Source: an uncultured Clostridia bacterium (GTDB taxonomy: Bacteria > Bacillota > Clostridia > Oscillospirales > Oscillospiraceae). From it: a DNA stretch of 64,000 nt. Location: assembly GCA_946061515.1 (NCBI GenBank), contig CAMGRL010000003.1, positions 1 to 64,000 of the forward strand. Reading direction: 5' to 3'. The notes under the pieces were generated by a model that was given only the letters and a program-made list of their open reading frames with translations, did no database searches and was not told the origin of the DNA. Numbering within the stretch: position 1 is the first letter of the stretch; the number at the start of each line of letters is the position of its first letter. Made by a program: the position numbers and the translations under genes. Below are positions 1-64,000 of the stretch, in pieces.

Positions 1-195
1 CTGAACGCGGGCTGGCAGTATGAAAACATCTGCTGGAACTCCGCCTTCAGCAACGGGGTGCCCCAGTACAGAATGTGGAACCGGAACGCCGACCTTGGCT
101 CTCACCATTACACCAGCAGCACCGAAGAGCGGCAGATCCTTGTGGACGCCGGCTGGATCTATGAGGGCATCGGCTGGTACGGCATGAAGAACTGA
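1..195 (+). CDS. C-terminal end of a surface protein with DUF5648-like repeat (partial)
   Basis: The reading frame is open from base 1 and stops with TGA at 193-195, so only the last 64 residues are visible. The sequence YRMWNRN followed by HHYTSS, then GWIYEGIGWYG, matches the aromatic, Gly-rich repeat found at the C-termini of secreted Gram-positive cell-wall or hydrolase proteins (DUF5648-like). In that family the repeat is thought to mediate carbohydrate or wall contact. Nothing can be said of the N-terminal domains, so the catalytic function, if any, is unknown. A strong hairpin follows 35 bases later. Confidence 0.75.
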   Translation: MNAGWQYENICWNSAFSNGVPQYRMWNRNADLGSHHYTSSTEERQILVDAGWIYEGIGWYGMKN

Positions 196-229
196 GCCGG
201 TAAAGAAAAGTACAGCAAATCAAGCAAAA

Positions 230-290
230 AATTGCTCCGGAAAAGGCCGTAGGGGCGGGGTTTCCCCGCCCGCCTTCCGGAGCAAAAATA
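230..290 (+). terminator. Hairpin terminator built on a GC-rich palindromic repeat
   Basis: Outer arms TTGCTCCGGAA and TTCCGGAGCAA enclose an inner GGGCGGGG/CCCCGCCC palindrome; AAAAAT follows. It ends transcription of the partial surface-protein gene. The inner palindrome recurs at 631-662 and 13000-13022, so the terminator contains one module of the dispersed intergenic repeat family. Confidence 0.6.
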
Positions 291-753
291 TTCTGTTCAT
301 GGGCGACCCATGTGGTCGCTTTCTCCTCAAAGGGGGAAGGCTTTTGCCGTGCATCCTACATGCCTCCCCTGAAAGGGGAGGTGCCCCGAAGGGGCGGAGG
401 GGTATGCCCCCAGGAGGGGAAGGAATAGTGAATAGTGAATAGTGAAGAAGTAAGGTGGCCGCAAAGCGGCCGGATTAAAAATTGTCGCCAAAGGCGTCGC
501 CACATCAGTTCACTTTTCGCGATACCCTCTACCTTTGACTACCCCTCAGTCAGCCTGCGGCTGACAGCTCCCCTGACAAGGGGAGCCTTTGCGTGGGCTG
601 CCCCTACAACATCACCGTCAGTCTGGTGCAAGGCCGTAGGGGCGGGGTCTCCCCGCCCGCCTGCCGGAAAAAACAAGCTGTCATTCTGAACAAAGTGATG
701 GATCCTGTCTATGTTTATTCAGGAGTATTTTTGAATACTCCCAAATAAGTTTT

Positions 754-815
754 CAAGGCGTCGAACTATGTCGACGCCTTGAAAGTCCCTGCGGCTGGCG
801 CCGCAGGGACTTTTT
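754..815 (-). terminator. Double hairpin terminator, end of polysaccharide operon
   Basis: Two adjacent perfect hairpins are seen: CAAGGCGTCGA/TCGACGCCTTG (754-781) and AGTCCCTGCGG/CCGCAGGGACT (784-811), the second followed by TTTT. On the minus strand the first hairpin comes last. Either strand could be terminated; the position fits the end of the minus-strand glycosyltransferase gene that stops 17 bases away. Confidence 0.65.
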
Positions 816-831
816 GATGTTCATATGAATC

Positions 832-2091
832 TTATTCGGAGATCAAATCGGTGATGGCTTTGGCCTTCATGCGCCAGTCGTTTTCCCGGGCTTCCCTGTC
901 CAGAAGAGCGATATATTCCTTATCCTCCCGGAGACTCATGGCCTTTTCCAGCAGGGCGATAAACTCCTCGTGGTCGTGGCCGATGAGCACGGAGTCATAT
1001 TTGCGGCACTCGTTCATGTCGGTGGTGACAATGGGCTTGTGCAGCGCCATGTACTCAAAAATCTTCACCGGGCTGGTGGAACGGGTGATGTCGTTAATGA
1101 GGAAGGGGATGGTCAGTACATCGGCCTTGGCGGCGTAGTATTTCAGCACCTTGTAGTCACGGGGGCCCATAAAATAGATGTTTTCCTCATCGGACAGGTT
1201 CTGGTCAAAGGACTCGTCATACTTGATGCCGAAGAGAACCACGCTGTATTTCCCCGTGGCCGCGATCTTTTTCACCAGATCATAGTCAAACCACTTGGCC
1301 AGAGCGCCGTAATAGCAGACCATGGGCTTGCCCTTGTCCAGCACGGCCTGAAATTCCGGCTCAAAGGCAAAGGGCTCGTCCATGTGTTGGAAAAACTCAT
1401 AGTCCACGCCGTTGGAGGAGAAAACCAGATTCTCCGTGCCCCGGTGGGCGATCACATCCTGCTTTAACAGCTCCGCCGTCACCACCACATAGACATTTTT
1501 GTGGCTCATCACATAGTCGTACTTGTCGGAGATGTTTTTGGGCAGGGTCTTGGTGCCGGCCAGCTCCGGGCTGATGTGGTCGATGTACTCATAGATAAAG
1601 CCGAAGCCGGAGTTGATGTAGTTTTCAATGTTCTCCACCGACAGCTTCCAGTCCGTGGAGTAGAGCTGGACGAATTTGGGCTTGTCCATGGCCAAAAGCT
1701 CCCGCATGAGGATGCGGTTTAAGAGAATGTTGTTGAAATTGAAAAGCCACAGCCCGTCAGACTTCTTTTTCAGGGTCTTGACCCGGTCGGTCATGGTGGT
1801 GACCTCATAGATCACCAGGGAGCCGTTTTTGACCAGATTCCCCGCAATGTGCTGGGGCCGCTGGAACAGAGGCACATTGTAGCCAAAGCTGCTGCGCCAG
1901 AGGACAACGCGTTCTGCCTCCTCCGACAGCATTTCCTGCACCAGCTTCCGGTACTTCCCCGGCTGAAACAGCACGGCAAAGCTGATCCGGTCCAGATAAT
2001 TTGCCACCACATAGGCGTAAAGCTTTTTGCAAAAGCCGATAAAGCCGTATTTTTTATAGACGTTTACCAGCTTGGAAATCTTCTCTCTCAT
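832..2091 (-). CDS. GT4-like glycosyltransferase
   Basis: A 419-residue protein without signal peptide, probably cytoplasmic or peripheral at the membrane. The N-terminal half carries WRSSFGYNVPLFQRPQH (65-81), the acceptor-side signature of TuaH/WsaF-like glycosyltransferases. The C-terminal Rossmann half has STSPVKIFEYMALHKPIVTT at about 338-357, where GT4 enzymes bind the nucleotide sugar (a K and an E about seven residues apart). It is the last gene of a three-gene minus-strand operon and overlaps the epimerase stop by four bases (ATGA), implying translational coupling. It likely adds a sugar to a capsule, teichuronic or other surface polymer; donor and acceptor cannot be read from the sequence. 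Confidence 0.8.
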   Translation of the reverse strand: MREKISKLVNVYKKYGFIGFCKKLYAYVVANYLDRISFAVLFQPGKYRKLVQEMLSEEAERVVLWRSSFGYNVPLFQRPQHIAGNLVKNGSLVIYEVTTMTDRVKTLKKKSDGLWLFNFNNILLNRILMRELLAMDKPKFVQLYSTDWKLSVENIENYINSGFGFIYEYIDHISPELAGTKTLPKNISDKYDYVMSHKNVYVVVTAELLKQDVIAHRGTENLVFSSNGVDYEFFQHMDEPFAFEPEFQAVLDKGKPMVCYYGALAKWFDYDLVKKIAATGKYSVVLFGIKYDESFDQNLSDEENIYFMGPRDYKVLKYYAAKADVLTIPFLINDITRSTSPVKIFEYMALHKPIVTTDMNECRKYDSVLIGHDHEEFIALLEKAMSLREDKEYIALLDREARENDWRMKAKAITDLISE

Positions 2092-3215
2092 GCTTTTTTC
2101 CCGTCTCTGAATTTCTCAATAATGGCGTCGGCGATGCGTTCACTGGCGTGGCCGTCGCCGTATGGGTTGGAGGCGCGGCTCATGCAACCGTACTCCTCTT
2201 CGTCCGTCAGCAGGCGGCGGGTCTCCCGGTAGATAGTATCCTCGTCGGTGCCCACCAGCTTCAGGGTCCCGGCCTCAATGCCCTCGGGCCGCTCGGTGGT
2301 GTCCCGCAGGACCAGAACGGGCTTGCCCAGGGAGGGGGCCTCCTCCTGAATTCCGCCGCTGTCCGAAAGAATGAGGAAGGATCTGTTCTGGAAATTGTGG
2401 AAGTCAAAGACCTCCAGCGGCTCGATCAGACGAATGCGGTCACAGCCGTCGAAAACTTCCCGGGCCACCTGCCGCACGGCGGGATTTAAGTGGATGGGGT
2501 AGAGCACCTTCACATCGGGAAACTCGTCCACAATGCGGCGCACGCCCCGGAAGATGCTGCGCATGGGGTCGCCCAGATTCTCCCGCCGGTGGGCGGTGAG
2601 CAGGATGAGTCGTTCCTTTTCGCCGATCCAGTCCAGCTCCGGGTGGGTGTAATCCGCCTTCACGGTGGTGGCCATGGCGTCGATGGCGGTGTTGCCGGTG
2701 ACGTAGATCTTCTCCGCAGGCACATTTTCCCGCAGCAGATTCTCCCGGCTCAGAGCGGTGGGGGCAAAAAACATGTCTGTCAGCCGGTCCACCATCTGGC
2801 GGTTCATCTCCTCCGGATAGGGGCTGTATTTGTTGCCGGTACGCAGTCCGGCCTCTACATGGCCGATGGCCACCTGCTGGTAAAAGGCGGCCAGCGCCCC
2901 GGCAAAGGTGGTGGTAGTGTCTCCATGGACAAGGATAAGGTCCGGCTTTGCCTCTTTGATCACGCCCTCCAGCCCCAGCAGGGCGGCGGTGGTGATGTCG
3001 GACAGGGTCTGGCCCTGCTTCATGATGTTCAGGTCATAGTCCGGCGTGATGGCAAAGGTGTCCAGCACCTGGTCCAGCATCTGGCGGTGCTGGGCGGTGA
3101 CGCAGACGATGGACTCTGTCTCCTCCCGGCGCTCCAGCTCTTTCACCAGGGGGGCCATCTTGATGGCCTCCGGCCGGGTGCCGAATATACTCATTACTTT
3201 TATCCTTTTATCCAT
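2088..3215 (-). CDS. wecB: UDP-N-acetylglucosamine 2-epimerase, non-hydrolysing
   Basis: A 375-residue enzyme interconverting UDP-GlcNAc and UDP-ManNAc, the donor route to ManNAc-containing wall teichoic acid linkage units or capsule. The family signatures are all present: GTRPEAIKM (12-20), HGD (97-99), HVEAGLRTG (119-127), AHRREN (208-213) and SDSGG (284-288), the last forming the UDP site. Length equals the usual 370-385 residues. It lies between two glycosyltransferase genes: 13 bases downstream of the GT32-type gene and overlapping the GT4-type gene. mnaA is the synonym used in Bacillus. Identification is firm; which polymer it serves is inference. Confidence 0.95.
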   Translation of the reverse strand: MDKRIKVMSIFGTRPEAIKMAPLVKELERREETESIVCVTAQHRQMLDQVLDTFAITPDYDLNIMKQGQTLSDITTAALLGLEGVIKEAKPDLILVHGDTTTTFAGALAAFYQQVAIGHVEAGLRTGNKYSPYPEEMNRQMVDRLTDMFFAPTALSRENLLRENVPAEKIYVTGNTAIDAMATTVKADYTHPELDWIGEKERLILLTAHRRENLGDPMRSIFRGVRRIVDEFPDVKVLYPIHLNPAVRQVAREVFDGCDRIRLIEPLEVFDFHNFQNRSFLILSDSGGIQEEAPSLGKPVLVLRDTTERPEGIEAGTLKLVGTDEDTIYRETRRLLTDEEEYGCMSRASNPYGDGHASERIADAIIEKFRDGKKA

Positions 3216-3228
3216 GGAAGATCCTCCA

Positions 3229-5085
3229 TTACTCAGACAAAAAACGCCTTACGCTTTCCATACTTTCGCTATTATAGCCTTTTTTCCACTGTCTGTAAAG
3301 TCGGAGAATCTCCTCTTTGTGTTCAAGGCACAGTCTGGCCTTGTTGTAGATCTCAATACAGTCATCCACCCGGTCCACCACCAGGTATTTCTCCAGCTCC
3401 GTGCCCTGCCAGTAGTGGTGGTTATTGCCGGTGATGCAGGGAACGCCCAGTTCCAGACTCTCCAGCGGCAGCAGGGGAGAACACTCGGAAAAGGTGGCGT
3501 AGAGGTTTACATCGTTGGAGGCCAGCAAAGTCAGCAGCTTTTCCCGGCTCAGGTTTGTGTAGCTTCCGGAAAGATGAAAATCAAAGAAACGGGACAGCAT
3601 AACGGCCCTGTCGCTGAGCGGGACGCAGCTGATCTCCGCGTCCTCGAAAAGAGAGGCGGCGGCAAATTGGTTATAGGTGTTTTTTACCCACCTGCCCTCG
3701 GAGGAATAGAGGCCGATCCTGATCCGCTCATGGGCGGTTTTCACGGGGAGGGCGGACAGCACATCCTCGGGGATGCTCACGCGGTTTGCCACAAACTCGG
3801 CCCGGTAGCCCTTGCGTTGAAAAAATTCGGCCATGCTCTTTTTGACAAAGCCAAGGCTCTGGATATAGCCGGACTTATAGAGGGTGAGCACGGTGCAGAA
3901 CATGTCCCAGTCGTAGACCTCGGTGTTCAGGGCAAAGCTGCCATGCCACAATACTTTTACGGTGATCTCCGGCCGGCGCTCCTTTATGCTCCGCACAAGC
4001 TTATCCCAACCCACGGAAAAAGAGCTGAAAATGATCAGCTTTGCGCCGCAGCGGACAAAATAATCCGCCATATGCTCCCGGATGATATCGGAGTACAGCT
4101 CCTCAATGCCCAGCGTGTTTGCAAACAGCCCCTTTGTGGCAATGGAGGGCCCAAACCAGTTTTTGTTGTATACGGCGATATATTCCGGGGCGGCAAGGGC
4201 TGCCGCCGCCTGATCAAATTGGGCCATAGCCTTTGCGTCAAAGTCCCGGGCGGCTTTCTTTTGCCTGCGGACAAGGAGCGGGTGGAATAGTATTTTGCCA
4301 GCGCCGATCAGGGCGTGCTTTCCCAGTACCAGAATATCCAGCAGAAAGTTTCCCGGCCGGGGGCCGAATTTGTATCTGAATTTGGCGCGGAGCCTGTCCG
4401 ACCGGGGCAGCCAGCTGCCCAGATAAAAGTGGGTCATGCAGGTCTTGCCGGTGAACAGGTCTTGTCCGCTGCCGTCGCTGTTGATGGGGTAAAAATATTC
4501 TCTGGGGAAAATCAGGGTGTCGTCCCGGAGGCGCTGGATGTCCGGGTCAAAAAAGCGCAGTTCATATTCCCGCTGCAAGATCCCGGTCAGCAAAGTGGGG
4601 ATGGAGAAGGCATAGATGTTGTCCGGGTCAAAAGCGTTGTTTTCGTAAAAATCCCAGAGCCGTTCCATGATGGGGTTTCCCGGGGCGCTTGTCCAGATGA
4701 CGCCTGCGGCCACGTTGAAATCAGACTCCCAGCCCGCGGCAAAGCTGCCGGAGAGCACATGGGAGATGTCGTCCGTGACCATCATGTCCGTGTCAAAGTA
4801 CAGTCCGCCGAACTCCTTCAGCGCGTAACAGCGGGCCACATCGGCCACAAAGGCCCATTTCTTCCGGTCATAGGCCTGGCTGCAGAATTCATTTATCCGC
4901 ACGTCGAAATTGCTCTCGTTCCACTGGACAATGGTGAAATCCGGCAAATACTTCTTCCAGCTTCTGATACATTTTTTGGCCAGACCGGTAAGGGGTTTGC
5001 CGCCGAACCAGCAGTAGTGGATAATCCGGTTCCCGCAACCGGAGAGGGCTTCCCGCAGCTTTATATCATTGGTTTTTTGTTCCAT
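3229..5085 (-). CDS. Two-domain glycosyltransferase: GT32-type N-half, GT4-like C-half
   Basis: Start taken at ATG 5085, eight bases after GTGGAG; the frame is open 16 codons further upstream but without a ribosome site. The 618-residue product begins with the sugar-binding DXD glycosyltransferase fold (GT32/OCH1-like): IIHYCWFGG at 21-29 and the metal-binding DTD in GLYFDTDMMV at about 98-100. The second half, roughly 330-618, resembles a GT4 nucleotide-sugar domain, with SECSPLLPLESLELG near the end at the donor site. Two catalytic units in one chain suggest sequential addition of two sugars. First gene of the operon; an extended -10 (TGCTATACT on the minus strand) lies about 40 bases upstream. 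No signal peptide. Confidence 0.8.
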   Translation of the reverse strand: MEQKTNDIKLREALSGCGNRIIHYCWFGGKPLTGLAKKCIRSWKKYLPDFTIVQWNESNFDVRINEFCSQAYDRKKWAFVADVARCYALKEFGGLYFDTDMMVTDDISHVLSGSFAAGWESDFNVAAGVIWTSAPGNPIMERLWDFYENNAFDPDNIYAFSIPTLLTGILQREYELRFFDPDIQRLRDDTLIFPREYFYPINSDGSGQDLFTGKTCMTHFYLGSWLPRSDRLRAKFRYKFGPRPGNFLLDILVLGKHALIGAGKILFHPLLVRRQKKAARDFDAKAMAQFDQAAAALAAPEYIAVYNKNWFGPSIATKGLFANTLGIEELYSDIIREHMADYFVRCGAKLIIFSSFSVGWDKLVRSIKERRPEITVKVLWHGSFALNTEVYDWDMFCTVLTLYKSGYIQSLGFVKKSMAEFFQRKGYRAEFVANRVSIPEDVLSALPVKTAHERIRIGLYSSEGRWVKNTYNQFAAASLFEDAEISCVPLSDRAVMLSRFFDFHLSGSYTNLSREKLLTLLASNDVNLYATFSECSPLLPLESLELGVPCITGNNHHYWQGTELEKYLVVDRVDDCIEIYNKARLCLEHKEEILRLYRQWKKGYNSESMESVRRFLSE

Positions 5086-5148
5086 TTTAAACTCCACTTT
5101 TCTTTGTTTTACAGGATGAACCCAGTATAGCACGGCGCTGTGTACCTA

Positions 5149-5187
5149 TTTCTTAACTTTTCTTAAGGCGGTCTTATTTTTTCTTAA
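5149..5187. promoter_or_regulatory. Three TTTCTTAA direct repeats
   Basis: TTTCTTAA occurs at 5149-5156, 5159-5166 and 5180-5187, i.e. spaced 10 and 21 bases, in helical phase. Such phased direct repeats are typical of OmpR/PhoP-family response-regulator sites. They sit between the divergent polysaccharide operon and znuA. The 14-mer starting at 5148 (ATTTCTTAACTTTT) recurs at 12357-12370 upstream of hsp20. The regulator is unknown. Confidence 0.35.
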
Positions 5188-5217
5188 GATAGCTAAAATC
5201 TGTAAAACAGAGAAAAC

Positions 5218-5246
5218 TTGACCTTGACCGGCTCTTGGAGTATTAT
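5218..5246 (+). promoter_or_regulatory. znuACB promoter
   Basis: TTGACC (5218-5223), 17-base spacer, TATTAT (5241-5246), placing the start near 5253, just before the znuA ribosome site and start codon. No clear Zur palindrome was recognised in the spacer. Confidence 0.7.
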
Positions 5247-5269
5247 ATCCACTGGATTGGAGTATAAAA

Positions 5270-6241
5270 ATGAAAAAAAGCCTTATTTTTTTGTTTATCC
5301 TGTGCCTGATCCTCAGTCTCTGCGCCTGCGGTGAAGCGCCGGCGGAGAGCGGGGGAGAGGGACTGAATATTGTCTGCACCCTGTTTCCGGCCTACGACTT
5401 TGCCCGGGAAATTGCCGGGGAGAAGGCCAATGTGGTGCTGCTGGTGCCTCCCGGCTCCGAGGCCCACAGCTTTGAGCCCACGCCCCAGGACATCATCCGC
5501 ATCGAAAACTGCGATCTTTTGCTCTGCAACGGTGGGGAGAGCGAGACCTGGCTGGAGGAGCTGCTGGAGGGCCGGGAGAATGATATCCTTACCCTCACCA
5601 TGATGGACTGCGTGGAGACCCTGGAAGAGGAGACCAAAGAGGGGATGCAGGCCACGGAGCACAGCCATGAGGAGCATAATGAGCACGAGCATGAGGAGCA
5701 CGGGCACGAAGAGGAGTATGACGAGCATGTCTGGACCTCTCCTGTCAACGCGGAGCTGATCGTCTCCGCCCTGTGCGAAAGGCTCTGTGAGATCGACCCG
5801 GAAAACGGCAGCTTTTACCGGGCAAACTGGAAAAATTATGTGGCGGAGCTGCAAGAGCTGGACGCTGCCTTCCGCAAGACCGTGGAGAACGGAAAATTTG
5901 ACACTCTGATCTTTGCCGACCGCTTCCCCGTGCGCTACTTTGTGGAGGAATACGGCCTGGATTACTACGCCGCCTTTCCCGGCTGTACCGACGATACGGA
6001 GCCTTCCGCCAGAACCGTGGCCTTTCTCATCGACAAGGTGCGGGAGGAGGGCATACCGGCGGTGATGTTTATTGAATTTTCCAATGAAAAGATGGCAGAC
6101 GTGATCTGCGAGGACACGGGCTGCGAAAAGCTGCTGTTTCACTCCTGCCACAATGTGAGCGCCGGGCAGCTGAAAAAGGGCGTCAGCTATCTGGAGCTGA
6201 TGTGGGCTAATGTGGAAAGTCTGAAGGAGGCCCTGGGCTGA
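5270..6241 (+). CDS. znuA: Zinc ABC transporter substrate-binding lipoprotein
   Basis: A 323-residue lipoprotein (lipobox SLCAC, Cys20) of the cluster A-I metal-binding family that delivers Zn2+ (possibly Mn2+) to the membrane permease. Expected features are present: His66 in the EAHSFEPTP motif, a His/Glu-rich loop at 131-153 characteristic of ZnuA, and VWTSP after His153. The position that is usually His in the second half (SHxAFxYF) reads ADRFPVRYF, with Asp instead; this variant looks regular rather than damaged. HSCHN near the C-terminus may also bind metal. It shares one base with znuC (TGATG), so the three genes form one operon from the promoter at 5218. Confidence 0.93.
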   Translation: MKKSLIFLFILCLILSLCACGEAPAESGGEGLNIVCTLFPAYDFAREIAGEKANVVLLVPPGSEAHSFEPTPQDIIRIENCDLLLCNGGESETWLEELLEGRENDILTLTMMDCVETLEEETKEGMQATEHSHEEHNEHEHEEHGHEEEYDEHVWTSPVNAELIVSALCERLCEIDPENGSFYRANWKNYVAELQELDAAFRKTVENGKFDTLIFADRFPVRYFVEEYGLDYYAAFPGCTDDTEPSARTVAFLIDKVREEGIPAVMFIEFSNEKMADVICEDTGCEKLLFHSCHNVSAGQLKKGVSYLELMWANVESLKEALG

Positions 6242-6948
6242 TGGCAATATTGAACTGTGAAAACCTGTCCTTTGCCTACGACGGCAGGACCGTGCTGGAG
6301 GACGTGAACTTCAGCCTGAACGCGGGGGACTATCTCTGCGTGGTGGGGGAGAACGGCTCCGGCAAATCCACCCTCATCAAGGGCCTTCTGGGCCTGAAAG
6401 CGCCCCGGAGCGGCAGCATCACCTTCGGGGAGGGCCTGAAGAGTACGGAGATCGGCTATCTGCCCCAGCAGACCCAGCTTCAGCGGGATTTTCCGGCAAG
6501 CGTGTGGGAGGTGGTGCTCTCCGGCTGCCTCAACGGCCTTGACCGCCGGTTGATGTACAACAAGGCGGACAGAGAGCGGGCCAGAATGAACATGGAGCGC
6601 ATGGGCATTGAGGACATCAGGGACAAGAGCTATCAGGAGCTCTCAGGCGGCCAGCAGCAGCGGGTGCTTCTGGCCCGGGCCCTCTGCGCCACCAAAAAGC
6701 TGCTGCTGCTGGACGAGCCGGTCACGGGTCTTGACCCCATCGCCACCGGGGAGATGTACAATCTCATCAAGCTGGTGAATCTGTGCGACAACATCACCGT
6801 CATCATGGTCTCCCACGATATCCACGAGGCGGTGCGCTACGCCACCCGTATCCTCCACCTGGGCCACCGGCAGCTGTTCTGCGGCAGCTCCGCCGAATAT
6901 AAGGAGAGCGACCTTGCCCGCCGCTTTTTGGGAGGGAACCGGATATGA
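6241..6948 (+). CDS. znuC: Zinc ABC transporter ATP-binding protein
   Basis: A 235-residue ABC ATPase that powers the zinc importer at the cytoplasmic face. Walker A is GENGSGKS (37-44), Q-loop near PQQTQ (75-79), signature LSGGQ (134-138), Walker B LLLLDEP (154-160), and the H-loop His in VSHD around 192. Size is normal for ZnuC/AdcC. Start ATG overlaps the znuA stop by one base and the stop overlaps the znuB start by four bases, so stoichiometric translation of the operon is expected. Substrate assignment rests on the His-rich znuA next to it. Confidence 0.93.
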   Translation: MAILNCENLSFAYDGRTVLEDVNFSLNAGDYLCVVGENGSGKSTLIKGLLGLKAPRSGSITFGEGLKSTEIGYLPQQTQLQRDFPASVWEVVLSGCLNGLDRRLMYNKADRERARMNMERMGIEDIRDKSYQELSGGQQQRVLLARALCATKKLLLLDEPVTGLDPIATGEMYNLIKLVNLCDNITVIMVSHDIHEAVRYATRILHLGHRQLFCGSSAEYKESDLARRFLGGNRI

Positions 6949-7754
6949 GCGAATTTCTGAATATGTTTTCCTACCATTTCATGCAGCGGGCCCTGGTGGT
7001 GGGCGTGCTGGTCAGCCTGTGCGCCGCCCTTTTAGGGGTGTCCCTGGTGCTCAAGCGCTATTCCATGATCGGCGACGGACTTTCCCATGTGGGCTTCGGC
7101 GCTCTGGCCATCGCCTCCGCCTTCAACCTGGCCCCTCTGGCCGTGGCGGTGCCTGTGGTGGTCATCGCGGCGGTGCTGCTTTTGCGTCTCAGCCGCAGCA
7201 GCAAGCTTAACGGGGACGCCGCCATCGCCATGATCTCCAGCAGCGCCCTGGCCATCGGCGTCATCACCGTGTCCCTCACCAGCGGCATGAATACCGAGGT
7301 TTCCAGCTACATGTTCGGCAGCGTCCTGTCTTTAAGCCGCAGTGACGCGGTGCTGAGCGTGATCTTGTCCGTTGCGGTGCTGGCCCTGTTCATTTTGTTT
7401 TACCCCCGCATCTTCGCCGTCACCTTTGACGAGACCTTCAGCCGGGCCACCGGCACAAAGACGGAAGTTTACAACACCCTGCTTGCTGTGCTCACCGCCG
7501 TCACCGTGGTGCTTGGTATGCGGATGATGGGGGCGCTTTTGATCTCCAGCCTGATTATCTTCCCGGCCCTCTCCGCCATGCGGGTATGCAAGAGCTTTAA
7601 AGGTGTGGTGCTCTGCGCGGCCCTCATTTCGGTCATCTGCTTTGTGGCGGGCGTCACCGTGTCTTATTTTTTGGAGACCCCCACCGGGGCCAGCGTGGTG
7701 GTCACAGACCTGATCGCCTACTGCGTTTTCAGCCTTCTGGGTACGAAAAAATAA
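6945..7754 (+). CDS. znuB: Zinc ABC transporter permease
   Basis: A 269-residue, very hydrophobic protein of the ABC-3 permease family, predicted with about eight to nine membrane helices, forming the channel of the importer. The family-typical segment GDGLSHVGFGALAI is visible at about 43-56, and a MMGALLISSLIIFPA segment near 190-204. It overlaps znuC by ATGA. A rho-independent terminator follows 12 bases after the stop, closing the operon. Length is as expected for ZnuB/AdcB. Confidence 0.92.
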   Translation: MSEFLNMFSYHFMQRALVVGVLVSLCAALLGVSLVLKRYSMIGDGLSHVGFGALAIASAFNLAPLAVAVPVVVIAAVLLLRLSRSSKLNGDAAIAMISSSALAIGVITVSLTSGMNTEVSSYMFGSVLSLSRSDAVLSVILSVAVLALFILFYPRIFAVTFDETFSRATGTKTEVYNTLLAVLTAVTVVLGMRMMGALLISSLIIFPALSAMRVCKSFKGVVLCAALISVICFVAGVTVSYFLETPTGASVVVTDLIAYCVFSLLGTKK

Positions 7755-7765
7755 AGGTGTATGGT

Positions 7766-7795
7766 AAAGGCTCCTCTTCATGGGGAGCTCTTTTT
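7766..7795 (+). terminator. znuACB terminator
   Basis: A-rich left flank, GGCTCC...GGAGCT stem and TTTTT tail (7791-7795) right after the znuB stop. Confidence 0.75.
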
Positions 7796-7899
7796 ATGCA
7801 AAATTCAGCGTATATTCATAAAATTCCTGAATATTCAGGGATAAAATGAATACTATGCAAAGAAAATCGAAAAATTCCGAATATTTTTTCAAAAAAGTG

Positions 7900-7928
7900 T
7901 TGACAAGGACTTCGCTTAGTGCTATTAT
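7900..7928 (+). promoter_or_regulatory. Amino-acid ABC operon promoter
   Basis: TTGACA (7900-7905), exactly 17 bases, TATTAT (7923-7928): a near-consensus vegetative promoter about 57 bases before the start codon of the substrate-binding protein gene. Confidence 0.8.
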
Positions 7929-7985
7929 CACAATCGTTCCAAGCAATAATTGGTGAAAATGCTTAATTAAGAGAGGATCGTCAAA

Positions 7986-8855
7986 ATGAAAAACTTGAAA
8001 AAATTTGTTTGCCTGATTCTTGCGGCACTTACTGTATTTGCTCTCTGCGCCTGCGGCAGCAGCGGCGAGAAAAGCGCTCTTCAGGAGATCAAAGACAGCG
8101 GCGTTCTGACTGTGGCTCTGTCCCCGGACTTTTCCCCCATGGAGTTTGTTGACTCCTCCAAGACCGGTCAGGAACAGTATGTGGGCTTCGACGTGATGCT
8201 GGCACAGTTCATCGCCGATGAGCTGGGCGTCAAGCTGGAGATCCAGGCCATGAGCTTTGACGCCTGCCAGACTGCCGTCTCCACCGCCTCCGTCCCCATG
8301 TCCATCTCCGGCTTCTCCTGGACCGAGGAACGTGCCGAGAACTTTGAACTTTCCGACTACTACTACGCCGGCGAGAACGAGACCGAGCAGGTCCTGCTGA
8401 TCCGCAAGGACGACGCCGACAAGTACAAGACCGCCGAGGACTTTGACGGTGTTGACGTGGGCGCACAGAACGCCTCCCTGCAGATGATGATGGTCACCGA
8501 GCAGCTCCCCAATGCCAAGGCGTACACCATCGGCGACATCGGCGTGGGCGTGCTGGAGCTCCAGAGCGGCAACATCGAGGCCCTTGCTGTGGCCGCCGGC
8601 AACGCGGAGATGATCGTCGACTCCAACCCCGACCTGATGGTCTGCGAGTGGGAGTTTGACGTGAAGGCCGAGTATGAGGCAAACGTGGTCCTGATCACCA
8701 AGGGCGAGACCGAGCTGCTGGAGGCCGTGAACGCGGCCCTGCAGAAAGCCTATGACGCGGGCTACTACGGCGGCTGGTACGAGGAAGCCGTGGAGCTGGC
8801 CAAGAGTGAGACCGCGATGAACCTGACCATTGAGGACGATGCGTCCAACGGCTAA
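7986..8855 (+). CDS. Polar amino-acid ABC transporter substrate-binding lipoprotein
   Basis: A 289-residue lipoprotein (lipobox CACGSS, Cys23) of the family 3 solute-binding proteins (SBP_bac_3). The usual blocks are there: SGVLTVALSPDFSPMEF near 37-53, YVGFDVMLAQFIADELG near 65-81 and a NAEMIVDSNPDL hinge region. It captures an amino acid or small peptide outside the membrane and hands it to the permease encoded next. GAGAGGATC precedes the ATG. A hairpin between this gene and the permease may keep its message more abundant than the rest of the operon. The specific amino acid cannot be read from the sequence; the downstream M20 hydrolase hints at an acylated or conjugated amino acid. Confidence 0.9.
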   Translation: MKNLKKFVCLILAALTVFALCACGSSGEKSALQEIKDSGVLTVALSPDFSPMEFVDSSKTGQEQYVGFDVMLAQFIADELGVKLEIQAMSFDACQTAVSTASVPMSISGFSWTEERAENFELSDYYYAGENETEQVLLIRKDDADKYKTAEDFDGVDVGAQNASLQMMMVTEQLPNAKAYTIGDIGVGVLELQSGNIEALAVAAGNAEMIVDSNPDLMVCEWEFDVKAEYEANVVLITKGETELLEAVNAALQKAYDAGYYGGWYEEAVELAKSETAMNLTIEDDASNG

Positions 8856-8872
8856 ACAAGCACAGAAATGAT

Positions 8873-8910
8873 TCAGACGGGGCGCTCTGAACAGAGCGTC
8901 CCGCGTCTGA
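8873..8910 (+). promoter_or_regulatory. Intercistronic hairpin between binding protein and permease
   Basis: TCAGACG...CGTCTGA with an inner CGCTCT/AGAGCG forms a long hairpin without a T-run. Such structures commonly protect the 3' end of the binding-protein message and lower downstream expression. Confidence 0.5.
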
Positions 8911-8928
8911 CGCCAGGAGAGAATGTAA

Positions 8929-9618
8929 ATGAATTTTATTACCATATGTGAAAACGTTGTAAAGCTGATGGTCAAGTATTGGGACAAGTTCCTGCTGACC
9001 GGCTTGGGCTACACCCTGTCTCTGGCGGCCATCACCGTGTTTTTCGGCGCTATCCTGGGCTCCCTGATCGCGCTGCTGCGCATGTCCAAGGTGGCCCCCT
9101 TCCGCTGGATCGCCGCCGCTTATACGGAGATCATCCGCGGCACTCCTATGCTCTTGCAGCTGTATCTGTTCTACTTTGGCCTGCCCATGCTGATACCCAT
9201 CCTGAACAAGCAGCAGTTTGCCTGCGTGGCCATCGCCCTGGTGTGCAACAGCGCGGCCTACGTCTCCGAAATCATCCGCTCCGGCATCCAGGCCGTTGAC
9301 CTGGGCCAGACCGAGGCGGCCCGAAGCCTTGGCCTTTCCCAGAAGCAGACCATGCTCAGCGTGGTGCTGCCCCAGGCTGTCAAAAACATCCTGCCTGCCC
9401 TGGGCAATGAGTTCATTATGATCACCAAGGACACATCTCTTGCTTCCACTTTCTTTATCGGCGATCTGATGACCCAGTGCCTGCTCATCAAGGGCGCTAC
9501 ATATCTGACCATTGAACCGCTGCTGATCATCGGCATCATCTACTTTATCGTGACCTTTGTCCTCAGCAAGGTGGTTTCCGCATATGAAAGGAGGCTGCGT
9601 CGTGGCGACATACGATAA
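8929..9618 (+). CDS. Polar amino-acid ABC transporter permease
   Basis: A 229-residue HisM/GlnP-type inner-membrane permease with about five helices. The cytoplasmic EAA loop that docks on the ATPase is visible as EAARSLGLS at about 128-136, followed by the typical [17 protein letters not shown]. Only one permease gene is present, so it probably acts as a homodimer. AGGAGAG lies eight bases before the ATG. Its 3' end overlaps the ATPase gene by 17 bases. Confidence 0.9.
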
Positions 9619-10366
9619 GCTGATCCAGGTGAAGAACCTGAAGAAATACTATAACGGTGACAAGATCAAAGCCCTGGACGGCGTCAGTGTGGACATCAAC
9701 AAGGGTGATGTGATGGTCATCATCGGCCCCTCCGGCGGCGGCAAGTCCACTTTCCTCCGCTCCCTGAACCTGTTGGAGAAGCCCACCGAGGGCAGCATCA
9801 TCTTCGAGGGCGTGGACATCACCAAAAAGAAGGACGAAAACGGCAAAAAGCTGGATATCGACCTGCACCGGCAGAAAATGGGCATGGTGTTCCAGCACTT
9901 CAACCTGTTCCCCCATATGACCATCCTCCAGAACATGACCCTGGCCCCCATGAAGGTGAAGGGCATGTCCCAGCAGGAGGCCGAGGCCAAGGCCCTGGAG
10001 CTTCTGGACCGGGTTGGCCTGAAGGACCGGGCCGACGCCTACCCCATCCAGCTTTCCGGCGGCCAGAAGCAGCGCGTGGCCATCGTCCGCGCTTTGGCCA
10101 TGGAGCCGGACGTGATGCTCTTTGACGAGCCCACCTCCGCTCTGGACCCGGAGATGGTGGGCGAGGTGCTGGACGTGATGAAGGAACTGGCCAAGGACGG
10201 CATGACCATGGTGGTGGTCACCCACGAGATGGGCTTTGCCCGCGAGGTGGGCAGCCGCATCCTCTTCATGGCTGACGGACAGCTGGTGGAAGAGGGCAGC
10301 CCCGACCAGATCTTCAACCACCCCCAGAGCCCCCGGCTCCAGGACTTCCTTTCCAAGGTGCTGTGA
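9602..10366 (+). CDS. Polar amino-acid ABC transporter ATP-binding protein
   Basis: Start chosen at GTG 9602, seven bases after a full AAAGGAGG (9587-9594); the open frame extends 15 codons upstream inside the permease gene but lacks a ribosome site there. The 254-residue GlnQ/HisP-type ATPase has Walker A GPSGGGKS (42-49), signature LSGGQ (151-155) and Walker [10 protein letters not shown] (174-182). [13 protein letters not shown] near the end is the H-loop region typical of amino-acid importers. It energises uptake by the preceding permease. The next gene starts at or just after its stop, so the hydrolase belongs to the same transcript. Confidence 0.92.
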
Positions 10367-11811
10367 TCAATATGAATGAATACAAAAAAGCCGCCCTTCA
10401 GGCGGTGGAAGAACAGGCCGGGCTGTTTACCGCCCTGGCCGATCAGATTTGGGACAATCCCGAATTGTCTTTGAAAGAGTTCAAGGCTACAACGCTCTAC
10501 TGCAATGCCCTGCGCAAGCTGGGCTTTCAGGTGACGGAGAAGCTGTGCAGTATCGATACCGCCTTCTGCGGCAGCTTCGGGCAGGGCAAGCCCGTCATCG
10601 GCATTCTGGCCGAGTACGACGCCCTCTCCGGCCTGAGCCAGAAAGCGGGGGAGAGCTGCCCCGATCCCCTGGTCCCCGGCGGGAACGGCCACGGCTGCGG
10701 CCACAATCTGCTGGGCGCAGGCTCCCTGGCGGCCGCTGCTGCGGTAAAGCGCTATCTGGAACAGACCGGCAAGCCCGGCACCGTGGTGTTTTACGGCTGC
10801 CCCGGCGAGGAGGGCGGCAGCGGCAAGGCCTACATGGCCCGGGAGGGCCTGTGGAAGGAGCTGGACGCGGCGCTCTGCTGGCATCCGGGGGAGGCCAACC
10901 AGGTCACCACCGGCACCAACAACTCCTGCATCCAGGTGCTGTACAAATTCTCCGGCGTGGCGGCCCACGCTGCGGGAGACCCCTATAACGGCCGCAGCGC
11001 GCTGGACGCGGTGGAGCTGATGAACATCGGCGTGCAGTTTCTCCGGGAGCACATGACCGAGGACTGCCGCATCCACTACGCCATCACCGACGCCGGAGGC
11101 GTGTCCCCCAACGTGGTGCAGGCCAAGGCCGATGTGCTGTACATGGTGCGGGCCAATAAGGTCTCCGATTCCGTGAAGCTCCAGGCCCGGGTGGACGACA
11201 TCGCCAAAGGCGCGGCGCTGATGACCGGCACCAGCTTTGAGCGCGTGTTTATCGACGGCACCGCCGAGCTGCTGCCGAACTACACCCTGGAAAAAGCCCT
11301 GTATGAAAATTTTGAGGAGGTCGGCGTTCCGGCCTATACCGAGGATGAGCTGGCTCTGGCCACCGCCCTGAAGGCCACCTACCCCAAGGCCAAACATCTC
11401 CCCGGCACCGGCGCGAAATTTGACCCGGAGATTGCAAAGCAAGTCAAGGCGCTGACGGAAAACGGGGAGAAGCCCATGAACGACTTTCTCATGCCCCTCT
11501 ACTCCGGCACTGGCTTCATGCCCGGCAGTACCGATGTGGGCGACGTGAGCTGGCTCACCCCCACCGCCCAGATCGAGGTTGCCGCCTGGCCCTCCGGCGT
11601 GCCCGGCCACTCCTGGCAGATCGTCTCCTGCGGCAAGAGCAGCATGGCCCACAAGGCCATCCTCTGCGCCGGAAAGGTGCTGGCCGCCACGGCCATCGAC
11701 CTGCTGGAAAAGCCGGAGCTGCTGGAAGCGGCAAAGGCCGAGTTTGCCGAAAAATCCGCCGAGGGCTACACCTGCCCCATCGAGCCCGGCGCGATCCCTA
11801 TTGCGTTATAA
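10363..11811 (+). CDS. M20 family amidohydrolase (AbgB/aminobenzoyl-glutamate-hydrolase-like)
   Basis: A 482-residue metallopeptidase-fold amidohydrolase. Metal ligands are visible as HGCGHN (Cys112, His114) and the catalytic/ligand Glu pair in GEEGGSGK (149-150); [11 protein letters not shown] around 204-214 marks the dimerisation lid. Length and sequence resemble AbgB-like enzymes that release glutamate or another amino acid from an N-acyl conjugate in the cytosol. It is translationally joined to the amino-acid importer (GTGA overlap with the ATPase stop), which suggests that the importer brings in the conjugate that this enzyme cleaves. ATG 10372 is an alternative start, 11 bases from AAGGTG. 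Exact substrate unknown. Confidence 0.85.
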
Positions 11812-12299
11812 GAAAATGTCATCCTGAACGAATTGCGGGCCGCCTTTCATGCCTCCCCTAACAGGGGAGGTGCTGAGCGAAGCGAAGCGGAGGGGTTTGC
11901 CTCCCTTGTGTAAAGGGAGGTGGCTCCACCCCAAGGCGGAGACGGAGGGATTGTTCGTTTCGGTTGAGCTGTGCGTTCTGTTCACGGGATTCTTCACCGC
12001 TTCGCGGTTCAGAAGGACAGGTGGGTTTAGGTGCGCTTTTTTCACGGGCCGCCACGTAGGGCGGCCCGTACGTCTTCCTGTATAATAACCAAATCGAAAC
12101 CCAACGAAGTGGATTCGATTTGGAGAGGAAAAAGGAGGGAACAGAGCGTAGTTTTCGCGGATAGCGGAAATGGAGCGCCGTGAGCTTCTTTTGACGATGT
12201 AGGGGCCGCCCTGCGTGGCCGCCCGTCTGCCGCAGCAAAAAACAAGCTGTCATCCTTCGCCGATTTGCGGCAGAGGATGACATTTTCTTTTTTACAATT
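11812..12299. repeat. Gene-free mosaic of palindromic repeats
   Basis: No credible gene in this stretch. It contains the CCTCCCC...GGGGAGG module with a GGAGGGG tail (11852-11897), two GGGCCGCC-type palindromes (12038-12075 and 12200-12228) and a hairpin around the GTCATCC segments at 11819 and 12250. The same modules recur in the other intergenic gaps at 0.2-0.7, 12.9-13.2, 20.5 and 25.4 kb. Confidence 0.6.
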
Positions 12300-12326
12300 T
12301 TAGCACTCCTACTCAAAGAGTGCTAA
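12300..12326. promoter_or_regulatory. CIRCE operator (HrcA site)
   Basis: TTAGCACTC (12300-12308), nine bases, GAGTGCTAA (12318-12326): a perfect match to the CIRCE inverted repeat bound by the heat-shock repressor HrcA. It lies 132 bases upstream of hsp20. A TATAAT at 12347-12352 downstream could be the -10. Confidence 0.93.
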
Positions 12327-12458
12327 TATTAACATTCTGTTCATAATATAATGTATATTTCTTAACTTTTGCGCGGTATCTTATATACACGATGAAACGA
12401 AAGAAATGCAAAGTTCATCGAGAATAAAATCTGTAATAAAATTTTGGAGGTATATATT

Positions 12459-12899
12459 ATGTTTGAGATCATTCCTATTGAGCGCCGTAATCGTCATGTT
12501 GCCAACTTCGACCCCTTCCGTGAGATGGAGGAGTTTGAACGCAGATTCTGGGGCAGTAATCCTGTAACCACCGCTTTCCGCACCGATGTGGAGGACACCG
12601 GCGACGCCTTCAAGCTGGAGGCCGAGCTGCCCGGCTTTGACAAGGAGGACATCCAGCTTGACCTGGACAACGACACCCTGACCATTACCGCCGAGCACAG
12701 CAGCGACAAGAAGGAAGAGGACAAGAAAAGAAACTTTGTCAAGCGCGAGCGCTACTTCGGGTCCTTCACCCGCAGCTTTGACGTCAGCGGCATTGATGTG
12801 GACCGGATCGAGGCCGAATATAATAACGGCGTTCTGACCCTGAACCTGCCCAAGAAGCAGGAGAACATCCCCGTCAGCCGCCGGCTGGAGATCAAATAA
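12459..12899 (+). CDS. Hsp20 small heat-shock protein
   Basis: Start at ATG 12459, eight bases after GGAGG. The 146-residue protein has the alpha-crystallin domain at about 38-135, including FKLEAELPGFDKEDI and the closing GVLTLNLPKK, where the GVL motif is the usual G-x-L dimer contact. N-terminal FDPFREMEEFERRFWG is typical of bacterial IbpA/Hsp18 proteins. It acts as an ATP-independent holdase in the cytosol. The perfect CIRCE element upstream places it under HrcA control, which is less usual for hsp20 than for groE/dnaK. A monocistronic unit closed by a strong terminator. Confidence 0.93.
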   Translation: MFEIIPIERRNRHVANFDPFREMEEFERRFWGSNPVTTAFRTDVEDTGDAFKLEAELPGFDKEDIQLDLDNDTLTITAEHSSDKKEEDKKRNFVKRERYFGSFTRSFDVSGIDVDRIEAEYNNGVLTLNLPKKQENIPVSRRLEIK

Positions 12900-12913
12900 G
12901 CAAATGGAAAATG

Positions 12914-12945
12914 AAAACGCTCCGGGATTTTCCCCGGAGCGTTTT
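12914..12945 (+). terminator. hsp20 terminator
   Basis: Thirteen-bp perfect stem AAAACGCTCCGGG/CCCGGAGCGTTTT beginning 14 bases after the stop codon; the T-run is part of the stem, so it can work on both strands. Confidence 0.85.
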
Positions 12946-13204
12946 GCGTGGGCCGCCACATAGGGCGGCCCCTACGGTTCTTTTTCAGTCGGGCCGTAGG
13001 GGCGGGGCTTGCCCCCCGCCCGGAAAGGCACCGCATCCGGCGCTGCGCGCCATCAAGGGGAGATGCCGAGCGCAGTGAGGCGGAGGGGTTGACGAAGTAA
13101 TAGGGAATAGTGAAAAGTGAATAGGTGTGGTGTCGCCTGCGGCGACAAATTATAATCCGGCCGCTTTGCGGCCACCTCACTTCTTCACTCTTCACTGCCT
13201 CCCT
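12946..13204. repeat. Intergenic palindromic repeat block
   Basis: Contains a GGGCCGCC palindrome (12950-12977), the GGGCGGGG module (about 13000-13022) and a full forward copy (13089-13198) of the roughly 110-base element with two hairpins, GTCGCCTGCGGCGAC and GGCCGCTTTGCGGCC. The second copy is at 20581-20695 and an inverted copy at about 421-530. No gene. Confidence 0.7.
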
Positions 13205-16200
13205 TTACACAAGGGCGTCTTCTGCTTTTGCCTGTTTTACGCTTTTGACGATCAGTTCCGCGGACAGGGCGGACAGAAGCAGCAGCACGATGGCTGCGAT
13301 GAAGGGGAGGGCGGTCAGGGAGGGGCACATAAATTTCCACAGCCCGGCGGAGCTGAGGGACAGCAGGGCCGCAAGGCCCGACAGAATAGCCGCCGCTTTC
13401 AATCCCTTTCGCGCAAACCACAGCACAGCCCCGGTCAGGGCCAGAAGCCCTGCCAGAATCAGGGGGACAAAGGCCCGGCCGGCCCAGCGCCCTTCCTGGG
13501 CCGCGCTGTCCATCTGCCCGCTTAAGTAGCGCTCCGCCGCGGCGCAGATTTCCCCGTAGGTGCTGTCCCGGCCCGCAAGAGCGGAGATCTCCGGCTGGTT
13601 CAGCAGGATCTCCATTCCGGCGTCCAGCCGCTCCTCGTCGCTGCTGTATTGATCCAGCGCCGCTAAATCGCTCTGGAGCTGCTGCCGGTTCTCTTCCAGC
13701 GTCTTCCGGCCCTCCTCCAGCTGCTCCTCCGCGTCCTGAAGCTGGGCGTAGCCCTGGCTCAGCGCGGCCCCAGCGCCGCCGAGCTGCTGCTCACCGGCGT
13801 CGATCTGGGCTTTGCCCGCGTCCAGCTCTGCTTTGGCTGCGTCCAGCTCCGCCTGAGCGGCGTCCAGCTGGGCCTGGCCCTCAGCGGCCTGGGCGTAGCC
13901 CGCGTCCAGCTCTGCCTTGGCCGCGGCCAGCTGCTCCTCCGCCGCCGCGATCTGCTCCGCGCCGGAATTGAGCTTTGCCTGCCCTTCCTGATACTCCTCC
14001 ATGATCTGGGAGAGGGTGTAGCCCGACCCGGCGATCTGGGTCTCAAAGGCCAGCCTGGCCGCGTCCAGCCGGGGCTTAAGGAGCAGCATCTTCGCCGTGT
14101 CGCCCGCGGCCTCTGCCGCGTCATACTCGGCCTGAAGCTCCTGATAGTGGTTATACAGGGGCAGCACCGCGTTATAGATGGGCTCGATGCGCTTTAGCTG
14201 GGCTTCGCCCTCGGCGTACTCCTGTTTGGCCGCCTCCAGCGCGGCCATGCCCTCGTCATACTGGGCCTGACCCTCCGCCAGACGGGCGTTTCCGGCCTCC
14301 AGCTCCTTTTGGGCCGCCTCGTACTGGGCAAGGCCCGCATTGTACCGGGCGAGGCCGTCCTCATACTGGGCCTTGGCGCTGTCCAGCTGGGCCTTGCCCG
14401 CGTTATACTGGGCCTGGCCCTGCTCCAGCTTTTCCACCCCGGCCTGAATTTCCTCCTCGCCCTCAGTCAGCTGCTCCTCGCCGATCTTGTCGGTGAGCAG
14501 ACTCTCCGCAAAGGACAGCATGGAGGCGTTATAGGTCTCCTGAGACAGATCCAGCGCCTCTGCCAGCTGGCTCAGCTCCCGCACCGAGGCGAGGAGCGCG
14601 CCGCAGCGGCTGTCGGTATCATCGGAATAGGCCCTGGCGTCGCTCAGCCCCAAGGGCGCGGCTACCAGGGCAAACAGAGCCGCCAGGGCCAGCACTGCCG
14701 CAAAGGCCCGGCGGGGCAGGGCAAAATGCAGGGCTTTTTTGAAGCTTATGGTGGTGCGTCGGATGATCCCGTCGCCGAAAAGCAGAATCTGGGGCAGGCA
14801 GAAATTCACCAGCACCAGAGTGATGATGGTGCCCACGCCCACATAGCGGCCGATGCCCGCGATGACGCACTGGGACACCATCCGCCCGATCAGCAGCCCC
14901 GCCAGCACCATCATGGTGCCGGAGGTGATGATGGTGGGGAAGGACAGGTTCATGGTCTGGATAATGGCCTGACGCCGGTCCATGGTCTGACGCAGCTCCG
15001 TGTACCGGGAGGACACCACAATGGCGTAGTCGATGTTGGCGCCCATCTGGATTGCGCTGACGATCAGATAGCACATGAAGAACACATACTCGCCCCGCAA
15101 AACCGGAACGGAGAAGTTCATCCAAATGCTGCCCTGAATGACCAGAATCAGCAGCAGGGGCATACCGAAGGACTTGAAGGTGAAGAGCAGAATCAGCATC
15201 ACCAGGGCGATGGAGAACAGGCTCACGATCAGCATATCCTTCTCAAAGGACTCGTGGAAGTCCCGGGCGCTGACGGAGTTGCCGGTCATGCAGACCCCGT
15301 CGCTGTAAAACTGCCCGGCGATGACGTGGACCCGGTCTAAAAAGGCGTAGGTCTCCTCGCCCTGCACAGGCAGGTCCGTATACAGCAGAATGCGGCTGAA
15401 ATTCCGGCCCTGGAGCTGATTTTTGCCCATGTCCAGCTGGGCGGAAAGGCTCTCAATGGTGGCCAGCTGCTCCGCCTCCAGGGGGATATCCCCGCTCTCC
15501 GCCTTGTCCCGGAGGAAGGAGAAGAGCTCAATAATGGGGGCGGTGTAGCCCTCCAGATCTGCCGCCGCGTCCCGGTGCTCCCCGGCGTTTGCGGCGTAGT
15601 AGGCAAAGAGAGCCTGACTTGTCAGCTCATCCACCCCGGCCAGGGCGGCAAATTCATGGTAATCCACACTGTCTCCCAGGCGGTAGCCGTCCATGGCCTC
15701 GATGCCCGCCAGGCCCAGCACGCTCTCCACATGGTCCGTGGCGGACAGCTGGTCGATCAGGGCGGCTTCCTTCCCGTAGTCCCCGGCGGGCACCAGCAGG
15801 GCCAGCATGTTGGAAGAGCCGAACTGCTCCTCGATTTTGTCCCGGGCGATGTCCTGCTCGTTCTGCTTGGGCACGGGGACAATGTCCATGTTGTAGGCGT
15901 AGGTACTGTTGCCGTAGCAGAAATAGGCCAGAACCACCAGCAGCACGAAGACCGGAGGGATGACGCGGCGGGTGGCATAGGCAAATTTTCCCACAAAGGG
16001 GATTTTGGGCACAAAACTTCTGTGCTTTGTTTTATCCATCAGCTCGCCCAGCAGCATCAGCAACGCGGGCATCAGCAGAAAGACGGACAGAAGGCTGCAC
16101 AGTATGGCCTTGATGAGCACAAAGCCCAGGTCCGCCCCCAGACGAAACTCCATGAAGGTCATGGCCGTCAGCCCCGCGATGGTGGTCAGGCTGCTGGCGG

Positions 16201-16993
16201 AGATCTCCGGAATGGACAGGGACAGGGCCCGGATGACGGCCTCTTTTTTGGGCAGACTCCGGTGCTCCTCCTTATAGCGGTTGCAGAAAATGATGGCGTA
16301 GTCCACCGACAGGGCCAGCTGCAGCACGATGGCCACAGAGTTTGACACAAAGGAGATGGTGCCCAGCAGGTAGTTTGTGCCCATGTTGATGAGGGCGGCG
16401 GACAGGAAGGTGCCCAGCAGCACCAGCACCTCGCCGTAGGTGTCGGAGGTGAAGATCAGCACCGCTACCACCACCAGCGCCACCAGCACCACCACGATGC
16501 TCATCTCCGAGGCGATGATGGAGGACAGACTGGTGCCCACCTCGGAGGAGATCCAGACGGCGTTGTCCTCCAGCTCTGCCTTCACGGCCTTCATGGCCTG
16601 GACGGATTCCGGGTCCGTGTCCGTGCCGGTGAAGGTGACGTCAAAGAGGGCATAGCCGTTGTGGTAGTGCTCTTCCGTGGTATCGAAGCTCACCTGCATC
16701 ACGCCGGAGACGGTGGCGAGACGGTCGGCAAGCTCCGTTGCCTCCTTCTCCGTCAGGTTTTCCGCCATGATTTGGGCGGTGCCGTAGCTGGTAAATTCAT
16801 CGGCCATGATGCTCAGGCCCCGGCGGGCCTCGGTGCTCTCCGGCAGGTACACGGTGATGTCGTTTTCTACCTGCACCCACCCCACGGACACCACGGAAAA
16901 CAGCATCAGGGCGATGAAAAGAACGAGAAACAGTTTGTTTTTTTCGACGATGAACGCGGAAACGCGCTCCATAAAGCCGGTTTTTTCCGACAT
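13205..16993 (-). CDS. MMPL/RND family transporter with long coiled-coil insert
   Basis: Start at ATG 16993 after GGGAGAG; a further 23 upstream codons lack a ribosome site. The 1262-residue protein has one N-terminal helix, an extracytoplasmic domain, then two blocks of clustered helices of the MMPL/SSD type (roughly 170-370 and 600-760). Residues about 840-1130 form a long Ala/Gln/Glu/Leu heptad region, with many A-E-L-D-A-G repeats, as in YhgE/Pip-like Gram-positive proteins; three or four helices follow. The family exports lipids or amphiphiles using the proton gradient. The coiled coil probably lies outside the membrane and may span the wall. Monocistronic; an extended -10 (TGCTATAAT, minus strand, 17029-17024) lies upstream. 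Substrate unknown. Confidence 0.85.
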   Translation of the reverse strand: MSEKTGFMERVSAFIVEKNKLFLVLFIALMLFSVVSVGWVQVENDITVYLPESTEARRGLSIMADEFTSYGTAQIMAENLTEKEATELADRLATVSGVMQVSFDTTEEHYHNGYALFDVTFTGTDTDPESVQAMKAVKAELEDNAVWISSEVGTSLSSIIASEMSIVVVLVALVVVAVLIFTSDTYGEVLVLLGTFLSAALINMGTNYLLGTISFVSNSVAIVLQLALSVDYAIIFCNRYKEEHRSLPKKEAVIRALSLSIPEISASSLTTIAGLTAMTFMEFRLGADLGFVLIKAILCSLLSVFLLMPALLMLLGELMDKTKHRSFVPKIPFVGKFAYATRRVIPPVFVLLVVLAYFCYGNSTYAYNMDIVPVPKQNEQDIARDKIEEQFGSSNMLALLVPAGDYGKEAALIDQLSATDHVESVLGLAGIEAMDGYRLGDSVDYHEFAALAGVDELTSQALFAYYAANAGEHRDAAADLEGYTAPIIELFSFLRDKAESGDIPLEAEQLATIESLSAQLDMGKNQLQGRNFSRILLYTDLPVQGEETYAFLDRVHVIAGQFYSDGVCMTGNSVSARDFHESFEKDMLIVSLFSIALVMLILLFTFKSFGMPLLLILVIQGSIWMNFSVPVLRGEYVFFMCYLIVSAIQMGANIDYAIVVSSRYTELRQTMDRRQAIIQTMNLSFPTIITSGTMMVLAGLLIGRMVSQCVIAGIGRYVGVGTIITLVLVNFCLPQILLFGDGIIRRTTISFKKALHFALPRRAFAAVLALAALFALVAAPLGLSDARAYSDDTDSRCGALLASVRELSQLAEALDLSQETYNASMLSFAESLLTDKIGEEQLTEGEEEIQAGVEKLEQGQAQYNAGKAQLDSAKAQYEDGLARYNAGLAQYEAAQKELEAGNARLAEGQAQYDEGMAALEAAKQEYAEGEAQLKRIEPIYNAVLPLYNHYQELQAEYDAAEAAGDTAKMLLLKPRLDAARLAFETQIAGSGYTLSQIMEEYQEGQAKLNSGAEQIAAAEEQLAAAKAELDAGYAQAAEGQAQLDAAQAELDAAKAELDAGKAQIDAGEQQLGGAGAALSQGYAQLQDAEEQLEEGRKTLEENRQQLQSDLAALDQYSSDEERLDAGMEILLNQPEISALAGRDSTYGEICAAAERYLSGQMDSAAQEGRWAGRAFVPLILAGLLALTGAVLWFARKGLKAAAILSGLAALLSLSSAGLWKFMCPSLTALPFIAAIVLLLLSALSAELIVKSVKQAKAEDALV

Positions 16994-17377
16994 TGGCGAT
17001 CTCTCCCAGGTTGATGTGAGGGGATTATAGCACAAAATTGTGAGAGAAGTGTTAAATAACATACAGGACAGAAAATTTTTCCGCGCCGGAGGAGACGGCC
17101 CTGCTTCTGCGTTGCGGATGCCCTGCGCCTGGAAGCCGGCGCGGTGGCTCCGGGTCCGTGTAAAAAATGTGTTTATTGCTGTTCTGTTTCCTCCGTCATT
17201 ATCTCATAAAGATGAGCTCGTTGGTTGACAAGCCTGTAAAAACGGTGTTAAAATAAATTACAAGATCGTTTCAGCACGGCTTTTGCTTGATCTCCGGGCC
17301 TTCCCTCTGGGAAAGACCGTCAACCCTTCTACGAAAAAAGTCCGTCCTCCCGGAGGAGAACGGACTGGCCGAAGAAT
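16994..17377. other. Intergenic region, promoter only
   Basis: A TATAAT on the minus strand (17029-17024) with TG one base upstream serves the MMPL gene. No other gene or known element is seen; a run of ordinary, unrepeated sequence extends to the terminator hairpin at 17334-17366. Confidence 0.45.
17334..17366 (-). terminator. Terminator of small minus-strand gene
   Basis: On the minus strand AGTCCGT-TCTCC and GGAGG-ACGGACT pair and are followed by six T. It sits 12 bases past the stop of the 46-residue gene, supporting that gene as real. Confidence 0.7.
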
Positions 17378-17518
17378 TTATTCGTTCTTATTCTCGTCTG
17401 AATGAGACGAACAGGGCGCAGATTGACAGCCTGATTCAATTTCTCTTATCGCGGCAAGGACAATGAGTTTGTTTTCGTTGTTCAGCAGCTTAAAGTATTC
17501 CATACATTCTTGATTCAT
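17378..17518 (-). CDS. Small conserved-looking protein, 46 residues
   Basis: Too short for most gene callers. ATG at 17518 is preceded by GGGATGTGGGAT, and the frame stops with TAA at 17378, directly before a terminator. The product begins MNQECMEYFKLLNNENK, then LIVLAAIREIESG, and ends in a Cys/Ser/Glu-rich tail. The N-terminal part is predicted helical. I do not recognise a named family; proteins with this MEYFKLL...ENK start occur next to prophage or regulatory genes in Clostridia, which is a recollection rather than a search result. Cytoplasmic, function unknown. Confidence 0.6.
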   Translation of the reverse strand: MNQECMEYFKLLNNENKLIVLAAIREIESGCQSAPCSSHSDENKNE

Positions 17519-17622
17519 ATCCCACATCCCTTTTTGCACATTCAGATAAGGAAAACCTTAAAACTATCTTAATAAGATAATAACATTTTTCTAACGGACA
17601 TGTCAAGTAAAACAAAGTATTT

Positions 17623-17742
17623 TCATTCCTGTACCCATTCAGGTTTTTGTTGCTTGTCCGGCTGCTTTGGACAGCATCCCGGCTGACAGCGCCAGTTCCC
17701 ATGGGCGCGGCAGTCCTTGGCCCGGCAGCGTTCAGTATGCAT
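17623..17742 (-). CDS. Possible Cys-rich micro-ORF, 39 residues
   Basis: A tentative gene. On the minus strand a full AAAGGAGG (17757-17764) is followed by ATG 17749 (only five codons to a stop) and by ATG 17742, which opens a 39-codon frame. The product is Cys-rich: CRAKDC, then WRCQPGCC, six Cys in the first half, suggesting a small metal-binding or disulfide-bonded protein. A candidate promoter (TTGACG 17801-17796, 18 bases, TATGGT) precedes it. The 14-base gap between ribosome site and ATG 17742 is long, so translation is uncertain. Confidence 0.3.
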   Translation of the reverse strand: MHTERCRAKDCRAHGNWRCQPGCCPKQPDKQQKPEWVQE

Positions 17743-17895
17743 CCTGCATTGGCAAACCTCCTTTCAACAAAACCATACTACGGACACACGAAAATCGTCA
17801 ACAGGCCACTTTTGCAAAAAAGAGGCCACTTTTTATCCGGATTTGGTCGGCTTCAGGCCGCTTATGTCTGTATGTATAAAAGGAGGAAGAGCACA

Positions 17896-18381
17896 ATGTT
17901 AGAAGATCCTGAGCAAATATGGGAAAGAGTGCGTGCCATGAAGGAGGAACAGGGAAAGAGCTTTGCGCAGATCGCAAAGGACAGCGGGGTACCCTTGACG
18001 TCGGTCAAGCGGTTTTTCAATGGCGCGACGAAGAATCCGGGCTTTTTGAGTCTGTGCCAGATCATCTACGCCCTGGGAGGGTCGGTGGACGAGGTGCTGG
18101 AGATCGACGGCGAAAAGCAGCCGGTACACATGGAAAACGAGAATAAATATACCCGGCACCTGGAAAGAGATCTGCACTATGAGAGAAAAAGCAAGGCCAG
18201 GTGGCAGATCATCTTTCTTGTGCTGGTGTCCTTAAATATATTGCTGTTGCTGTTGGACATATTCAGGCCTGATGCGGGCAGCATCCGCTATCAGCAGCAG
18301 ATGGCCTGCTGTGCCGGCAAGACGGCTTGGGAGATGTTGGGGCGGATAATACGCACGGCAAGGGGCCTGCGCGGTATATAA
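17896..18381 (+). CDS. XRE-type DNA-binding protein with one membrane helix
   Basis: Start at ATG 17896, nine bases after AGGAGG; the frame is open far upstream without a ribosome site. The 161-residue protein has a helix-turn-helix domain at about 6-65 (FAQIAKDSGVPLTSVKRFFNG) of the XRE class. A charged linker leads to one predicted transmembrane helix at 103-121 (IIFLVLVSLNILLLLLDIF) and a short tail. Membrane-tethered XRE regulators of this shape are common in Ruminococcaceae/Oscillospiraceae, but ligand and targets are unknown. A bidirectional terminator follows. Confidence 0.75.
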   Translation: MLEDPEQIWERVRAMKEEQGKSFAQIAKDSGVPLTSVKRFFNGATKNPGFLSLCQIIYALGGSVDEVLEIDGEKQPVHMENENKYTRHLERDLHYERKSKARWQIIFLVLVSLNILLLLLDIFRPDAGSIRYQQQMACCAGKTAWEMLGRIIRTARGLRGI

Positions 18382-18440
18382 GCGACTGAGGAATAGACGT
18401 CGGGAAGGAAGAAAAACCGGGGCCTGAAGAATGACCAAAT

Positions 18441-18472
18441 AAAAAAAGCCTGCTCTGCGGCAGGCGATTTAT
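18441..18472 (+). terminator. Terminator after XRE gene
   Basis: Stem GCCTGC (18448-18453)/GCAGGC (18460-18465), seven A on the left and GATTTATT on the right; may act in both directions. Confidence 0.6.
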
Positions 18473-18481
18473 TCAGCGTTT

Positions 18482-18551
18482 ACGCAAGGCGTCGACATTG
18501 TTCGGCGGCTTGCGTGTTTATTCAGGAGTATGCTGAAATACTCCTGAATAA
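18482..18551. repeat. Two hairpin modules related to those at 715-781
   Basis: Module 1 (18482-18510): ACGCAAGGCGTCGA with a complementary right arm ending TTGCGT. Module 2 (18518-18551): perfect 14-bp inverted repeat TTATTCAGGAGTAT / ATACTCCTGAATAA around a six-base loop. Near-identical modules occur at 754-781 and 715-748, in the opposite order. Confidence 0.6.
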
Positions 18552-18652
18552 GTATGGACTGAACGTCAAAAGGGGACTGGCTGGGCATTCCGGGAAGCGG
18601 AGTGCCTGAAAAGCGCACTGCGTAAAGCCCCCCGGGATGCAGGCTGCTTTGG

Positions 18653-19699
18653 CTAAGAAAAAATCCGGCGGATCTCTTCCTCGGTGAAGTTTGTCAGGGC
18701 CGCAAAATCCATATAGGGCCGGTAGACCGCCTCCAGATCGTCATGCAGAGCCTTGGCCTGACTGAGCTTTGTCAGCGCTGCCGCCATGCACTCCTTTTCC
18801 AGCCGCCGGCCCGCCCGCAGGCTGCTTCTCAGCTCCTTCTGCCGCTGGGCCGGTATCAGGGCGTCCAGGCGGATATGCCGTGCACCGGGAATATCCCAGC
18901 AGCCCCGAAGCAGCGCCAGGGAGGCGTCGGGAAGGAGGATGCCGTCAGGTTCATCCGGGCAGAGAGGGGAGGGGCACAAAATTACGTCAAGACCACGGGA
19001 AACGGCCTCCCGGACCGCCGCCTCCAGAGCAGGCCCGGCCAGGCCCATACTGTCGTCCAATTGATAGACAAGTTTACATAATTTTTCTATTTCTCCGCCC
19101 AGCCTCAATTCGCCCTTGCAGCTGATGGCGCGGAAAAAGCGCTTGCTCACGCGCCCCAGGCCCTCTTTTCGTTTGCTGTGCCGCCGCAGAATGCCGCAGA
19201 CCCGGTTTTCCGCCGCTTTTTGCAAGGCCCGGTCGCCGATTTGGGGCATATAACCCCGCCTCAGCGCCGCCGCGGCCTGCAAAAAGGCATAAGCCCGCTC
19301 ATACAGCGCCTTGTATTCCCCGTTCAGCCGTATGATCTCTTTGGCGTCACTGTCGCTGAGCGGCAGGCGGCAGAAGCGGCTAAGGTTAACATAATCTGAA
19401 TCCACACCGAAGCAGCGGGGCTCGCCCACATGGGGGGCCGTGCCGTCCGCCCAGCCCTGCTTCAGCGCGGGGATGTACACCCCGTCCAGAGAATCCGGGT
19501 CCCCGGAGCAGAGCACGTATTCCACATCCAGGCCCCGGCGCTCCGCCGCCGCGCCAATCTTTCGCATCAAGCCGGATTTGCCGGTGCCCGGCCCGCCCTT
19601 GATGATGTGCAGCCTGTCGCCCTCTCCGGCGGCAAAGCCGCTGTACAGGGAGGCAAAGCCGTCCTTGCTGTTTGAGCCGAGAAAATAGCTGATCTCCAT
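18653..19699 (-). CDS. P-loop ATPase of the PRK06851 type
   Basis: Start at ATG 19699, five bases after GAGGTGG; a TTG 21 bases upstream is less likely. The 348-residue protein has Walker A GGPGTGKS at 35-42 and the conserved CSGDPDSLDGVYIP block at about 64-77, followed by DGTAPHV, which together mark the uncharacterised Firmicutes family seen as PRK06851. The family has two related P-loop halves; a degenerate second half starts near 190 (here without an obvious Walker A), so this copy may be the shorter single-site form. Cytoplasmic ATPase of unknown role. It stands alone, divergent from the HAD gene. Confidence 0.7.
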   Translation of the reverse strand: MEISYFLGSNSKDGFASLYSGFAAGEGDRLHIIKGGPGTGKSGLMRKIGAAAERRGLDVEYVLCSGDPDSLDGVYIPALKQGWADGTAPHVGEPRCFGVDSDYVNLSRFCRLPLSDSDAKEIIRLNGEYKALYERAYAFLQAAAALRRGYMPQIGDRALQKAAENRVCGILRRHSKRKEGLGRVSKRFFRAISCKGELRLGGEIEKLCKLVYQLDDSMGLAGPALEAAVREAVSRGLDVILCPSPLCPDEPDGILLPDASLALLRGCWDIPGARHIRLDALIPAQRQKELRSSLRAGRRLEKECMAAALTKLSQAKALHDDLEAVYRPYMDFAALTNFTEEEIRRIFS

Positions 19700-19752
19700 C
19701 TCTTCCACCTCGTTTTTCAAAGATACGCCAATCTATGCGCCGGCATTGCCGA

Positions 19753-19780
19753 TTGACAATAGTATTCCACATGTTATACT
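19753..19780 (+). promoter_or_regulatory. Promoter of HAD phosphatase gene
   Basis: TTGACA (19753-19758), 16 bases, TATACT (19775-19780); start codon 30 bases downstream. Confidence 0.7.
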
Positions 19781-19809
19781 GTTTAAAGACACAGAAAGCG
19801 AGGAAAGAC

Positions 19810-20451
19810 ATGTACGACTGCATACTATTTGATTTTGACGGCACGGTGTTCGACACGGTGGAGGGCATAACCAAATCCGTGCGCTACGCGCTGAACAAGG
19901 TGGGGATCGACGCGGAGCTGGAGAGCCTGCGCTGCTTTGCCGGCCCTCCGCTGGTGGACAAGTTCATGGAGGTCTACGGCTTTGACCGGGCCGCCGCCGA
20001 ACAGGCTACCTTGGATTTCCGGGAACGCTATAATCCCATCGGGCTGAACGAGTGCTGTGTTTTCCCCGGGATAAAGGAGCTGCTGGAGAAACTGCACGCT
20101 GCCGGGAAGACCGTGGGCCTCGCCACCTCCAAACCCCAGGAGCTGGCAGAAGAGCTTTTGCGGCGGGAGAGCATGACCGGGCTGTTTCCCGTGATCTGCG
20201 GCAGCCGTCCCGACGGCAACAACAGCGCCAAGTGGCAGGTGGTGCAGCGGGCCATGGAACTCTGCGGCGCGGCCAAGGAGAACACCATTCTGGTGGGCGA
20301 TACCAAGTACGATGTGGCCGGGGCCCACAAGGTGGGCATTGCCTGCGTGGGCGTCCGTTACGGCTACGCGGCCGAGGGCGAGCTGGAGGCCGCCGGCGCG
20401 GACGCAATCGTTGAGGATATCCCGGCGCTGGAACGGTTTCTGCTGGGGTAA
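19810..20451 (+). CDS. HAD family hydrolase (phosphoglycolate-phosphatase-like)
   Basis: Start at ATG 19810 after GAGGAAAG. The 213-residue enzyme has HAD motif I DFDGT (nucleophile Asp8, acid Asp10), a four-helix cap at about 15-80, motif II in GLATSKP (about 100-106), motif III Lys in the segment NSAKWQVV and motif IV GDTKYDVAGA (about 158-167). This arrangement fits the Gph/PGP subfamily that dephosphorylates phosphoglycolate or similar small phosphoesters. Asp-based, Mg2+-dependent, cytoplasmic. The true substrate cannot be inferred; no pathway neighbour is present. Confidence 0.85.
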   Translation: MYDCILFDFDGTVFDTVEGITKSVRYALNKVGIDAELESLRCFAGPPLVDKFMEVYGFDRAAAEQATLDFRERYNPIGLNECCVFPGIKELLEKLHAAGKTVGLATSKPQELAEELLRRESMTGLFPVICGSRPDGNNSAKWQVVQRAMELCGAAKENTILVGDTKYDVAGAHKVGIACVGVRYGYAAEGELEAAGADAIVEDIPALERFLLG

Positions 20452-20459
20452 AAGCGACA

Positions 20460-20700
20460 GTACGAAGTGCGGTGGTACCCCCCTCAGTCTGCCTACGGCA
20501 GCCAGCTCCCCCAAGGGGGCGCCATTCATGCCTCCCCCTGGAGGGGGAGGTGGCATTTGCAGAGCAAATGACGGTAGGGGTTGACGAAGTAATAGGTAAT
20601 AGTGAAAAGTGAATAGGTGTGGTGTCGCCTGCGGCGACAAATTTAAATCCGGCCGCTTTGCGGCCACCTCACTTCTTCACCATTCACTATTCACGGCCTC
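20460..20700. repeat. Intergenic palindromic repeat block
   Basis: Carries a CTCCCCC...GGGGGAG/CCTCCCCC module (20500-20552) and the second forward copy (20581-20695) of the two-hairpin element (GTCGCCTGCGGCGAC, GGCCGCTTTGCGGCC) flanked by GTGAATAG-type arms. About 90 of the 100 core bases are the same as in the copy at 13089-13198 by eye. No gene. Confidence 0.7.
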
Positions 20701-20730
20701 CCCCTAATGGGGAAGCTTTATGCGGCCTTA

Positions 20731-20877
20731 TTAGCCGAAGGGGCTCTCTTCGTCTTCTGCCTGTTCGATGTACATCTCTTCACATTCCTGCTGGGCCCGG
20801 ATCAGAATGTCCATGGCCTTCTCCGTGGCCCGTACCATTTTCAGGTACATCTCCTTATAATCCACTTTGCTGTCCAT
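20731..20877 (-). CDS. Small acidic protein, 48 residues, Clostridia/phage type
   Basis: ATG 20877 is eight bases after GGAGG on the minus strand; stop at 20731. The product MDSKVDYKEMYLKMVRATEKA continues as an amphipathic helix (AMDILIRAQQECEEMYIEQ) and ends in an acidic tail EDEESPFG. Such DYxxMYLxMxRATExAI...AQxxCEEMYI proteins are widespread in Clostridia and their phages, with no known function (from memory of the pattern, not a search). It is divergent from a ribbon-helix-helix gene with a dyad-rich, AT-rich spacer between them, so the two may be regulated together. Confidence 0.7.
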   Translation of the reverse strand: MDSKVDYKEMYLKMVRATEKAMDILIRAQQECEEMYIEQAEDEESPFG

Positions 20878-20902
20878 TTCAGGTCCTCCCGTAAACACAC
20901 TT

Positions 20903-20979
20903 TAGATATGTTTTATATCTATATTCCACATAATAGCATATTTTGAACCTAAAATAAATACATAATAAATTTATTTAGG
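20903..20979. promoter_or_regulatory. AT-rich divergent spacer with two dyads
   Basis: A perfect TAGATAT-N5-ATATCTA dyad (20903-20921) and an imperfect CCTAAAATAAAT...ATTTATTTAGG dyad (20948-20979) lie between the divergent small genes. The second overlaps the ribosome-site region of the ribbon-helix-helix gene, a typical position for autorepression. Confidence 0.45.
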
Positions 20980-20988
20980 AGATAAAAT

Positions 20989-21153
20989 ATGGCTATAAAG
21001 AGCTTATCCATCAGAATTGATGAAGAAATGCTGAACAAACTGCACATCGTGGCCGACTATGAGGGCCGCTCCGCCAACAGCCAGATCCTCATCCTTATCC
21101 GGGACTGCGTGGAGAAATACGAGAAGGAACACGGGAAGATCGAACTAAGATAA
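20989..21153 (+). CDS. Ribbon-helix-helix (Arc/MetJ-like) DNA-binding protein
   Basis: ATG 20989 follows TTAGGAGA by six bases. The 54-residue protein starts with a short basic beta-strand (KSLSIRI) and two helices (DEEMLNKLHIVADYEGRSANSQILILIRDCVEKYE written in two parts: DEEMLNKLHIVADYEGRS and ANSQILILIRDCVEKY), the complete Arc/MetJ fold. Such proteins bind operators as dimers through the strand. No toxin gene follows, so it is more likely a stand-alone regulator than an antitoxin; the palindromes just upstream are its most likely sites. Confidence 0.75.
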   Translation: MAIKSLSIRIDEEMLNKLHIVADYEGRSANSQILILIRDCVEKYEKEHGKIELR

Positions 21154-21256
21154 AAGAAAGAACATATTAAGAAACCTTAAAACCTTTCCCCGACGCTTGC
21201 CCTGAGGCTTTTCGGGTGCTATAATCTCCCTGAAAAACAGATTTTGGAGATTGTCA

Positions 21257-21736
21257 ATGCTCACTTGGCTTACTGAGACGACGCTGGGAAAGATCGTCGC
21301 CACATTTTTCATATCCATGGCTCCGGTGGTGGAGCTTCGGGCCGGGCTGCCCTACGGTATCGCCCTGGGCCTGGACTACCCGGTGGCCCTGGCCGCCGCC
21401 GTGCTGGGAAACCTGCTGCCGGTGCCTTTTATCATCGTGTTTATCCGCCGTATCTTCGCCTGGCTGCGGAAAATCAGCGTCCGGCTGGACCGGTTGGTTA
21501 CAAAATTGGAGAACAAGGCCCATCTGAAGGGCCATCTGGTGCAGAAATACGGGCCCTTGGGGCTCTGCCTGCTGGTGGCCATCCCCCTGCCGGGCACCGG
21601 CGCCTGGACCGGCTCGCTGGTGGCCGCCTTCCTGGACCTGCGGCTGAAACGGGCCATCCCCTCCATCGTGCTGGGCGTGTTCATCGCCGCCGGCATCATG
21701 ACCGCCGTTACCTACGGCGTGATTCATATCTTTTAA
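21257..21736 (+). CDS. Small multidrug-export family membrane protein (COG2426-like)
   Basis: ATG 21257 is eight bases after GGAG; a TTG six bases upstream is not needed. The 159-residue protein has about four membrane helices. PVVELRAGLPYGIALG (24-39 region) and KYGPLGLCLLVAIPLPGTGAWTGS written in parts as KYGPLGLCLLVAIPLPGTG near 98-116 are the conserved blocks of the putative small multi-drug export family (PF06695). That name rests on weak evidence; transport substrate is unknown. Monocistronic, closed by a perfect bidirectional terminator that it shares with the convergent gene. Confidence 0.8.
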   Translation: MLTWLTETTLGKIVATFFISMAPVVELRAGLPYGIALGLDYPVALAAAVLGNLLPVPFIIVFIRRIFAWLRKISVRLDRLVTKLENKAHLKGHLVQKYGPLGLCLLVAIPLPGTGAWTGSLVAAFLDLRLKRAIPSIVLGVFIAAGIMTAVTYGVIHIF

Positions 21737-21776
21737 AAAAACCATCCTGCGCTTTACCTGCGCAGGATGGTTTTTT
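21735..21776. terminator. Bidirectional terminator between convergent genes
   Basis: Perfect 17-bp stem AAAAAACCATCCTGCGC (21735-21752 with one base overlap) / GCGCAGGATGGTTTTTT (21760-21776). It serves both the membrane-protein gene and the minus-strand gene ending at 21776. Confidence 0.9.
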
Positions 21777-23119
21777 CAATCATAATGAAACTGGGCGGTG
21801 ACGTAGGGCATGATCTGGTTCAGCAGGGCGTTGCCGCCGTATTCTTTAACATAGCGGACCAGAATTTCATGGAAATACAGCTTTTCGTCCCCGGGACGGT
21901 ACAGCTTATCCCGGATGGCCTTCTCGTTGGAAAACTCATAGTGGGAATCGGCGGCGCCCTCGTAGTCCAGAGAGAACTCTTTCAAGTCGCCGTCTTCACC
22001 GACAAATACCGACAAAAACCACAGCCGCTCCTCATCCAGCTGAACCGTCAGCCGCCTCTGGTGCAAAGACTCGTCAAAACGGAGATTTCGTGCCCCCGGC
22101 CCCCGCTCTGCGGACGAAATATCCAGGGACAGAAGGGTATCCGGCGTGTACTGTCTCCGGGTGGGATCGTCCTGCCGGGGCGCGCCGGGCTTCGGGTCGG
22201 TCCAGTCCAGGGACAGACTGCCGTAGGTGGCCGCGTCGTCGGCGCTGCCCGGATAGGTCCCGGCGATATAGACATTCCAGCGCCTGCCGCTGTCAAGATC
22301 CAGAAACACTCCCCCGGACTGAGGAAGAACAAGATGCAGATCATGCTCCCGGCACAGGGCAAGGCACTGCTCCCTTTCCGCTCCCAGCGAAAGGAAGTCC
22401 TGCCGGGTGACGATCAGAAAACGGATATCATAGGTAAACCACATCAGCCCGTACAGGGTGTGATCCTCCGTGTGTTTCGGATTGACGCCGTGGACCTCAC
22501 AGGCCTTGCGATAGGTATCCACCTCCGCGTACAGCCGGACGACTTTGGCCAGATCGCTGTCCATGCAGAGAATAAACCAGTCCGCTCCGGTGTGGTCATA
22601 GAGGCCGTCCAGCCCCTGGTTATCCACCGCGCTGACCAGATAATCGCGCTCTATGGCGCAGTCAGCCGCCAGCGCGCTCTCCCACCGGGCGACATGCTCC
22701 GCCTCCTCGGGGTCGATATCCTTCCAGGGCGCTAAAGCCTCCATGCGCGCTCTCTTCATCGCTTCCGCCTGCTCACGCCAGAGCCGCTGCCGCTTTGCAT
22801 TTTCTTCTTCCTGACGCTGCTTTTCTTCGGCGGTCAGCTTCCGGGGCTTGGGCGGGTCGTAAACCGGTTTTGCCGGGGCGGGGCGCTCCTGCACCGCGTC
22901 ACTTGCCTTATTCCGCGGGTGACGCAGCCGCCAGCCCAGCGTAAAGACGCCCACGCTGAAGAGGATAAAAATCAGCACCATGACGGCGCTTCCCAGCCGG
23001 TAGTCCACATCTCTCACGGTCAGCACCGCCCACAGGGCGATCAGATTGGCGACGGTCAAAAAGCCGCCTACAATGAGCAGAACCATGCCGATGATCCGTT
23101 TTGCTTTTTTCATTTCCAT
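21776..23119 (-). CDS. Membrane-anchored protein of unknown function, 447 residues
   Basis: ATG 23119 follows GAGAGG by five bases. Two N-terminal helices (about 8-30 and 42-62) anchor the protein; a Lys/Glu/Gln-rich coiled segment (about 92-125) leads to a 320-residue soluble domain that probably faces the cytosol, since the linker is strongly charged. The soluble part contains GLDGLYDHTGADWFILCMDSD and a LVLPQSGGVFLDLDSGRRW segment but no motif I recognise. Monocistronic. Function not assignable; it is intact and codon use matches its neighbours. Confidence 0.55.
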   Translation of the reverse strand: MEMKKAKRIIGMVLLIVGGFLTVANLIALWAVLTVRDVDYRLGSAVMVLIFILFSVGVFTLGWRLRHPRNKASDAVQERPAPAKPVYDPPKPRKLTAEEKQRQEEENAKRQRLWREQAEAMKRARMEALAPWKDIDPEEAEHVARWESALAADCAIERDYLVSAVDNQGLDGLYDHTGADWFILCMDSDLAKVVRLYAEVDTYRKACEVHGVNPKHTEDHTLYGLMWFTYDIRFLIVTRQDFLSLGAEREQCLALCREHDLHLVLPQSGGVFLDLDSGRRWNVYIAGTYPGSADDAATYGSLSLDWTDPKPGAPRQDDPTRRQYTPDTLLSLDISSAERGPGARNLRFDESLHQRRLTVQLDEERLWFLSVFVGEDGDLKEFSLDYEGAADSHYEFSNEKAIRDKLYRPGDEKLYFHEILVRYVKEYGGNALLNQIMPYVTAQFHYD

Positions 23120-23350
23120 TTGATCCTCTCTTTTGTGGGATGAAGGGTTCAGGGTTGAAGCTCCGCCGGGAAGGCTCCTCTGTTCTTTCCCTGCAATGAT
23201 ATCATTATATACCAGTAATTTAAAGGAATAAAGGCCAAAAAACCCAAATTTCGGGGAAAAAAGGACATAGTCACGGGCATTTTGCAGGATGACCGGCGCG
23301 GGAAAACAGGCTGATTCCCAATAAACTGCCCATTGACTTTAACGAGATAA

Positions 23351-23370
23351 CGTGGTAATGCAATAGCACG
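23351..23370. promoter_or_regulatory. Palindrome upstream of the TrpR-like gene
   Basis: CGTGGTAATGCAATAGCACG is a 20-base dyad with 16 matching positions (pattern CGTGnTAnTGCAnTAnCACG). It lies after TTGACT (23333-23338) and overlaps the expected -10, 26 bases before the regulator gene. A plausible autoregulatory site of the TrpR-like protein; not proven. Confidence 0.45.
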
Positions 23371-23396
23371 ATATCACGATAAGAGGAGGGGGAGGG

Positions 23397-23705
23397 ATGG
23401 TAAAACTCCGTTCGGACGCGGCTGACCGGCTGTTTCAGACAATTTTGAATCTTCAAACCATAGATGAATGTTACGACTTCTTTGAGGATCTGTGTACCGT
23501 GAAGGAGATCCAGGACATGTCCCAGCGGCTGGAGACGGCGGCCCTTCTGTTAAAGGGGCTGAGCTACCAGAAGATCTCGGAGCAGGTGAACATCAGCTCC
23601 GCCACCATCGGCCGGGTGAATAAATGCATCAACTACGGCAGCGGAGGCTATAAGCTTGCCATAGAGAGACTGGAGAAAGGGTCAAAAGAGGATGACGATC
23701 AATGA
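23397..23705 (+). CDS. YerC/YecD-type TrpR-related regulator
   Basis: A 102-residue all-helical protein; GGAGGGGGAGGG precedes ATG 23397. The sequence [21 protein letters not shown] (split as [15 protein letters not shown] and ALLLKG) followed by [21 protein letters not shown], cut here as [19 protein letters not shown], is the Trp-repressor superfamily helix-turn-helix of YerC/YecD proteins. These are thought to respond to an amino acid. Its stop overlaps the hisZ-hisE gene by 14 bases, so it is the first gene of the shortened his unit and is probably the histidine-responsive repressor of that unit; this role is inferred from position. Confidence 0.85.
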
Positions 23706-24573
23706 TTCCGTGCTGCAAAGCGGAGAAAAAATAATTTTTGCCCTGAGGGAGCTGTATTTACAGCAGGGCTATACGCCCTACCGGATGAGCAAGTTCGAGG
23801 AGTATGACCTGTATGCCAGAAACAAGGACTTTCTGGTCTCCGACCAGGTCATCACCTTTACCGACGTAAACGGCAGGCTGATGGCCTTAAAGCCGGATGT
23901 GACGCTGTCCATCATCAAAAACAGTAAGGACCGGCCTCAAGAGCTGCAAAAGCTGTTTTATAACGAAAATGTGTACCGGGTGGCCAAGGGGGCCAACGGC
24001 TTCAAGGAGATCATGCAGGCCGGCCTGGAGTGCATCGGCCGGGTGGACGCCGGGAGCATTGCCCAGGTGATCGCTCTGGCGGTGAAAAGCCTCTGCACCG
24101 TGTCGCCTGACTGCGTGCTGGAGCTTTCCAACCTGAGCATTCTGGAAGAGGCCGTGGGCCCCTTGGGCCTGCCGGAGGAGGCAAAGCCCTCGCTGTATCA
24201 GGCCGTCAGCGAAAAGAATCTGCACGGCGTCAAAGCCCTGTGCGCCGGGGCAGAGGCGGAGGCAGTGGAAAAGCTTCTCCGTCTGGTGAGCATCCGGGGC
24301 CGGAAAACCGAGAAAAAGGAGGGCTCCTACACCACCTATCTTTTTGAAAAGGGTCTGGATAAGATCTTGAAAAAGGTGGGCGAGGAGAGCACGGAGGTCA
24401 TCATCGCCGGAAAGGCGGAGGACAAGCGGGAGACCGTCTATGAAATCGCCGACCTGGCCTACCATGTGATGGTGCTGATGGTGGAGATGGGCATCTCTCT
24501 GGAGGATATCCACAAGGAGCTGGCCTCCCGCCATGTGATCGACAAAAAGGTGAAGCAGGAGAAGATGACCTGA
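23692..24573 (+). CDS. Chimeric HisZ (N-part)-HisE protein
   Basis: One continuous 293-residue frame joins two histidine-pathway proteins. Residues 1 to about 200 are the N-terminal part of HisZ, the class II aaRS-like regulatory subunit of ATP phosphoribosyltransferase ([16 protein letters not shown] at 63-78; motif region [11 protein letters not shown]), but the C-terminal half of HisZ with its RGLDYYTG block is missing. From about 205 on it is HisE, phosphoribosyl-ATP pyrophosphatase: [28 protein letters not shown] and [14 protein letters not shown] carry the metal-binding Glu/Asp residues. hisG, hisD, hisB, hisH, hisA, hisF and hisI, which normally lie between, are absent here. The pattern fits an in-frame internal deletion of a his operon; the HisE part may still work. 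Confidence 0.85.
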
Positions 24574-25328
24574 TGGAGCTTTGTGACAAGCATGTCCACA
24601 CGATTTTCAGCGACGGGAAAAACACCCCGGAGGAAGTGGTGCTGGAGGCCATAGCGCGGGGCATGGATACCATCGGCTTTTCCGACCATTCCTACACCGC
24701 CTTTGACGAGAGCTGGTGCATGAACAAAGGGGATATCCCCCTTTACCGCCCCTGCATCGCGGCGCTGAAGGCGCGATATGCCGGAAGGATCAAAATCCTC
24801 TGCGGCATCGAGCAGGATTTTTATTCGGAGGAACCCACGGAGGGCTACGACTATGTGATCGGCTCGGTGCACTATCTCCGGGCCGGGGAGGAGTATATCC
24901 CCGTGGACGAGTCGCCGGAGATTCTGCGCGCGGCGGCGGAGAAGCACTTCGGCGGGGACATCTACGCCCTCATTGAGGAATATTACCGCACGGTTGCCCG
25001 TGTGGTGGAGAAAACCGGGGCGGACATCATCGGCCACTTTGACCTGATTACCAAATTCAACGAGGGCGGGGCCCTCTTTGACGAGGCAACCCCCCGGTAT
25101 CTTGCCGCGTCCCGTGGGGCCGCTGACGCCCTTTTGCGGACCGGCCGGCCCTTTGAGATCAACACCGGGGCCATCTCCCGGGGCTACCGCACGTCGCCCT
25201 ATCCCTCCTTGGCCCTGCGGGACTATATCCGCCAAAAAGGCGGCAGCTTTGTGCTCTCCAGCGACAGCCACCAGAAGGAGACCCTGTGCTTTGGGTTTGA
25301 AGCGCTGGAAAATGAACTGAAAAAATGA
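24573..25328 (+). CDS. hisK: Histidinol-phosphatase, PHP family
   Basis: A 251-residue PHP-superfamily phosphatase for the step histidinol phosphate to histidinol. Metal ligands fit the family: HVHTIFSDG (His7, His9), DHS near 38-40, Glu in GIEQDFY (about 84), GSVHYL (His around 97), GHFDLI near 154-159, and DSHQKE near the end (about 229-234). Its ATG overlaps the TGA of the hisZ-hisE gene by one base, as expected for the last genes of a his operon. hisJ is an alternative name. It is intact even though most of the pathway is not present here. Confidence 0.9.
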   Translation: MELCDKHVHTIFSDGKNTPEEVVLEAIARGMDTIGFSDHSYTAFDESWCMNKGDIPLYRPCIAALKARYAGRIKILCGIEQDFYSEEPTEGYDYVIGSVHYLRAGEEYIPVDESPEILRAAAEKHFGGDIYALIEEYYRTVARVVEKTGADIIGHFDLITKFNEGGALFDEATPRYLAASRGAADALLRTGRPFEINTGAISRGYRTSPYPSLALRDYIRQKGGSFVLSSDSHQKETLCFGFEALENELKK

Positions 25329-25333
25329 ACCGT

Positions 25334-25356
25334 CCGGGAGCCTCACTCCCGGATTC
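25334..25356 (+). terminator. Hairpin after his genes
   Basis: TCCGGGAG/CTCCCGGA eight-bp stem a few bases after the stop, followed by TTCGCTTTT. Confidence 0.6.
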
Positions 25357-25369
25357 GCTTTTCCCAGGC

Positions 25370-25605
25370 CAGAAAAAAGGCTCCCCATTAGGGGGAGCTG
25401 CCGCCGGAGGCGGCTGAGGGGGGTACCACCTCGTCAGAAGAAACCGGTTCCATTCCGCTTACGCTGGGCTTTGAATCGGTAAAATGAAGGGCCGCCAAGC
25501 CCCCCTTCCGCTTCGCTCCGCTCAGCACCTCCCCCTCCAGGGGGAGGCATGAGGCTGCGCCATGGAGGGAGAGGTGGCGCGAAGCGCCGGATGAGGTGCT
25601 GCATC
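25370..25605. repeat. Intergenic palindromic repeat block
   Basis: Two modules of the dispersed family in reverse orientation: GGCTCCCC...GGGGGAGC with a GCCGCCGGAGGCGGC hairpin (25379-25425) and a CTTCCGCTTCGCTCCGCTC...CCTCCCCCTCCAGGGGGAGG block written in parts around 25505-25548. No gene. Confidence 0.6.
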
Positions 25606-25611
25606 CCCGCG

Positions 25612-25779
25612 TTAATTTTTCTTCCCGCCGCAAATGCTTCTCTGGGCCGCGATGGTCAGCAGCGTATCGCCCAGCTGGGTCACTACCGCGCCTAAAAGGT
25701 TCAGCTCGTCGTCGCTGAGCTGGTTTGCGAGGGCGTTGGCAATGGCGGTGACGAAAGCCGTCAGTTCGCATGGATTCAC
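25612..25779 (-). CDS. DUF6774-like small protein, 55 residues
   Basis: Start GTG 25779 is eight bases after AGGGGTG; stop at 25612. The product starts with NPCELTAFVTAIANALANQL and contains LSDDELNLLGAVVTQLGDTL and TIAAQRSIC, a helical pattern I recognise from a small Firmicutes family (DUF6774-like) of unknown function, usually with two or three Cys. It is a single gene between a repeat block and a divergent lipoprotein. The fit to the family over the full length argues that it is real despite its size. Confidence 0.75.
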   Translation of the reverse strand: MNPCELTAFVTAIANALANQLSDDELNLLGAVVTQLGDTLLTIAAQRSICGGKKN

Positions 25780-25872
25780 AAATCATTCACCCCTGTGCCA
25801 TTCTATGTCCCGCACGGACGGGACGGGATAGGGCCGAAACCCTGAAGAATTCTGAAGAATCGGCCCGGAATA

Positions 25873-25900
25873 TTGAAGAAATGTGCCGAAATGCTATAAT
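25873..25900 (+). promoter_or_regulatory. Promoter of lipoprotein gene
   Basis: TTGAAG (25873-25878), 16 bases, TGC-TATAAT extended -10 (25892-25900); start codon 36 bases on. Confidence 0.75.
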
Positions 25901-25935
25901 CAAAGTACCGAATTTGCGATAAAGGAGGTCCTTTG

Positions 25936-27258
25936 ATGAAAAGAAAAATTACCGGATTTCTGCTGCTTCTTGGTCTGAGCCTTGTGCTGGCCCTATGGGG
26001 CTGCGCGGCAAAGCCGGAGGAGCAGGCGGTGAGCGGCAGCTTCGTGGAAAGCGAAGTTCCGACGCCCCGTCTGGTCTATACCGCCCGGGACGGGGGAAAA
26101 ATGCGGGACCTGTATTATATCCCCCTCTCCGAAGAACTGGCGGACATGTGCCGGGAGGCGCTGGATGATCCCCAAAAGGAAAAGGTCGAGCCTATGGAGA
26201 CGGTACAGCTGTTTCAGGTGGAGCTGGACAAAGACCAGAGCTTCACGGTGTTCGAGACCCTTTCCGGGAGCCGCTTTTTCAGCGCCGGCGCGGTGAGCGG
26301 CATCAAGGCCGATGAAGCGGCGGAGGCGCTGCTGAATTGGGCAGAAAAAGCCACCGGCGAGCCCTGCAATGCCCAACTGCAGGACTTCAAAGCCGCCGTA
26401 AGCGCCAAATTGCTCCGGAACGGGGAGGAGCTATGGAGCGCCCGGACCCCGGAGGAGCTTGACCGTCTGTCAGCCCTGCTGGACGCCTATCAGGGCAGCA
26501 CGGTCAGCAACTTTGACAACTATGATTACACCCTGTGCTGCACCCTGGAAGACGGTACGGAGCTCAGTCTTTACCTCTCCTCCGATGAGGGATATATCTT
26601 CGTCCCGCCTTTTCGCTACTACAAGCTCCCCCAGGAATCCCCCCTGAGAGATTACGGCTGGCTTCAGGTATTCGGCTGGGAAGAATGGCCGGAAGAGAAG
26701 GACTATACCAGCGCGGGAGCTGCCCTGCGGGACGCGATGGATCAGGCGGAGGCCGAGAAGGAAAATATTGCTGCCAGATATAAGGACAAGACCGTCAGTT
26801 GGACGGAAGTGGACTATGCGAAAGAGACGGCCTTTTTGCATGACGAGAGTTACCAGACCACGGACAAAGAAATTGTTGACCATCTGCTCCGGGGAATGAT
26901 TCTGGTGGAAATGGCCGAAGAACGGGGCTTGGCGGCCACGGAGGATGAGATTGAGGACCTGCTGGACAATACCCGCCGGGCCTACGAGATCCCGGAAGGG
27001 AAGGAAATGATCGACGCTTACTGCCAGGGTCTTAAGCTCAGCTTTGAGGAGTATCTGGAGCTGCTGCGTTCTCAGGCTTATGAGACGATTTCCATGCAGA
27101 AAATGCGGGACCAGATGGCAAAGGAGCTCTGTGAGAAATACGATATCGAATATGAAAAAGACCGTCTGCCGGAAAAGGTAGAAACGGAGCTGGAGGCGGT
27201 TTTGGACGCTTTGGTGGATGAACACAGCAGCGACATCGAGTATTTTTTGGAGAGATGA
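25936..27258 (+). CDS. Lipoprotein with SurA/PrsA-like N-domain region
   Basis: ATG 25936 is seven bases after AAAGGAGG; a TTG codon directly upstream is ignored. The 440-residue product has a lipoprotein signal ending LALWGC (Cys about 24). The first 260 residues are unrecognised. The C-terminal part (about 270-420), with VSWTEVDYAKET, DKEIVDHLLRGMILVEMAEERG and ATEDEIEDLLDN (given here as DKEIVDHLLRGMILVEMAEE), resembles the helical chaperone domain of SurA/PrsA, without a peptidyl-prolyl isomerase domain. It probably sits on the outer face of the membrane. Monocistronic with its own promoter. Confidence 0.65.
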   Translation: MKRKITGFLLLLGLSLVLALWGCAAKPEEQAVSGSFVESEVPTPRLVYTARDGGKMRDLYYIPLSEELADMCREALDDPQKEKVEPMETVQLFQVELDKDQSFTVFETLSGSRFFSAGAVSGIKADEAAEALLNWAEKATGEPCNAQLQDFKAAVSAKLLRNGEELWSARTPEELDRLSALLDAYQGSTVSNFDNYDYTLCCTLEDGTELSLYLSSDEGYIFVPPFRYYKLPQESPLRDYGWLQVFGWEEWPEEKDYTSAGAALRDAMDQAEAEKENIAARYKDKTVSWTEVDYAKETAFLHDESYQTTDKEIVDHLLRGMILVEMAEERGLAATEDEIEDLLDNTRRAYEIPEGKEMIDAYCQGLKLSFEEYLELLRSQAYETISMQKMRDQMAKELCEKYDIEYEKDRLPEKVETELEAVLDALVDEHSSDIEYFLER

Positions 27259-27331
27259 CTTGAAAGCAGGGAAACCGGATCCCCGGGGCTTGCACCGAAA
27301 AAGGCCGATGCGGCGGTCGCCTCCATGCTGG

Positions 27332-27360
27332 TTGATTTTTCGCGGAGAAGCAGATATAAT
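27332..27360 (+). promoter_or_regulatory. Promoter of the Fic toxin-antitoxin pair
   Basis: TTGATT (27332-27337), 17 bases, TATAAT (27355-27360); antitoxin start 33 bases downstream. Confidence 0.75.
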
Positions 27361-27392
27361 ATCACTGTAAATATTATTTACGGAGGGACAAC

Positions 27393-27569
27393 ATGGGATT
27401 TGACCGGCATATGATGTCCATGCGTAATTCCGAAGCTTCTGTCCGTATGGAAGGCTATGAGATTACGCCCCAAATGCGGAAACAGTGCGAACAGGTACTG
27501 CGGGGAGAGCTTTCAACGGAGGAGTGCCTTAAGCGTTTCGCAGCAGGCCAGTCCAAAGGTGAAAAGTAA
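27393..27569 (+). CDS. VbhA-like Fic antitoxin, 58 residues
   Basis: ATG 27393 follows CGGAGGG. The 58-residue protein contains SVRMEG at 16-21, an exact match to the (S/T)xxxE(G/N) inhibitory motif whose Glu blocks the ATP site of Fic enzymes; helices on both sides (about 8-24 and 26-55) fit the class I antitoxin fold of VbhA. Its stop shares one base with the Fic start (TAATG), so the antitoxin is made first and translation is coupled. It is expected to bind and silence the neighbouring Fic protein. Confidence 0.8.
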   Translation: MGFDRHMMSMRNSEASVRMEGYEITPQMRKQCEQVLRGELSTEECLKRFAAGQSKGEK

Positions 27570-28165
27570 TGTCTTACAGTATTGCGTCGATCACTGACGG
27601 CTGTTATCCGGGAACGACTGTTTTAGTCAACAAGCTTGGCATACAGGACGAGGAAACGCTGAATAAAACGGAAGCGCTTATGACCTATATCAATGGGGCA
27701 AAGCTGGAAGAAAATCCGCTTGTCGGTGAGTTTGATTTTCCCCATTATAAGGCCATTCATCGCTTCCTCTTTTCTGAATTGTATGACTGGGCAGGAGAGG
27801 TACGTTCGGTTGACATCAGCAAGAAAGGTACTGTGTTTTGTCCAGCGGCAGAAATAGAGGAAAGGGCAGAGCAAATTTTCAAAAGGCTGAAAGCCCACAA
27901 TTTATTTATCCATTTGCCAAAGGATACCTTCGTTGATGAGATCACAGACTTTTACTGCGTGACTAATGCGCTTCATCCGTTCCGGGAGGGAAATGGGCGT
28001 ACTCAACGTGCTTTTTTGACGCAGCTTATCCGAAACGCAGGATATTCGATCAATTTTTCCGAGCTGGATATGGATTTACTGATGATTGCAACGATCCAGG
28101 CAGCTCAGGGCGTGACAGACCTGCTGAAACAGTTTTTTGAACAAGCGATAGATACTATTACCTGA
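27569..28165 (+). CDS. Fic family AMP-transferase toxin (class I)
   Basis: A 198-residue Fic-domain protein. The active-site loop is intact: HPFREGNGRTQR beginning at His136, which abstracts the hydroxyl proton while the GNGR anion hole holds ATP phosphates. LFSELYDWAGEVR near 67-79 is the flap that positions the target. No inhibitory helix is present in this protein, which makes it class I and dependent on the small protein encoded just upstream. Targets of class I Fic toxins are typically GyrB/ParE or other housekeeping proteins; here the target is unknown. Confidence 0.9.
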   Translation: MSYSIASITDGCYPGTTVLVNKLGIQDEETLNKTEALMTYINGAKLEENPLVGEFDFPHYKAIHRFLFSELYDWAGEVRSVDISKKGTVFCPAAEIEERAEQIFKRLKAHNLFIHLPKDTFVDEITDFYCVTNALHPFREGNGRTQRAFLTQLIRNAGYSINFSELDMDLLMIATIQAAQGVTDLLKQFFEQAIDTIT

Positions 28166-28228
28166 CAGAAATCTTTTTCAATCTTTCTGTCTGTCAGGTA
28201 TTCGTATGAATCATCTTTTAAGAAAAAG

Positions 28229-28265
28229 AAAAGGAATACGTCTTTCATCAAGGCGTATTCCTTTT
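28229..28265. terminator. Bidirectional terminator between convergent genes
   Basis: Perfect 12-bp stem AAAAGGAATACG (28229-28240)/CGTATTCCTTTT (28254-28265), serving fic on the plus strand and the membrane protein gene on the minus strand. A second inverted repeat TACCTGACAG/CTGTCAGGTA (28159-28200) lies at the end of fic. Confidence 0.85.
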
Positions 28266-28270
28266 CGCGT

Positions 28271-29461
28271 TTATTCCGCTGATTCAGGACGTCCCGCGCA
28301 GGCTGTGGCAAAGTCGAACAGATCGGCAAGGGCTTCGGCGTCCTCTTTTCCGCCGGGGACATAGCCCCACAGGGTGAGGAAAGCGCCGTCCTGGGCGTAG
28401 TGGACAGTGACCGTGTGCCCGTAGCAGAGCTTGGCGGAGCCCTCCCCGTAGTCATAATACATGTGATCCGCTTCCTTGCTCCAGTCGATGCAGACCGCCG
28501 CGCCCGAGGCTGTGGTATAGGTCCATTCCTCATAGGCGTCCGGGTCGTGGAGCAGGCGGGTATAGGGCGGCAGGGTCCCGGCCAGGGCTCTTTCCAGCGA
28601 GAAATCGCAGCTGATGCCGTGAAGGCTGAAGGACCCCTCAACATGAAAGGAGCCGTCTTCGAACACATAGGCGGGAACCTGCTCCCCGTACTCCGGCAGG
28701 CCGAAGGGCTCCGTGCCGGTCAGGCGGTAAAATTCCGAAAGGGAGGCGGGATAGGCCATGGCGCTGTGGAGCGCCACGCCGTATTTTCCGCTGATCTCCA
28801 GCAGCTTTTCCGCAAGGACCCCGTCAAAGGCGTTGTAGATGCTCTGACTGTCGCCCAAAATCGCTTTTGCCGCTTCCACGTCCATCCAGTCCCATGCGCC
28901 CTGACCGGCGGCCTCACATTCCGCTTTTTTCTCCTGGCAGTAGCGCAGAGTTAATTCATACCATTCCTCTGCCGCCTGATATTCCGCCGACTTCTGATAC
29001 CCGACAGGGATCAGCAGCACGGCCTCCGATTTCTCCGCGGCCTCTTTGCCCACGGCATCAAAATCGGGGGTGTCGATCTCTATCCCGGTCTGCACGGCCC
29101 GGGAGCGCAGGCCGAACCAGCCGGCGGCATAGGCGGTGGCGGAAAACAGCGCCGTCAGAATGGCGGCCGCCAGCAGAATGCGCAGGGCCCCGCGCCGTGT
29201 CCGGCACCCGGAGGCGGGAGAATCGGCCCCGGGTTCGGCCACCTCCGAAAATACGGGCTCAGCCCCGTCATAATCGGTTTTGAACGCTGCCAGCGCCGCA
29301 GCGGCATCCACGTCGGGAACCTCCTCCCGGCTGGTATATTCGTCCATCACCAGCAGCCAGTCCTCGGGGTCAATGTCTGCCGGCATGGAGCGGATCAATT
29401 CCTCCAGCTCTGCCGTGGAGAGCTTTTGCAGTTCATTTTTACTGAATTTATCCGGCATCAT
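28271..29461 (-). CDS. Membrane protein paired with ECF sigma factor (probable anti-sigma)
   Basis: ATG 29461 follows GGAGGGG by three bases (ATG 29458 is possible). The 396-residue protein has a 90-residue acidic cytosolic N-part, one membrane helix at 92-114 (ILLAAAILTALFSATAYAAGW), and a large outside domain of about 280 residues with no motif I know. The gene overlaps the sigma-factor gene by 14 bases, and the architecture (cytosolic N-part, one helix, sensor domain) is that of Firmicutes anti-sigma factors. A similar gene in the second locus (46752-47573) supports the role. No zinc-binding HxxxCxxC motif is seen. Confidence 0.65.
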   Translation of the reverse strand: MMPDKFSKNELQKLSTAELEELIRSMPADIDPEDWLLVMDEYTSREEVPDVDAAAALAAFKTDYDGAEPVFSEVAEPGADSPASGCRTRRGALRILLAAAILTALFSATAYAAGWFGLRSRAVQTGIEIDTPDFDAVGKEAAEKSEAVLLIPVGYQKSAEYQAAEEWYELTLRYCQEKKAECEAAGQGAWDWMDVEAAKAILGDSQSIYNAFDGVLAEKLLEISGKYGVALHSAMAYPASLSEFYRLTGTEPFGLPEYGEQVPAYVFEDGSFHVEGSFSLHGISCDFSLERALAGTLPPYTRLLHDPDAYEEWTYTTASGAAVCIDWSKEADHMYYDYGEGSAKLCYGHTVTVHYAQDGAFLTLWGYVPGGKEDAEALADLFDFATACAGRPESAE

Positions 29462-29948
29462 TTTCCCCTCCTTTCCCGGCGTCCGGTTCTTCTCTTAATT
29501 GGCTTCGCAGCCGCTGCTTCAGGCGGTAGAGCCGTTTCCGGCAGGCTTCCAAACCGAGACCGAATAGGCCCGCCGCCTCCTTGATGGAATAGCCGTCGCA
29601 GTAAACACTCTTCATCAGCCGCCATTCTTCCTCCGTCATCAGCTCGCGCAGGCCCAGCTCTTCTTCCGGCGGGGAAGCGGCCATGATCTCCTCATCCAGA
29701 GGGGCAAAATGAGCCTGAATGAGCTGCCTGGTCCGCTGGGCGTGGAGGACCGTGTAGCCCGCAGTCCGGATCAGCCAGCCCTGGGGGTTGGGGCTTTGCC
29801 GCAGGACCTCCAATTTTTCCTGGGCAAGGACAAATACGTCCTGTACGACCTCCTGAGACAGCTGCTCATCTTTCAGCCGCACATAGGCGTAATAATACAG
29901 CTTTTTGTACATCTCCAGGTACAGCTCTTCCAGAAATGAATCGGCCAT
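29448..29948 (-). CDS. ECF-type RNA polymerase sigma factor
   Basis: ATG 29948 is six bases after GGGGGTG; the frame is open 36 codons upstream without signal. The 166-residue protein has sigma region 2 at about 8-70 (YYYAYVRLKDEQLSQEVVQD and VFVLAQEKL) and a region 4 helix-turn-helix at about 108-150 (YSIKEAAGLFGLGLEACRKR, then LYRLKQRL). It directs RNA polymerase to a special promoter set. It is translated together with the membrane protein that follows and is divergent from two lipoprotein genes, which are the most likely targets. Confidence 0.85.
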   Translation of the reverse strand: MADSFLEELYLEMYKKLYYYAYVRLKDEQLSQEVVQDVFVLAQEKLEVLRQSPNPQGWLIRTAGYTVLHAQRTRQLIQAHFAPLDEEIMAASPPEEELGLRELMTEEEWRLMKSVYCDGYSIKEAAGLFGLGLEACRKRLYRLKQRLRSQLREEPDAGKGGENDAG

Positions 29949-30080
29949 AGGCTCACCCCCTTTGGGATGAATCATATCACAGAATATTTTTTTGTAAAGC
30001 CTGTCCCTCTTTTCGAGTGCTGAAGGGATAAAGTAGCAGAGGGGTTTATTCCCCATCCATTCACCAAAGGAGAAAAAGAA

Positions 30081-32213
30081 ATGAAAAGAAAGCTGTGTAC
30101 TCTTCTTTTACTTTTGGCCCTCTGCCTGTCCCTCAGCGCGTGCAGCGGCAGAGAAGAGGCAAACAATAAGGCCGACACGGAGATCGACGCGGCCTCCGGG
30201 TCCGGGAAAATCGTTCCGCCCAGCTATTCCCTTGTGGAAAATGAGAGGGAGAGCGAAATTTGGGCCAGCGACGCGCTGACTGTCCTGGACGGAAAGGTCT
30301 ATTACATCGGCAGCGACAGCGAGGCATATCACCTGTGCTGCTTCGACGGGGAAGCAGCAAGGGAAACCGTGCTTTTTTCCTCCCGGGAAAAGAGTTTTTG
30401 GGATGTGGCAGCCTCGCCGGAAGGGGTTTTGTTTCTCCTCGCCGCCTCCGATGCCGGGGAATATGAGATCATCCAACTGGACCAAAACGGAACTGTGCTC
30501 TGCACAAGCGCCTTAAATAAGCTCATGGGGGAAGAAAACCGGCTGCCGAAGCAGATCGAATACGCCGGTGGAAAGCTGTTTATTCTGAGCGATAAGGCCC
30601 TAATCGCCGCGAAAGTCGAGGAAGGGATCCGGCAGGACCGGTCAATACCGGCAGAGCCCGCCGCCCGGCTGGCCTGCACCGCTGAGGGGGAGCTTATTCT
30701 AGCGTATAACGACGCGGAGAATACATGCCGCCTACAGCTCTATTCGACGGAGAAGCTGGAACTGCTTCGCTCCGTCGCCTTCAACATGCCTTTTTCCGAC
30801 GTCTGCGGCGGGGAGAGCTGGGATGTGTTTCTCGGCGACAGCAACGCCCTTTACGGCTATCGCTTTGAGACAGAGGAATTTCAAAAGCTGTTCTCCTGGA
30901 ACAGCCTCGGCATATTGCGGGGGAGCGTGGCGGAAACGGACGGGAAGTTGATCTGCTCCGGACGCCTCTCCTTTGACGCCCCCGGCCCTCTGCTGGTTCT
31001 GACGCCGCGGGAGATTGACAAGGAGAGCAGCAGCGTGATCCGCTTTGCCACCACCGACCCGGCGGGGATTGATTTTCGGGTCCAGGAGGCCATAAGGGAC
31101 TGGAACAACCACAACCCCCAGTGCCCCATAGAAATTATCGATTACTCCGTATACGGCGGCGAGGATAAAAACGCCTCAGCGGTGAAGCTCATGGCCGATA
31201 TGGTCGCCGGAAACATACCGGATATCTATGATTTTTCCCTGACCGCCATTGACAGCATACCCTCCTCAGCCCAGTTTGCCCGGCGGGGACTGCTGGAGGA
31301 CCTGTACCCCTATATCGACAATGACCCGGAGCTGTCACGGGAGGACTTTATCCCGGGCGTCATCCACTCACTGGAAATAAACGGCGGGTTATATGAGGTA
31401 GTCCCGGCCTTCTCACTGGTGACAACCTTTGCCGCTTCAAGCGCCGTGGGGCCCCGGGAGGGCTGGACCTATGCAAATTTCAACGCGATCATCGAAAACA
31501 GCGACCGTTTCGATTCTGTCTTTGACAAGCACCACGATCGGATGTGGCTTTTGGGAAACATCGTCGACGCCTCCGGCAACAAACTGGTAAATTGGTCCGC
31601 CGGTGAGTGCTATTTTACATCAGACTATTTCCGGAGCCTTCTGGAGACCATGAAAGCCATGCCCGAGACGGGCATAGAGATGGAGACACCCCTTCTGGCC
31701 GACGAGGTGGCGGAGAGTACCGGCCTGCTGTACTACATCAACGCCAACGATGTGTGGATGGCAAGCACAGGCCCCCAGGCCTTTCAGCAGGACTATTGCT
31801 TCCCCGGCCTGCCGGAGGTGGGCAGCGCGATCTACCCTTTGTGCAGCTATGGGATCTCCGCCTATTCCCCCAACAAGGACCTGTGCTGGCAGTTTCTCCG
31901 GCAGTTTTTAACCAAAGAATACCAGCTGAAATTCTTCATCACGCCGCGGCTGGACGGCCTGCGGGCCCAGATCAGCAACACCTGGGAGGGCTTCGGCGAG
32001 ATCCGGCAATATCACCCTTACGGTTTGGAAGCCATGAACGCCCTGGCCGATATCATCATCAATGTGGACACGGTGGTCCGCCATGACCCGCAGATCTGGC
32101 AGATCGTTTACTCTGAGGCGGGGGCCTATTTCGCCGATCAGCGGAGCCTTGAAGATACCATGAATCTGATCCAGTCGAGAGTCAGCATCTACATGGCTGA
32201 GCAGGCCGGCTAA
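30081..32213 (+). CDS. Lipoprotein: propeller-like N-half and solute-binding C-half (copy A1)
   Basis: A 710-residue lipoprotein (LSLSAC, Cys21). Residues about 45-310 have repeated short strands with Gly/Asp turns (DGKVYYIGSDSEAY, GGKLFILSDKAL, DGKLICSG) like a beta-propeller. Residues about 315-700 resemble family 1 extracellular solute-binding proteins (VQEAIRDWNNHNP; ADMVAGNIPDIYDFS; RRGLLEDLYPYIDNDPELSR; WQFLRQFLTKEYQ). It is anchored outside the membrane. No ABC permease or ATPase lies near, so it may sense rather than import. The next gene is a close paralogue 26 bases away. Divergent from the sigma/anti-sigma pair. Confidence 0.75.
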   Translation: MKRKLCTLLLLLALCLSLSACSGREEANNKADTEIDAASGSGKIVPPSYSLVENERESEIWASDALTVLDGKVYYIGSDSEAYHLCCFDGEAARETVLFSSREKSFWDVAASPEGVLFLLAASDAGEYEIIQLDQNGTVLCTSALNKLMGEENRLPKQIEYAGGKLFILSDKALIAAKVEEGIRQDRSIPAEPAARLACTAEGELILAYNDAENTCRLQLYSTEKLELLRSVAFNMPFSDVCGGESWDVFLGDSNALYGYRFETEEFQKLFSWNSLGILRGSVAETDGKLICSGRLSFDAPGPLLVLTPREIDKESSSVIRFATTDPAGIDFRVQEAIRDWNNHNPQCPIEIIDYSVYGGEDKNASAVKLMADMVAGNIPDIYDFSLTAIDSIPSSAQFARRGLLEDLYPYIDNDPELSREDFIPGVIHSLEINGGLYEVVPAFSLVTTFAASSAVGPREGWTYANFNAIIENSDRFDSVFDKHHDRMWLLGNIVDASGNKLVNWSAGECYFTSDYFRSLLETMKAMPETGIEMETPLLADEVAESTGLLYYINANDVWMASTGPQAFQQDYCFPGLPEVGSAIYPLCSYGISAYSPNKDLCWQFLRQFLTKEYQLKFFITPRLDGLRAQISNTWEGFGEIRQYHPYGLEAMNALADIIINVDTVVRHDPQIWQIVYSEAGAYFADQRSLEDTMNLIQSRVSIYMAEQAG

Positions 32214-32239
32214 CCACAGGGACCGAATGGAGGTAAAAA

Positions 32240-34369
32240 ATGAAAAGAATCCTTTTCTCTCTTCTTGTGCTTTTTCTGCTGCTGGGCCTGGCCGCGTGCA
32301 GCAAGGACGGCGGCAAAGAGGAACTTACGGAGATCGACGCGGTGAAGGTGTCGGAGCAGATCGTCCCGCTGAAGTACGCGGTGGAAATCCCGGAGCAGAG
32401 CGGGGCTGTATGGATCGACGACGCCCTTGCTCTGTCCGGGGACAGGGTCTATTATACCGGCAGCGACAGTGAAGGCGCTTATCTCTTTGCCTATGACCCC
32501 CAGAGCGCCCTCAGCCAGGTGATCTGTTCTTTTCCGGACCAGATGCTGAGAGACCTCACCGTCTCGCCGGAGGGACAGATCTACGTTCTGGCCCTGCCCC
32601 TGGACGAGAGCCACGCCGGCGCGGTCATCGAAATTGACGCGGAGGGCAGGCAGACGGGAAGCTACATGCTGGACGCGCTGGACATGGGTGAAGATTCATC
32701 CGTCAGGGAGATCGGATATGCGGAGGGCGTTCTCTACCTGTTGAGCAATGAACAGCTGACGGCGGCGAAGCCGGGAGAAACCTTCAGGAAAATTTTCTCT
32801 CTGGACGTGGAACCCGGCGCGAAAATGACCGTCACGGGGGATGGGCAGCTGATTCTTGGGCAGCTTAAAGACGGAAAATACCGCCTGTACAGGCTGGACA
32901 GCAAGAAGCAGACCCTGGAAGCCGCGGCGGCCTTCAATCTGTCCTTTTCAAGAATAGCCGCCGGGCAGAGCTGGGACCTCTATCTGGACGACGGCAGCTG
33001 CCTGTATGGCTATCGTTTTGCGGACCGGACTTTGGAAAAGCTGTTTTCCTGGAACGGTCTGAGCATAACAGGGGGAGCCGTGGTTGAGACCGAAAACAGC
33101 AAGTTGATCTGCACAGGAAAAGTAAGCTTTGACAAGCCCACACCTCTTCTCACTCTCGTCCCCAAAGAGACAGACACGGCGGAGGGCTCCACCATCCTCC
33201 TGGCCACCACAAGCGAGTACGGGCTGGACTACCGGATCCAGGAGGCGATCCGCCAGTGGAATTTGGAGAACCCCCAGTATCCTATTGAAGTGGTGAACTA
33301 CTCCGTATACAGCGACGGCACGGATAATCGCGCCGCCCAGATGAAGCTGACGGCGGATATCCTCTCCGGGAAGATTCCGGATATTTATGATTTCTCCATG
33401 GCCTCGGTGGACACTATACCCTCGGCGGCGCAATACGCCCGGCGGGGACTGCTGGAGGACCTGTATCCCTACATTGACAATGACCCTGAGCTGTCACGGG
33501 GAGACTTTTTCTCTGGAATATTGCAGTCTCTTGAAATAAACGGCGGACTTTATGAGCTGGTGCCGGAATACTCCCTGCTCACCACCTTCGCCTCGTCAAA
33601 AGCCGTTGGAGCGGAGGAAAACTGGACCTATAAGGGCCTGAACGCCATTGTGGAGCAGAGCGGCTACTTTGAATCCATTTTTGATGAGCGCAATGACAGA
33701 ATGTTCCTGTTGGGAAATATCATCGACGCCTCCGGCAAAAAGCTGATCGACTGGTCGGCGGGGGAGTGCCATTTTGATTCAGAATATTTCAAGGATCTGC
33801 TGGAGACCATGAAAAAAATGCCCGAATACGGCGTTCACAAGGACTACACCTCATACATCAAGGAAATCCAGGAGAGCAAGGGCCTGCTGTATTACATGAA
33901 CATGCGGGATATCTGGATGGTCAGCACCGCGCCCGGGGCTTTCGGGGAGAGCTATTGCCTGCCCGGTCTGCCGGAGGTAGGCAGCGTGATTTACCCCTTA
34001 TGCAGCTTCGGCATTTCTGCCTGGTCAGAGAACAAGGAACAGTGCTGGGAATTTCTCCGGCAGTTTTTGACAAAGGAATATAACGGTCAGTTCTATTTGT
34101 CGCCGCGCATTGACGGAATGCAGGCGCAGTATGACAGAGCATGGCAAAATGTCGAAGACGTTGCCGATGCCCATCCTTACGGCCAAGCCGCAATGCAGCA
34201 GATCCTGGACATTTTGGACAGTGTGGACACCGCCGCAAGGCATGACGCCCAGATCTGGCAGATCGTCTGCTCGGAAGTGGGCGCGTATTTTGCCGGGCAA
34301 CGAAGCCTTGAAGATACGGTGGACCTGATCCAGTCCCGCGCCAGCATCTACATGGCCGAGCAGAGCTGA
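32240..34369 (+). CDS. Lipoprotein: propeller-like N-half and solute-binding C-half (copy A2)
   Basis: Tandem paralogue of the preceding gene, 709 residues, lipobox GLAAC (Cys20), ATG preceded by GGAGG. The same order of blocks is seen: DRVYYTGSDSEGAYLFAYD, a propeller-like region to about 310, then IQEAIRQWNLENPQYPIEV, ADILSGKIPDIYDFS, the identical RRGLLEDLYPYIDNDPELSR and WEFLRQFLTKEY. The C-terminal half is better conserved between the copies than the N-terminal half, so the ligand side may differ. Both share the ending S-R-A/V-S-I-Y-M-A-E-Q. Probably one transcript with copy A1. Function unknown beyond a surface-exposed binding or sensing role. Confidence 0.75.
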   Translation: MKRILFSLLVLFLLLGLAACSKDGGKEELTEIDAVKVSEQIVPLKYAVEIPEQSGAVWIDDALALSGDRVYYTGSDSEGAYLFAYDPQSALSQVICSFPDQMLRDLTVSPEGQIYVLALPLDESHAGAVIEIDAEGRQTGSYMLDALDMGEDSSVREIGYAEGVLYLLSNEQLTAAKPGETFRKIFSLDVEPGAKMTVTGDGQLILGQLKDGKYRLYRLDSKKQTLEAAAAFNLSFSRIAAGQSWDLYLDDGSCLYGYRFADRTLEKLFSWNGLSITGGAVVETENSKLICTGKVSFDKPTPLLTLVPKETDTAEGSTILLATTSEYGLDYRIQEAIRQWNLENPQYPIEVVNYSVYSDGTDNRAAQMKLTADILSGKIPDIYDFSMASVDTIPSAAQYARRGLLEDLYPYIDNDPELSRGDFFSGILQSLEINGGLYELVPEYSLLTTFASSKAVGAEENWTYKGLNAIVEQSGYFESIFDERNDRMFLLGNIIDASGKKLIDWSAGECHFDSEYFKDLLETMKKMPEYGVHKDYTSYIKEIQESKGLLYYMNMRDIWMVSTAPGAFGESYCLPGLPEVGSVIYPLCSFGISAWSENKEQCWEFLRQFLTKEYNGQFYLSPRIDGMQAQYDRAWQNVEDVADAHPYGQAAMQQILDILDSVDTAARHDAQIWQIVCSEVGAYFAGQRSLEDTVDLIQSRASIYMAEQS

Positions 34370-34517
34370 AAAACGGACACATTGTCATCGAAAAACCACC
34401 TATAATCAGCGGGGCTCTCCCAATATAATAAAAGCATAAAGAGGCCGGGACGGGGCCGGAAGGGGAGCAGCTCCTGCAGTTCTTCATCCCGCCCCGGGGA
34501 TATGGGAGGAAACAGAC

Positions 34518-34808
34518 ATGGAAAACTTTTTTGCTTTTGCCAAAGCGGCGCTGCCCTGGGTGGCGGTGGGCCTGCTTCTTGCGGTGTTCTGCGCCAGAGG
34601 GGCGGGAAAGAAAAAGAGCGGGAAAGAGGAAAAGCCTGAAAATTACGGCACGGAGGGCATGTGCCTGGGCATGTGCTTCGGCACCGCTATCGGCACCGCC
34701 CTGGGGAACAACACGGGTCTGGGCATCTCCCTGGGAATGCTGATCGGCCTGGCCATCGGCAGCGCCATAGAAAAGAAAGCGCGGGACGACAGCGATGACC
34801 AAAAGTAA
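34518..34808 (+). CDS. Small membrane protein with glycine-zipper helices
   Basis: ATG 34518 follows GGGAGGAAA. The 96-residue protein has a membrane helix at about 8-27, a Lys-rich loop, and a Gly-rich stretch (about 47-83; MCLGMCFGTAIGTALG and GISLGMLIGLAIGSAI) with GxxxG-type spacing as in glycine-zipper membrane proteins. Two helices can hairpin through the membrane. The gene overlaps the next one by 14 bases, so they are co-translated. No functional assignment; the family occurs as hypothetical proteins in Clostridia. Confidence 0.6.
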   Translation: MENFFAFAKAALPWVAVGLLLAVFCARGAGKKKSGKEEKPENYGTEGMCLGMCFGTAIGTALGNNTGLGISLGMLIGLAIGSAIEKKARDDSDDQK

Positions 34809-35190
34809 AGCGGTGATGCTCTTTGGCCTTCCGGTGCTGCTGGTGGCGGGTTATGCCCTGTATCTGCTGCTGCTTATGCAGCCGGGCTTCAACGGCAGCC
34901 GGGTGAAAAATCCGGACGCCTATCTGCTGGACATCAAGACAATGAACGGCACGGACCAGCACAGTCTGGCGCTGCAGCAGGGCGACCGCCTGCAGATCCG
35001 CTTTGAAACGGAGAAAGGTACCCTGACCATGGCCATCACCGGGCCGGACGGGACGGAGCTATACAGCGGTAACGGGAGAGAGACCACGGATTTTCGCCTG
35101 AACATCCCGGAAAGCGGCGTCTATACCATCACCGTCCAGGCCCAGAGGGCAAAGGGGATCATTCAGATTCAGAATATGGGGGCGGCGTAA
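34795..35190 (+). CDS. Membrane-anchored beta-sandwich protein, 131 residues
   Basis: The N-terminus is a signal anchor (about 8-28, FGLPVLLVAGYALYLLLL), followed by an outside domain of alternating strands: QGDRLQIRFETEKGTLTMAI, GPDGTELYSGNG and SGVYTITVQAQRAKG. The last part, strands ending in an Ig-like G-x-Y-x-I-x-V pattern, resembles small carbohydrate- or protein-contacting beta-sandwich domains. It overlaps the preceding glycine-zipper gene and is followed at once by a truncated reading frame, so the three are one unit. Function unknown. Confidence 0.6.
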   Translation: MTKSKAVMLFGLPVLLVAGYALYLLLLMQPGFNGSRVKNPDAYLLDIKTMNGTDQHSLALQQGDRLQIRFETEKGTLTMAITGPDGTELYSGNGRETTDFRLNIPESGVYTITVQAQRAKGIIQIQNMGAA

Positions 35191-35340
35191 ATGAAACGGG
35201 CCTTGAAAATTATTCTCGGGGCCGCCGGACTGCTGGCCTATGAGCTGCTGCTGGACGGCTCTGGTGTGGGAATGAAAGCGCGCTGGGCGAAGGTCAAAGC
35301 CTGGGCCGGGCCTGGAGCACCGAGGTCGGCTCATCCCTGA
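35191..35340 (+). pseudogene. Truncated membrane-protein frame fused to foreign 3' sequence
   Basis: ATG 35191 abuts the previous stop. The first 24 codons encode a basic start and one hydrophobic helix (ALKIILGAAGLLAYELLL), then the frame runs into sequence that in another frame encodes an acetyltransferase end, and stops at 35340. The last 25 residues are therefore probably nonsense. It looks like the 5' stump of the third gene of the small membrane-protein unit, cut by a deletion or recombination. Confidence 0.5.
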
Positions 35341-35450
35341 CCGCGGTCCGGTTTTACCGGAAAATGGGCTATGAATACAAAAACGGCGTCGCGGAGGCCG
35401 ACGCAGACGGCACGGTCAGATTGGAAAAATGGAACGGGCGGAGAACATAG
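35271..35450 (+). pseudogene. 3' remnant of a GNAT acetyltransferase gene
   Basis: In the third frame an uninterrupted stretch encodes NESALGEGQSLGRAW, TEVGSSLTAVRFYRKMGYEY and KNGVAEADADGTVRLEKW, ending at TAG 35448-35450. The RFYRKMGYEY block is the typical C-terminal strand of GNAT N-acetyltransferases. There is no start codon or acetyl-CoA-binding region, so only the last 60 codons remain. It overlaps the truncated frame at 35191-35340. Confidence 0.65.
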
Positions 35451-35452
35451 AA

Positions 35453-35481
35453 TTGACGAGAGGAAAAACGCATGGTATGCT
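35453..35481 (+). promoter_or_regulatory. Promoter of PRiA4b/SEC-C gene
   Basis: TTGACG (35453-35458), 17 bases, TATGCT (35476-35481), 53 bases before the start codon. Confidence 0.7.
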
Positions 35482-35533
35482 GAAAAAGGCGGGAATTTTC
35501 CAGGCATAGTACCTGCCAAAAAGGAGAAGACCT

Positions 35534-36799
35534 ATGGAAAGCTTTGTAATCAGTGTTTCTCTCGGAACCGGATGTTACAGACATATTCAAATCAGCGCCA
35601 ATGCTACCCTGTATCAGCTTCATAAGGCAATTTTGAACGCCTTTGATTTTGATGACGATCATCAGCACGCCTTTTTCATGGATAACCGTGTCTGGAGTCC
35701 CGTGGATGTCTATTTTTCATCCAAGGAGAAGGCCCGCGACCGCCTGACAAAGAAATATACATTGAAACAGATCGCTCTGGCCAAGGACCGGAAGTTCAAA
35801 TATCTCTTTGATTTTGGCGATGAATGGGTATTTCAGTGCAGAGTGCTGCGGGAAATGGAAGAACGTACCGCAGTTCCCAGCGTGATACGCAGCGTAGGCG
35901 AAGCCCCGGAACAGTACCCGGACTATGACGATGAGGAGGATGAAGGCCCCTTCGACTGCTTGTCCCCGGAGGAAATGGAACAGCTGTACAGTCAGGTCCC
36001 TTTGCGGCGTGATGTTATCCGGAATATCCGGCAATATATGAGCGCGGCGGCGAATCTGTACGGCTTGCTCCCCATGGACGAGCTGTACGCGCTGTACAAC
36101 CGTCAGAACCCTGTTGTAGAAGAGCGGCAGTTCCTTATGGCGGCTGCGGCAATCGATTTTGACAGCAATGATTTTTCCGTTATTGACAGCGCGAATGCCC
36201 ACTTTTCGGAGGAGCACCCGCTCAACAGCTGCGAGCTTGCGGCAGATTACCTGTTTATTGAAGACCCCGAAGGGGAAATTCGTGAATTGCGCCGGGCGCA
36301 GAAAGGGAAGCCCCTGAAGATCCTTCCCAAGGAAGAATTTCTCCGCTACGCGGACAGCACATATTTCCCGGAGACGCCCCAGCGAAAAGCAATGATCGCT
36401 TTTCTGCGTCCTCTCTCCTCCGGATTGCCGTTAAGCGCGGCGGAATACTGTGGCTGTATTCAAAGCGTCATTGTTATTGACGCGCCGATTCAGGAGATCC
36501 TGACGCTCATGATCGATGAGGGACTGACAAGGAAAAAACAGTGGGATCTGGCGAAGTTTGCCGCCCTGTTTCAAGAACTGAACAACAATACACACAAACA
36601 TGCCAACAGAGGCTATACGCCGGACGAACTGTTTCGTATGAGGGAGCAGGGGTGGGCAGCAAGGAAAGTACCAGCCGGGCAGTTGACCTTGTTTGAAGAT
36701 ATCCGCGCCCCGCAGACATGTGCAGGTGCACCCAAGGGAGACGCACCTTGCCCCTGCGGCAGCGGAAAAAAATATAAAAACTGCTGCGGAAAAAGGTAG
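35534..36799 (+). CDS. pRiA4b ORF-3-like protein with C-terminal SEC-C motif
   Basis: ATG 35534 follows AAGGAGA. The 421-residue protein begins with a pRiA4b ORF-3-like domain (about 3-160; FDFDDDHQHAFFMDN and KFKYLFDFGDEWVFQCRV are its landmarks). The middle is helical with an acidic loop (YPDYDDEEDEGPFD). The C-terminus is a zinc-binding SEC-C motif, CPCGSGKKYKNCCG (about 405-418), with the usual C-x-C...C-C spacing. The plasmid-derived domain occurs in mobile regions; its biochemical role is unknown, while SEC-C motifs help protein-protein or chaperone contacts. Monocistronic, own promoter and a very strong terminator. Confidence 0.85.
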   Translation: MESFVISVSLGTGCYRHIQISANATLYQLHKAILNAFDFDDDHQHAFFMDNRVWSPVDVYFSSKEKARDRLTKKYTLKQIALAKDRKFKYLFDFGDEWVFQCRVLREMEERTAVPSVIRSVGEAPEQYPDYDDEEDEGPFDCLSPEEMEQLYSQVPLRRDVIRNIRQYMSAAANLYGLLPMDELYALYNRQNPVVEERQFLMAAAAIDFDSNDFSVIDSANAHFSEEHPLNSCELAADYLFIEDPEGEIRELRRAQKGKPLKILPKEEFLRYADSTYFPETPQRKAMIAFLRPLSSGLPLSAAEYCGCIQSVIVIDAPIQEILTLMIDEGLTRKKQWDLAKFAALFQELNNNTHKHANRGYTPDELFRMREQGWAARKVPAGQLTLFEDIRAPQTCAGAPKGDAPCPCGSGKKYKNCCGKR

Positions 36800-36842
36800 T
36801 ACTCTCCGGGAAATGCTGTACGCTGCCGGAGGTTTTGCCTGC

Positions 36843-36892
36843 AAAGCAAAGCGCCGGGATAAGCAGAAAGACTTATCCCGGCGCTTTGCTTT
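36843..36892. terminator. Strong bidirectional terminator
   Basis: Perfect 21-bp stem (36843-36863 with 36872-36892; arms contain AAAGCAAAGCGCC and GGCGCTTTGCTTT). Shared by the convergent SEC-C protein gene and degV. Confidence 0.92.
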
Positions 36893-36894
36893 AA

Positions 36895-37734
36895 TTACTT
36901 TTTGAAAAAGGCCACGGCGATGGCCCCGGGGCCGGCATGGGTGCCGATGACGCTGCCGATGGTGGTGAAGCGGACCTCATCCAGTCCCTCTTCCCAGAGT
37001 CGTCTGCTGTCCTCAATGTATTTGCGCAGCAGCAGGTCGGACAGACCGGTGTAGCCCAGCAGCACCGGCGCGGAGAAATCCACGCCGCCGGCCTTTTCGA
37101 TCTCCTGCTCCAGCAGGTTGTTGCCCATTTTGGAGCCCCGGGCTTTTCCCAGCACCAGGATCTCCCCGTCGGAGACCGCGATGACCGGCTTGATGTTCAA
37201 AACCGCGCCCGCAAAGGCCACGGTCTTGGAGATGCGGCCGCCCCGCTTCAGGTACTCCAGGGTGTCCAGCAGGGCCACGGTCAAAATCCGTTTTTTCTCC
37301 TCTTCCAGCCGTGCGGCGATCTCTTTGGCCTCCAGACCCTCGTCCAGATACCGCAGCGCAAGCTCGGTCAGAACGGCCGCGCCGATGGTGGCGCTGGCGC
37401 TGTCCACCACATAGATGTTTTCAAAGTCCGTGGCGGCGATCACGGCGCTCTGATAGGTGCCGGACAGCTTTGCGGACAGGGTGATCACCACGGCGCTGTC
37501 CCCGGCTGCCCGCACTTTTTCATACTCGGCCATAAAGGCCGCGGGCGTGGCCTGGCTGGTGGTGGGGTGTACGTCGGTCTCCACCAGCTTTTCATAAAAG
37601 CTCTTGTGGTCAATGGTCACGCCGTCAATGTACTCCTCGTCCCCGAAGTGGACGGTGAGGGGGACCACGCTGACCCGGCCCTTGACTTCCGGCATCAGAT
37701 CGGTGGTGGAATCGACGATAATTCTTGTGTTCAT
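36895..37734 (-). CDS. DegV family fatty-acid-binding protein
   Basis: Start taken at ATG 37734, nine bases after AAAGGA; ATG 37743 would sit directly on the ribosome site. The 279-residue product has both DegV signatures: STTDLMP near the N-terminus and TLSAKLSGTYQSA around 86-98, with the Ser/Thr pair that binds the carboxylate of a fatty acid. It is the lipid-carrier subunit (FakB-like) that presents fatty acids for phosphorylation by FakA. One base separates it from the MarR gene stop, so both are co-transcribed; this couples a lipid carrier to a repressor that may sense fatty acids, as in FabT-type regulation (inference). Confidence 0.9.
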   Translation of the reverse strand: MNTRIIVDSTTDLMPEVKGRVSVVPLTVHFGDEEYIDGVTIDHKSFYEKLVETDVHPTTSQATPAAFMAEYEKVRAAGDSAVVITLSAKLSGTYQSAVIAATDFENIYVVDSASATIGAAVLTELALRYLDEGLEAKEIAARLEEEKKRILTVALLDTLEYLKRGGRISKTVAFAGAVLNIKPVIAVSDGEILVLGKARGSKMGNNLLEQEIEKAGGVDFSAPVLLGYTGLSDLLLRKYIEDSRRLWEEGLDEVRFTTIGSVIGTHAGPGAIAVAFFKK

Positions 37735-37735
37735 A

Positions 37736-38206
37736 TTAAACATTCCTTTCTGCGGTCTGGATGCCGATGCTGGTTCTGGCCAGGGCGTCCAGACTGTCGC
37801 TGATGATGGTCAGACTGCGGTAAAAGGCCAGCCGCTCCTCCTCCGTCAGCCCGGTGCTGACTTCTTCCAGCACCCAGTTGATTTTGGCGGCGATCAGCCC
37901 GGCGATCTGCTCCCCCTTTTCCGTCAGGACCAGGGGGCTTTTGTAGCGCTTGGCGGTTTTGGACTGGCAGCAGAGATAGCCCTCGCGCTCCAGAAATTCC
38001 AGCGCCCGGGAGATGGTGGCCTTGTCCTCCTCGCAGCATTCGCACAGGTCTGTGGCGGTAAGCCCCTTGCCGGTGTACAGATAGTACAGGCAGGAGACGT
38101 GGGCGCTGCGCAGGCCGTATTCCGCCATCTCCTGGTTTTTGATCTTGCGGATATTGCGGCTGATCCGGTTGATCAGCACAGTGAAGGTTTCAAAGCGATT
38201 TTCCAT
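37736..38206 (-). CDS. MarR family transcriptional regulator
   Basis: Start at ATG 38206 after AAGGAGAG; upstream codons overlap the operator. The 156-residue protein has the winged-helix core at about 35-105: LTATDLCECCEEDKATISRA is the recognition helix-turn-helix, and LVLTEKGEQI is the wing and following helix. It is preceded by two identical TTGTTGA-N4-TCAACAA palindromes that cover its own promoter, giving strong evidence for autorepression, and it is followed by degV in the same transcript. CEECC-type Cys residues in the HTH could sense oxidants, but a fatty-acid ligand is equally possible. Confidence 0.9.
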   Translation of the reverse strand: MENRFETFTVLINRISRNIRKIKNQEMAEYGLRSAHVSCLYYLYTGKGLTATDLCECCEEDKATISRALEFLEREGYLCCQSKTAKRYKSPLVLTEKGEQIAGLIAAKINWVLEEVSTGLTEEERLAFYRSLTIISDSLDALARTSIGIQTAERNV

Positions 38207-38217
38207 GGCTGCTCTCC

Positions 38218-38279
38218 TTGTTGAAGTCTCAACAACTGGAAATATAACAGGTTCTTGTTGAAATATCAACAAGAACCTG
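38218..38279 (-). promoter_or_regulatory. marR-degV promoter with two operators
   Basis: On the minus strand TTGATA (38269-38264), 17 bases, TATATT (38246-38241). Operator 1, TTGTTGA-AATA-TCAACAA (38255-38272), covers the -35 and is part of a perfect 14-bp inverted repeat (38248-38279). Operator 2, TTGTTGA-AGTC-TCAACAA (38218-38235), lies just after the start point. Centres are 37 bases apart. Confidence 0.85.
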
Positions 38280-38302
38280 AAAAAGGTGCCCGGGCGGAAT
38301 GA

Positions 38303-38890
38303 TTATGTTTTTCTTTTATTTGCGAATCTTGCCTTTCGATTTTCTATATCCTGACGATACTTTCTGATCCGGGCATGTTCCTCTCTGCACCACAGACGGT
38401 CAATGAGTATCAGCGCAAGGAGTTCAAGCCCGATGCTAACGTACAGCCCCAGAAAGTATTCCTGCCGCTTTTTCTCCCATGCGGCAACGGAAAGCGAAAG
38501 ATCCAGAAAGGTGTTTTGCTCATTGTAAAGCGCCGCAATATGCCTCCCACCGGCATTCTTGTCCTGAGAAACCAGAGAATAGCGCTCCCCGGGAACCAGA
38601 TTCTCTTTCAGCTCCTCAGCAGACAGCAGGTTCGTCTGGATCACATATTTTCCGCCGTCTTCCCCGTTGAGCACATAGGATCTCCAGCGTTGAAGCCCCA
38701 CACTCTCGTAAGAAATATGGGAGAAAACAACTTCTGTGTCCTTCCAATCATCGGGGGTGCCCAGAACGTATATCCCTAACAGCCAGATCAGAGCAAACAG
38801 GATGAGAGGAAAAGTGAGCACACATTTCCAGAATATGTTCTCTCTGACCGACCGGATATCTTTCTTTTTGTTTTTTATATAGCCATCCAT
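38303..38890 (-). CDS. Two-helix membrane protein, unknown function
   Basis: Start at ATG 38890, seven bases after AGAGGA; the longer open frame upstream overlaps the next gene in another frame and is not used. The 195-residue protein has a basic N-terminus, a first membrane helix at about 22-46 (ENIFWKCVLTFPLILFALIW), an outside domain of about 95 residues that begins with PDDWKDTEVVFSHISYE, a second helix at about 145-165 and a basic tail. Unrecognised. It is the leftmost gene of the accessory minus-strand array. Confidence 0.6.
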   Translation of the reverse strand: MDGYIKNKKKDIRSVRENIFWKCVLTFPLILFALIWLLGIYVLGTPDDWKDTEVVFSHISYESVGLQRWRSYVLNGEDGGKYVIQTNLLSAEELKENLVPGERYSLVSQDKNAGGRHIAALYNEQNTFLDLSLSVAAWEKKRQEYFLGLYVSIGLELLALILIDRLWCREEHARIRKYRQDIENRKARFANKRKT

Positions 38891-38942
38891 ATGGGCATCC
38901 TCTGTTTTCATTTGGTTATATGTGCGCCATGGTATCTCCTCA

Positions 38943-39233
38943 TTATTCCGGCACCTGCTCACGCACTGTCCAGCCAAACATCGCTTTAAAATCTTCATAG
39001 CACGCCGGACAGATCCAGAAAGCGCTGCGGTTGTTTTGGGGGCTTGTACAATAGCCTTCCTGCAAGCACCCATCCAGACGGGCAAATTTTTCCCAACAGA
39101 ATACGCAGTGCTCATGATCCCACTGTTCGGAAAGCGGCCGGAAAGGGATGTGATACAGCAGGATGTTTTTTAATTTTTCTTCATTGCCCTGCACAGGCCC
39201 GGCAACCAAACGCCAATCGTCCTTTTCGATCAT
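38943..39233 (-). CDS. Small Cys-rich protein, probable zinc-binding, immunity-array type
   Basis: ATG 39233 follows AGAAAGGCGG. The 96-residue protein has DWRLVAGPV at the start, LSEQWDHEHCVFCWEKF in the middle and ICPACYEDFKAMFGW near the end; CVFC and CPAC could bind one zinc. I recall this DWRL...WDHEHCxFC...YCT...WICxxCYxDFK pattern as a widespread hypothetical family in Firmicutes arrays with DUF4304 and similar immunity proteins. Its promoter carries the same sequence (CTCTGGCATTTTTCTGTG...TATGGTATATT) as the promoter after spoIVB fragment 2, tying it to the cassette array. Confidence 0.65.
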   Translation of the reverse strand: MIEKDDWRLVAGPVQGNEEKLKNILLYHIPFRPLSEQWDHEHCVFCWEKFARLDGCLQEGYCTSPQNNRSAFWICPACYEDFKAMFGWTVREQVPE

Positions 39234-39254
39234 AACAGCCGCCTTTCTTGTTTT

Positions 39255-39300
39255 ACTGTTTTTAATATACCATAAACACAGAAAAATGCCAGAGGCTTTT
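39255..39300 (-). promoter_or_regulatory. Array-type promoter without spoIVB fragment
   Basis: Minus strand: GCCTCTGGCATTTTTCTGTG followed by TTTATGG-TATATT (extended -10). Nearly the same stretch occurs behind spoIVB fragment 2 (GCTTCTGGCTTTTTTCTGTG, then TTATGA-TATACT), suggesting a fifth, reduced copy of the array spacer. Confidence 0.5.
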
Positions 39301-39427
39301 CACCGCAGCGGGAAAACAGACGAAACTTGCCGTCGCATTTCTGATAGCTGAATTGTATAATATTACCGTTATATGTACTGCTGCACAGAACCGGGAGCAA
39401 AAACAAGAGAGAACAAGAGGAGAGAGA

Positions 39428-40839
39428 ATGCATTGGTTTTTGTTATTGGTGATCACTGCCGCGACACAGGCTTTTTCAAGAGGCTTGTGGGAGTTTTTCG
39501 GCGTTCACATGGACGACTTGAATCATGCCCTTCCTGTTGGGGACATGTCATCCGTCCAATTCAAAGCAGGCGTGGCCGCGTTTCTGGTCTGCGCCCTTTT
39601 AACGGGAATTCTGACCCGCTATCATATCGACTATTCCTCAGAAAAGAAGGAAGTGCGGTATAAACATAAGCGGAGACTGATCGTCACCTATCTGGTCGTA
39701 TCCGTGATCGGCTTTGTTATGGCGCTGTTCGGAAACGGACAGACGGAAAAGGGCTTTATGGCCGATCTTGTTGTTTTTGGACTTCCGAAATTTTTCCTGT
39801 GCGTCCTTATTCTCTTCCTTCTTGGTGCCTTGCTGTGCCTGGGGCCGGCTCTTTTTGCCCGTAAGCCCAAAAAAGAAACCATAGAATACCGCGCCGGGGC
39901 TGCAGAAGCCGGGGCCGGCAGGAAGCTCACCAGCATTCCAGACAGGGAACTGTTTCCCGATCTGTTTGCCGGGCCGGGCTACGCTGGTGATCTGTCTGCC
40001 GATTATATTATGCAGATCGAGCAGAAAAAACATGAGTTTTACGATTTCAATCAAAGCAGTTCATTTTCCTATGACAGCAGTACGATTATTACCAATGACG
40101 GCGATTTGAAGGAAAAGCCCCACCGCCTATGGGCATTGATGGATCGCTGGCTGATCAGCCGCCTCTTGGGAAAAGGTGTGGTGGACAGTTTTCCGCCGGA
40201 AAACTATGTGATCGGCGAGCTGCATCAGACCACCACTTCCACGCGGAACTTCTATGACCCGGATATGGAGGATTATCGCACGGACACAGACAGAGATGAA
40301 TGGACAAGCAAGATTTGAGTCGATTATTTCCACGAAATGAAGCAGACCCTGGAGCTGCTGCCCAAGGAATTGGAGGATAACCGCGAATTGGACGACGGCT
40401 CCGGTATTTATCAGCTGATGCGTCCGGTCTACAGGGTGCTGCATCCCAGTACGGGAATAACCGTTCTGAAAACTCTTCGCTCCAGCGCAATTTGGCTGCT
40501 GATTTCTGCCGCTCTTGTCATAGGCATACAGCTGTGGAGAAATGCGCATGAAGCGGCCTCCCTGGGGATCTTGCTCTTTATCGTACAGGTTCCGCTCCTT
40601 CTTGTGGCTGTCGTGGCCCTCTTCATCTTCCTGAGCAATCTGAAAACCTATTTCTCCGTGGTCAAAGATCGGGCAAAGATGGGCGAATATCGCAAAATGG
40701 CAGATAAAAATATGCCCGTCATCTACCGACTGCTGCGCTATTTCCATCTGTGGGAAAACAGACGGGGGAGAAATATGAGGCTGTTACGCAAATGCAGCAA
40801 TATTTTGACGCCTATTTCGACCGATATTATACTAAATAA
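39428..40839 (+). pseudogene. Membrane protein gene broken by an in-frame TGA and a frameshift
   Basis: ATG 39428 follows AGGAGAG. The first part (296 codons) has about four helices and ends at TGA 40316-40318. Without interruption of the frame the sequence continues as VDYFHEMKQTLELLPKELE and carries two more helices, so TGA most likely replaced a sense codon such as CGA. At about 40755 (GAAAAC) the frame then shifts: the plausible end, QTGEKYEAVTQMQQYFDAYF and DRYYTK, lies in another frame and stops at TAA 40837-40839. Reconstructed length is about 470 residues, family unknown. Two lesions argue for a decaying gene rather than readthrough. Confidence 0.7.
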
Positions 40840-41016
40840 GTTATATGATTATAATGAGCATCAGAATAAAGCATTCGAGGTTTGTCCAGACAATATCAAT
40901 ATAGAAATGCTAAAAGGCAGCAAATAAGCTGCCTTTTAGCATACTTTTCAGTTATTTTTCCGCATTGTCTCGTCGGATTATTCATCAAAACATGGGGCAG
41001 TAGATGATGCCCACAA

Positions 41017-41700
41017 TTATGGGATTTCAATTCCGAGTTCCGCAGCAAGACCATCCAAGTACCTCAAGTGGTTCTGGATGGCTTGCGGATCTTTTTGCGC
41101 CAATTTTCCGCTTCCGAAAAGGTGATAGTACATCTGAAAGGCTTTAACCGCTTTTTCTGTCTCGCCGCGCCGCCCATAAATCATGGTTTCTTCCAGAAGG
41201 ATCAAATGATTGTTTAATATGTCAAACTGCGGATATGCCCTGCGCAGGGCAAGGATGGCATCTCGGCTGTTGAGAGCCTCAAACGCCGGAATGACAAGTC
41301 CCTGGATCTGGCGCAGAATATCTGCAAGAATACAGTCTGGGGATCGGCGCAGATCGTAGCAAGCTTCCGCTTTCCCCTCAATCCTGCCCAGCCGGGACCG
41401 AATATTACATTCATACTCGTGATAGTATTTTTTCTTTACTTCCTCAGGATGAAAACTGCGGAGCATACATTCTGGAACACGGATGCCAATGTCGACGAAC
41501 AGCAGGTGTGTTTCTCCTCGGTAGGCCTGTCCGAGTTGAAAATGGATGACCTGGGATATATCTTCGGAAACAAATCTGTGCAGAGTGCGGCCATACTTTC
41601 TGAATCCGTATGGTTTGACGGCGGTATGTACAGCCTTTTCAATGGCGTCAAGTGTTTTGCTTGTATACGGTTTGGGATCGATTTGATTGATTCCGGGCAT
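41017..41700 (-). CDS. DUF4304-like protein (immunity-type)
   Basis: ATG 41700 is eight bases after GGAGG. The 227-residue cytosolic protein has the DUF4304 pattern: LDAIEKAVHTAVKPYGFRKY, GRTLHRFVSEDISQVIHFQLG and LLFVDIGIRVPE, with the aromatic and Gly residues in the usual places, then a helical C-terminal half. DUF4304 proteins are common among immunity proteins of polymorphic toxin systems and are often found as orphan arrays. No toxin gene is visible nearby. It is driven from a promoter (TTTACA-17-TATCCT, minus strand) that directly follows spoIVB fragment 1. Confidence 0.75.
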   Translation of the reverse strand: MPGINQIDPKPYTSKTLDAIEKAVHTAVKPYGFRKYGRTLHRFVSEDISQVIHFQLGQAYRGETHLLFVDIGIRVPECMLRSFHPEEVKKKYYHEYECNIRSRLGRIEGKAEACYDLRRSPDCILADILRQIQGLVIPAFEALNSRDAILALRRAYPQFDILNNHLILLEETMIYGRRGETEKAVKAFQMYYHLFGSGKLAQKDPQAIQNHLRYLDGLAAELGIEIP

Positions 41701-41784
41701 GAACGCCACCTCCGGATTTAGGATATCAAATGAAAAATGCTATGTAAAGCGGAAAGCATGAGCAGGCAGAAACGCTTTTCCGGT

Positions 41785-41907
41785 TTATTCCGCCGCGCCC
41801 GGCATTTTCTTTGTAAATACCCCGTACTCCCGCGAAGAGCTGTTGACGAGAACATGCGTCACCGCGCCGACCAGTTTCCCGTTCCGGATGATCGGGCTGC
41901 CGATCAC
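41785..41907 (-). pseudogene. spoIVB 3'-end fragment 1 (most diverged)
   Basis: The minus strand encodes [20 protein letters not shown], then [20 protein letters not shown] and stop: 40 codons aligning without gaps to the C-terminus of SpoIV B peptidase (Bacillus SpoIVB ends its protease domain with [20 protein letters not shown]). The catalytic-Ser context MSGSP has become VIGSP. Its 5' junction, GTTGTCC-ATAATGCCAATCAC (41930-41908), is shared with fragments 2 and 3. Confidence 0.85.
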
Positions 41908-41945
41908 GGGTGATTGGCATTATGGACAACATTTTTTGGTACAAA

Positions 41946-42656
41946 TTATTCCGCAATTTGCGGAAAAGAAAACATATCAAAATTTCTGTCCCTCAGTGTC
42001 AATATTTCGTCATTCGTGAGGCCGGCATAGTGCAAACCGGACCATTTCATTGATTTTTCGGTAAAGCCCGATGATTGAAGCGATTTGTAGCTACGCAAAA
42101 AATCGTATGCCTTTGCGCTGAGCGGCTGCTTATGTATAATTTGATTTTCTTTGAACTCGCCGACATAACCCTGGTTGTAAACGCCATGAGTATCCCGCAC
42201 GAAAAACAAAACCGTATATTGATTTTCAAGTGCGTTGTACTCAATGTTGCTCAAGACCAGCGACCTGTCATCCTCAAACAAACGCTTTACAAGCGAAAAG
42301 GATCGCGTTTCGTATATGGATAAGCGAGTACGGACACTGGAGCCTGTTCTTTCAATATTCAAAAAATATTTTCCGTCTGCAGAGAAGCAAAAACCATCAT
42401 CCTGCGAGCCGTCAACATCGGAAAATCTGAATTTGTGCAGCAGTTTTCTTTCCTCACAATCATAAACGGCAAGTCGGCCTTCCGTTGACCGCAGGACAAA
42501 AATATTGGAGTGCGGTTTGAAAGCTCCCCGGTAAGCATAAGGGATGTCCTTGAATTTTGCCAACTCATGATCGTCTGCATCGTACAAATACATTGTTGCG
42601 CCGTTACACCCAACTTTGTATTTACCATTATCATAAAAACCCCAGAAGCTTCTCAT
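41946..42656 (-). CDS. Propeller-like protein, unknown function
   Basis: ATG 42656 follows GGGGAGAAG. The 236-residue protein is cytosolic (no signal) and built of short repeats, each with a Y-D or F-S turn: CNGATMYLYDADDHELAKF, TEGRLAVYDCEERKLLHKF, CFSADGKYFLNIERTGSSV and RTRLSIYETRSFSLVKRLF, spaced about 40 residues. This is a WD40-like beta-propeller with four or five blades. It directly precedes spoIVB fragment 1 in the array. Such small orphan propellers occur among immunity-type genes; no clear partner is visible. Confidence 0.65.
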   Translation of the reverse strand: MRSFWGFYDNGKYKVGCNGATMYLYDADDHELAKFKDIPYAYRGAFKPHSNIFVLRSTEGRLAVYDCEERKLLHKFRFSDVDGSQDDGFCFSADGKYFLNIERTGSSVRTRLSIYETRSFSLVKRLFEDDRSLVLSNIEYNALENQYTVLFFVRDTHGVYNQGYVGEFKENQIIHKQPLSAKAYDFLRSYKSLQSSGFTEKSMKWSGLHYAGLTNDEILTLRDRNFDMFSFPQIAE

Positions 42657-42744
42657 TTTCTTCTCCCCTAACCATACATAAATTATATCAGAGATAAATT
42701 TCCTTTCAAAGGGGGATCAAAGCAAAAACAGTTGTCCCTGTTTG

Positions 42745-43572
42745 CTAATTCTTTTCTTCCGAAAAGGCTTTGCGAAACACATCAAAATTTGTGCTCCGTT
42801 TTTCATTCTTTTTTATCGCAAAGGTAACACTCTTGAATAAAGCTGCGTATCCGTCATCAATCAGCAATTTTCTGAACATATTCGCCACCAGCTTAGGCGG
42901 ATTATTGAATGCTCCACAGCCAAATGCGCCTAAAACCAGATGATCTGCGGCATTGGCAGCAGCGACCTCCAGAATATTACGGATCCTGTCAAGAAAAACC
43001 TGCTCCAATTTTTCCATACTGACCGGCTCCTTTTTCTGCTTGTCATAATAGGGAGCTGCACAGCTGATAACATCCACATCATACCATTGCTCCGGAGCAA
43101 GATTCACCGGATAAAGGTCATCGGATTTGAATACCGTTACCTTTGGTGAATAGATAATTCGGTCTGAACCCATATCTCCGGTATTCTTCTGATTCCATTG
43201 GTAATAGTGACGGGCAATATAGGGCAGAGTCAGACTTTCATAGAGGTTACTGCTGCGGCAAAGGCATTCCTCCTGCGCCATGGCCCCATCCTTCACCCCG
43301 CCTCCGGGCTTATATGCGTTGGCAAAGTTTAAAACCGCTGTTTTTTCTCCGGCTCTTGCCAATTTGGCAGCACAGGAAAAGGTCGTATCTTCTACAACAG
43401 ATACCTCCGGCGTCTCTCTTTTTCGTTCACCGGTCATGGAAACAAAATGATCTAAATAAAGCTGCGTTCCCGCCTGCATCCTTCGGGTTTTCTCTCTCAG
43501 CGTCTGGTCAGATTTTACTTGAATTTGTGTATCCATAAAACACGCGCACAGTCCAATGGAGCTCATCATCAT
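42745..43572 (-). CDS. TIGR02452/PARG-like ADP-ribose glycohydrolase
   Basis: ATG 43572 follows AGAAAGGG. The 275-residue macrodomain-type protein has NFANAYKPGGG (about 82-92) and QEECLCRSSNLYESL (100-114); the GGG and adjacent Glu pair (QEE) are the catalytic signature of bacterial poly(ADP-ribose) glycohydrolases. Further on VLGAFGCGAFNNPPK matches the macrodomain phosphate loop. It should release ADP-ribose from ADP-ribosylated protein or polymer. The neighbouring upstream gene is an ADP-ribosylglycohydrolase, so both probably reverse or process one ADP-ribosyl modification, perhaps from a toxin. Confidence 0.85.
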   Translation of the reverse strand: MMMSSIGLCACFMDTQIQVKSDQTLREKTRRMQAGTQLYLDHFVSMTGERKRETPEVSVVEDTTFSCAAKLARAGEKTAVLNFANAYKPGGGVKDGAMAQEECLCRSSNLYESLTLPYIARHYYQWNQKNTGDMGSDRIIYSPKVTVFKSDDLYPVNLAPEQWYDVDVISCAAPYYDKQKKEPVSMEKLEQVFLDRIRNILEVAAANAADHLVLGAFGCGAFNNPPKLVANMFRKLLIDDGYAALFKSVTFAIKKNEKRSTNFDVFRKAFSEEKN

Positions 43573-43685
43573 TTTCCCTTTCTATTTACATAATTGCCTG
43601 GTAAAGCAAAGCCATTACTATTGAATAAACAGATATCCATTTGCAGCACACGATAAATCACACCATGGGAAACCGAACTGTTCTT

Positions 43686-44672
43686 TTAGTATAGTACCCG
43701 CTCAAATGCCTCGACTCTCTCTTCCAGCCACTCATATCTGGACAGCTGTCTGAGCCACGCTTCCGGGATTCCGGTGCTGCCGCCTCGTCCATATACATAT
43801 CCTGCAAGACTTCCTGCAACAGCTGCAACAGTGTCGGTATCCCCGCCGAGATTAACGGCTTTCAAAACACATTCCTTAAAGGACTTGGTTGTAAGAAGAC
43901 ACCAGAGTGCGGCTTCCAGTGTTTTTACAACGTATCCTGTACTCTGTATCTCGTCTTCTTCCAGTTTTTCAAAATCCTCCAGTTTTTCCAAACGCCGGTA
44001 CGGCCATAAGGCTGCTGCCTGGTATTTATCTGATCCATTCTCATAATGGAAAAATCCACGATCAATTCCGCGCTGTAAAACTGTACGAACGTCTTCACCG
44101 GCATCTGCCTTCAAAAGTTCATCTACGAGAAATGCGTAGAGTCCGCATCCTGTAAGGCTGATCGGATGAGAATGGGTCAGGCGGGAAACATTGTGAATCA
44201 CTTCCACTTTTTCCTCATCCAAGGTCTGTTCGTCCTTCAGGACATATAAAACTGCCGGCAGGATTCTCATCAATGAACCATTTCCGTTGGAGCGTTCACC
44301 ATCTTCGCCGCATTTCAGTACCTCGAAACCATGGGTATAGTTCATGATTGCACGCCGGCATACCATTCCAACGTCAAATACCTTTCCATGGGGAGTGTAT
44401 GTTTTATTGTAAAGAAGCCATTCTTTAAACCGCTTCATCATATTTTCGTAATCAATTCCATGTTTCAGACTGTCCATCGTGGCCAGTGTCATACTGGTAT
44501 CATCGGACCATGTACCGGCCTCCTGATAATGGGTTCCGAAACCGGTCATGTCTGTCACTGGGTTCTCTCTCAATTTATTGCGGGATTTAAACTCAGCCGG
44601 TACGCCGAGAGCGTCACCAACCATCAATCCCCAGAGACCGTCCATTCTGTTTCTGTTCTTTGTCATCATCAT
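43686..44672 (-). CDS. ADP-ribosylglycohydrolase family protein (DraG-like)
   Basis: A 328-residue, all-helical ARH/DraG-family enzyme; GAAGGTGG precedes the start at 44672. The dinuclear-metal ligands are present: WSDDTS at 55-60 and GGDTDT at 276-281, with an SNGNGSLMR block around 129-137. These enzymes remove ADP-ribose from Arg, Ser or nucleic-acid targets. The next gene (113 bases downstream) is a PARG-type glycohydrolase. A leader segment, GTGCTGCAAATGGATATC (about 43637-43654, minus strand), between the two genes resembles one behind spoIVB fragment 2, so the pair may consist of two former cassettes. Confidence 0.88.
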   Translation of the reverse strand: MMMTKNRNRMDGLWGLMVGDALGVPAEFKSRNKLRENPVTDMTGFGTHYQEAGTWSDDTSMTLATMDSLKHGIDYENMMKRFKEWLLYNKTYTPHGKVFDVGMVCRRAIMNYTHGFEVLKCGEDGERSNGNGSLMRILPAVLYVLKDEQTLDEEKVEVIHNVSRLTHSHPISLTGCGLYAFLVDELLKADAGEDVRTVLQRGIDRGFFHYENGSDKYQAAALWPYRRLEKLEDFEKLEEDEIQSTGYVVKTLEAALWCLLTTKSFKECVLKAVNLGGDTDTVAAVAGSLAGYVYGRGGSTGIPEAWLRQLSRYEWLEERVEAFERVLY

Positions 44673-44980
44673 ATCTCACACCACCTTCTCACACTTCCTG
44701 CATTTTGCAGTCCCTATTTCTTCCGGAATCTTGATTTGCTGCGTTTTTTGATCTCCCTCAATTCACTCCTCTCATCTCTTAACCCTTGCAGTTCTCCTTA
44801 ACGGTGATTCAAGTATACAAAAGGGAAAAGGAAGTATGGTCGCCTGCGAAGCGACATTTTCACAATCTGGCTGCAATTGCCCGTCAAAGTGAATACGGAT
44901 ATCCATTTGCTGCACATTTTTATTCAGTATATCATAACCACAGAAAAAAGCCAGAAGCTTTCCCGCCTCCGGCATCCATA
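44673..44980. other. Long leader between spoIVB fragment 2 and the DraG-like gene
   Basis: On the minus strand this 308-base region holds a terminator (GCCGGAGG...GCTTCTGGC, then TTTTTT; 44942-44975), an extended -10 promoter (TTATGA-TATACT, about 44925-44937) and a 230-base untranslated stretch with no gene. A short frame at 44772-44975 starts inside the terminator and is not credible. Confidence 0.55.
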
Positions 44981-45103
44981 TTATCCCGCCGCATCCGGCA
45001 TATTCTCAATCAATATCACATACCCTTTCGTCGGATCATTCACAAGAACGTGCGTCACCGCGTCCACCAGCTTTCTGTTCTGCAAAATCGGACTGCCGCT
45101 CAC
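44981..45103 (-). pseudogene. spoIVB 3'-end fragment 2
   Basis: Minus strand encodes [20 protein letters not shown] and [20 protein letters not shown], then TAA: 40 codons of the SpoIVB C-terminus, with several substitutions (ILQNR, VDA, VIL, P for L). The 5' junction GTTGTCCCTAATGACAATCAC (45125-45105) precedes it; an in-frame TGA lies four codons upstream, so it cannot be part of a functional protease. Confidence 0.88.
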
Positions 45104-45140
45104 GCGTGATTGTCATTAGGGACAACATTTTTTTAGGCGC

Positions 45141-45171
45141 AAAACAGCCATGCACCAGGAATGCATGGCTG
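45141..45171 (-). terminator. Terminator of array gene 45182-45841
   Basis: AGCCATGCA (45146-45154)/TGCATGGCT (45162-45170) perfect stem, followed on the minus strand by GTTTT. Confidence 0.75.
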
Positions 45172-45181
45172 CCACATATCA

Positions 45182-45841
45182 TCAAAAGACGGAAATCATA
45201 TTGTGTTGCTCACACAAAAGACGGTCATAAAACTCAATCAAATCCCACAATTCCTCGCTGCCGTTTTCTTTACTAAGCTTCTTTTCGTTTTTCGTCAGTT
45301 TCCTCCTGATTGCATCAAGAAGCTTTGGACAATCCATTGCAAATGTTGCAGCTCCTCTTTTCTCATATGCAAGTTGTGTCACAATAAATATGAGAGCATG
45401 AAGCAAAACGTAGGCATCATTGCCATTGTCTTCCACAATTTGAAGAACAGCGTTTTGCACATCAGTGTCAAAATGAGCATCTTTATTTTCTGCATGGTAA
45501 TCATACAAAACCTCTGCATTAGGGCCCAATAACGGCATGGGAATTTCACCGTCGTCCGACCTATGTTCCGCATAAGGCGGTAATCCTATCACAAAGTCCG
45601 CCAGCTTATTTTTATTTATTGCGAGCTCAAACCATTTTTCAGCATAGATTCGGGCTTGTAGCGTACTCATATCCGTCACTTCCCCTTGAGTAAACGCTGA
45701 ATAAATCGCCTGCGGCGTCTCGCGGAAAATTTGCGCCCTGATTTCGTCACTTTTTCTTGCAATACACAAAGTATTCCTGCAAAAAAGTGCCATCATCAGA
45801 ACGCAAATTTTCTCGCGATCCGCTCTTGCCGATTTAATCAT
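45182..45841 (-). CDS. Array protein of unknown function, 219 residues
   Basis: ATG 45841 lies downstream of a good extended -10 (TGC-TATAAT, about 45872-45864 region) behind spoIVB fragment 3; the ribosome site (AAGTAAACG) is weak. The 219-residue protein is cytosolic and mostly helical: an N-part with SARADREKICVLMMALF, a middle with FVIGLPPYAEHRSDDGEIPM and a helical C-part (WDLIEFYDRLLCEQHNM). No family recognised. Size, single-gene unit and surroundings fit an immunity-type gene. Codon use is more AT-rich than in the housekeeping genes of the window, consistent with transfer. Confidence 0.55.
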   Translation of the reverse strand: MIKSARADREKICVLMMALFCRNTLCIARKSDEIRAQIFRETPQAIYSAFTQGEVTDMSTLQARIYAEKWFELAINKNKLADFVIGLPPYAEHRSDDGEIPMPLLGPNAEVLYDYHAENKDAHFDTDVQNAVLQIVEDNGNDAYVLLHALIFIVTQLAYEKRGAATFAMDCPKLLDAIRRKLTKNEKKLSKENGSEELWDLIEFYDRLLCEQHNMISVF

Positions 45842-45884
45842 CGTTTACTTGAGTTTGATGCATTTATTATAGCATACAATTGCG

Positions 45885-45920
45885 AAAAAAGACAGGGGCA
45901 AAATCTGCCCCTGTCAAAAA
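45885..45920 (-). terminator. Terminator after spoIVB fragment 3
   Basis: Minus strand: GACAGGGGCA/TGCCCCTGTC perfect 10-bp stem, then TTTTTT. Followed by the promoter of the next array gene. Confidence 0.85.
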
Positions 45921-45921
45921 T

Positions 45922-46044
45922 TCACCCCGCCGCATCCAGCATATTTTCAATGAAAATCCCATACCCTCGCGTCGGATCATTCACAAGAACATGGGTCACA
46001 GCCCCCACCAGCTTTCCATCCTGGATGATCGGACTGCCCGACAC
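45922..46044 (-). pseudogene. spoIVB 3'-end fragment 3 (best preserved short copy)
   Basis: Minus strand encodes [20 protein letters not shown] and [20 protein letters not shown], then TGA, identical to fragment 4 except for V instead of M at the first and A instead of T at the second-last position. The 5' junction GTTGCCCCTAATGACAATCAC (46066-46046) is shared with fragments 1 and 2. Too short for a protease; it is a relic or a recombination site. Confidence 0.9.
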
Positions 46045-46092
46045 GAGTGATTGTCATTAGGGGCAACATAATCGAGGAATGTATTACATCTG

Positions 46093-46446
46093 TTATTTTA
46101 GCTTATTTCCATCCGAGTCCAGTCCATAGGCTGCATACGCCTGTTCCCAATCGAGACCACCACGCTGGAACATTTGCTGTGCCTGATAGCGAGCGTCATT
46201 CAGATTTTCCGAGGTTGTCCGCTTGTATTTGAAAGCGCGTTCGTCCTCGGATTTATCAGCCAATTTTTGCACTTGTTCGAAGGAAATCGGTTCTCCTGCC
46301 TTAGATAAATAGTATCCTTTGTCTCCACCAATCACACAGGCTTTGAAAAGCGCATCGTAAAATCGATGTGTCTTTAAGTCAATAATAACAGCAGCATAAT
46401 GTTGGCTGTCCAAAAATGACGAAATAAACAATTCCTTGTAGTTCAT
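46093..46446 (-). CDS. Array protein of unknown function, 117 residues
   Basis: ATG 46446 is seven bases after GGAGG (GTG 46452 and ATG 46449 are alternatives). The 117-residue cytosolic protein begins NYKELFISSFLDSQHYAAVI, with a strand-turn-strand, and has a C-terminal helical part with two W/Y-rich helices (GLDWEQAYAAYGLDSDG). Not recognised as a known family. It forms a single-gene unit with an extended -10 promoter (TGC-TATCAT) and the terminator of spoIVB fragment 4 upstream, and ends 27 bases before the shared junction of fragment 3. Confidence 0.55.
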   Translation of the reverse strand: MNYKELFISSFLDSQHYAAVIIDLKTHRFYDALFKACVIGGDKGYYLSKAGEPISFEQVQKLADKSEDERAFKYKRTTSENLNDARYQAQQMFQRGGLDWEQAYAAYGLDSDGNKLK

Positions 46447-46501
46447 CATCACACCTCCTCAATGCAAATTCTTGTTGAATTCATGATAGCATACAGCAAA
46501 T

Positions 46502-46532
46502 AAAAATGCCAGAGGCAAAATACCTCCGGCAC
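46502..46532 (-). terminator. Terminator after spoIVB fragment 4
   Basis: Minus strand TGCCGGAGG/CCTCTGGCA stem (one mismatch) then TTTTT. Almost the same hairpin follows fragment 2. Confidence 0.7.
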
Positions 46533-46536
46533 TGTT

Positions 46537-46674
46537 TTATCCCGTCGCATCCAGCATATTTTCAATAAATATCCCATACCCTCTCGTCGGGTCATTCACC
46601 AGCACATGTGTCACAGCCCCCACCAGCTTTCCATCCTGGATGATCGGGCTGCCGCTCATTCCCCGCACGATTCC
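46537..46674 (-). pseudogene. spoIVB 3'-end fragment 4 (longest)
   Basis: Minus strand encodes [20 protein letters not shown], then [20 protein letters not shown] and LDATG, then stop. It keeps the GMSGSP block around the catalytic Ser of SpoIV B peptidase and extends about five residues further upstream than fragments 1-3. An ORF is open to 46749 but residues before GIVRG are unrelated. The other fragments' junction sequence is absent here, so this copy marks the original end of the array. Confidence 0.85.
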
Positions 46675-46751
46675 GCGCAGCCAGATCAGAGAGGGGGTAG
46701 AGAGAACAGACAGGAGCTGATGAGCCGGGAGGAAAACCAATCCGCGCATGT

Positions 46752-47573
46752 TCAGCCCCGGCCCAAATTCAGGATGCCGATGTTGAAATCGGGGTCGTAT
46801 TCATACAGCTCATCCGTCACGTCAATTTCCAGTTCTTTTGCGATGTGCTCCAGCGTTTCAAAACCGGCTGTGCCGCTGACGGTCAGCAGATAGCCGTATT
46901 CTTCGCTGAACAGAAGTACATAGTTCACTTTGGCAAGGGCTCCGGCTGTGCCGGAGGGGTCCCAGGCCGCAGTCAGCTCCCTGACCGAAAGGCCGTCCCA
47001 TTGTTCCTCCTTTACCACTTCCACCTGGCCGTTGACAACCAGCTGATAGCCGGGGGCGGCATAGCCGATGCTGATGTCATACAGAATATCCTCATCGTCC
47101 CAATGGCCGCATTTCTGATACCAGCCCTCCTCATCTACGATGTCCGGGTCCAAAACCATGAGCTCTGCAGGCACCCAATGGGGCTTGAAGCGGATCTTGC
47201 GCGGGGCGGATTCACAGTCAAAGCCGATCACCATTCCTGCGTCCGGATAGTACATCCCCACGTCAAATTTCTCCCCGGCCGCGTTTTGCTCTGCCCATGT
47301 GCCTTTCACAGTTTCCGACGCTTCGGGCCTTCGCCATGTGAAGCCAAAGAGGCCCAGCGCGTAAGCGCTGAGGGTAAAAAGGGACAGCAGCACGGCGGCG
47401 ATCAAAACGATACGCACCGTTCTGCCCAGAACATAGCGGCGGTGCCTTGACCCGGATGTGATCTGCGCCATGACCCGCGCTTCGATCCGCTTGGCCGTTT
47501 CCCCGTCAAAGCCCGCAAAATCCACATCCTCCGGGAAACACTCAGCGGCCATATCCGCAACCGCAATCTTCAC
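46752..47573 (-). CDS. DUF4367-like membrane protein, probable anti-sigma factor
   Basis: Start GTG 47573 is seven bases after AGGGGG and overlaps the sigma gene by 32 bases; ATG 47552 is an alternative. The 273-residue protein has a cytosolic N-part, one helix at about 51-75 ([20 protein letters not shown]), and an outside domain whose end ([20 protein letters not shown]) matches DUF4367, a domain typical of Firmicutes anti-sigma/sensor proteins. The helix-end motif S-A-Y-A-x-G-x-F-G is shared with 28271-29461. It likely holds the neighbouring sigma factor inactive until an outside signal arrives. Confidence 0.7.
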
Positions 47574-48111
47574 AGCTGATCCCCCTCTCTTCCAGATAGC
47601 TTTTCAGCTTCTCCCTTCCCCGGGATAATCGCTGCCGCACCGCGGCGGGACTGAGCTCCAGCGCGGCAGCGATCTCCTCGGTTTTCTGATACAGAAAATA
47701 GTAGCGCCGGAAGATGGAACGGTCCGGCTCCGGCAATTCATCCGCCGCCTGGCGCGTCAGGCGGCAAACATCTTTTTTCAACATTTCCTCCTCCAGGTCA
47801 GGGGAGGAGAGAATCATATAATCTTCCTCCAGCGGAACGGACAGGTGCAGATTCCGCAGCTTGTTTTTGGCCAGATTACGGGTGACTGCGGCCAGGTAGG
47901 CTTTCAGCTTTCCCTCCTCCACCTGGCCGGCGTGGTTCCAAAGGGCGAGAAAGGCGTCGGCGGCGATCTCTTCCACGTCCTCCGGCTGAAGCGGGGGAAT
48001 GGTAATATTCGCCGCGATGGTGCAGATATAGGCGCTGTATGTTTTTATGATTTCGGACAAAGCGCGGCTGTCTCCGGCCGCGAGGCGCGCTGAAAGGCGT
48101 TTTTCGTTCAA
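47542..48111 (-). CDS. ECF-type RNA polymerase sigma factor
   Basis: Start chosen at TTG 48111, 11 bases after AAAGGAG; ATG 48144 lacks a ribosome site. The 189-residue protein has sigma region 2 at about 10-80 (YSAYICTIAANITI; PEDVEEIAADAFLALWNHAG) and region 4 at about 125-180 (EIAAALELSPAAVRQRLSRG and REKLKSYL). Its gene overlaps the DUF4367-type gene and is divergent from a third propeller/solute-binding lipoprotein, the same arrangement as at 28.3-32.2 kb. A TGTGACAG dyad in the shared spacer may hold its own -35 elements. Confidence 0.85.
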   Translation of the reverse strand: MNEKRLSARLAAGDSRALSEIIKTYSAYICTIAANITIPPLQPEDVEEIAADAFLALWNHAGQVEEGKLKAYLAAVTRNLAKNKLRNLHLSVPLEEDYMILSSPDLEEEMLKKDVCRLTRQAADELPEPDRSIFRRYYFLYQKTEEIAAALELSPAAVRQRLSRGREKLKSYLEERGISCEDCGCGYGR

Positions 48112-48164
48112 AACGGCACCCGCTCCTTTCTTCTCGTTTATCATAACACGGCTGGACAGCATTT

Positions 48165-48200
48165 TGTGACAGGATTTCCAAAAATATTTTTTCTGTCACA
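48165..48200. promoter_or_regulatory. Divergent TGTGACAG dyad in sigma/lipoprotein spacer
   Basis: TGTGACAG (48165-48172) and CTGTCACA (48193-48200) form a perfect 8-bp inverted repeat with an A/T-rich 20-base centre. Each half could be the -35 of a sigma-dependent promoter, one for each direction: start points would fall near 48201 (plus) and 48164 (minus), both just upstream of their genes. Confidence 0.5.
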
Positions 48201-48255
48201 ATTTTCTGTCTTCCGGTTTTCTGAGTAACAGAGAACGGAAGGAGGAAAACAGCCG

Positions 48256-50394
48256 ATGAAGAGAATATCAGCGCTTATTCTGCTGCTGGCCCTGGTTTTC
48301 CCGCTTTGCGCCTGCGGCGCTGGAAAAACGGAAGAGCACAATGAACAGCAGCCTTATGCGGCGGAAGAAACCCATATGGGCTATCTGCCCCAAAAGCTCC
48401 CTGCCCCGGAGGGATGGGAGAACATACGGGACATCACGCTGGACGGCAACAGGATCTATACCGCCGGGACGATGGGAACCGGAAAGGATGGGCAGAGCGG
48501 GGCCCCGGCGGCAATTACGCCCTGGCTGGGCGTGTTTCAGATCGAAGAGGAGAGCTGGCGGCAGATCAGTCTCCCTGAAACGGCGGCGGGGGAGTTTCGC
48601 AGCATCTCTGCAAAGGAGGGCCTGCTGTGGGCTTTGCTGGTCGACTATGGCGGCGAGGATTATTCTTTTTCCCTGCTGCAATACAGCATGGACACAGACC
48701 AGGTCACGATCCGGCCCATCGGCTTTGCTCCCGCTGAGGGGCCCATCGGATACGGCTTCGGCGGCATTGCCGCGATAGGCAACGGCCTTGCGCTCCTCTT
48801 TGACGAAAAGAACAATTATGTTATCGACACAGAGGGGAATATCCTGAAAGCCCTGCCCCTTACAGAGGGCGATCCGCGCTGCCGCATGGAGCGGGGCGGA
48901 CAGCTTTTTGCCCGCTGCACAAAGGACGGACAGGACGGTTTTGCCTGTTTTAATCCGGAAACCTTAACTTTCACGTCCTTCACCCCCTTCAACGCCCAAT
49001 CCACGGAGCCTGGGCAGTTCAGCAGCTATGGCGAAGCGACAAGCTCCCGCTGTGAGAGCGAAGGGGACAGTCTGCTGCTCTGCGGAAACGACGGGTTGTA
49101 CCGCTATGACCCCAGCGGCGGCAGTACAGAGCGCCTTTCTCCGTGGACAGATCTTGCAACAGAGGCAAGAGACCTGAATATGCCGGCAGAAGTGATTCTG
49201 GAGGCGGAAAACGGCGACTTGTTCTTCTGCTCCAACGGCCCATATCTGATCAGACTACAGCTGACGGAGCAGAGAAACAAAATTCTTCTTCGCTTTGCCT
49301 GCTGCGGAAACGGCCAGCGATATCAGGACGCCATCCTGCGCTTTAACAACACAAACCCGGACTATAAAATCGAAATGGTCAGCATTGAGCCCTCTGACCC
49401 CGACCGGCGGGAACGATTTCAAAGGGAATTTGCCGCCGGGTATGCTTATGATATCATCGACACGGCACTGCTTCCAGGGGACGGCGCGGACGCCTCTGTT
49501 CTTGCCGATCTGCTGCCGCTGATCGACAGCGACGGGGAGTACAGCCGCGAAGACTTCATTCAGCCAATCTTGACGGGCATGATGAAGGACGGCGGGCTGT
49601 ATGAGCTGATCCCCAGCGTGGCGATTATGAGTCTGGCCACAAGCCCCGACGATACTCCCGGCGCGGACGGCTGGACGATGGAAAATTTAGCGGACGGAAA
49701 GCCCCTGTTCTCCGCCCGCTGGGACCGGGAGAAGCTGCTGGACTGGCTTTGCCTTGCCGCGTCGGCGGAGTTTGTGGACTGGCAGAGCGGGACGTGCAGC
49801 TTCGACAGCCTGCTTTTTTCGTCCTGGCTGACGCTCATCAAAGAGGGGAGCATCGCCGACGACCTGGATCAGGCCGTACTGCTCTCCCCGCAATATAATG
49901 CGGCGGCGGGGCCCTGGCCCTATTTGGACGTGCTGGAGGGCAGCTACATCTTTTCGGGCCTGCCCGGGGCCTCCTCTCCCGGTTATTTCCTGCGGCTGAA
50001 TGATCTGCCGGGGGACCAGGCAGATGAGATCCGGCTGGGCATTGCGGCAAACAGCCCCCACCGGGAGGCTGCGTGGGCGTTTCTGCGGCTCTTCCTCCGG
50101 CCGGAGTATGCCGATGAGATCCCCGTTCTCCGTTCAAGCTTTGAAGCGCGCCTTACTGAGAGAATGGAAAACGAAAATACTTTGTCCGATCTGCCGCCCT
50201 TCACCGCAGAGGACGGGGAAAAGCTGCGGGCGCTGGTTGAGGCGAGCACGAAAATGATCCGGGACGACCCTGCGCTCCGGCAGATCATTCACGACGAAGC
50301 CGCAGCCTTTCTGGCAGGCCAGCGGGAAGCGGACGAAGCCGCGAAGCTGATTCAGAGCCGGGCGGCCATCTATGTGGCAGAGCATTGCGGATAA
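48256..50394 (+). CDS. Lipoprotein: propeller-like N-half and solute-binding C-half (copy B)
   Basis: A 712-residue lipoprotein (PLCAC, Cys20; GGAGG upstream), third member of the group at 30081 and 32240 but more distant. N-half: repeated strands with DGNRIYTAGTMG and NNYVIDTEGNILKALPL. C-half from about 340: CCGNGQRYQDAILRFNNTNP, DYKIEMVSIEPSDPDRRE, then DLLPLIDSDGEYSREDFIQP and AWAFLRLFLRPEY, following the same order as in the other two (AIxxWNxxNP, LYPYIDNDPELSR, FLRQFLTKEY). The C-terminus also ends in QSRAAIYVAEH. No permease nearby. Its position opposite a sigma/anti-sigma pair suggests it is the regulated output or a partner of the sensor. Confidence 0.75.
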   Translation: MKRISALILLLALVFPLCACGAGKTEEHNEQQPYAAEETHMGYLPQKLPAPEGWENIRDITLDGNRIYTAGTMGTGKDGQSGAPAAITPWLGVFQIEEESWRQISLPETAAGEFRSISAKEGLLWALLVDYGGEDYSFSLLQYSMDTDQVTIRPIGFAPAEGPIGYGFGGIAAIGNGLALLFDEKNNYVIDTEGNILKALPLTEGDPRCRMERGGQLFARCTKDGQDGFACFNPETLTFTSFTPFNAQSTEPGQFSSYGEATSSRCESEGDSLLLCGNDGLYRYDPSGGSTERLSPWTDLATEARDLNMPAEVILEAENGDLFFCSNGPYLIRLQLTEQRNKILLRFACCGNGQRYQDAILRFNNTNPDYKIEMVSIEPSDPDRRERFQREFAAGYAYDIIDTALLPGDGADASVLADLLPLIDSDGEYSREDFIQPILTGMMKDGGLYELIPSVAIMSLATSPDDTPGADGWTMENLADGKPLFSARWDREKLLDWLCLAASAEFVDWQSGTCSFDSLLFSSWLTLIKEGSIADDLDQAVLLSPQYNAAAGPWPYLDVLEGSYIFSGLPGASSPGYFLRLNDLPGDQADEIRLGIAANSPHREAAWAFLRLFLRPEYADEIPVLRSSFEARLTERMENENTLSDLPPFTAEDGEKLRALVEASTKMIRDDPALRQIIHDEAAAFLAGQREADEAAKLIQSRAAIYVAEHCG

Positions 50395-50458
50395 GGCAAA
50401 AGCCCGGAGCCGGAGAAAAGCTCCGCGCAAGGAAATTGAAGTACAGAATGACTGCCGC

Positions 50459-50491
50459 CGGACAGAGGAGCAGGAATATCTTGCCCGCTGA
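50459..50491 (+). pseudogene. Fragment of a sigK-like gene
   Basis: Encodes RTEEQEYLAR then TGA; sigK at 52141 encodes RAEEQEYLARW. By direct comparison 29 of 33 bases are identical, the last change turning TGG into TGA. No similarity was seen on either side. Either a relic of a second sigK copy or of a recombination event; too short to exclude another sporulation sigma gene as source. Confidence 0.5.
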
Positions 50492-50501
50492 TACAAATGT
50501 A

Positions 50502-50662
50502 ATACTAATTCTTGATTAAAAGATTTAATCAGCGGCGCAGGGATATTGGTGCAAGACAAGGCAGAGGAACGCCGCCATACTTTGTGTATGGCAAGTGACG
50601 ATAACGCAGTATTGCACCAATAGACCAAGCTGATATTAAAGATTTTTATCGAGAATTAGTAT
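50502..50662. mobile_element. MITE-like element, 161 bp
   Basis: Ends are ATACTAATTCT (50502-50512) and AGAATTAGTAT (50652-50662), an 11-bp perfect terminal inverted repeat that extends imperfectly to about 30 bp. Nested inside are TATTGGTGCAA/TTGCACCAATA and CGCCATAC/GTATGGC hairpins. There is no coding capacity. Such small, nested-palindrome elements are mobilised by a transposase from elsewhere. A second copy is not present in the window, and target duplications are unclear. Confidence 0.65.
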
Positions 50663-50896
50663 AAACGATGCCCGGAAAGCCTTGAAAATACAGGCTTGTC
50701 CGGGCATCGGGTATGTTTAGGGCAGCGCGCTGTTATTGTAAGCGATGCAGAAAATTAAGAGATGCGGTTATTTGTCAAGTTATTTTTCATTAAAAACGTA
50801 TTTTGTAATCCCCTCATATTTCAGAATGAACGGCGATGTACACTCAATGAAGTACGGTTTATTTAAAATATTTTTAGGAAAAAGACGATATTTGCG

Positions 50897-51880
50897 TTAG
50901 TTCAATTTATACGCCCAATGACCGCCTTCACGGCACTTTGTAAGATTTCCTTCTGCTGCTAATCCTATCAAAATCCGATTCGCCGTAGCAGCAGACACAC
51001 CACATAGCTCCCGCACATCCGCATTCATAATAAACGGATGTGTTTTCAGGAACTTCTCAATCTGCTTCCACCGCATCGTCGCCTTATCTATCGGCCCATC
51101 ACTCATTCCATCGCTCAAATTGATTGCGTCAGTGAGCGATGCTTTGATTGCCGAGAGCATAAATTCAATAAATACCGTGGGCTCCCCGGCGTCATTGGAG
51201 GCATTGATGGCCGCATAATACTCCTGCTGGTGGTCATGGATAATGGATTCCACCGGGAGCCAGGCAAAGGCCGGATTCCATTTGGAGAGCAGCAGCGTAT
51301 GCCATAGACGGCCAACGCGGCCGTTTCCATCGGCAAAGGGGTGGATCAGTTCAAACTCATAATGGAACACGCAGCTGCGGATCAACATATGCACATCGCT
51401 GTTTTTCACCCAGTCCAGCAGCTCCATGACCAGATCCGGGACATACTGCGGCAGCGTGCCGAAATGCAGGATATGTCCTTCCTGATCGACAACCCCCACA
51501 GGCCGGGTGCGGAACATTCCTGACTCCTCCACCAGTCCCCGTGTCATGATGCCGTGGGCGGTCAGCAGGTCATCCACAGAATAGGGATCCAGCTCGTCCA
51601 GCCGCTCATAGATCTCGTAGGCGTTTTTGACCTCAGCGATATCCTTGGGCGGCGCCAGGACGTGCTTCCCGTTGAGGACTGCTGTTACCTGTTCCAGACT
51701 GAGGGTATTTTGTTCAATGGCGAGGGAGCCGTGGATGGTGCGAATACGGTTGGTCCGGCGCAGAGTGGGGTTGCCGGAAAAGGGGTTCAACGCTGTGAGT
51801 CTGCCCACCAGTTCGGCAATTTCCGCAACGCGGAAAAGCATCATATTCGTTATTTCAAAAGGAGGTTTCCTGATTCTCAT
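50897..51880 (-). CDS. Fic family protein with self-inhibitory motif and C-terminal winged helix
   Basis: ATG 51880 is after GAGGTAA. The 327-residue protein has an N-terminal helix with SLAIEQ (52-57), a variant of the (S/T)xxxE(G/N) inhibitory motif whose Glu56 should occlude ATP (class II Fic), a Fic core with HPFADGNGRVGR starting at His180, and a C-terminal winged helix at about 265-327 (ADVRELCGVSAATANRILIG) that could bind DNA. This common architecture suggests an AMP-transferase that controls its own gene; a perfect 10-bp inverted repeat at the promoter supports that. Monocistronic. Confidence 0.88.
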   Translation of the reverse strand: MRIRKPPFEITNMMLFRVAEIAELVGRLTALNPFSGNPTLRRTNRIRTIHGSLAIEQNTLSLEQVTAVLNGKHVLAPPKDIAEVKNAYEIYERLDELDPYSVDDLLTAHGIMTRGLVEESGMFRTRPVGVVDQEGHILHFGTLPQYVPDLVMELLDWVKNSDVHMLIRSCVFHYEFELIHPFADGNGRVGRLWHTLLLSKWNPAFAWLPVESIIHDHQQEYYAAINASNDAGEPTVFIEFMLSAIKASLTDAINLSDGMSDGPIDKATMRWKQIEKFLKTHPFIMNADVRELCGVSAATANRILIGLAAEGNLTKCREGGHWAYKLN

Positions 51881-51914
51881 AGAGTTACCTCATGTGGAAG
51901 ATTTGTTCAACCCT

Positions 51915-51969
51915 ATTATACCACACATCCCTCATTTCATCAATCATATCTGCGCGTAGATGAGGGATG
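51915..51969 (-). promoter_or_regulatory. fic promoter with inverted-repeat operator
   Basis: Minus strand: TTGATG (51943-51938), 17 bases, TATAAT (51920-51915). CATCCCTCAT (51926-51935) and ATGAGGGATG (51960-51969) form a perfect 10-bp inverted repeat that brackets the -35 element. Confidence 0.75.
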
Positions 51970-52050
51970 GTTAAAAACAGGGATTTTTGCTGTCGAAGGG
52001 TGGGGAATGAGGAAAAGCAGGGGGCGAATAGAATGAACGGAGGTGAGATT

Positions 52051-52746
52051 ATGGTGGAGACCGCGTTTATTCTTCTGATGAACAGCATCCTGCTGATGCT
52101 GCGCATCGCCCCGGGGGACTCTTTTCCCAAGCCCCTGAGCCGGGCGGAGGAGCAGGAATACCTTGCCCGCTGGGCCCAGGGCGACGTGGAGGCCAGAAAC
52201 CTGCTGGTGGAGCACAATCTCCGCCTGGTGGCGCACATCATGAAAAAGTACTACACCCAGACCGACGATGTGGACGATCTGATCTCCATCGGCACCATAG
52301 GGCTGATCAAGGGCGTGAACACCTACAAGCCCGACAAGGGCGTGCGCCTTGCCACCTACGCCAGCCGCTGCATTGAAAACGAGATATTGATGCACTTTCG
52401 CAGCCGGAAGAAGTCGGCGGGGGATGTGAGCCTGTCGGACGCCCTGGATGTGGACGGGGACGGCAGCGGCCTGTCCATCATGGACGTGGTGGCCCAGGAG
52501 GATGACATGGCCGAGCGGATCGGCAACGCGGAGCTGTGCCAGGAGCTTTTACAGAGCATCGAGACCAGCCTGACCAAACGGGAGGCAAAGATCATTCGCC
52601 TGCGCTACGGTCTGGACGGCGCGGCCCCCATGACCCAGAAAGAGACCGCCCAGCTCTGCGGTATTAGTAGATCTTACGTCTCCCGGATAGAAAAGAAGGC
52701 CCTGGAAAAGCTGAGACTGAGCCTGGGGGAGAGCGGCTGCTTTTAG
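52051..52746 (+). CDS. sigK: RNA polymerase sporulation sigma factor K (pro-sigma-K)
   Basis: ATG 52051 follows GGAGGTGAG; longer upstream frames lack signals. The 231-residue protein starts with a hydrophobic pro-sequence (AFILLMNSILLMLRI), then FPKPLS before the mature part, as in pro-sigma-K. Region 2 is clear: LLVEHNLRLVAHIMKKY, DLISIGTIGLIKGVNTY and RLATYASRCIENEI; region 4 is CGISRSYVSRIEKKALEKL. It directs late mother-cell gene expression in sporulation after the pro-part is removed by SpoIVFB, itself triggered by SpoIVB. The gene is intact, not split by a skin element. It shows the host is a spore-former or recently descended from one. Confidence 0.95.
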   Translation: MVETAFILLMNSILLMLRIAPGDSFPKPLSRAEEQEYLARWAQGDVEARNLLVEHNLRLVAHIMKKYYTQTDDVDDLISIGTIGLIKGVNTYKPDKGVRLATYASRCIENEILMHFRSRKKSAGDVSLSDALDVDGDGSGLSIMDVVAQEDDMAERIGNAELCQELLQSIETSLTKREAKIIRLRYGLDGAAPMTQKETAQLCGISRSYVSRIEKKALEKLRLSLGESGCF

Positions 52747-52799
52747 AAACTGCGGGTAAAGAAAACTAAAAATTTTTGAAAAACCTGCGTCGAAGCCTG

Positions 52800-52828
52800 T
52801 TGACGGCAGCGAGTTAAAGTGCTATGAT
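52800..52828 (+). promoter_or_regulatory. Promoter of aromatic amino-acid operon
   Basis: TTGACG (52800-52805), 17 bases, TATGAT (52823-52828). The transcript would start near 52835, just before the leader-peptide ribosome site. Confidence 0.85.
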
Positions 52829-52865
52829 AAGGACGCTTATAAAGCACTTTTGAGGAGCCCAATCA

Positions 52866-52982
52866 ATGAAGAACCTGTTTGCAGCTTACGCATATTATTT
52901 TACCTTTTACTTTTTTGGCTTTATCGTCAACAAGGTAAGAGTGTTTTTCGCTGCAACAAAACCGGTTTCTTCCATGGCCTGA
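52866..52982 (+). CDS. Phe/Tyr-rich leader peptide of the aromatic operon
   Basis: ATG 52866 is nine bases after GAGGAG; stop TGA 52980-52982. Of 38 residues, eight are Phe and four Tyr, most in one cluster: AYAYYFTFYFFGF. The peptide is too short to have a function of its own; its role is to make ribosomes stall on Phe/Tyr codons when charged tRNA is scarce. It lies between a good promoter and an intrinsic terminator that precedes aroF by 38 bases. This is the classical amino-acid attenuator arrangement (pheL/trpL type). TTGCAGC (52879-52885) and GCTGCAA (52950-52956) could form the pause hairpin. Confidence 0.9.
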   Translation: MKNLFAAYAYYFTFYFFGFIVNKVRVFFAATKPVSSMA

Positions 52983-53006
52983 GAAAGGAAAAAATCGTAA
53001 TTTACA

Positions 53007-53044
53007 GCCTGCGGTGGATAAACACATCACCGCAGGCATTTTTT
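53007..53044 (+). terminator. Attenuator terminator upstream of aroF
   Basis: Perfect 10-bp stem GCCTGCGGTG (53007-53016)/CACCGCAGGC (53028-53037), then ATTTTTT. It lies between leader peptide and aroF, so it can stop the whole operon. No T-box (AGGGTGG...ACCGCG) was found. Confidence 0.92.
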
Positions 53045-53081
53045 GTTCCTGCGGCGGCAGGGCAGAAAGGGAGAGTAAAAA

Positions 53082-54086
53082 ATGATCATCATCGTAAAAC
53101 ACGGCGCAAATGAAGAGAGAATACAGGACCTGATCCACTGGATCGAGTCTCAGAACCTGATCACCCATGTGTCCAAGGGGGAGTTTACCACCATCGTGGG
53201 CGTTATCGGCGACACGTCCAAGCTGGACGAGGATCTGATTATGGGTCTGGACATCGTGGACTCCGTCAAGCGCGTGTCCGAGCCCTTCAAGAGCGCCAAC
53301 CGCAAATTCCACCCCCTGGACAGCATCATCGACGTCTCCGGGGTCAAGGTAGGCGGAGGGAACTTCGCCATGATCGCCGGCCCCTGCTCCGTGGAGAGCC
53401 ATGACCAGATCATCTCCATCGCCCAGGACGTGAAGGCGGCGGGGGCCAACATGCTCCGCGGCGGCGCCTTCAAGCCCAGAACCTCTCCCTACGACTTCCA
53501 GGGCCTGAAGGCCGATGGGCTGGAGCTGCTACTGGAGGCAAAGAAGATCACCGGCCTGCCCATCGTCACGGAGATTATGAACGCAAACCACCTGCCGCTG
53601 TTTGAAAACGTGGATCTGATCCAGGTGGGCGCCAGAAATATGCAGAACTTTGAGCTTTTGAAGGAGCTGGGACACACCAAAAAGCCCATCCTCCTCAAGC
53701 GGGGCCTTGCCAACACCATCAAGGAGCTGCTGATGGCGGCGGAGTACATCATGTCCGGCGGCAACGAGAACATCATCCTCTGCGAGCGGGGCATACGCAC
53801 CTTTGAAACGGCCACCAGAAACACCCTGGACCTGTCCGCCATCCCCGTGCTCCACGAGCTGACCCATCTGCCCGTGGTCATCGACCCCAGCCACGCCACC
53901 GGCGTTGCCCGCTACGTCAAGCCCATGGCCGTGGCCGCGGCGGCGGCCGGATGCGACGGACTGATCATCGAGGTCCACAACGACCCGCCCCACGCCCTCT
54001 GCGACGGCGCCCAGTCTCTGCGGCCCGAGCAGTACGAGGATGTGGCAAAGTCGGTAAACAAGGTCAGAGCGGCTCTGGCCGAATAA
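53082..54086 (+). CDS. aroF: 3-deoxy-7-phosphoheptulonate (DAHP) synthase, type I beta
   Basis: A 334-residue enzyme for the first shikimate step, condensing phosphoenolpyruvate and erythrose 4-phosphate. The first 70 residues form the ferredoxin-like regulatory domain (VKHGANEERIQDLIHWIE) of AroF(I beta)/Thermotoga-type enzymes, which bind Tyr or Phe as feedback inhibitor. Catalytic blocks are GPCSVES (101-107), RGGAFKPRTSPYDFQG, LLKRGL and DPSHATG, plus EVHNDPPHALCDG near the end. It is the first structural gene of the operon, just after the attenuator. GGGAGAG precedes the ATG. Confidence 0.95.
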   Translation: MIIIVKHGANEERIQDLIHWIESQNLITHVSKGEFTTIVGVIGDTSKLDEDLIMGLDIVDSVKRVSEPFKSANRKFHPLDSIIDVSGVKVGGGNFAMIAGPCSVESHDQIISIAQDVKAAGANMLRGGAFKPRTSPYDFQGLKADGLELLLEAKKITGLPIVTEIMNANHLPLFENVDLIQVGARNMQNFELLKELGHTKKPILLKRGLANTIKELLMAAEYIMSGGNENIILCERGIRTFETATRNTLDLSAIPVLHELTHLPVVIDPSHATGVARYVKPMAVAAAAAGCDGLIIEVHNDPPHALCDGAQSLRPEQYEDVAKSVNKVRAALAE

Positions 54087-54110
54087 TCATTGAAAAAAGG
54101 AGGGATGACC

Positions 54111-54944
54111 ATGAAAATCGGAATTGTCGGTTTGGGCCTGATCGGCGGCTCTTTGGCCCGGGCTTACCACAAGGGCGGGCATGAGGTCTTCGGTTATAAC
54201 CGCAACAAGGTGGTGCAGGATTACGCAAAGCTGGAAGGCACTCTGGCAGGCGAACTGAATCAGGAGACTATGGCAGCGTGCGACGCCATATTCCTCTGCC
54301 TGTACCCCCAGAAAGCCATTGAATTTCTGGAAGAAAACGCCCCGGTCATCCCCAAAAACGCCCTGGTGATCGACTGCTGCGGCACAAAGCGGCTGGTGTG
54401 CAGGGCCGGCTTTGCCCTGGCGGAGCAGTACGGCTTCACCTTCGTGGGTGGCCACCCCATGGCCGGAACCCAGTTTTCCGGCTATGCCAAGAGCCGGGCG
54501 GACATGTTTGAGGGCGCGTCCATGATTATCGTCCCACCGGAGGCGGACGATATCCTGCTGCTGGAGCGGATCAAGAAGATCCTGACCCCGGCGGGCTTTG
54601 CCCATGTGACCGTCACCACCGCCGAGCACCACGACGCCATGATCGCCTACACCTCCCAGATGTGCCACATCCTCTCCAACGCCTATGTAAAAAGCCCCAG
54701 AGCCCAGGAGCACAAGGGCTATTCCGCCGGCAGCTACCGGGATTTGACCCGGGTGGCCTGGCTCAATGAGAACATGTGGACGGAGCTTTTCCTGGAAAAC
54801 AAGGACTATTTGATGGAGGAGCTGGACCTGGTGATCGGGTATTTACAGGAGTACCGGGACGCCATGGCCGATGACGACGCGGACCGGCTGCGCAGCCTTC
54901 TGGCCGAGGGCCGGATCTGCAAGGAAAAGGTGGACGCCCCATGA
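54111..54944 (+). CDS. tyrA: Prephenate dehydrogenase
   Basis: ATG 54111 is nine bases after AAGGAGG; two upstream ATGs lie on the ribosome site. The 277-residue enzyme oxidises prephenate to 4-hydroxyphenylpyruvate for tyrosine. The NAD-binding motif is GIVGLGLIGGS (near 4-14), and the conserved FVGGHPMAGTQFSGY (about 117-131) contains the catalytic His. A helical dimer domain follows (TSQMCHILSNAYV). No ACT or chorismate-mutase domain is attached; the mutase is on pheA. It overlaps aroB by four bases. Confidence 0.92.
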   Translation: MKIGIVGLGLIGGSLARAYHKGGHEVFGYNRNKVVQDYAKLEGTLAGELNQETMAACDAIFLCLYPQKAIEFLEENAPVIPKNALVIDCCGTKRLVCRAGFALAEQYGFTFVGGHPMAGTQFSGYAKSRADMFEGASMIIVPPEADDILLLERIKKILTPAGFAHVTVTTAEHHDAMIAYTSQMCHILSNAYVKSPRAQEHKGYSAGSYRDLTRVAWLNENMWTELFLENKDYLMEELDLVIGYLQEYRDAMADDDADRLRSLLAEGRICKEKVDAP

Positions 54945-55996
54945 AAAGCATAGAGATCAACACAGCAAATCCCTATCAGGTGCTTGTGGGCGGCGGCCTG
55001 CTGGGGCGCACCGGGGAGCTTGCGGCGGAGCTGGTCAAGGGCAGGAACGCCCTGATCGTCTCCGGCAGCAACGTTTTCCCTCTTTACGGGGAGACTGTCC
55101 GGGAGAGCCTGGAAAAAGCGGGCTTTTCAGTCTGCTGCTTTGTGTACCCCGCCGGGGAAAAGTCCAAAACGGCGGACACCCTCATCGACATTTTGAACTT
55201 CATGGCGGAGCATCAGCTGACTCGGTCAGACGCAGTGTTCGCGCTGGGCGGCGGCGTCACCGGGGACATGGCGGGACTGGCGGCGGCCCTGTATCAGCGG
55301 GGCATCGCCTGCATCCAGCTTCCCACCACCCTGCTTGCGGCAGTGGACTCCTCCGTGGGCGGCAAAACCGCCGTGAACCTTCCGGCGGGAAAAAACCAGA
55401 TGGGCGTTTTCTCCCAGCCCAGGCTGGTGCTCTGCGACACCGACTGCCTGAACACCCTGCCCCCGGAGGTCTATACCGAGGGCTGGGCGGAAGTGGTCAA
55501 ATACGCTTTTATCCATAAAGGAGCGCTGCAGGAGCTTCTTCTTCAGAATAAGCCGGAGGAACAGATCGAAGAGATCATTGCCGAGTGTGTGAAGATCAAG
55601 CGGGACGTGGTGACGGCGGACGAGTTTGACCTGGGCGCGCGGCAGCTGTTGAACTTCGGCCACACCATCGGCCACGCCATTGAAAAATGCAGCGATTTCA
55701 GCTGGTATCACGGCATGGCCGTGGCGGTGGGCATGGCCATGATGGTCCGGGCCTGCCGGAAAAAGGGCATATGCGACGAAGAGTGCCTGGAAAAAGCGGA
55801 GCTGCTGCTGAAAAAATTCGGCCTGCCCCAAGACTGCGAATACCCGGCGGAGGCGCTTCTGGAGGCCGCCATGGCGGACAAAAAGCGCAGCGGCGGGACC
55901 ATCACCCTGGTGCTGCCGGAGACCTTCGGCGTCTGCCGGCTGAAAAAAACCGCATTCAATGAACTGGGCGAGCTGATCGCCCTGGGAAAGAGATAG
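54941..55996 (+). CDS. aroB: 3-dehydroquinate synthase
   Basis: A 351-residue NAD- and metal-dependent enzyme of step two of the shikimate route. Landmarks: ALGGGVTGDMAG (about 98-109) for NAD binding, PTTLLAAVDSSVGGKTAVN (125-143) with substrate Lys, and metal ligands in AEVVKYAF (Glu about 181), FGHTIGHAIE (His about 234) and a later WYHGMAVAVGM (His about 250). Size and order are those of canonical AroB. ATGA overlap with tyrA; three bases separate it from aroA. Confidence 0.95.
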   Translation: MKSIEINTANPYQVLVGGGLLGRTGELAAELVKGRNALIVSGSNVFPLYGETVRESLEKAGFSVCCFVYPAGEKSKTADTLIDILNFMAEHQLTRSDAVFALGGGVTGDMAGLAAALYQRGIACIQLPTTLLAAVDSSVGGKTAVNLPAGKNQMGVFSQPRLVLCDTDCLNTLPPEVYTEGWAEVVKYAFIHKGALQELLLQNKPEEQIEEIIAECVKIKRDVVTADEFDLGARQLLNFGHTIGHAIEKCSDFSWYHGMAVAVGMAMMVRACRKKGICDEECLEKAELLLKKFGLPQDCEYPAEALLEAAMADKKRSGGTITLVLPETFGVCRLKKTAFNELGELIALGKR

Positions 55997-55999
55997 ACT

Positions 56000-57238
56000 A
56001 TGGATATCCGAATCAGACCTGTGCCCCTGTACGGGGCGGTGACGCCGCCGCCCAGCAAAAGTCAGGCTCACAGGCTCATCCTCTGCGCCGCCCTGGCTGA
56101 GGGCAGGAGCATCATCAGAAACCTGGCCTTTTCCCAGGATATACGGGCCACGCTGGGCTGTGTTTCCGCTCTAGGCGCGAGCTGGACGGAGCAGGAAAGC
56201 GGCGTCATCGCCGTGGACGGCATCGGTGGCCGGGAATACACTGGGGCTCTGCCCCATTTGGACTGCTGCGAGTCCGGCTCCACCCTGCGTTTTCTGATCC
56301 CCATCGCTCTGGCGGTGGCGGGAGGCGCGGAGTTTACGGGCCGGGGCAGGCTGATGCAGCGGCCCCAAAAGCCCTATTTTGATCTCTTTGACCAGATGGG
56401 CATAAAATACGAACAAAAGGACGATACGCTCCTGGTGGAAGGCCGGCTGAGGGCGGGGGAGTACCGGATGGCCGGCAACGTGTCCAGCCAGTTTTTCACG
56501 GGTCTGCTGTATGCCCTGCCTCTTCTGGAAGGGCAGTCGAGGATCATCCCCACCACGGCGCTGGAATCGGAGGACTATATCCGCATGACCATACAGGCCC
56601 AGAAACTGGCCGGGCTCAGCGTGGAAGAGCTGCCCGGCGGCGGCTACGCCGTTCAGGGCCAGCGCTACCGTCCCATGGACGTGGCCGTGGAGGCGGACTG
56701 GTCTCAGGCGGGCTTCTGGTACGCCGCCAAGAACCTGGGCAGCGATCTGACGATCTGCGGCATGGATGAACAGTCCCTCCAGGGCGACAGGCGGATCGCG
56801 GAATTTGCGGAACTTTTGGGCCATGAGGGGGACCGGGAGATCGACGTGTCCCAGTGCCCGGATCTGGTGCCGCCTCTGGCCGCCATGGCCGCCCTGCGGA
56901 GAGGGGACTGCCGCATCACCGGCGCGGCCCGGCTCCGCATCAAGGAGAGCGACCGGCTCTCCGCCGTCACCGCCGCCCTGAACGCCATGGGCGCCAGGGT
57001 GGAGGAGTTTCCGGAGGAGCTGTTGATCCACGGGGCCGGCAGCCTGAAGGGCGGCGCAATTATCGACTGCTGCAACGACCACCGTATCGCCATGATGTGC
57101 GCCGTGGCCGCCACCCGCGCAAAGGGCGGAGAGACGGTTTTGCAGGGCGCGGAATGTGTCCGGAAGTCCTACCCGGATTTCTGGCAGGTATACAGAGCAC
57201 TGGGAGGTGACTTTGATGTCCTCGACCTGGGGGAATAA
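56000..57238 (+). CDS. aroA: 3-phosphoshikimate 1-carboxyvinyltransferase (EPSP synthase)
   Basis: A 412-residue two-domain enzyme transferring enolpyruvate from PEP to shikimate 3-phosphate. PPSKSQAHR near 15-23 holds the phosphate-binding Lys/Ser/Arg, ESGSTLRFLIP (about 92-102) is the PEP loop, and RLRIKESDR (about 313-321) and NDHRIAMM (about 356-363) are the C-terminal signature. The usual LxGNAGTA stretch reads LDCCESGSTLRF, with Ser at the Gly96/Ala position region, a class II-like pattern found in Firmicutes. It overlaps aroC by 23 bases. Confidence 0.93.
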   Translation: MDIRIRPVPLYGAVTPPPSKSQAHRLILCAALAEGRSIIRNLAFSQDIRATLGCVSALGASWTEQESGVIAVDGIGGREYTGALPHLDCCESGSTLRFLIPIALAVAGGAEFTGRGRLMQRPQKPYFDLFDQMGIKYEQKDDTLLVEGRLRAGEYRMAGNVSSQFFTGLLYALPLLEGQSRIIPTTALESEDYIRMTIQAQKLAGLSVEELPGGGYAVQGQRYRPMDVAVEADWSQAGFWYAAKNLGSDLTICGMDEQSLQGDRRIAEFAELLGHEGDREIDVSQCPDLVPPLAAMAALRRGDCRITGAARLRIKESDRLSAVTAALNAMGARVEEFPEELLIHGAGSLKGGAIIDCCNDHRIAMMCAVAATRAKGGETVLQGAECVRKSYPDFWQVYRALGGDFDVLDLGE

Positions 57239-58295
57239 AATCAAAATATCCGTCTTTGGCCAGTCCCACGCGGAGGCCATCGGCGTCTGCATTGACGGGC
57301 TGCCCGCCGGAGAGCGGGTGGACCGGGAGGAGCTTGGGCGCTTTATGCAGCGCAGGGCCCCCGGCAGAAGCAAGGTTTCCACGCCCCGGCGGGAGGCCGA
57401 CGAGGTGAAGATCCTCTGCGGGCTGGTGGAGGACGTCACCTGCGGCGCGCCTCTGGCGGCCATCATCGAAAACACCAACACCCGCTCCAGAGACTATGAA
57501 TTTCTGAAGGAGACGCCCCGGCCCGCCCACGCGGACTACCCGGCCCAGGTGAAATACGGCGGCTTTCAGGACGTGCGCGGCGGCGGACATTTCTCCGGCA
57601 GGCTGACAGCGCCCCTGTGCGTCGCAGGCGGCATCTGCCTGCAGATTTTGGCCCGTAAGGGCATTGAGATCGCCGCCCATATTTCTTCCGTGGGCGATGT
57701 GCAGGACGAGGGCTTTGACCCTATGGGCATCTCCCGGGAGAGCCTTGCGGGGCTGAGAGCGGCGGATTTCCCCACGCTGTCGGCGGAAAAAGGGGAGGAG
57801 ATGCGTACGCTGATCCTGGCCGCCTCTGCCGAGGGCGACTCTGTGGGCGGCACGGTGGAGTGTATCGTCACCGGCCTTCCCGTGGGGATCGGCGGCCCCC
57901 TCTTCGGCGGGCTGGACGGGAAGATCGCCTCCGCCATCTTCGGCATCCCGGCGGTAAAGGGCATAGAATTCGGCGCCGGCTTCGGAGCCGCCGAAATGAA
58001 AGGCTCGGAAAATAACGACCCCTACACCGTGAAAGACGGAAAAATACAGACCTTGAGCAACAACGCGGGGGGGATATTGGGCGGCATCAGTACCGGTATG
58101 CCCCTGCTGTTCAAAACCGCTTTCAAGCCCACGCCCTCCATTACAAAGCCCCAGCAGAGCGTCAGGCTTTCCACCCTGGAGGGGACGGAGCTTCGCGTTG
58201 TGGGCAGGCATGACCCCTGTATCGTCCACCGGGCGGTGCCCGTGGTGGAGGCGGTAACGGCCATTGCCCTGCTGGACGCATTATTGGAAAATTGA
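57216..58295 (+). CDS. aroC: Chorismate synthase
   Basis: Start at ATG 57216, eight bases after GGAGG, inside the aroA 3' end. The 359-residue enzyme makes chorismate from EPSP using reduced FMN. Signatures: FGQSHAEAIGVCIDGLPAG (near 13-31), RSRDY, the FMN/phosphate region QDVRGGGHFSGR (about 117-128) and HDPCIVHRAVPV (about 330-341). Length is typical for the mono-functional bacterial form, which needs an external flavin reductase. Fifteen bases separate it from pheA. Confidence 0.95.
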   Translation: MSSTWGNKIKISVFGQSHAEAIGVCIDGLPAGERVDREELGRFMQRRAPGRSKVSTPRREADEVKILCGLVEDVTCGAPLAAIIENTNTRSRDYEFLKETPRPAHADYPAQVKYGGFQDVRGGGHFSGRLTAPLCVAGGICLQILARKGIEIAAHISSVGDVQDEGFDPMGISRESLAGLRAADFPTLSAEKGEEMRTLILAASAEGDSVGGTVECIVTGLPVGIGGPLFGGLDGKIASAIFGIPAVKGIEFGAGFGAAEMKGSENNDPYTVKDGKIQTLSNNAGGILGGISTGMPLLFKTAFKPTPSITKPQQSVRLSTLEGTELRVVGRHDPCIVHRAVPVVEAVTAIALLDALLEN

Positions 58296-58310
58296 TGGGA
58301 GAAGATCAAC

Positions 58311-59462
58311 ATGAACAACGAACTTGAACAGCTGAGAGGCCAGATCGACCAGATCGACGACAAAATCATCGCTCTTTTCAAGGAGCGTATGCAGGTGGCG
58401 GAGAAAATCGCCATGTTTAAAAAGGAGCACGACATGCCCACCCTGGCCCCGGGCCGGGAGCGGGCGCTGCTGGCCCGGGTGGCAGAAGAGGCGGGGGAGG
58501 AGTTTGCCGACTATACCGAGTCCCTTTTCCGCACCATCATGGCCGCCAGCCGCTCTTACCAGAATGTGCGCGCCGGAAAGAAGTCCCAGGTCTATGAGAG
58601 CGTGAAGGACGCGCTGGAAAACACGCCCCAGCTCTTCCCCCAGCGGGCCAGAGTGGCCTGCCAGGGCATTGAGGGGGCTTATTCCCAGATCGCCTGCGAC
58701 AGCATCTTCAAATCCCCCAGCATCATGTATTTCAAGAGCTTTGACAACGTGTTCAAGGCGGTGGAGAGCGGCATGTGCCAGTACGGCATCCTGCCCATCG
58801 AAAACAGCACTGCCGGATCGGTCAACACCATTTACGATCTGATGCTCCGGCACAACTTCTCCATCGTCCGCTCCGCCCGGCTGAAGGTCAGCCACAATCT
58901 GCTGGCAAAGTACGGCACAATGCTTTCCGACGTGAAGGAGATCTTCTCCCACGAGCAGGCCATCAACCAGTGCGCGGCCTTTCTGGCCGGCATGAAGGGC
59001 GTGAAAGTCACGGTGGTGGAGAATACCGCCGTGGCCGCCAAAATGGTGGCGGAGTCCGAGGACCCGGGCGTGGCCGCCCTGTCCTCCCGCTTCTGCGCGG
59101 AGCATTACGGGCTCCAGACCTTACAGGCCAATGTGCAGGACCAGGACAACAACTACACCCGCTTCATCTGCATCTCCAAAAAGCCGGAAATCTACCCGGG
59201 AGCCGACCGCACTTCCTTTATGATGATCATCTCCCACAAGCCCGGCTCACTGTATAACGTGCTGTCCAAGTTCTACGCCCTGGGCATCAACCTGCGCAAG
59301 CTGGAGAGCCGCCCCCTGCCGGGCCGGGAGTTTGAGTTCATGTTCTATTTTGATATCGAGTCCTCCGTTTACGCCCCGGAGATGGAAAAGCTGTTTCTGG
59401 ATTTGGAGTCGGAGAGCGAGGAGTTCCGCTATCTGGGCACATACAACGAGGTGATCTGTTAA
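58311..59462 (+). CDS. pheA: Bifunctional chorismate mutase / prephenate dehydratase
   Basis: A 383-residue P-protein. Residues 1-85 are an AroQ-type chorismate mutase helix bundle (QIDQIDDKIIALFKERMQVA; Arg and Lys positions as in E. coli PheA). The dehydratase domain follows with ACQGIEGAYSQIAC (about 110-123), ENSTAGSVN (about 164-172) and the TRF triad in NYTRFICIS. The C-terminal ACT domain has HKPGSLYNVLSKF and ESRP, the Phe-binding signature, so feedback inhibition by phenylalanine is expected. With tyrA it splits the flow at prephenate. Two bases separate it from the next gene. Confidence 0.95.
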   Translation: MNNELEQLRGQIDQIDDKIIALFKERMQVAEKIAMFKKEHDMPTLAPGRERALLARVAEEAGEEFADYTESLFRTIMAASRSYQNVRAGKKSQVYESVKDALENTPQLFPQRARVACQGIEGAYSQIACDSIFKSPSIMYFKSFDNVFKAVESGMCQYGILPIENSTAGSVNTIYDLMLRHNFSIVRSARLKVSHNLLAKYGTMLSDVKEIFSHEQAINQCAAFLAGMKGVKVTVVENTAVAAKMVAESEDPGVAALSSRFCAEHYGLQTLQANVQDQDNNYTRFICISKKPEIYPGADRTSFMMIISHKPGSLYNVLSKFYALGINLRKLESRPLPGREFEFMFYFDIESSVYAPEMEKLFLDLESESEEFRYLGTYNEVIC

Positions 59463-59463
59463 T

Positions 59464-60693
59464 ATGAGCGATAAAAAACGCTGCGGGCTGATCGGCGAAA
59501 AGCTGGGCCACAGCTTCTCGCCCGCCATCCACGGCAAGCTGGCCGATTATGAATATAAGCTCTATGAGCTGAGCCCTGAGCAGGTAGGGCCGTTCCTGGA
59601 AAAAAAGGAATATGACGGGCTGAATGTGACCATCCCCTATAAAAAGACGGTCATCCCTTACTGCGACGAGCTGTCGGAGGCCGCAAAAAGCATCGGCAGC
59701 GTCAACACCATTGTGAAGCGCCCGGACGGCACCCTGCTGGGCCACAACACCGACTATGACGGCTTTATGTGGCTGCTGAAAAACGCTGGGGCCGACGTAA
59801 AGGAAAAAAAGGCCGTGGTGCTGGGCACCGGCGGCGCCTCCGTCACCGTTCAGGCCGCATTGCGGGACCTGGGCGCGGCGCAGGTGGTGGTCATCTCCCG
59901 CAGCGGAGAGGACAATTATGAGAACATCGCCCGCCACAGTGATGCGAAGATTCTGGTCAACGCCACCCCCGTGGGCATGTACCCCAAAACCGGCGTAAGC
60001 CCGGTGGATCTGGACAGCTTTACCGCCCTGGAGGGCGTGTTTGACGTGGTATATAACCCGGCCAGGACCCAGCTGCTGCTGGAGGCAGAGAAGCGGGGCA
60101 TCCCCTGCGCCAACGGCCTGGGTATGCTGGTGGCTCAGGCCAAGGCCGCCTGCGAGCGTTTTACCGGTGAGCCTATCGACGATGAAAAGGTGTACACCAT
60201 CAAGGCCGAGATGGAGCGCAATACCCGGAACATCATGCTCATCGGTATGCCCGGCAGCGGCAAATCCACCGTGGGCGCGGCCCTGGCGGAAAGCTTGGGC
60301 AGAAAGCTTGTGGATGTGGATGAGCGCATTGTGGAAATGGCAGGCTGCTCCATCCCCGAGATTTTCTTAAAGGACGGGGAGGAGGGCTTCCGGCAGATCG
60401 AGCATCAGGCCCTGTGCGAGGTTTCCAAGGAGAGCGGTCTGGTCATCGCCACCGGCGGCGGCGTGGTCACCCGGCGGGAAAACCTGGACCCCATGCGCCA
60501 GAACTCTCTGATCGTGTGGCTGCTGAGAGATCTCTCCCTGCTTCCCAAAGAGGGCCGCCCCCTGTCCCAGGCCAATTCCCTGACGGAGATGTTCAAGGTC
60601 CGCGAGCCGCTGTACCGCGCCGCCGCAGACTGCATCGCCGACAATAACGGCAGCCTGCAGGACACCCTGAAACAGATCATGGAGGCGATGTGA
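59464..60693 (+). CDS. aroE-aroK: Fused shikimate dehydrogenase-shikimate kinase
   Basis: A 409-residue fusion of two consecutive pathway enzymes. Residues 1 to about 250 are AroE: SFSPAIHG (17-24), NVTIPYKK with catalytic Lys (about 54-61), HNTDYDGF with catalytic Asp (about 96-103) and an NADP loop GTGGAS. After a short linker (YTIKAEMERNTRN) comes AroK, about 255-409: Walker A GMPGSGKST, DVDERIVE for shikimate binding, GGGVVTRR and a lid with Arg residues. Fusion lets dehydroshikimate be reduced and phosphorylated by one protein; similar fusions exist in some Clostridia. Confidence 0.93.
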   Translation: MSDKKRCGLIGEKLGHSFSPAIHGKLADYEYKLYELSPEQVGPFLEKKEYDGLNVTIPYKKTVIPYCDELSEAAKSIGSVNTIVKRPDGTLLGHNTDYDGFMWLLKNAGADVKEKKAVVLGTGGASVTVQAALRDLGAAQVVVISRSGEDNYENIARHSDAKILVNATPVGMYPKTGVSPVDLDSFTALEGVFDVVYNPARTQLLLEAEKRGIPCANGLGMLVAQAKAACERFTGEPIDDEKVYTIKAEMERNTRNIMLIGMPGSGKSTVGAALAESLGRKLVDVDERIVEMAGCSIPEIFLKDGEEGFRQIEHQALCEVSKESGLVIATGGGVVTRRENLDPMRQNSLIVWLLRDLSLLPKEGRPLSQANSLTEMFKVREPLYRAAADCIADNNGSLQDTLKQIMEAM

Positions 60694-60694
60694 G

Positions 60695-61129
60695 ATGAAG
60701 CTTCTTGTGATCAACGGCCCCAACCTGAACATGCTGGGCATCCGGGAACCGGACATCTATGGCCGCCAGACCTATCAGGACCTTGTGAGTTATGTAAACC
60801 AAATCTGCGCCCAGAAGGGGATCGCCTGCGAGGTTTTCCAGTCCAACCACGAGGGTGACATTGTGGATAAAATTCAGGCGGCCTACGGCAATACGGACGG
60901 CATCGTCATCAACCCCGCCGCCTACACCCACACCAGCGTGGCCATTCTGGACGCGCTGAAGGCGGTGTGCATCCCGGCGGTGGAGGTGCACCTGTCCGAT
61001 GTAAATGCGCGGGAGAGCTTCCGCCACATCTCCTACGCGGGCATGGCCTGTGAAAAGACCTACGCGGGCTTTGGCTTCGAGGGCTATAAAATGGCCATCG
61101 AGTACCTGGAAGGCAAGAACAATTTGTAA
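60695..61129 (+). CDS. aroQ: 3-dehydroquinate dehydratase, type II
   Basis: A 144-residue type II enzyme that dehydrates 3-dehydroquinate by anti-elimination, forming a dodecamer. INGPNLNMLGIREPDIYG (4-21) holds the catalytic Tyr loop, NPAAYTHTSVAILDAL (about 73-88) and EVHLSDVNARESFRHIS (about 98-114), with its catalytic His, complete the site. It starts one base after the aroE-aroK stop and is the last gene of the operon. No terminator is obvious; the next gene has its own promoter. Confidence 0.95.
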   Translation: MKLLVINGPNLNMLGIREPDIYGRQTYQDLVSYVNQICAQKGIACEVFQSNHEGDIVDKIQAAYGNTDGIVINPAAYTHTSVAILDALKAVCIPAVEVHLSDVNARESFRHISYAGMACEKTYAGFGFEGYKMAIEYLEGKNNL

Positions 61130-61199
61130 ATTATTCGTAACTTTTGCGGAAAATCAGCCATTGCGGAGCCTGCGTGGGGCGGACGCAGCCCGATCATGC

Positions 61200-61228
61200 T
61201 TGAATTAGCGCGGAAATGGTGGTATAAT
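61200..61228 (+). promoter_or_regulatory. Promoter of carboxypeptidase gene
   Basis: TTGAAT (61200-61205), 17 bases, TATAAT (61223-61228), about 40 bases before the start codon. Confidence 0.8.
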
Positions 61229-61267
61229 GCTATCCATTAAGATTTGCGCGAAAGGCAGGTGCGGGGG

Positions 61268-62098
61268 TTGAAACGGAGAAAATTGTTCTGGCTGTTTGGC
61301 ATGGCAGCCTTGTGCCTCGTGCTTTTTACGATCATTGACGCCCGGCTGGAGAACACCTCCAGCGTCATTATGGGCGGGGCCCAGGGAGCCTATGTCACCA
61401 GCGATACGGTGACCTTTGAAGATCCCAACGCCGAAGCCGAGCCTACAGCGGAGGATCTGCTGGACTGGCCGGAGGTCGACTTTGAAGACCCCTCCAACCA
61501 ATACCGCATGGTAAGAGACGAGACAAACTTCCTTCTGTCCTCGGCCTTTATCCCGGAGGATCTGGCTGAGATCCCCGGATACCGGCTGAGTATTTCCTCC
61601 GTGGCGCTGCCCTATCTGGAAGCGCTGATGGACGCGGCCAGGGAGGCGGGCTTTACCATCTATGTGGCGGGGGCCTACCGCACCTACGGCCATCAGAACT
61701 ATCTGTTCAACAGCAAGGCCAGTCAGATCGCCGCCGGTATGGGAATTGACGACTATATGGACCCGGACTATCAGCTTGCCGTGGAGGAGGCCAGAACCAT
61801 CACCGCCTTCCCCGGCAGCAGCGAGCATCAGCTGGGTCTGGCCGTGGACCTGATGGACCGGCAGTATTCCAGCTGGGTCTATGAGAACATGAATCAGGAG
61901 TTTTACGCCTGGCTGGACGAGCACTGCGCGGAGTACGGCTTCATCAAGCGCTACCCAACCAAGAAGCTGCTGCTCACCGGCTGGGACGAGCCCTGGCACT
62001 ACCGCTTTGTGGGCAAGGAGGCGGCCACCTTCATCATGGAGCACGACCTCTGCTATGAAGAGTTTTACGCCCATTACCACCCTGAGTTTACGTTCTGA
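61268..62098 (+). CDS. M15B D-alanyl-D-alanine carboxypeptidase (VanY-like)
   Basis: Start taken at TTG 61268 after AGGTG; GTG 61259 and TTG 61244 are upstream options with poorer spacing. The 276-residue protein has an N-terminal signal anchor (KLFWLFGMAALCLVLFTII), an acidic linker, and a peptidase domain from about 95. AGAYRTYGHQNYLF, SSEHQLGLAVDLM (zinc ligands His and Asp) and DEPWHYRFVG (catalytic Glu and third ligand His) define the VanY family. It trims the terminal D-Ala from peptidoglycan stems outside the membrane. No vancomycin-resistance genes are near, so this is a housekeeping copy. Monocistronic. Confidence 0.92.
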   Translation: MKRRKLFWLFGMAALCLVLFTIIDARLENTSSVIMGGAQGAYVTSDTVTFEDPNAEAEPTAEDLLDWPEVDFEDPSNQYRMVRDETNFLLSSAFIPEDLAEIPGYRLSISSVALPYLEALMDAAREAGFTIYVAGAYRTYGHQNYLFNSKASQIAAGMGIDDYMDPDYQLAVEEARTITAFPGSSEHQLGLAVDLMDRQYSSWVYENMNQEFYAWLDEHCAEYGFIKRYPTKKLLLTGWDEPWHYRFVGKEAATFIMEHDLCYEEFYAHYHPEFTF

Positions 62099-62133
62099 AC
62101 ACAAGATGTTTTCTGTATTTTGATAAAAAATGC

Positions 62134-62162
62134 TTGCAATGTACGCGATATAGTGGTATTAT
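62134..62162 (+). promoter_or_regulatory. Promoter of rimP-nusA-rnpM operon
   Basis: TTGCAA (62134-62139), 17 bases, TATTAT (62157-62162). Transcript start near 62169. Confidence 0.8.
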
Positions 62163-62190
62163 CACAGAGTAAGGTTTATTTTTCTCAATG

Positions 62191-62218
62191 GAGTGGGCAA
62201 ACGCCCACTCTTTTTTAC
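62191..62218 (+). terminator. Leader terminator upstream of rimP
   Basis: GAGTGGGC-AAAC-GCCCACTC stem followed by TTTTTT, located between promoter and rimP start. Hairpins of this kind at this place are known in Firmicutes rimP (ylxS) leaders and probably let NusA or antitermination tune the operon. Confidence 0.85.
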
Positions 62219-62255
62219 GAACATAAACCCATAACGATCGGGAAGTGAGTGAAGC

Positions 62256-62711
62256 ATGAGTAAGATCACCGACAAGGTAACGGTCCTGGCCAGACCCATC
62301 GTCGAGGAGGAGGGCTGCTCCCTCTGGGACGTGGAATATGTGCGTGAGGCCGGTTCCTGGTATCTCCGGGTATTTATCGATAAAGAAGGCGGCGTCTCCA
62401 TTGACGACTGCGAGCGCATCAGCCGCCGTCTGGACCCCATCCTGGACGAGGAGGACCCTATCCCCGACAGCTATGTGTTTGAGGTGGGCTCCGCCGGAGC
62501 GGAGCGGGAGCTGAAGCGCCCCTCCGATTTTGAACAGTTCATGGGCAGCCAGGTGGAAGTTAAGCTCTACCAGCCGGTAAAGGGCAGCAAGGCCTTTGTG
62601 GGTACGCTTTCCGGCTATGACCAGGGGAAAGTGACCGTCACCGTTGGCAAAGAGACCATGACTTTTGAAAAAGCACAGACAGCGCAGGTCAGACTGCACG
62701 TAACGATATAA
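62256..62711 (+). CDS. rimP: Ribosome maturation factor RimP
   Basis: A 151-residue cytosolic protein needed for 30S subunit assembly. The N-terminal domain has LWDVEYVREAGSWYLRVFID (21-45 region) and the conserved DCERISRRLDP; the middle YVFEVGSAGAERELKRPSDF corresponds to the family block EVSSPGLDRPL, and the C-terminal domain is a small Sm-like barrel (GTLSGYDQGKVTV). GGAAGTGAG precedes the ATG. First gene of the conserved rimP-nusA-rnpM-(rplGB-infB) operon. Confidence 0.93.
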   Translation: MSKITDKVTVLARPIVEEEGCSLWDVEYVREAGSWYLRVFIDKEGGVSIDDCERISRRLDPILDEEDPIPDSYVFEVGSAGAERELKRPSDFEQFMGSQVEVKLYQPVKGSKAFVGTLSGYDQGKVTVTVGKETMTFEKAQTAQVRLHVTI

Positions 62712-62725
62712 AAGGGGTTAATGAA

Positions 62726-63778
62726 ATGAACGCAGAATTTTTTGAAGCTGTAGAGGATATCGAAAAAGAAAAGGGTATTCCCAGAAGCTACATGTACGAC
62801 AAGATCAACCAGGCCATGCTGGCCGCCTTCCGCCGGGACAATCCGGACTGCGGCGACAACGTGGAGATCCTCCTGGATGAAGATAAAAAGCGCATCGAGA
62901 TGAGCGTGAAAAAGACCGTGGTGGAGCAGGTGGAAGACCCCAACATGGAGATCAACCTGGAAGCCGCCAAGAAGATCAGCCGCCGGGCCAAGCTGGGCGA
63001 CGTGATCGGCGTCCCCGTGGAGACCAAGAAGTTTGGCCGTATCGCTGCCCAGGCGGCAAAGCAGGTCATCATCCAGGGCATCCGCGAGGCGGAGCGGGGC
63101 ATCATCTATGAGGAGTTCACCTCCAAGGAGCACGAGATCCTCACCGGCGTGGTCTCCCATATCGAGCCCAGAAACGGCAGCGTCTCCATCCGCATCTCCT
63201 CCAACAGCGAGTTTACCGAGGCCATGCTGGCCCCCAACGAGCGCATCAAGACCGAAGCTCTCAAAGAGGGCGACAGGATCAAGGTCTACGTGGTGGAGGT
63301 CAGAAATTCCACCCGCGGACCCCAGGTGCTCATCAGCCGCACCCATCCCGGTCTGGTCAAGCGCCTGTTCGAGCTGGAAGTGCCCGAAATCTTCGACGGC
63401 ACCGTGGAGATCAAGTCCATCGCCCGCGAGGCGGGCAGCCGCACCAAGATGGCCGTCTGGTCCAGCGACCCGGACGTGGACCCCATCGGCGCCTGCGTCG
63501 GCCCCAAGGGCGGCCGCGTAGCCAGCATTGTCAATGAGCTGGGCGGCGAGAAGATCGACATCGTCAAATACAGCGAATCCCCCGAGGAATACATTGCGGC
63601 CTCCCTCTCTCCCTCCGAGGTTGTCAGCGTCACCATGCTGGAGGACGGAAAGAGCTGCCGCGTCATCGTGCCTGACGGTCAGCTGTCCCTCGCCATCGGC
63701 AAGGAGGGCCAGAACGCCAGACTGGCAGCCAAGCTCACCGGCTATAAGATCGACATCAAGCCCGAATCTGAGGCCTGA
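62726..63778 (+). CDS. nusA: Transcription termination/antitermination factor NusA
   Basis: A 350-residue RNA-binding factor. N-terminal RNA-polymerase-binding domain (about 1-125, FEAVEDIEKEKGIPRSYMYD), S1 domain (about 133-200, EHEILTGVVSHIEPRNGSVS), KH1 (about 225-275) with DPIGACVGPKGGRV and KH2 (about 285-345) with AIGKEGQNARLAAKLTGY. The C-terminal acidic repeats of proteobacterial NusA are missing, as is normal in Firmicutes. It modulates pausing and intrinsic termination and may act on the leader terminator of its own operon. Confidence 0.96.
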   Translation: MNAEFFEAVEDIEKEKGIPRSYMYDKINQAMLAAFRRDNPDCGDNVEILLDEDKKRIEMSVKKTVVEQVEDPNMEINLEAAKKISRRAKLGDVIGVPVETKKFGRIAAQAAKQVIIQGIREAERGIIYEEFTSKEHEILTGVVSHIEPRNGSVSIRISSNSEFTEAMLAPNERIKTEALKEGDRIKVYVVEVRNSTRGPQVLISRTHPGLVKRLFELEVPEIFDGTVEIKSIAREAGSRTKMAVWSSDPDVDPIGACVGPKGGRVASIVNELGGEKIDIVKYSESPEEYIAASLSPSEVVSVTMLEDGKSCRVIVPDGQLSLAIGKEGQNARLAAKLTGYKIDIKPESEA

Positions 63779-63801
63779 ATCCAAAGAAAGGCGGCAGCGG
63801 A

Positions 63802-64000
63802 ATGCAGAAGAAAATCCCCATGCGGCAGTGTCTCGGCTGCCGTGAAGCAAAACCCAAAAAGGAGCTGATCCGTGTGGTCCGCTCCCCCGAGGGCCAGATC
63901 AGTCTGGACTTCAAGGGCAAGGCCTCCGGCCGGGGCGCGTATATCTGCCACGACCCCCAGTGCCTGAAAAAAGCCATCAAGTCCAAGGCGCTGGAGCGGG
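63802..64000 (+). CDS. rnpM: RnpM/YlxR RNA-binding protein (partial, runs off the window)
   Basis: ATG 63802 lies downstream of AAAGG and the frame is open to the window end (66 codons). MRQCLGCREAKPKKELIRVV, then GRGAYICHDPQCLKKAIKSK, are the conserved blocks of YlxR, now called RnpM, which binds the RNase P RNA and lowers its activity. The full protein is normally about 90 residues, so some 25 are missing. Always found between nusA and a ribosomal L7Ae-like gene in Firmicutes. Confidence 0.93.
   Translation, partial: MQKKIPMRQCLGCREAKPKKELIRVVRSPEGQISLDFKGKASGRGAYICHDPQCLKKAIKSKALER

Follow-up and report, generated by a model that had tools for sequence, protein, structure and literature searches.

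Displaced spoIVB 3' ends as probable attachment-site junctions of a serine-recombinase element and as boundaries of gene cassettes in Clostridia

Background

How does the 3' end of a sporulation gene come to stand several times over between unrelated genes? The question is raised by a 64,000-nt stretch of DNA from an uncultured Clostridia bacterium (contig CAMGRL010000003.1; hereafter the window). The initial annotation proposed repeated insertion of cassettes at a conserved 3' end, or recombination between its copies. This came near the evidence presented here and lacked the other half-site, a motif of about 26 nt that appears to be the end of an element carrying large serine recombinases (LSRs) and integrating into spoIVB, which would make the fragments attR junctions of a known recombination class. 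The explanation as a whole, with spoIVB ends as attR junctions of an LSR element and arrays as rows of attR-bounded cassettes, is considered likely.

Displaced spoIVB ends and cassettes in the window

Matches to the PF05580 profile placed the four minus-strand spoIVB 3' ends where they had been annotated, and a fifth remnant was found beyond them (Table 1). Fragments 1 to 3 start at the identical base within spoIVB and each is preceded by one and the same non-spoIVB motif of about 26 nt (three matches in the window versus none in 100 shuffles), unlike fragment 4, which is without it. The decay described from right to left was borne out, with 34, 34, 26 and 23 of 34 residues matching a consensus typed by hand. 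Fragments 3 and 4 are 92% identical over 99 nt, and fragments 2 and 3 are 83% identical. Terminator-like hairpins number 10 in the region versus 5.7 expected from shuffles, and promoter prediction there was near chance level (11 found versus 10.1 expected). The draft genome holds one intact spoIVB, on another contig (C7:47876-48472); it is an unlikely source of the fragments because its own end, ISIQDMLETAE, differs from the ends of fragments 3 and 4.

Pfam confirmed the DUF4304, PARG-like and DraG-like genes between the fragments, and the suggested propeller gave sub-threshold matches only. Neither recombination nor conjugation genes were found by Pfam in the window units, which att sites flank, nor was a relative of the recombinase described below found in the window's genome, an 81%-complete draft.

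Table 1. Positions of spoIVB ends, half-sites, hairpins and cassette genes in the window
Feature	Position	Strand	Evidence or remark
Fragment 4, spoIVB 3' end with ~21 nt spoIVB-like before the core	46537..46677	-	PF05580 46552-46677, E 3.6e-23
Fragment 4 core TG	46657-46658	-	
Terminator-like hairpin behind fragment 4	46505..46533	-	
Cassette 1, 119-aa protein	46093..46452	-	no Pfam family at E 0.01
P half-site motif + core, cassette 1/fragment 3 junction	46037..46068	-	
Fragment 3, displaced spoIVB 3' end (B')	45922..46044	-	PF05580 45937-46044, E 3.5e-18
Terminator-like hairpin behind fragment 3	45891..45915	-	
Cassette 2, 219-aa protein	45182..45841	-	no Pfam family at E 0.01
P half-site motif + core, ahead of fragment 2	45096..45127	-	
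Fragment 2, displaced spoIVB 3' end, partly decayed	44981..45103	-	PF05580 44999-45103, E 5.9e-14
Terminator-like hairpin behind fragment 2	44950..44973	-	
Cassette 3 gene 1, ADP-ribosylglycohydrolase, DraG type	43686..44672	-	ADP_ribosyl_GH, PF03747
Cassette 3 gene 2, microbial PARG	42745..43572	-	PARG_cat_microb, PF10021
Cassette 3 gene 3, 236-aa protein, possible propeller	41946..42656	-	sub-threshold matches only
P half-site motif + core (diverged), ahead of fragment 1	41900..41931	-	
Fragment 1, displaced spoIVB 3' end, strongly decayed	41785..41907	-	PF05580 41803-41901, E 1.9e-11
Cassette 4, DUF4304 protein	41017..41709	-	PF14137
Fragment 0, spoIVB end remnant after the DUF4304 gene	40947..40994	-	motif and first part gone
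96-aa gene, possibly an older cassette	38943..39233	-	same locus of G012, 82% aa

Motif and spoIVB-end junctions across genomes

When 84,980 species genomes were scanned, the motif was found in 60 stretches, and in 54 of these it runs directly into spoIVB codons. The records that carry both are titled Clostridia or taxa of it (genera that we take to be placed there), apart from one that bears no title but 'Bacterium 1xD42-67'. Metagenome bins make up most of the array genomes; those not titled MAG are Faecalicatena contorta ET55, Anaerostipes sp. 992a and the same Bacterium 1xD42-67. When 49 genomes with motif and spoIVB end were searched with the PF05580 profile, 48 matched, and among the 84 partial matches the start fell at profile position 174-176 in 68. 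The place of the motif is occupied by GGIVQGM or close variants in the intact spoIVB genes that were read. Units of a spoIVB end and a gene, whose absence from related genomes had been named beforehand as a refutation, occur in many genomes.

In 24 of the 48 genomes a fragment lies on the same strand at most 9 kb downstream of an intact spoIVB, and none lies upstream of or reversed to the gene on the contigs that bear it. Fragments stand on contigs other than that of spoIVB in 14 of 38 genomes with an intact gene; spoIVB is at a contig edge in eight of these. In the other six (G286, G299, G301, G310, G315, G322) it is internal to its contig and the 4-5 kb read behind it lack the motif, and for this reason their arrays are classed as orphans or misbinned contigs.

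Two other origins of the motif were rejected. Seven motif matches in IMG/VR included none followed by spoIVB codons, and the attL pattern described below had no match there, which does not favor a phage source; a group II intron end was dismissed by eye, no domain V being visible.

A split spoIVB and a serine-recombinase element

In six genomes spoIVB stops at position 175/176. In five of them (G283, G312, G313, G314, G319) the split gene continues into the common sequence TATAATAGGGACAACA, 25 nt of which (P') form an inverted repeat of the motif (P), with 16, 17 and 17 of 25 positions matching in three comparisons (4.3e-5 by binomial for 16/25). A TG core is present in attB, attL and most attR sites. 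Three tandem LSRs adjoin P and a spoIVB end in G314 and G312, and in G319 the triple adjoins a variant of P followed by AGCGG, where the contig stops. Each of the three proteins in the locus L147 has PF00239, PF07508 and PF13408, and similar triples occur in G312 and G319. Both the Resolvase, Recombinase and zinc-ribbon proteins at one end and the inverted half-sites flanking a 2-nt core common to the target are as in LSR integrative elements. Conjugation genes (TrbL_4 and P-loop_TraG) follow attL in one genome, G314. In G314, G312 and G319 attL and attR fall on different contigs, so that none of the elements could be closed.

Relatives of the third recombinase (LSR3) at more than 50% identity were found in three of 53 genomes, all three with a split spoIVB; G283, G285 and G313 have the split gene with no close LSR3 relative. 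Some LSR at E <= 1e-40, mostly a distant one, is present in 26 of the 53, and most arrays have no visible engine. It is considered very likely that the spoIVB ends are attR junctions of an LSR element targeting spoIVB.

Units as mobile blocks

The units (n = 47, median 1263 nt) carry ORFs that mostly follow the direction of spoIVB (73 of 95), and several recur behind spoIVB genes that are themselves dissimilar. One unit, compared between two genomes (loci L110 and L113), is 96.7% identical along all of its 809 nt; over the last 130-133 nt, five loci (L113, L097, L092, L148, L091) match L110 at 96.9-100%, and past the core the pairs fall to 50-84% and farther on to 39-50%, the downstream flanks being unrelated. 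G307 and G295 share 47.8% over the 900 nt before the core and 98.0% at nt 105-207 after it. For G051 and G291 the 5' part of spoIVB is 31-56% identical in 100-nt windows, as against 85-97% in 34 of the 48 windows that cover a 4.3-kb unit. Relative to controls, array-bearing spoIVB genes resemble one another more closely past the core than ahead of it (T = 0.085, 0/2000 permutations).

The expectation that unit boundaries fall at the repeats held exactly on the right, where common units end at P|core in all six loci compared; on the left the boundary lies inside the repeated module, at about nt 90-150, rather than at the core. The left spoIVB end (nt 0-117) of units common to genomes is about 77-85% identical and the body mostly 88-100%, so that gene conversion or homologous exchange must be added to a simple circle of B', body and P, from which a common left end would be expected. 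Decay increases outward: in 21 of 31 rows the score of the second end is lower than that of the first, in three the two are the same and in seven it is higher (21, three and six of 30 without the copy of G282, which was entered twice). Two units adjacent in G299 are found on different contigs in G304. The search for a clean empty site gave none: no gene behind the G222 spoIVB is convincingly related to one behind the spoIVB of six related genomes; besides spoIVB and the preceding gene, comparison of G222 (family f16) with G232, G260, G149, G270, G093 and G109 gave one 28% match, and the array-free genomes of that family were compared among themselves by eye only. That the units are site-specific mobile units is regarded as very likely.

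The orphan locus beside sigK

The array of the window is an orphan, its head (fragment 4) being an attB-like site beside sigK and not spoIVB itself; this fragment may be a secondary attB or the relic of a spoIVB that has moved. The junction recurs beside sigK in G351 and G012, and gene content there differs among G000, G351 (a Phd/YefM antitoxin and a sub-threshold ParE-like protein) and G012 (PARG). G351 and G012 were the only genomes of the genus seen to share the locus, both occupied, so no empty site for the array was found in the genus; a search of 102 genomes gave partial matches in 47, and no shared empty site was seen by eye in the sigK upstream regions of the loci read. Relatives of the cassette 1 protein (47% aa over 81 residues) and of the PARG (71% aa) follow the final spoIVB end detected in the G281 array, and a further PARG relative (48% aa) lies behind the G012 end.

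Cargo

Among 84 of the 90 ORFs outside the window (four G291 copies of G051 operon genes, one L115 ORF and one L138 ORF were left out), AraC-type regulators account for nine, glycyl-radical enzymes for four and radical-SAM proteins for three. No recombinase family is among the 25 commonest of the 62 Pfam families in these 84 ORFs, and a PADLOC search for defense systems gave matches mostly to candidate families. The cargo looks adaptive. The cassette types named in an integron-like reading are metabolic operons with regulators, ADP-ribosyl hydrolases, transporters and toxin-antitoxin pairs.

A model for the arrays and its alternatives

The events may be pictured as follows. Elements with three tandem LSRs, conjugative in the one case examined, would integrate between Met and Ser of the GM|SGSP motif of spoIVB, which holds the catalytic serine, with TG as the core dinucleotide. 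Integration would split the gene into attL (the spoIVB 5' part and P') and attR (P and the displaced 3' end, B'). Many Clostridia show no such element, and in them a row of small units stands behind an intact spoIVB, each made up of spoIVB end, terminator, gene or genes, and P. The site, both its halves, the split gene, the arrays, the stronger decay far from spoIVB and the sharing of blocks by unrelated hosts can be read from the DNA itself. Beyond them, new units would enter beside spoIVB and push older ones outward, and excision between attL and a distal or proximal attR would pick up or drop units (accretion, with mobilisation in cis), a route that needs only the canonical attP x attB and attL x attR reactions. 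The repeated spoIVB ends, of about 117 nt, would then allow homologous exchange that reshuffles the left ends. Accretion in cis, together with the element, is favored by a narrow measure as the capture route, although the left spoIVB end does not move cleanly with its cassette.

The small size of the units, their orientation along spoIVB, the absence of a close recombinase relative from 50 of 53 genomes and the separation in G304 of units adjacent in G299 would also fit an integron-like system in trans, in which small circles of spoIVB end, gene and P are inserted by an LSR at the spoIVB attB or at attR, spoIVB serving as attI. Such a scheme requires recombination of an attR-type site with attB, which LSRs normally avoid, and is at odds with a left end that does not move with the unit; we think it unlikely. 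The fuller version, in which gut Clostridia use spoIVB, a gene that sporulation requires, as the platform of a cassette system, with single-operon cassettes swapped between families as circles by LSRs in trans, each bringing a replacement 3' end that keeps the gene intact, is held to be equally doubtful. RecA exchange of imported DNA through the repeated modules of spoIVB end and terminator would fit the left boundary within the module and off the core. As the sole process it is improbable: the right boundary is at P|core, where a crossover should have left a common stretch after the core and none is seen, and the P motif, the split spoIVB and the common start of the partial matches go unexplained.

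The target being a sporulation gene, an element timed by sporulation, like skin or gin, also deserves mention; mother-cell excision would rebuild spoIVB and the arrays would be by-products, which is compatible with the attR explanation. Elements have been described in sigK, gerE and yabG (PMC5025042, PMC5595907, PMC10747680), and as described there skin, gin and yin, like the present element, lie inside a sporulation gene, skin and gin with a serine recombinase; tandem displaced gene ends with cargo set the present case apart. Many arrays stand behind an intact spoIVB, which speaks against this explanation, and we give it a small chance. Chance pseudogene debris, or decay after spoIVB had been duplicated in tandem, might be suspected from the decayed fragments of the window, with most of the gene missing, and from longer stop-bearing spoIVB remnants in G299, G304, G308 and G309. 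It is scarcely credible, and as a general explanation we hold it refuted, given the common start point and motif in 54 stretches, gene content that differs between units and units shared by hosts with unlike spoIVB genes; the motif would moreover have to be ancestral spoIVB sequence, a place where intact genes read otherwise.

Relation to known systems

The closest systems in kind are SCC arrays, CIMEs and the Dehalococcoides ssrA islands. SCC arrays use serine recombinases at one target end (orfX), with tandem units between copies of that end and some units lacking a recombinase; the spoIVB arrays resemble them in the serine recombinases, in the use of one target gene end, in tandem units separated by target-gene ends and in units without a recombinase. 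SCC elements are large, their repeat is short and their target is the 3' end of orfX (rlmH); the target here is spoIVB. The CIMEs of the ICESt1/ICESt3 family are att-flanked units without recombination genes that a neighboring ICE mobilises in cis; the spoIVB units are likewise att-flanked and devoid of such genes, and their mobilisation in cis is presumed. In the usual description a CIME has attL at one end and attR at the other; the present units have attB or attR as their left boundary and attR as their right one. Integrons likewise hold small units of one or a few genes at one locus, with more decay away from the platform gene and neighbors that vary by genome, all features of the spoIVB arrays. 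They differ in their tyrosine integrase and variable attC; here the site is of serine-recombinase type and of one fixed sequence (P half-site and spoIVB end), and the window's units contain terminators.

Tandem site-specific accretion at the 3' end of a gene is known elsewhere (PMC3146451). The ssrA islands stand in tandem downstream of one essential gene and use a serine recombinase, each bounded by a displaced ssrA 3' end with a conserved element motif before it, and those without an integration module were suggested to be cis-mobilizable elements; ICE/CIME accretion is cited in the same source (PMC3146451). The spoIVB arrays share the displaced target ends preceded by an element motif, the tandem arrangement and the serine recombinase. 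The ssrA target is a tmRNA gene with a 20-bp repeat (PMC3146451), whereas here a protein gene is used, with a repeat of about 117 nt from the GMSGSP motif to the stop codon, three tandem LSRs, mostly single-operon units and a spread over many Clostridia. The statement in the initial annotation that no cassette system based on spoIVB ends had been described stands within the literature searched, where no paper on spoIVB as such an integration site was found either.

Significance

The spoIVB 3' end would be a place of gene exchange in a wide range of Clostridia, many of which, to judge from the titles of the records, come from animal guts, and the half-site joined to a spoIVB end offers a sequence tag by which cassettes in public genomes could be listed. 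Because the element splits a sporulation gene, horizontal transfer may in these arrays be tied to sporulation. They would also make a simple system in which to study the change of LSR elements into cassette arrays.

An array of displaced spoIVB ends

The draft genome that carries the window (G000; 118 contigs totalling 2.22 Mb, completeness 81%; window C3:1-64000) holds one intact spoIVB, found by searching the genome with the SpoIVB peptidase profile PF05580. The same search recovered each of the four spoIVB 3'-end fragments, all on the minus strand, that the initial annotation had described, and a fifth, decayed end (fragment 0) lies after the DUF4304 gene. The minus strand carries, in order, fragment 4, a 119-aa gene, fragment 3, a 219-aa gene, fragment 2, genes for an ADP-ribosylglycohydrolase, a PARG and a 236-aa protein, fragment 1, DUF4304 and fragment 0. 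Fragments 1-3 begin at the identical spoIVB base, each preceded by one motif with the consensus TGTTGTCCCTAATGACAATCACNCGTG, whose pattern has three matches in the window against none in 100 shuffles. Fragment 4 differs in that, by eye, about 21 nt of spoIVB-like sequence is retained before the shared start base. Terminator-like hairpins lie behind fragments 4, 3 and 2, and the region totals 10 such sites versus 5.7 in shuffles. The array is not located behind spoIVB. In another genome, G281, relatives of its PARG (71% aa) and 119-aa gene (47% aa) follow the final end detected in the array.

Coordinates of spoIVB-related features and neighbouring sequences (L, locus read from another genome)
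Feature	Sequence	Positions
Intact spoIVB of the window's genome	C7	47876-48472
Decayed fifth spoIVB end (fragment 0)	window	40947-40994
Block between fragment 4 and sigK	window	46679-51988
Additional half-site-like repeats	L147	8382 and ~8480
Second spoIVB-splitting element	L038	3588-12986
Recombinase of the second element	L038	11349-12890
P joined to DNA unlike spoIVB	L121	7908-7938
spoIVB end broken off early	L105	2052 onward
Truncated sigK match, G012	L035	8463-8918

The probable integrating element

In six genomes spoIVB is interrupted at position 175/176. In five of them it continues into a common stretch ending TATAATAGGGACAACA (L143, L144, L145, L146, L251); in the sixth, G285, the contig terminates at the core, the TG dinucleotide where spoIVB is split. 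Both the spoIVB contig (L252 start) and the array contig (L180 end) of G285 terminate there, perhaps because only part of the population carried the element. In G314 conjugation genes (TrbL_4, P-loop_TraG) follow the split gene, and another contig (L147) carries three tandem large serine recombinases (LSRs) that stop some 180 nt short of the motif; the motif continues into a spoIVB end. The arrangement is the same in G312 (L116), and a G319 contig (L274) has at its end three recombinases, then a variant of the motif, then AGCGG. The third recombinase has relatives at more than 50% identity in 3 of 53 genomes (G314, G312, G319), all with split spoIVB; this search found none in G283, G285 and G313, where the gene is also split; any LSR at E <= 1e-40 is present in 26 of the 53. 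The search found no relative of the recombinase in the window's genome (draft 81% complete), and no element closed on one contig was found.

The motif, about 26 nt long, marks one element end (P). In three comparisons, one of them across genomes (P of G314 versus P' of G313), it matches the reverse complement of the opposite end (P') at 16, 17 and 17 of 25 positions; for 16 of 25 a binomial at one in four gives 4.3e-5. The two ends are inverted half-sites. The core TG is common to attB, the target in intact spoIVB, to attL, which joins the spoIVB 5' part to P', and to attR. Together, the split gene, the LSRs, the inverted half-sites and the core identify the motif as the predicted P half of attP and each fragment as a putative attR, P joined to the displaced spoIVB 3' end.

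The element's right end in L147 contains two more repeats resembling the P/P' half-sites, possibly accessory sites. A second, distinct LSR element, in the window's genus, interrupts spoIVB after AVTHV, some 20 codons farther along, and looks like an intervening element of the skin/gin type. Both its halves are present in G033, G036, G013, G023 and G034, the left alone in G007 and G016, and in G026 the right half lies beside an intact gene.

Distribution and decay of the junctions

When 245 genomes of the order were searched with a loose pattern, 39 matched, of which seven (G000, G051, G123, G156, G177, G188, G219), read from the rows, had the true form; the remaining matches were unlike it, and the reversed pattern, as control, also matched in about 20 genomes. 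One scan of 84,980 species genomes yielded 60 motif stretches, 54 of which run in frame into at least five spoIVB codons. The records of these 54 are titled Clostridia or its taxa, one being only 'Bacterium 1xD42-67', the isolate G314; the genera in the titles we take to belong to Clostridia. Five stretches were chance matches (three Streptomyces, one Rhodobacteraceae, one Symploca). In L121 P is joined to DNA sharing only AGCGGCAG with spoIVB, possibly a secondary integration site.

PF05580 was then searched in 49 genomes, the source of 50 of the 55 remaining loci, and matched in 48; 68 of 84 partial matches start at profile position 174-176. In 24 of the 38 genomes with an intact gene a same-strand fragment follows it within 9 kb, and the hand-copied match table for these 38 contains no fragment upstream of or reversed to the intact gene on its contig. 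Fragments lie on other contigs in 14 of the 38, with spoIVB at a contig edge in eight of those. In the other six (G286, G299, G301, G310, G315, G322) spoIVB is inside its contig, and the stretch read behind it showed no motif; their arrays are either orphans like the window's, away from spoIVB, or misbinned contigs. Displaced ends that break off early into other sequence (L105, L092, L112, L124, L134) are perhaps due to later insertions or deletions.

In the 31 rows headed by a spoIVB-type end, which include the window and an Anaerostipes orphan, the score falls from the first end to the second in 21, is unchanged in 3 and rises in 7 (21, 3 and 6 of 30 without the second copy of G282). Mean scores are 168 for first, 154 for second and 122 for third and later ends (n=16). 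Were units to deliver a spoIVB 3' end, genes bearing arrays would be expected to be unusually alike after the core. Mean identity among 27 such genes is 75.1% after the core and 52.2% just before it, versus 68.0% and 53.6% among 38 controls, left of 41 once three array-bearing genes were removed. This contrast was reached in 0 of 2000 label permutations, and permutation without the window's genus (29 controls: 69.2% and 54.8%) also failed to reach it.

Units and their movement

Cutting between consecutive sites gave 47 distinct units, three from the window, with a median of 1263 nt and a range of 483 to 6546; because those in L150, L155 and L181 enclose one more end, decayed or truncated, the lengths given for these three, the maximum among them, are upper bounds. 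Of ORFs of at least 80 aa, 73 of 95 are oriented with spoIVB. Pfam assignments among 84 ORFs of other arrays comprise AraC-type regulators (9), glycyl-radical enzymes (4), radical-SAM proteins (3), FAD oxidoreductases (3), chromate transporters (2) and others.

One unit, encoding a 192-aa protein without Pfam family, is 96.7% identical between L110 and L113 over 809 of 809 nt. Its final 130-133 nt recur at 96.9-100% in L113, L097, L092, L148 and L091, the contig ending inside the unit in all but L113; past the core, pairs among the six loci share 50-84% over the spoIVB end and 39-50% farther out. G307 and G295 are 47.8% identical over 900 nt before the core and 98.0% at nt 105-207 after it. 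A 4.3-kb unit behind spoIVB of G051, with a LysR regulator and, read from translations, threonine dehydrogenase, glycine C-acetyltransferase and a membrane protein, is found again in G291, at 86.6% identity by BLAST and at 85-97% in 34 of 48 windows versus 31-56% in the spoIVB 5' part. Two neighbouring units of G299 sit on separate contigs in G304. Judged by these comparisons, the units apparently move and are common to unrelated hosts.

In two congeners, G351 (L229) and G012 (L035), the fragment-4 junction adjoins the sigK upstream region; behind it lie genes for a Phd/YefM antitoxin and a ParE-like protein (below Pfam cut-off) in G351, and for a PARG in G012. The locus, with different genes in the window and both congeners, has thus exchanged its cassettes within the genus. 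LSR half-sites are about 21 nt long, and because the likeness of fragment 4 to spoIVB before the core extends only that far, a secondary attachment site is suggested; a relic of a relocated spoIVB is possible.

A 5.3-kb block encoding an ECF sigma factor, a 273-aa protein without Pfam family, a weakly solute-binding-like protein and Fic separates fragment 4 from sigK in the window, and no such block is there in G351 and G012. Matches to sigK end at one point (query nt 395) in G012, G374, G354, G357, G330, G377 and G378, with the remainder elsewhere in some of these, as in skin insertions.

Proposed routes of capture and transfer

Comparison of the genomes documents the target site, both half-sites, the split gene, the arrays and their decay gradient and the occurrence of one unit in unrelated hosts, together with the presumptive attR junctions. 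On balance, units are probably captured and transferred through cis-accretion by the element. It would integrate at spoIVB by attP x attB recombination and, on excising via a distal attR, would carry the intervening units along; after integration in a new host, excision via the proximal attR would leave them behind a re-intact spoIVB. All these steps are ordinary LSR reactions, and the series resembles the accretion of cis-mobilizable elements (CIMEs). That the cassettes are instead free circles recombined in trans seems rather unlikely, as this would require attR x attB recombination.

The weakest part of the explanation is the left boundary. Transfer of a spoIVB end, unit body and P together predicts a shared left end, so the identity of only ~77-85% over the left spoIVB end of shared units, with bodies mostly at 88-100%, is a misfit; identity changes level close to the stop codon, around nt 90-150, and away from the core. 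The fragments of a genome resemble its own spoIVB end more closely than those from other genomes (77.1%, versus 71.4% in permutations; 0 of 2000, 32 genomes), which suggests that homologous exchange among the repeated ends would reset left ends towards the host type. This leaves room for spread by homologous recombination alone, or for a left boundary placed elsewhere. No clean empty site was found.

Relation to known systems

SCC arrays and CIMEs are known systems of like kind, and the spoIVB arrays are similar in kind to both. The closest known system is that of the Dehalococcoides ssrA islands. The report on these islands describes them as tandem, downstream of one gene and delimited by displaced copies of that gene's 3' end; each repeat is preceded by a conserved 15-bp motif, a serine recombinase is present, and the authors consider islands without an integration module possible cis-mobilizable elements (PMC3146451). 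Titles and abstract starts in the open-licence PMC literature gave no report of spoIVB as a site of such elements or cassettes. Given this and the likeness to the ssrA islands, the spoIVB arrays belong to a known kind and are new in their target, their element and their mostly operon-sized units.
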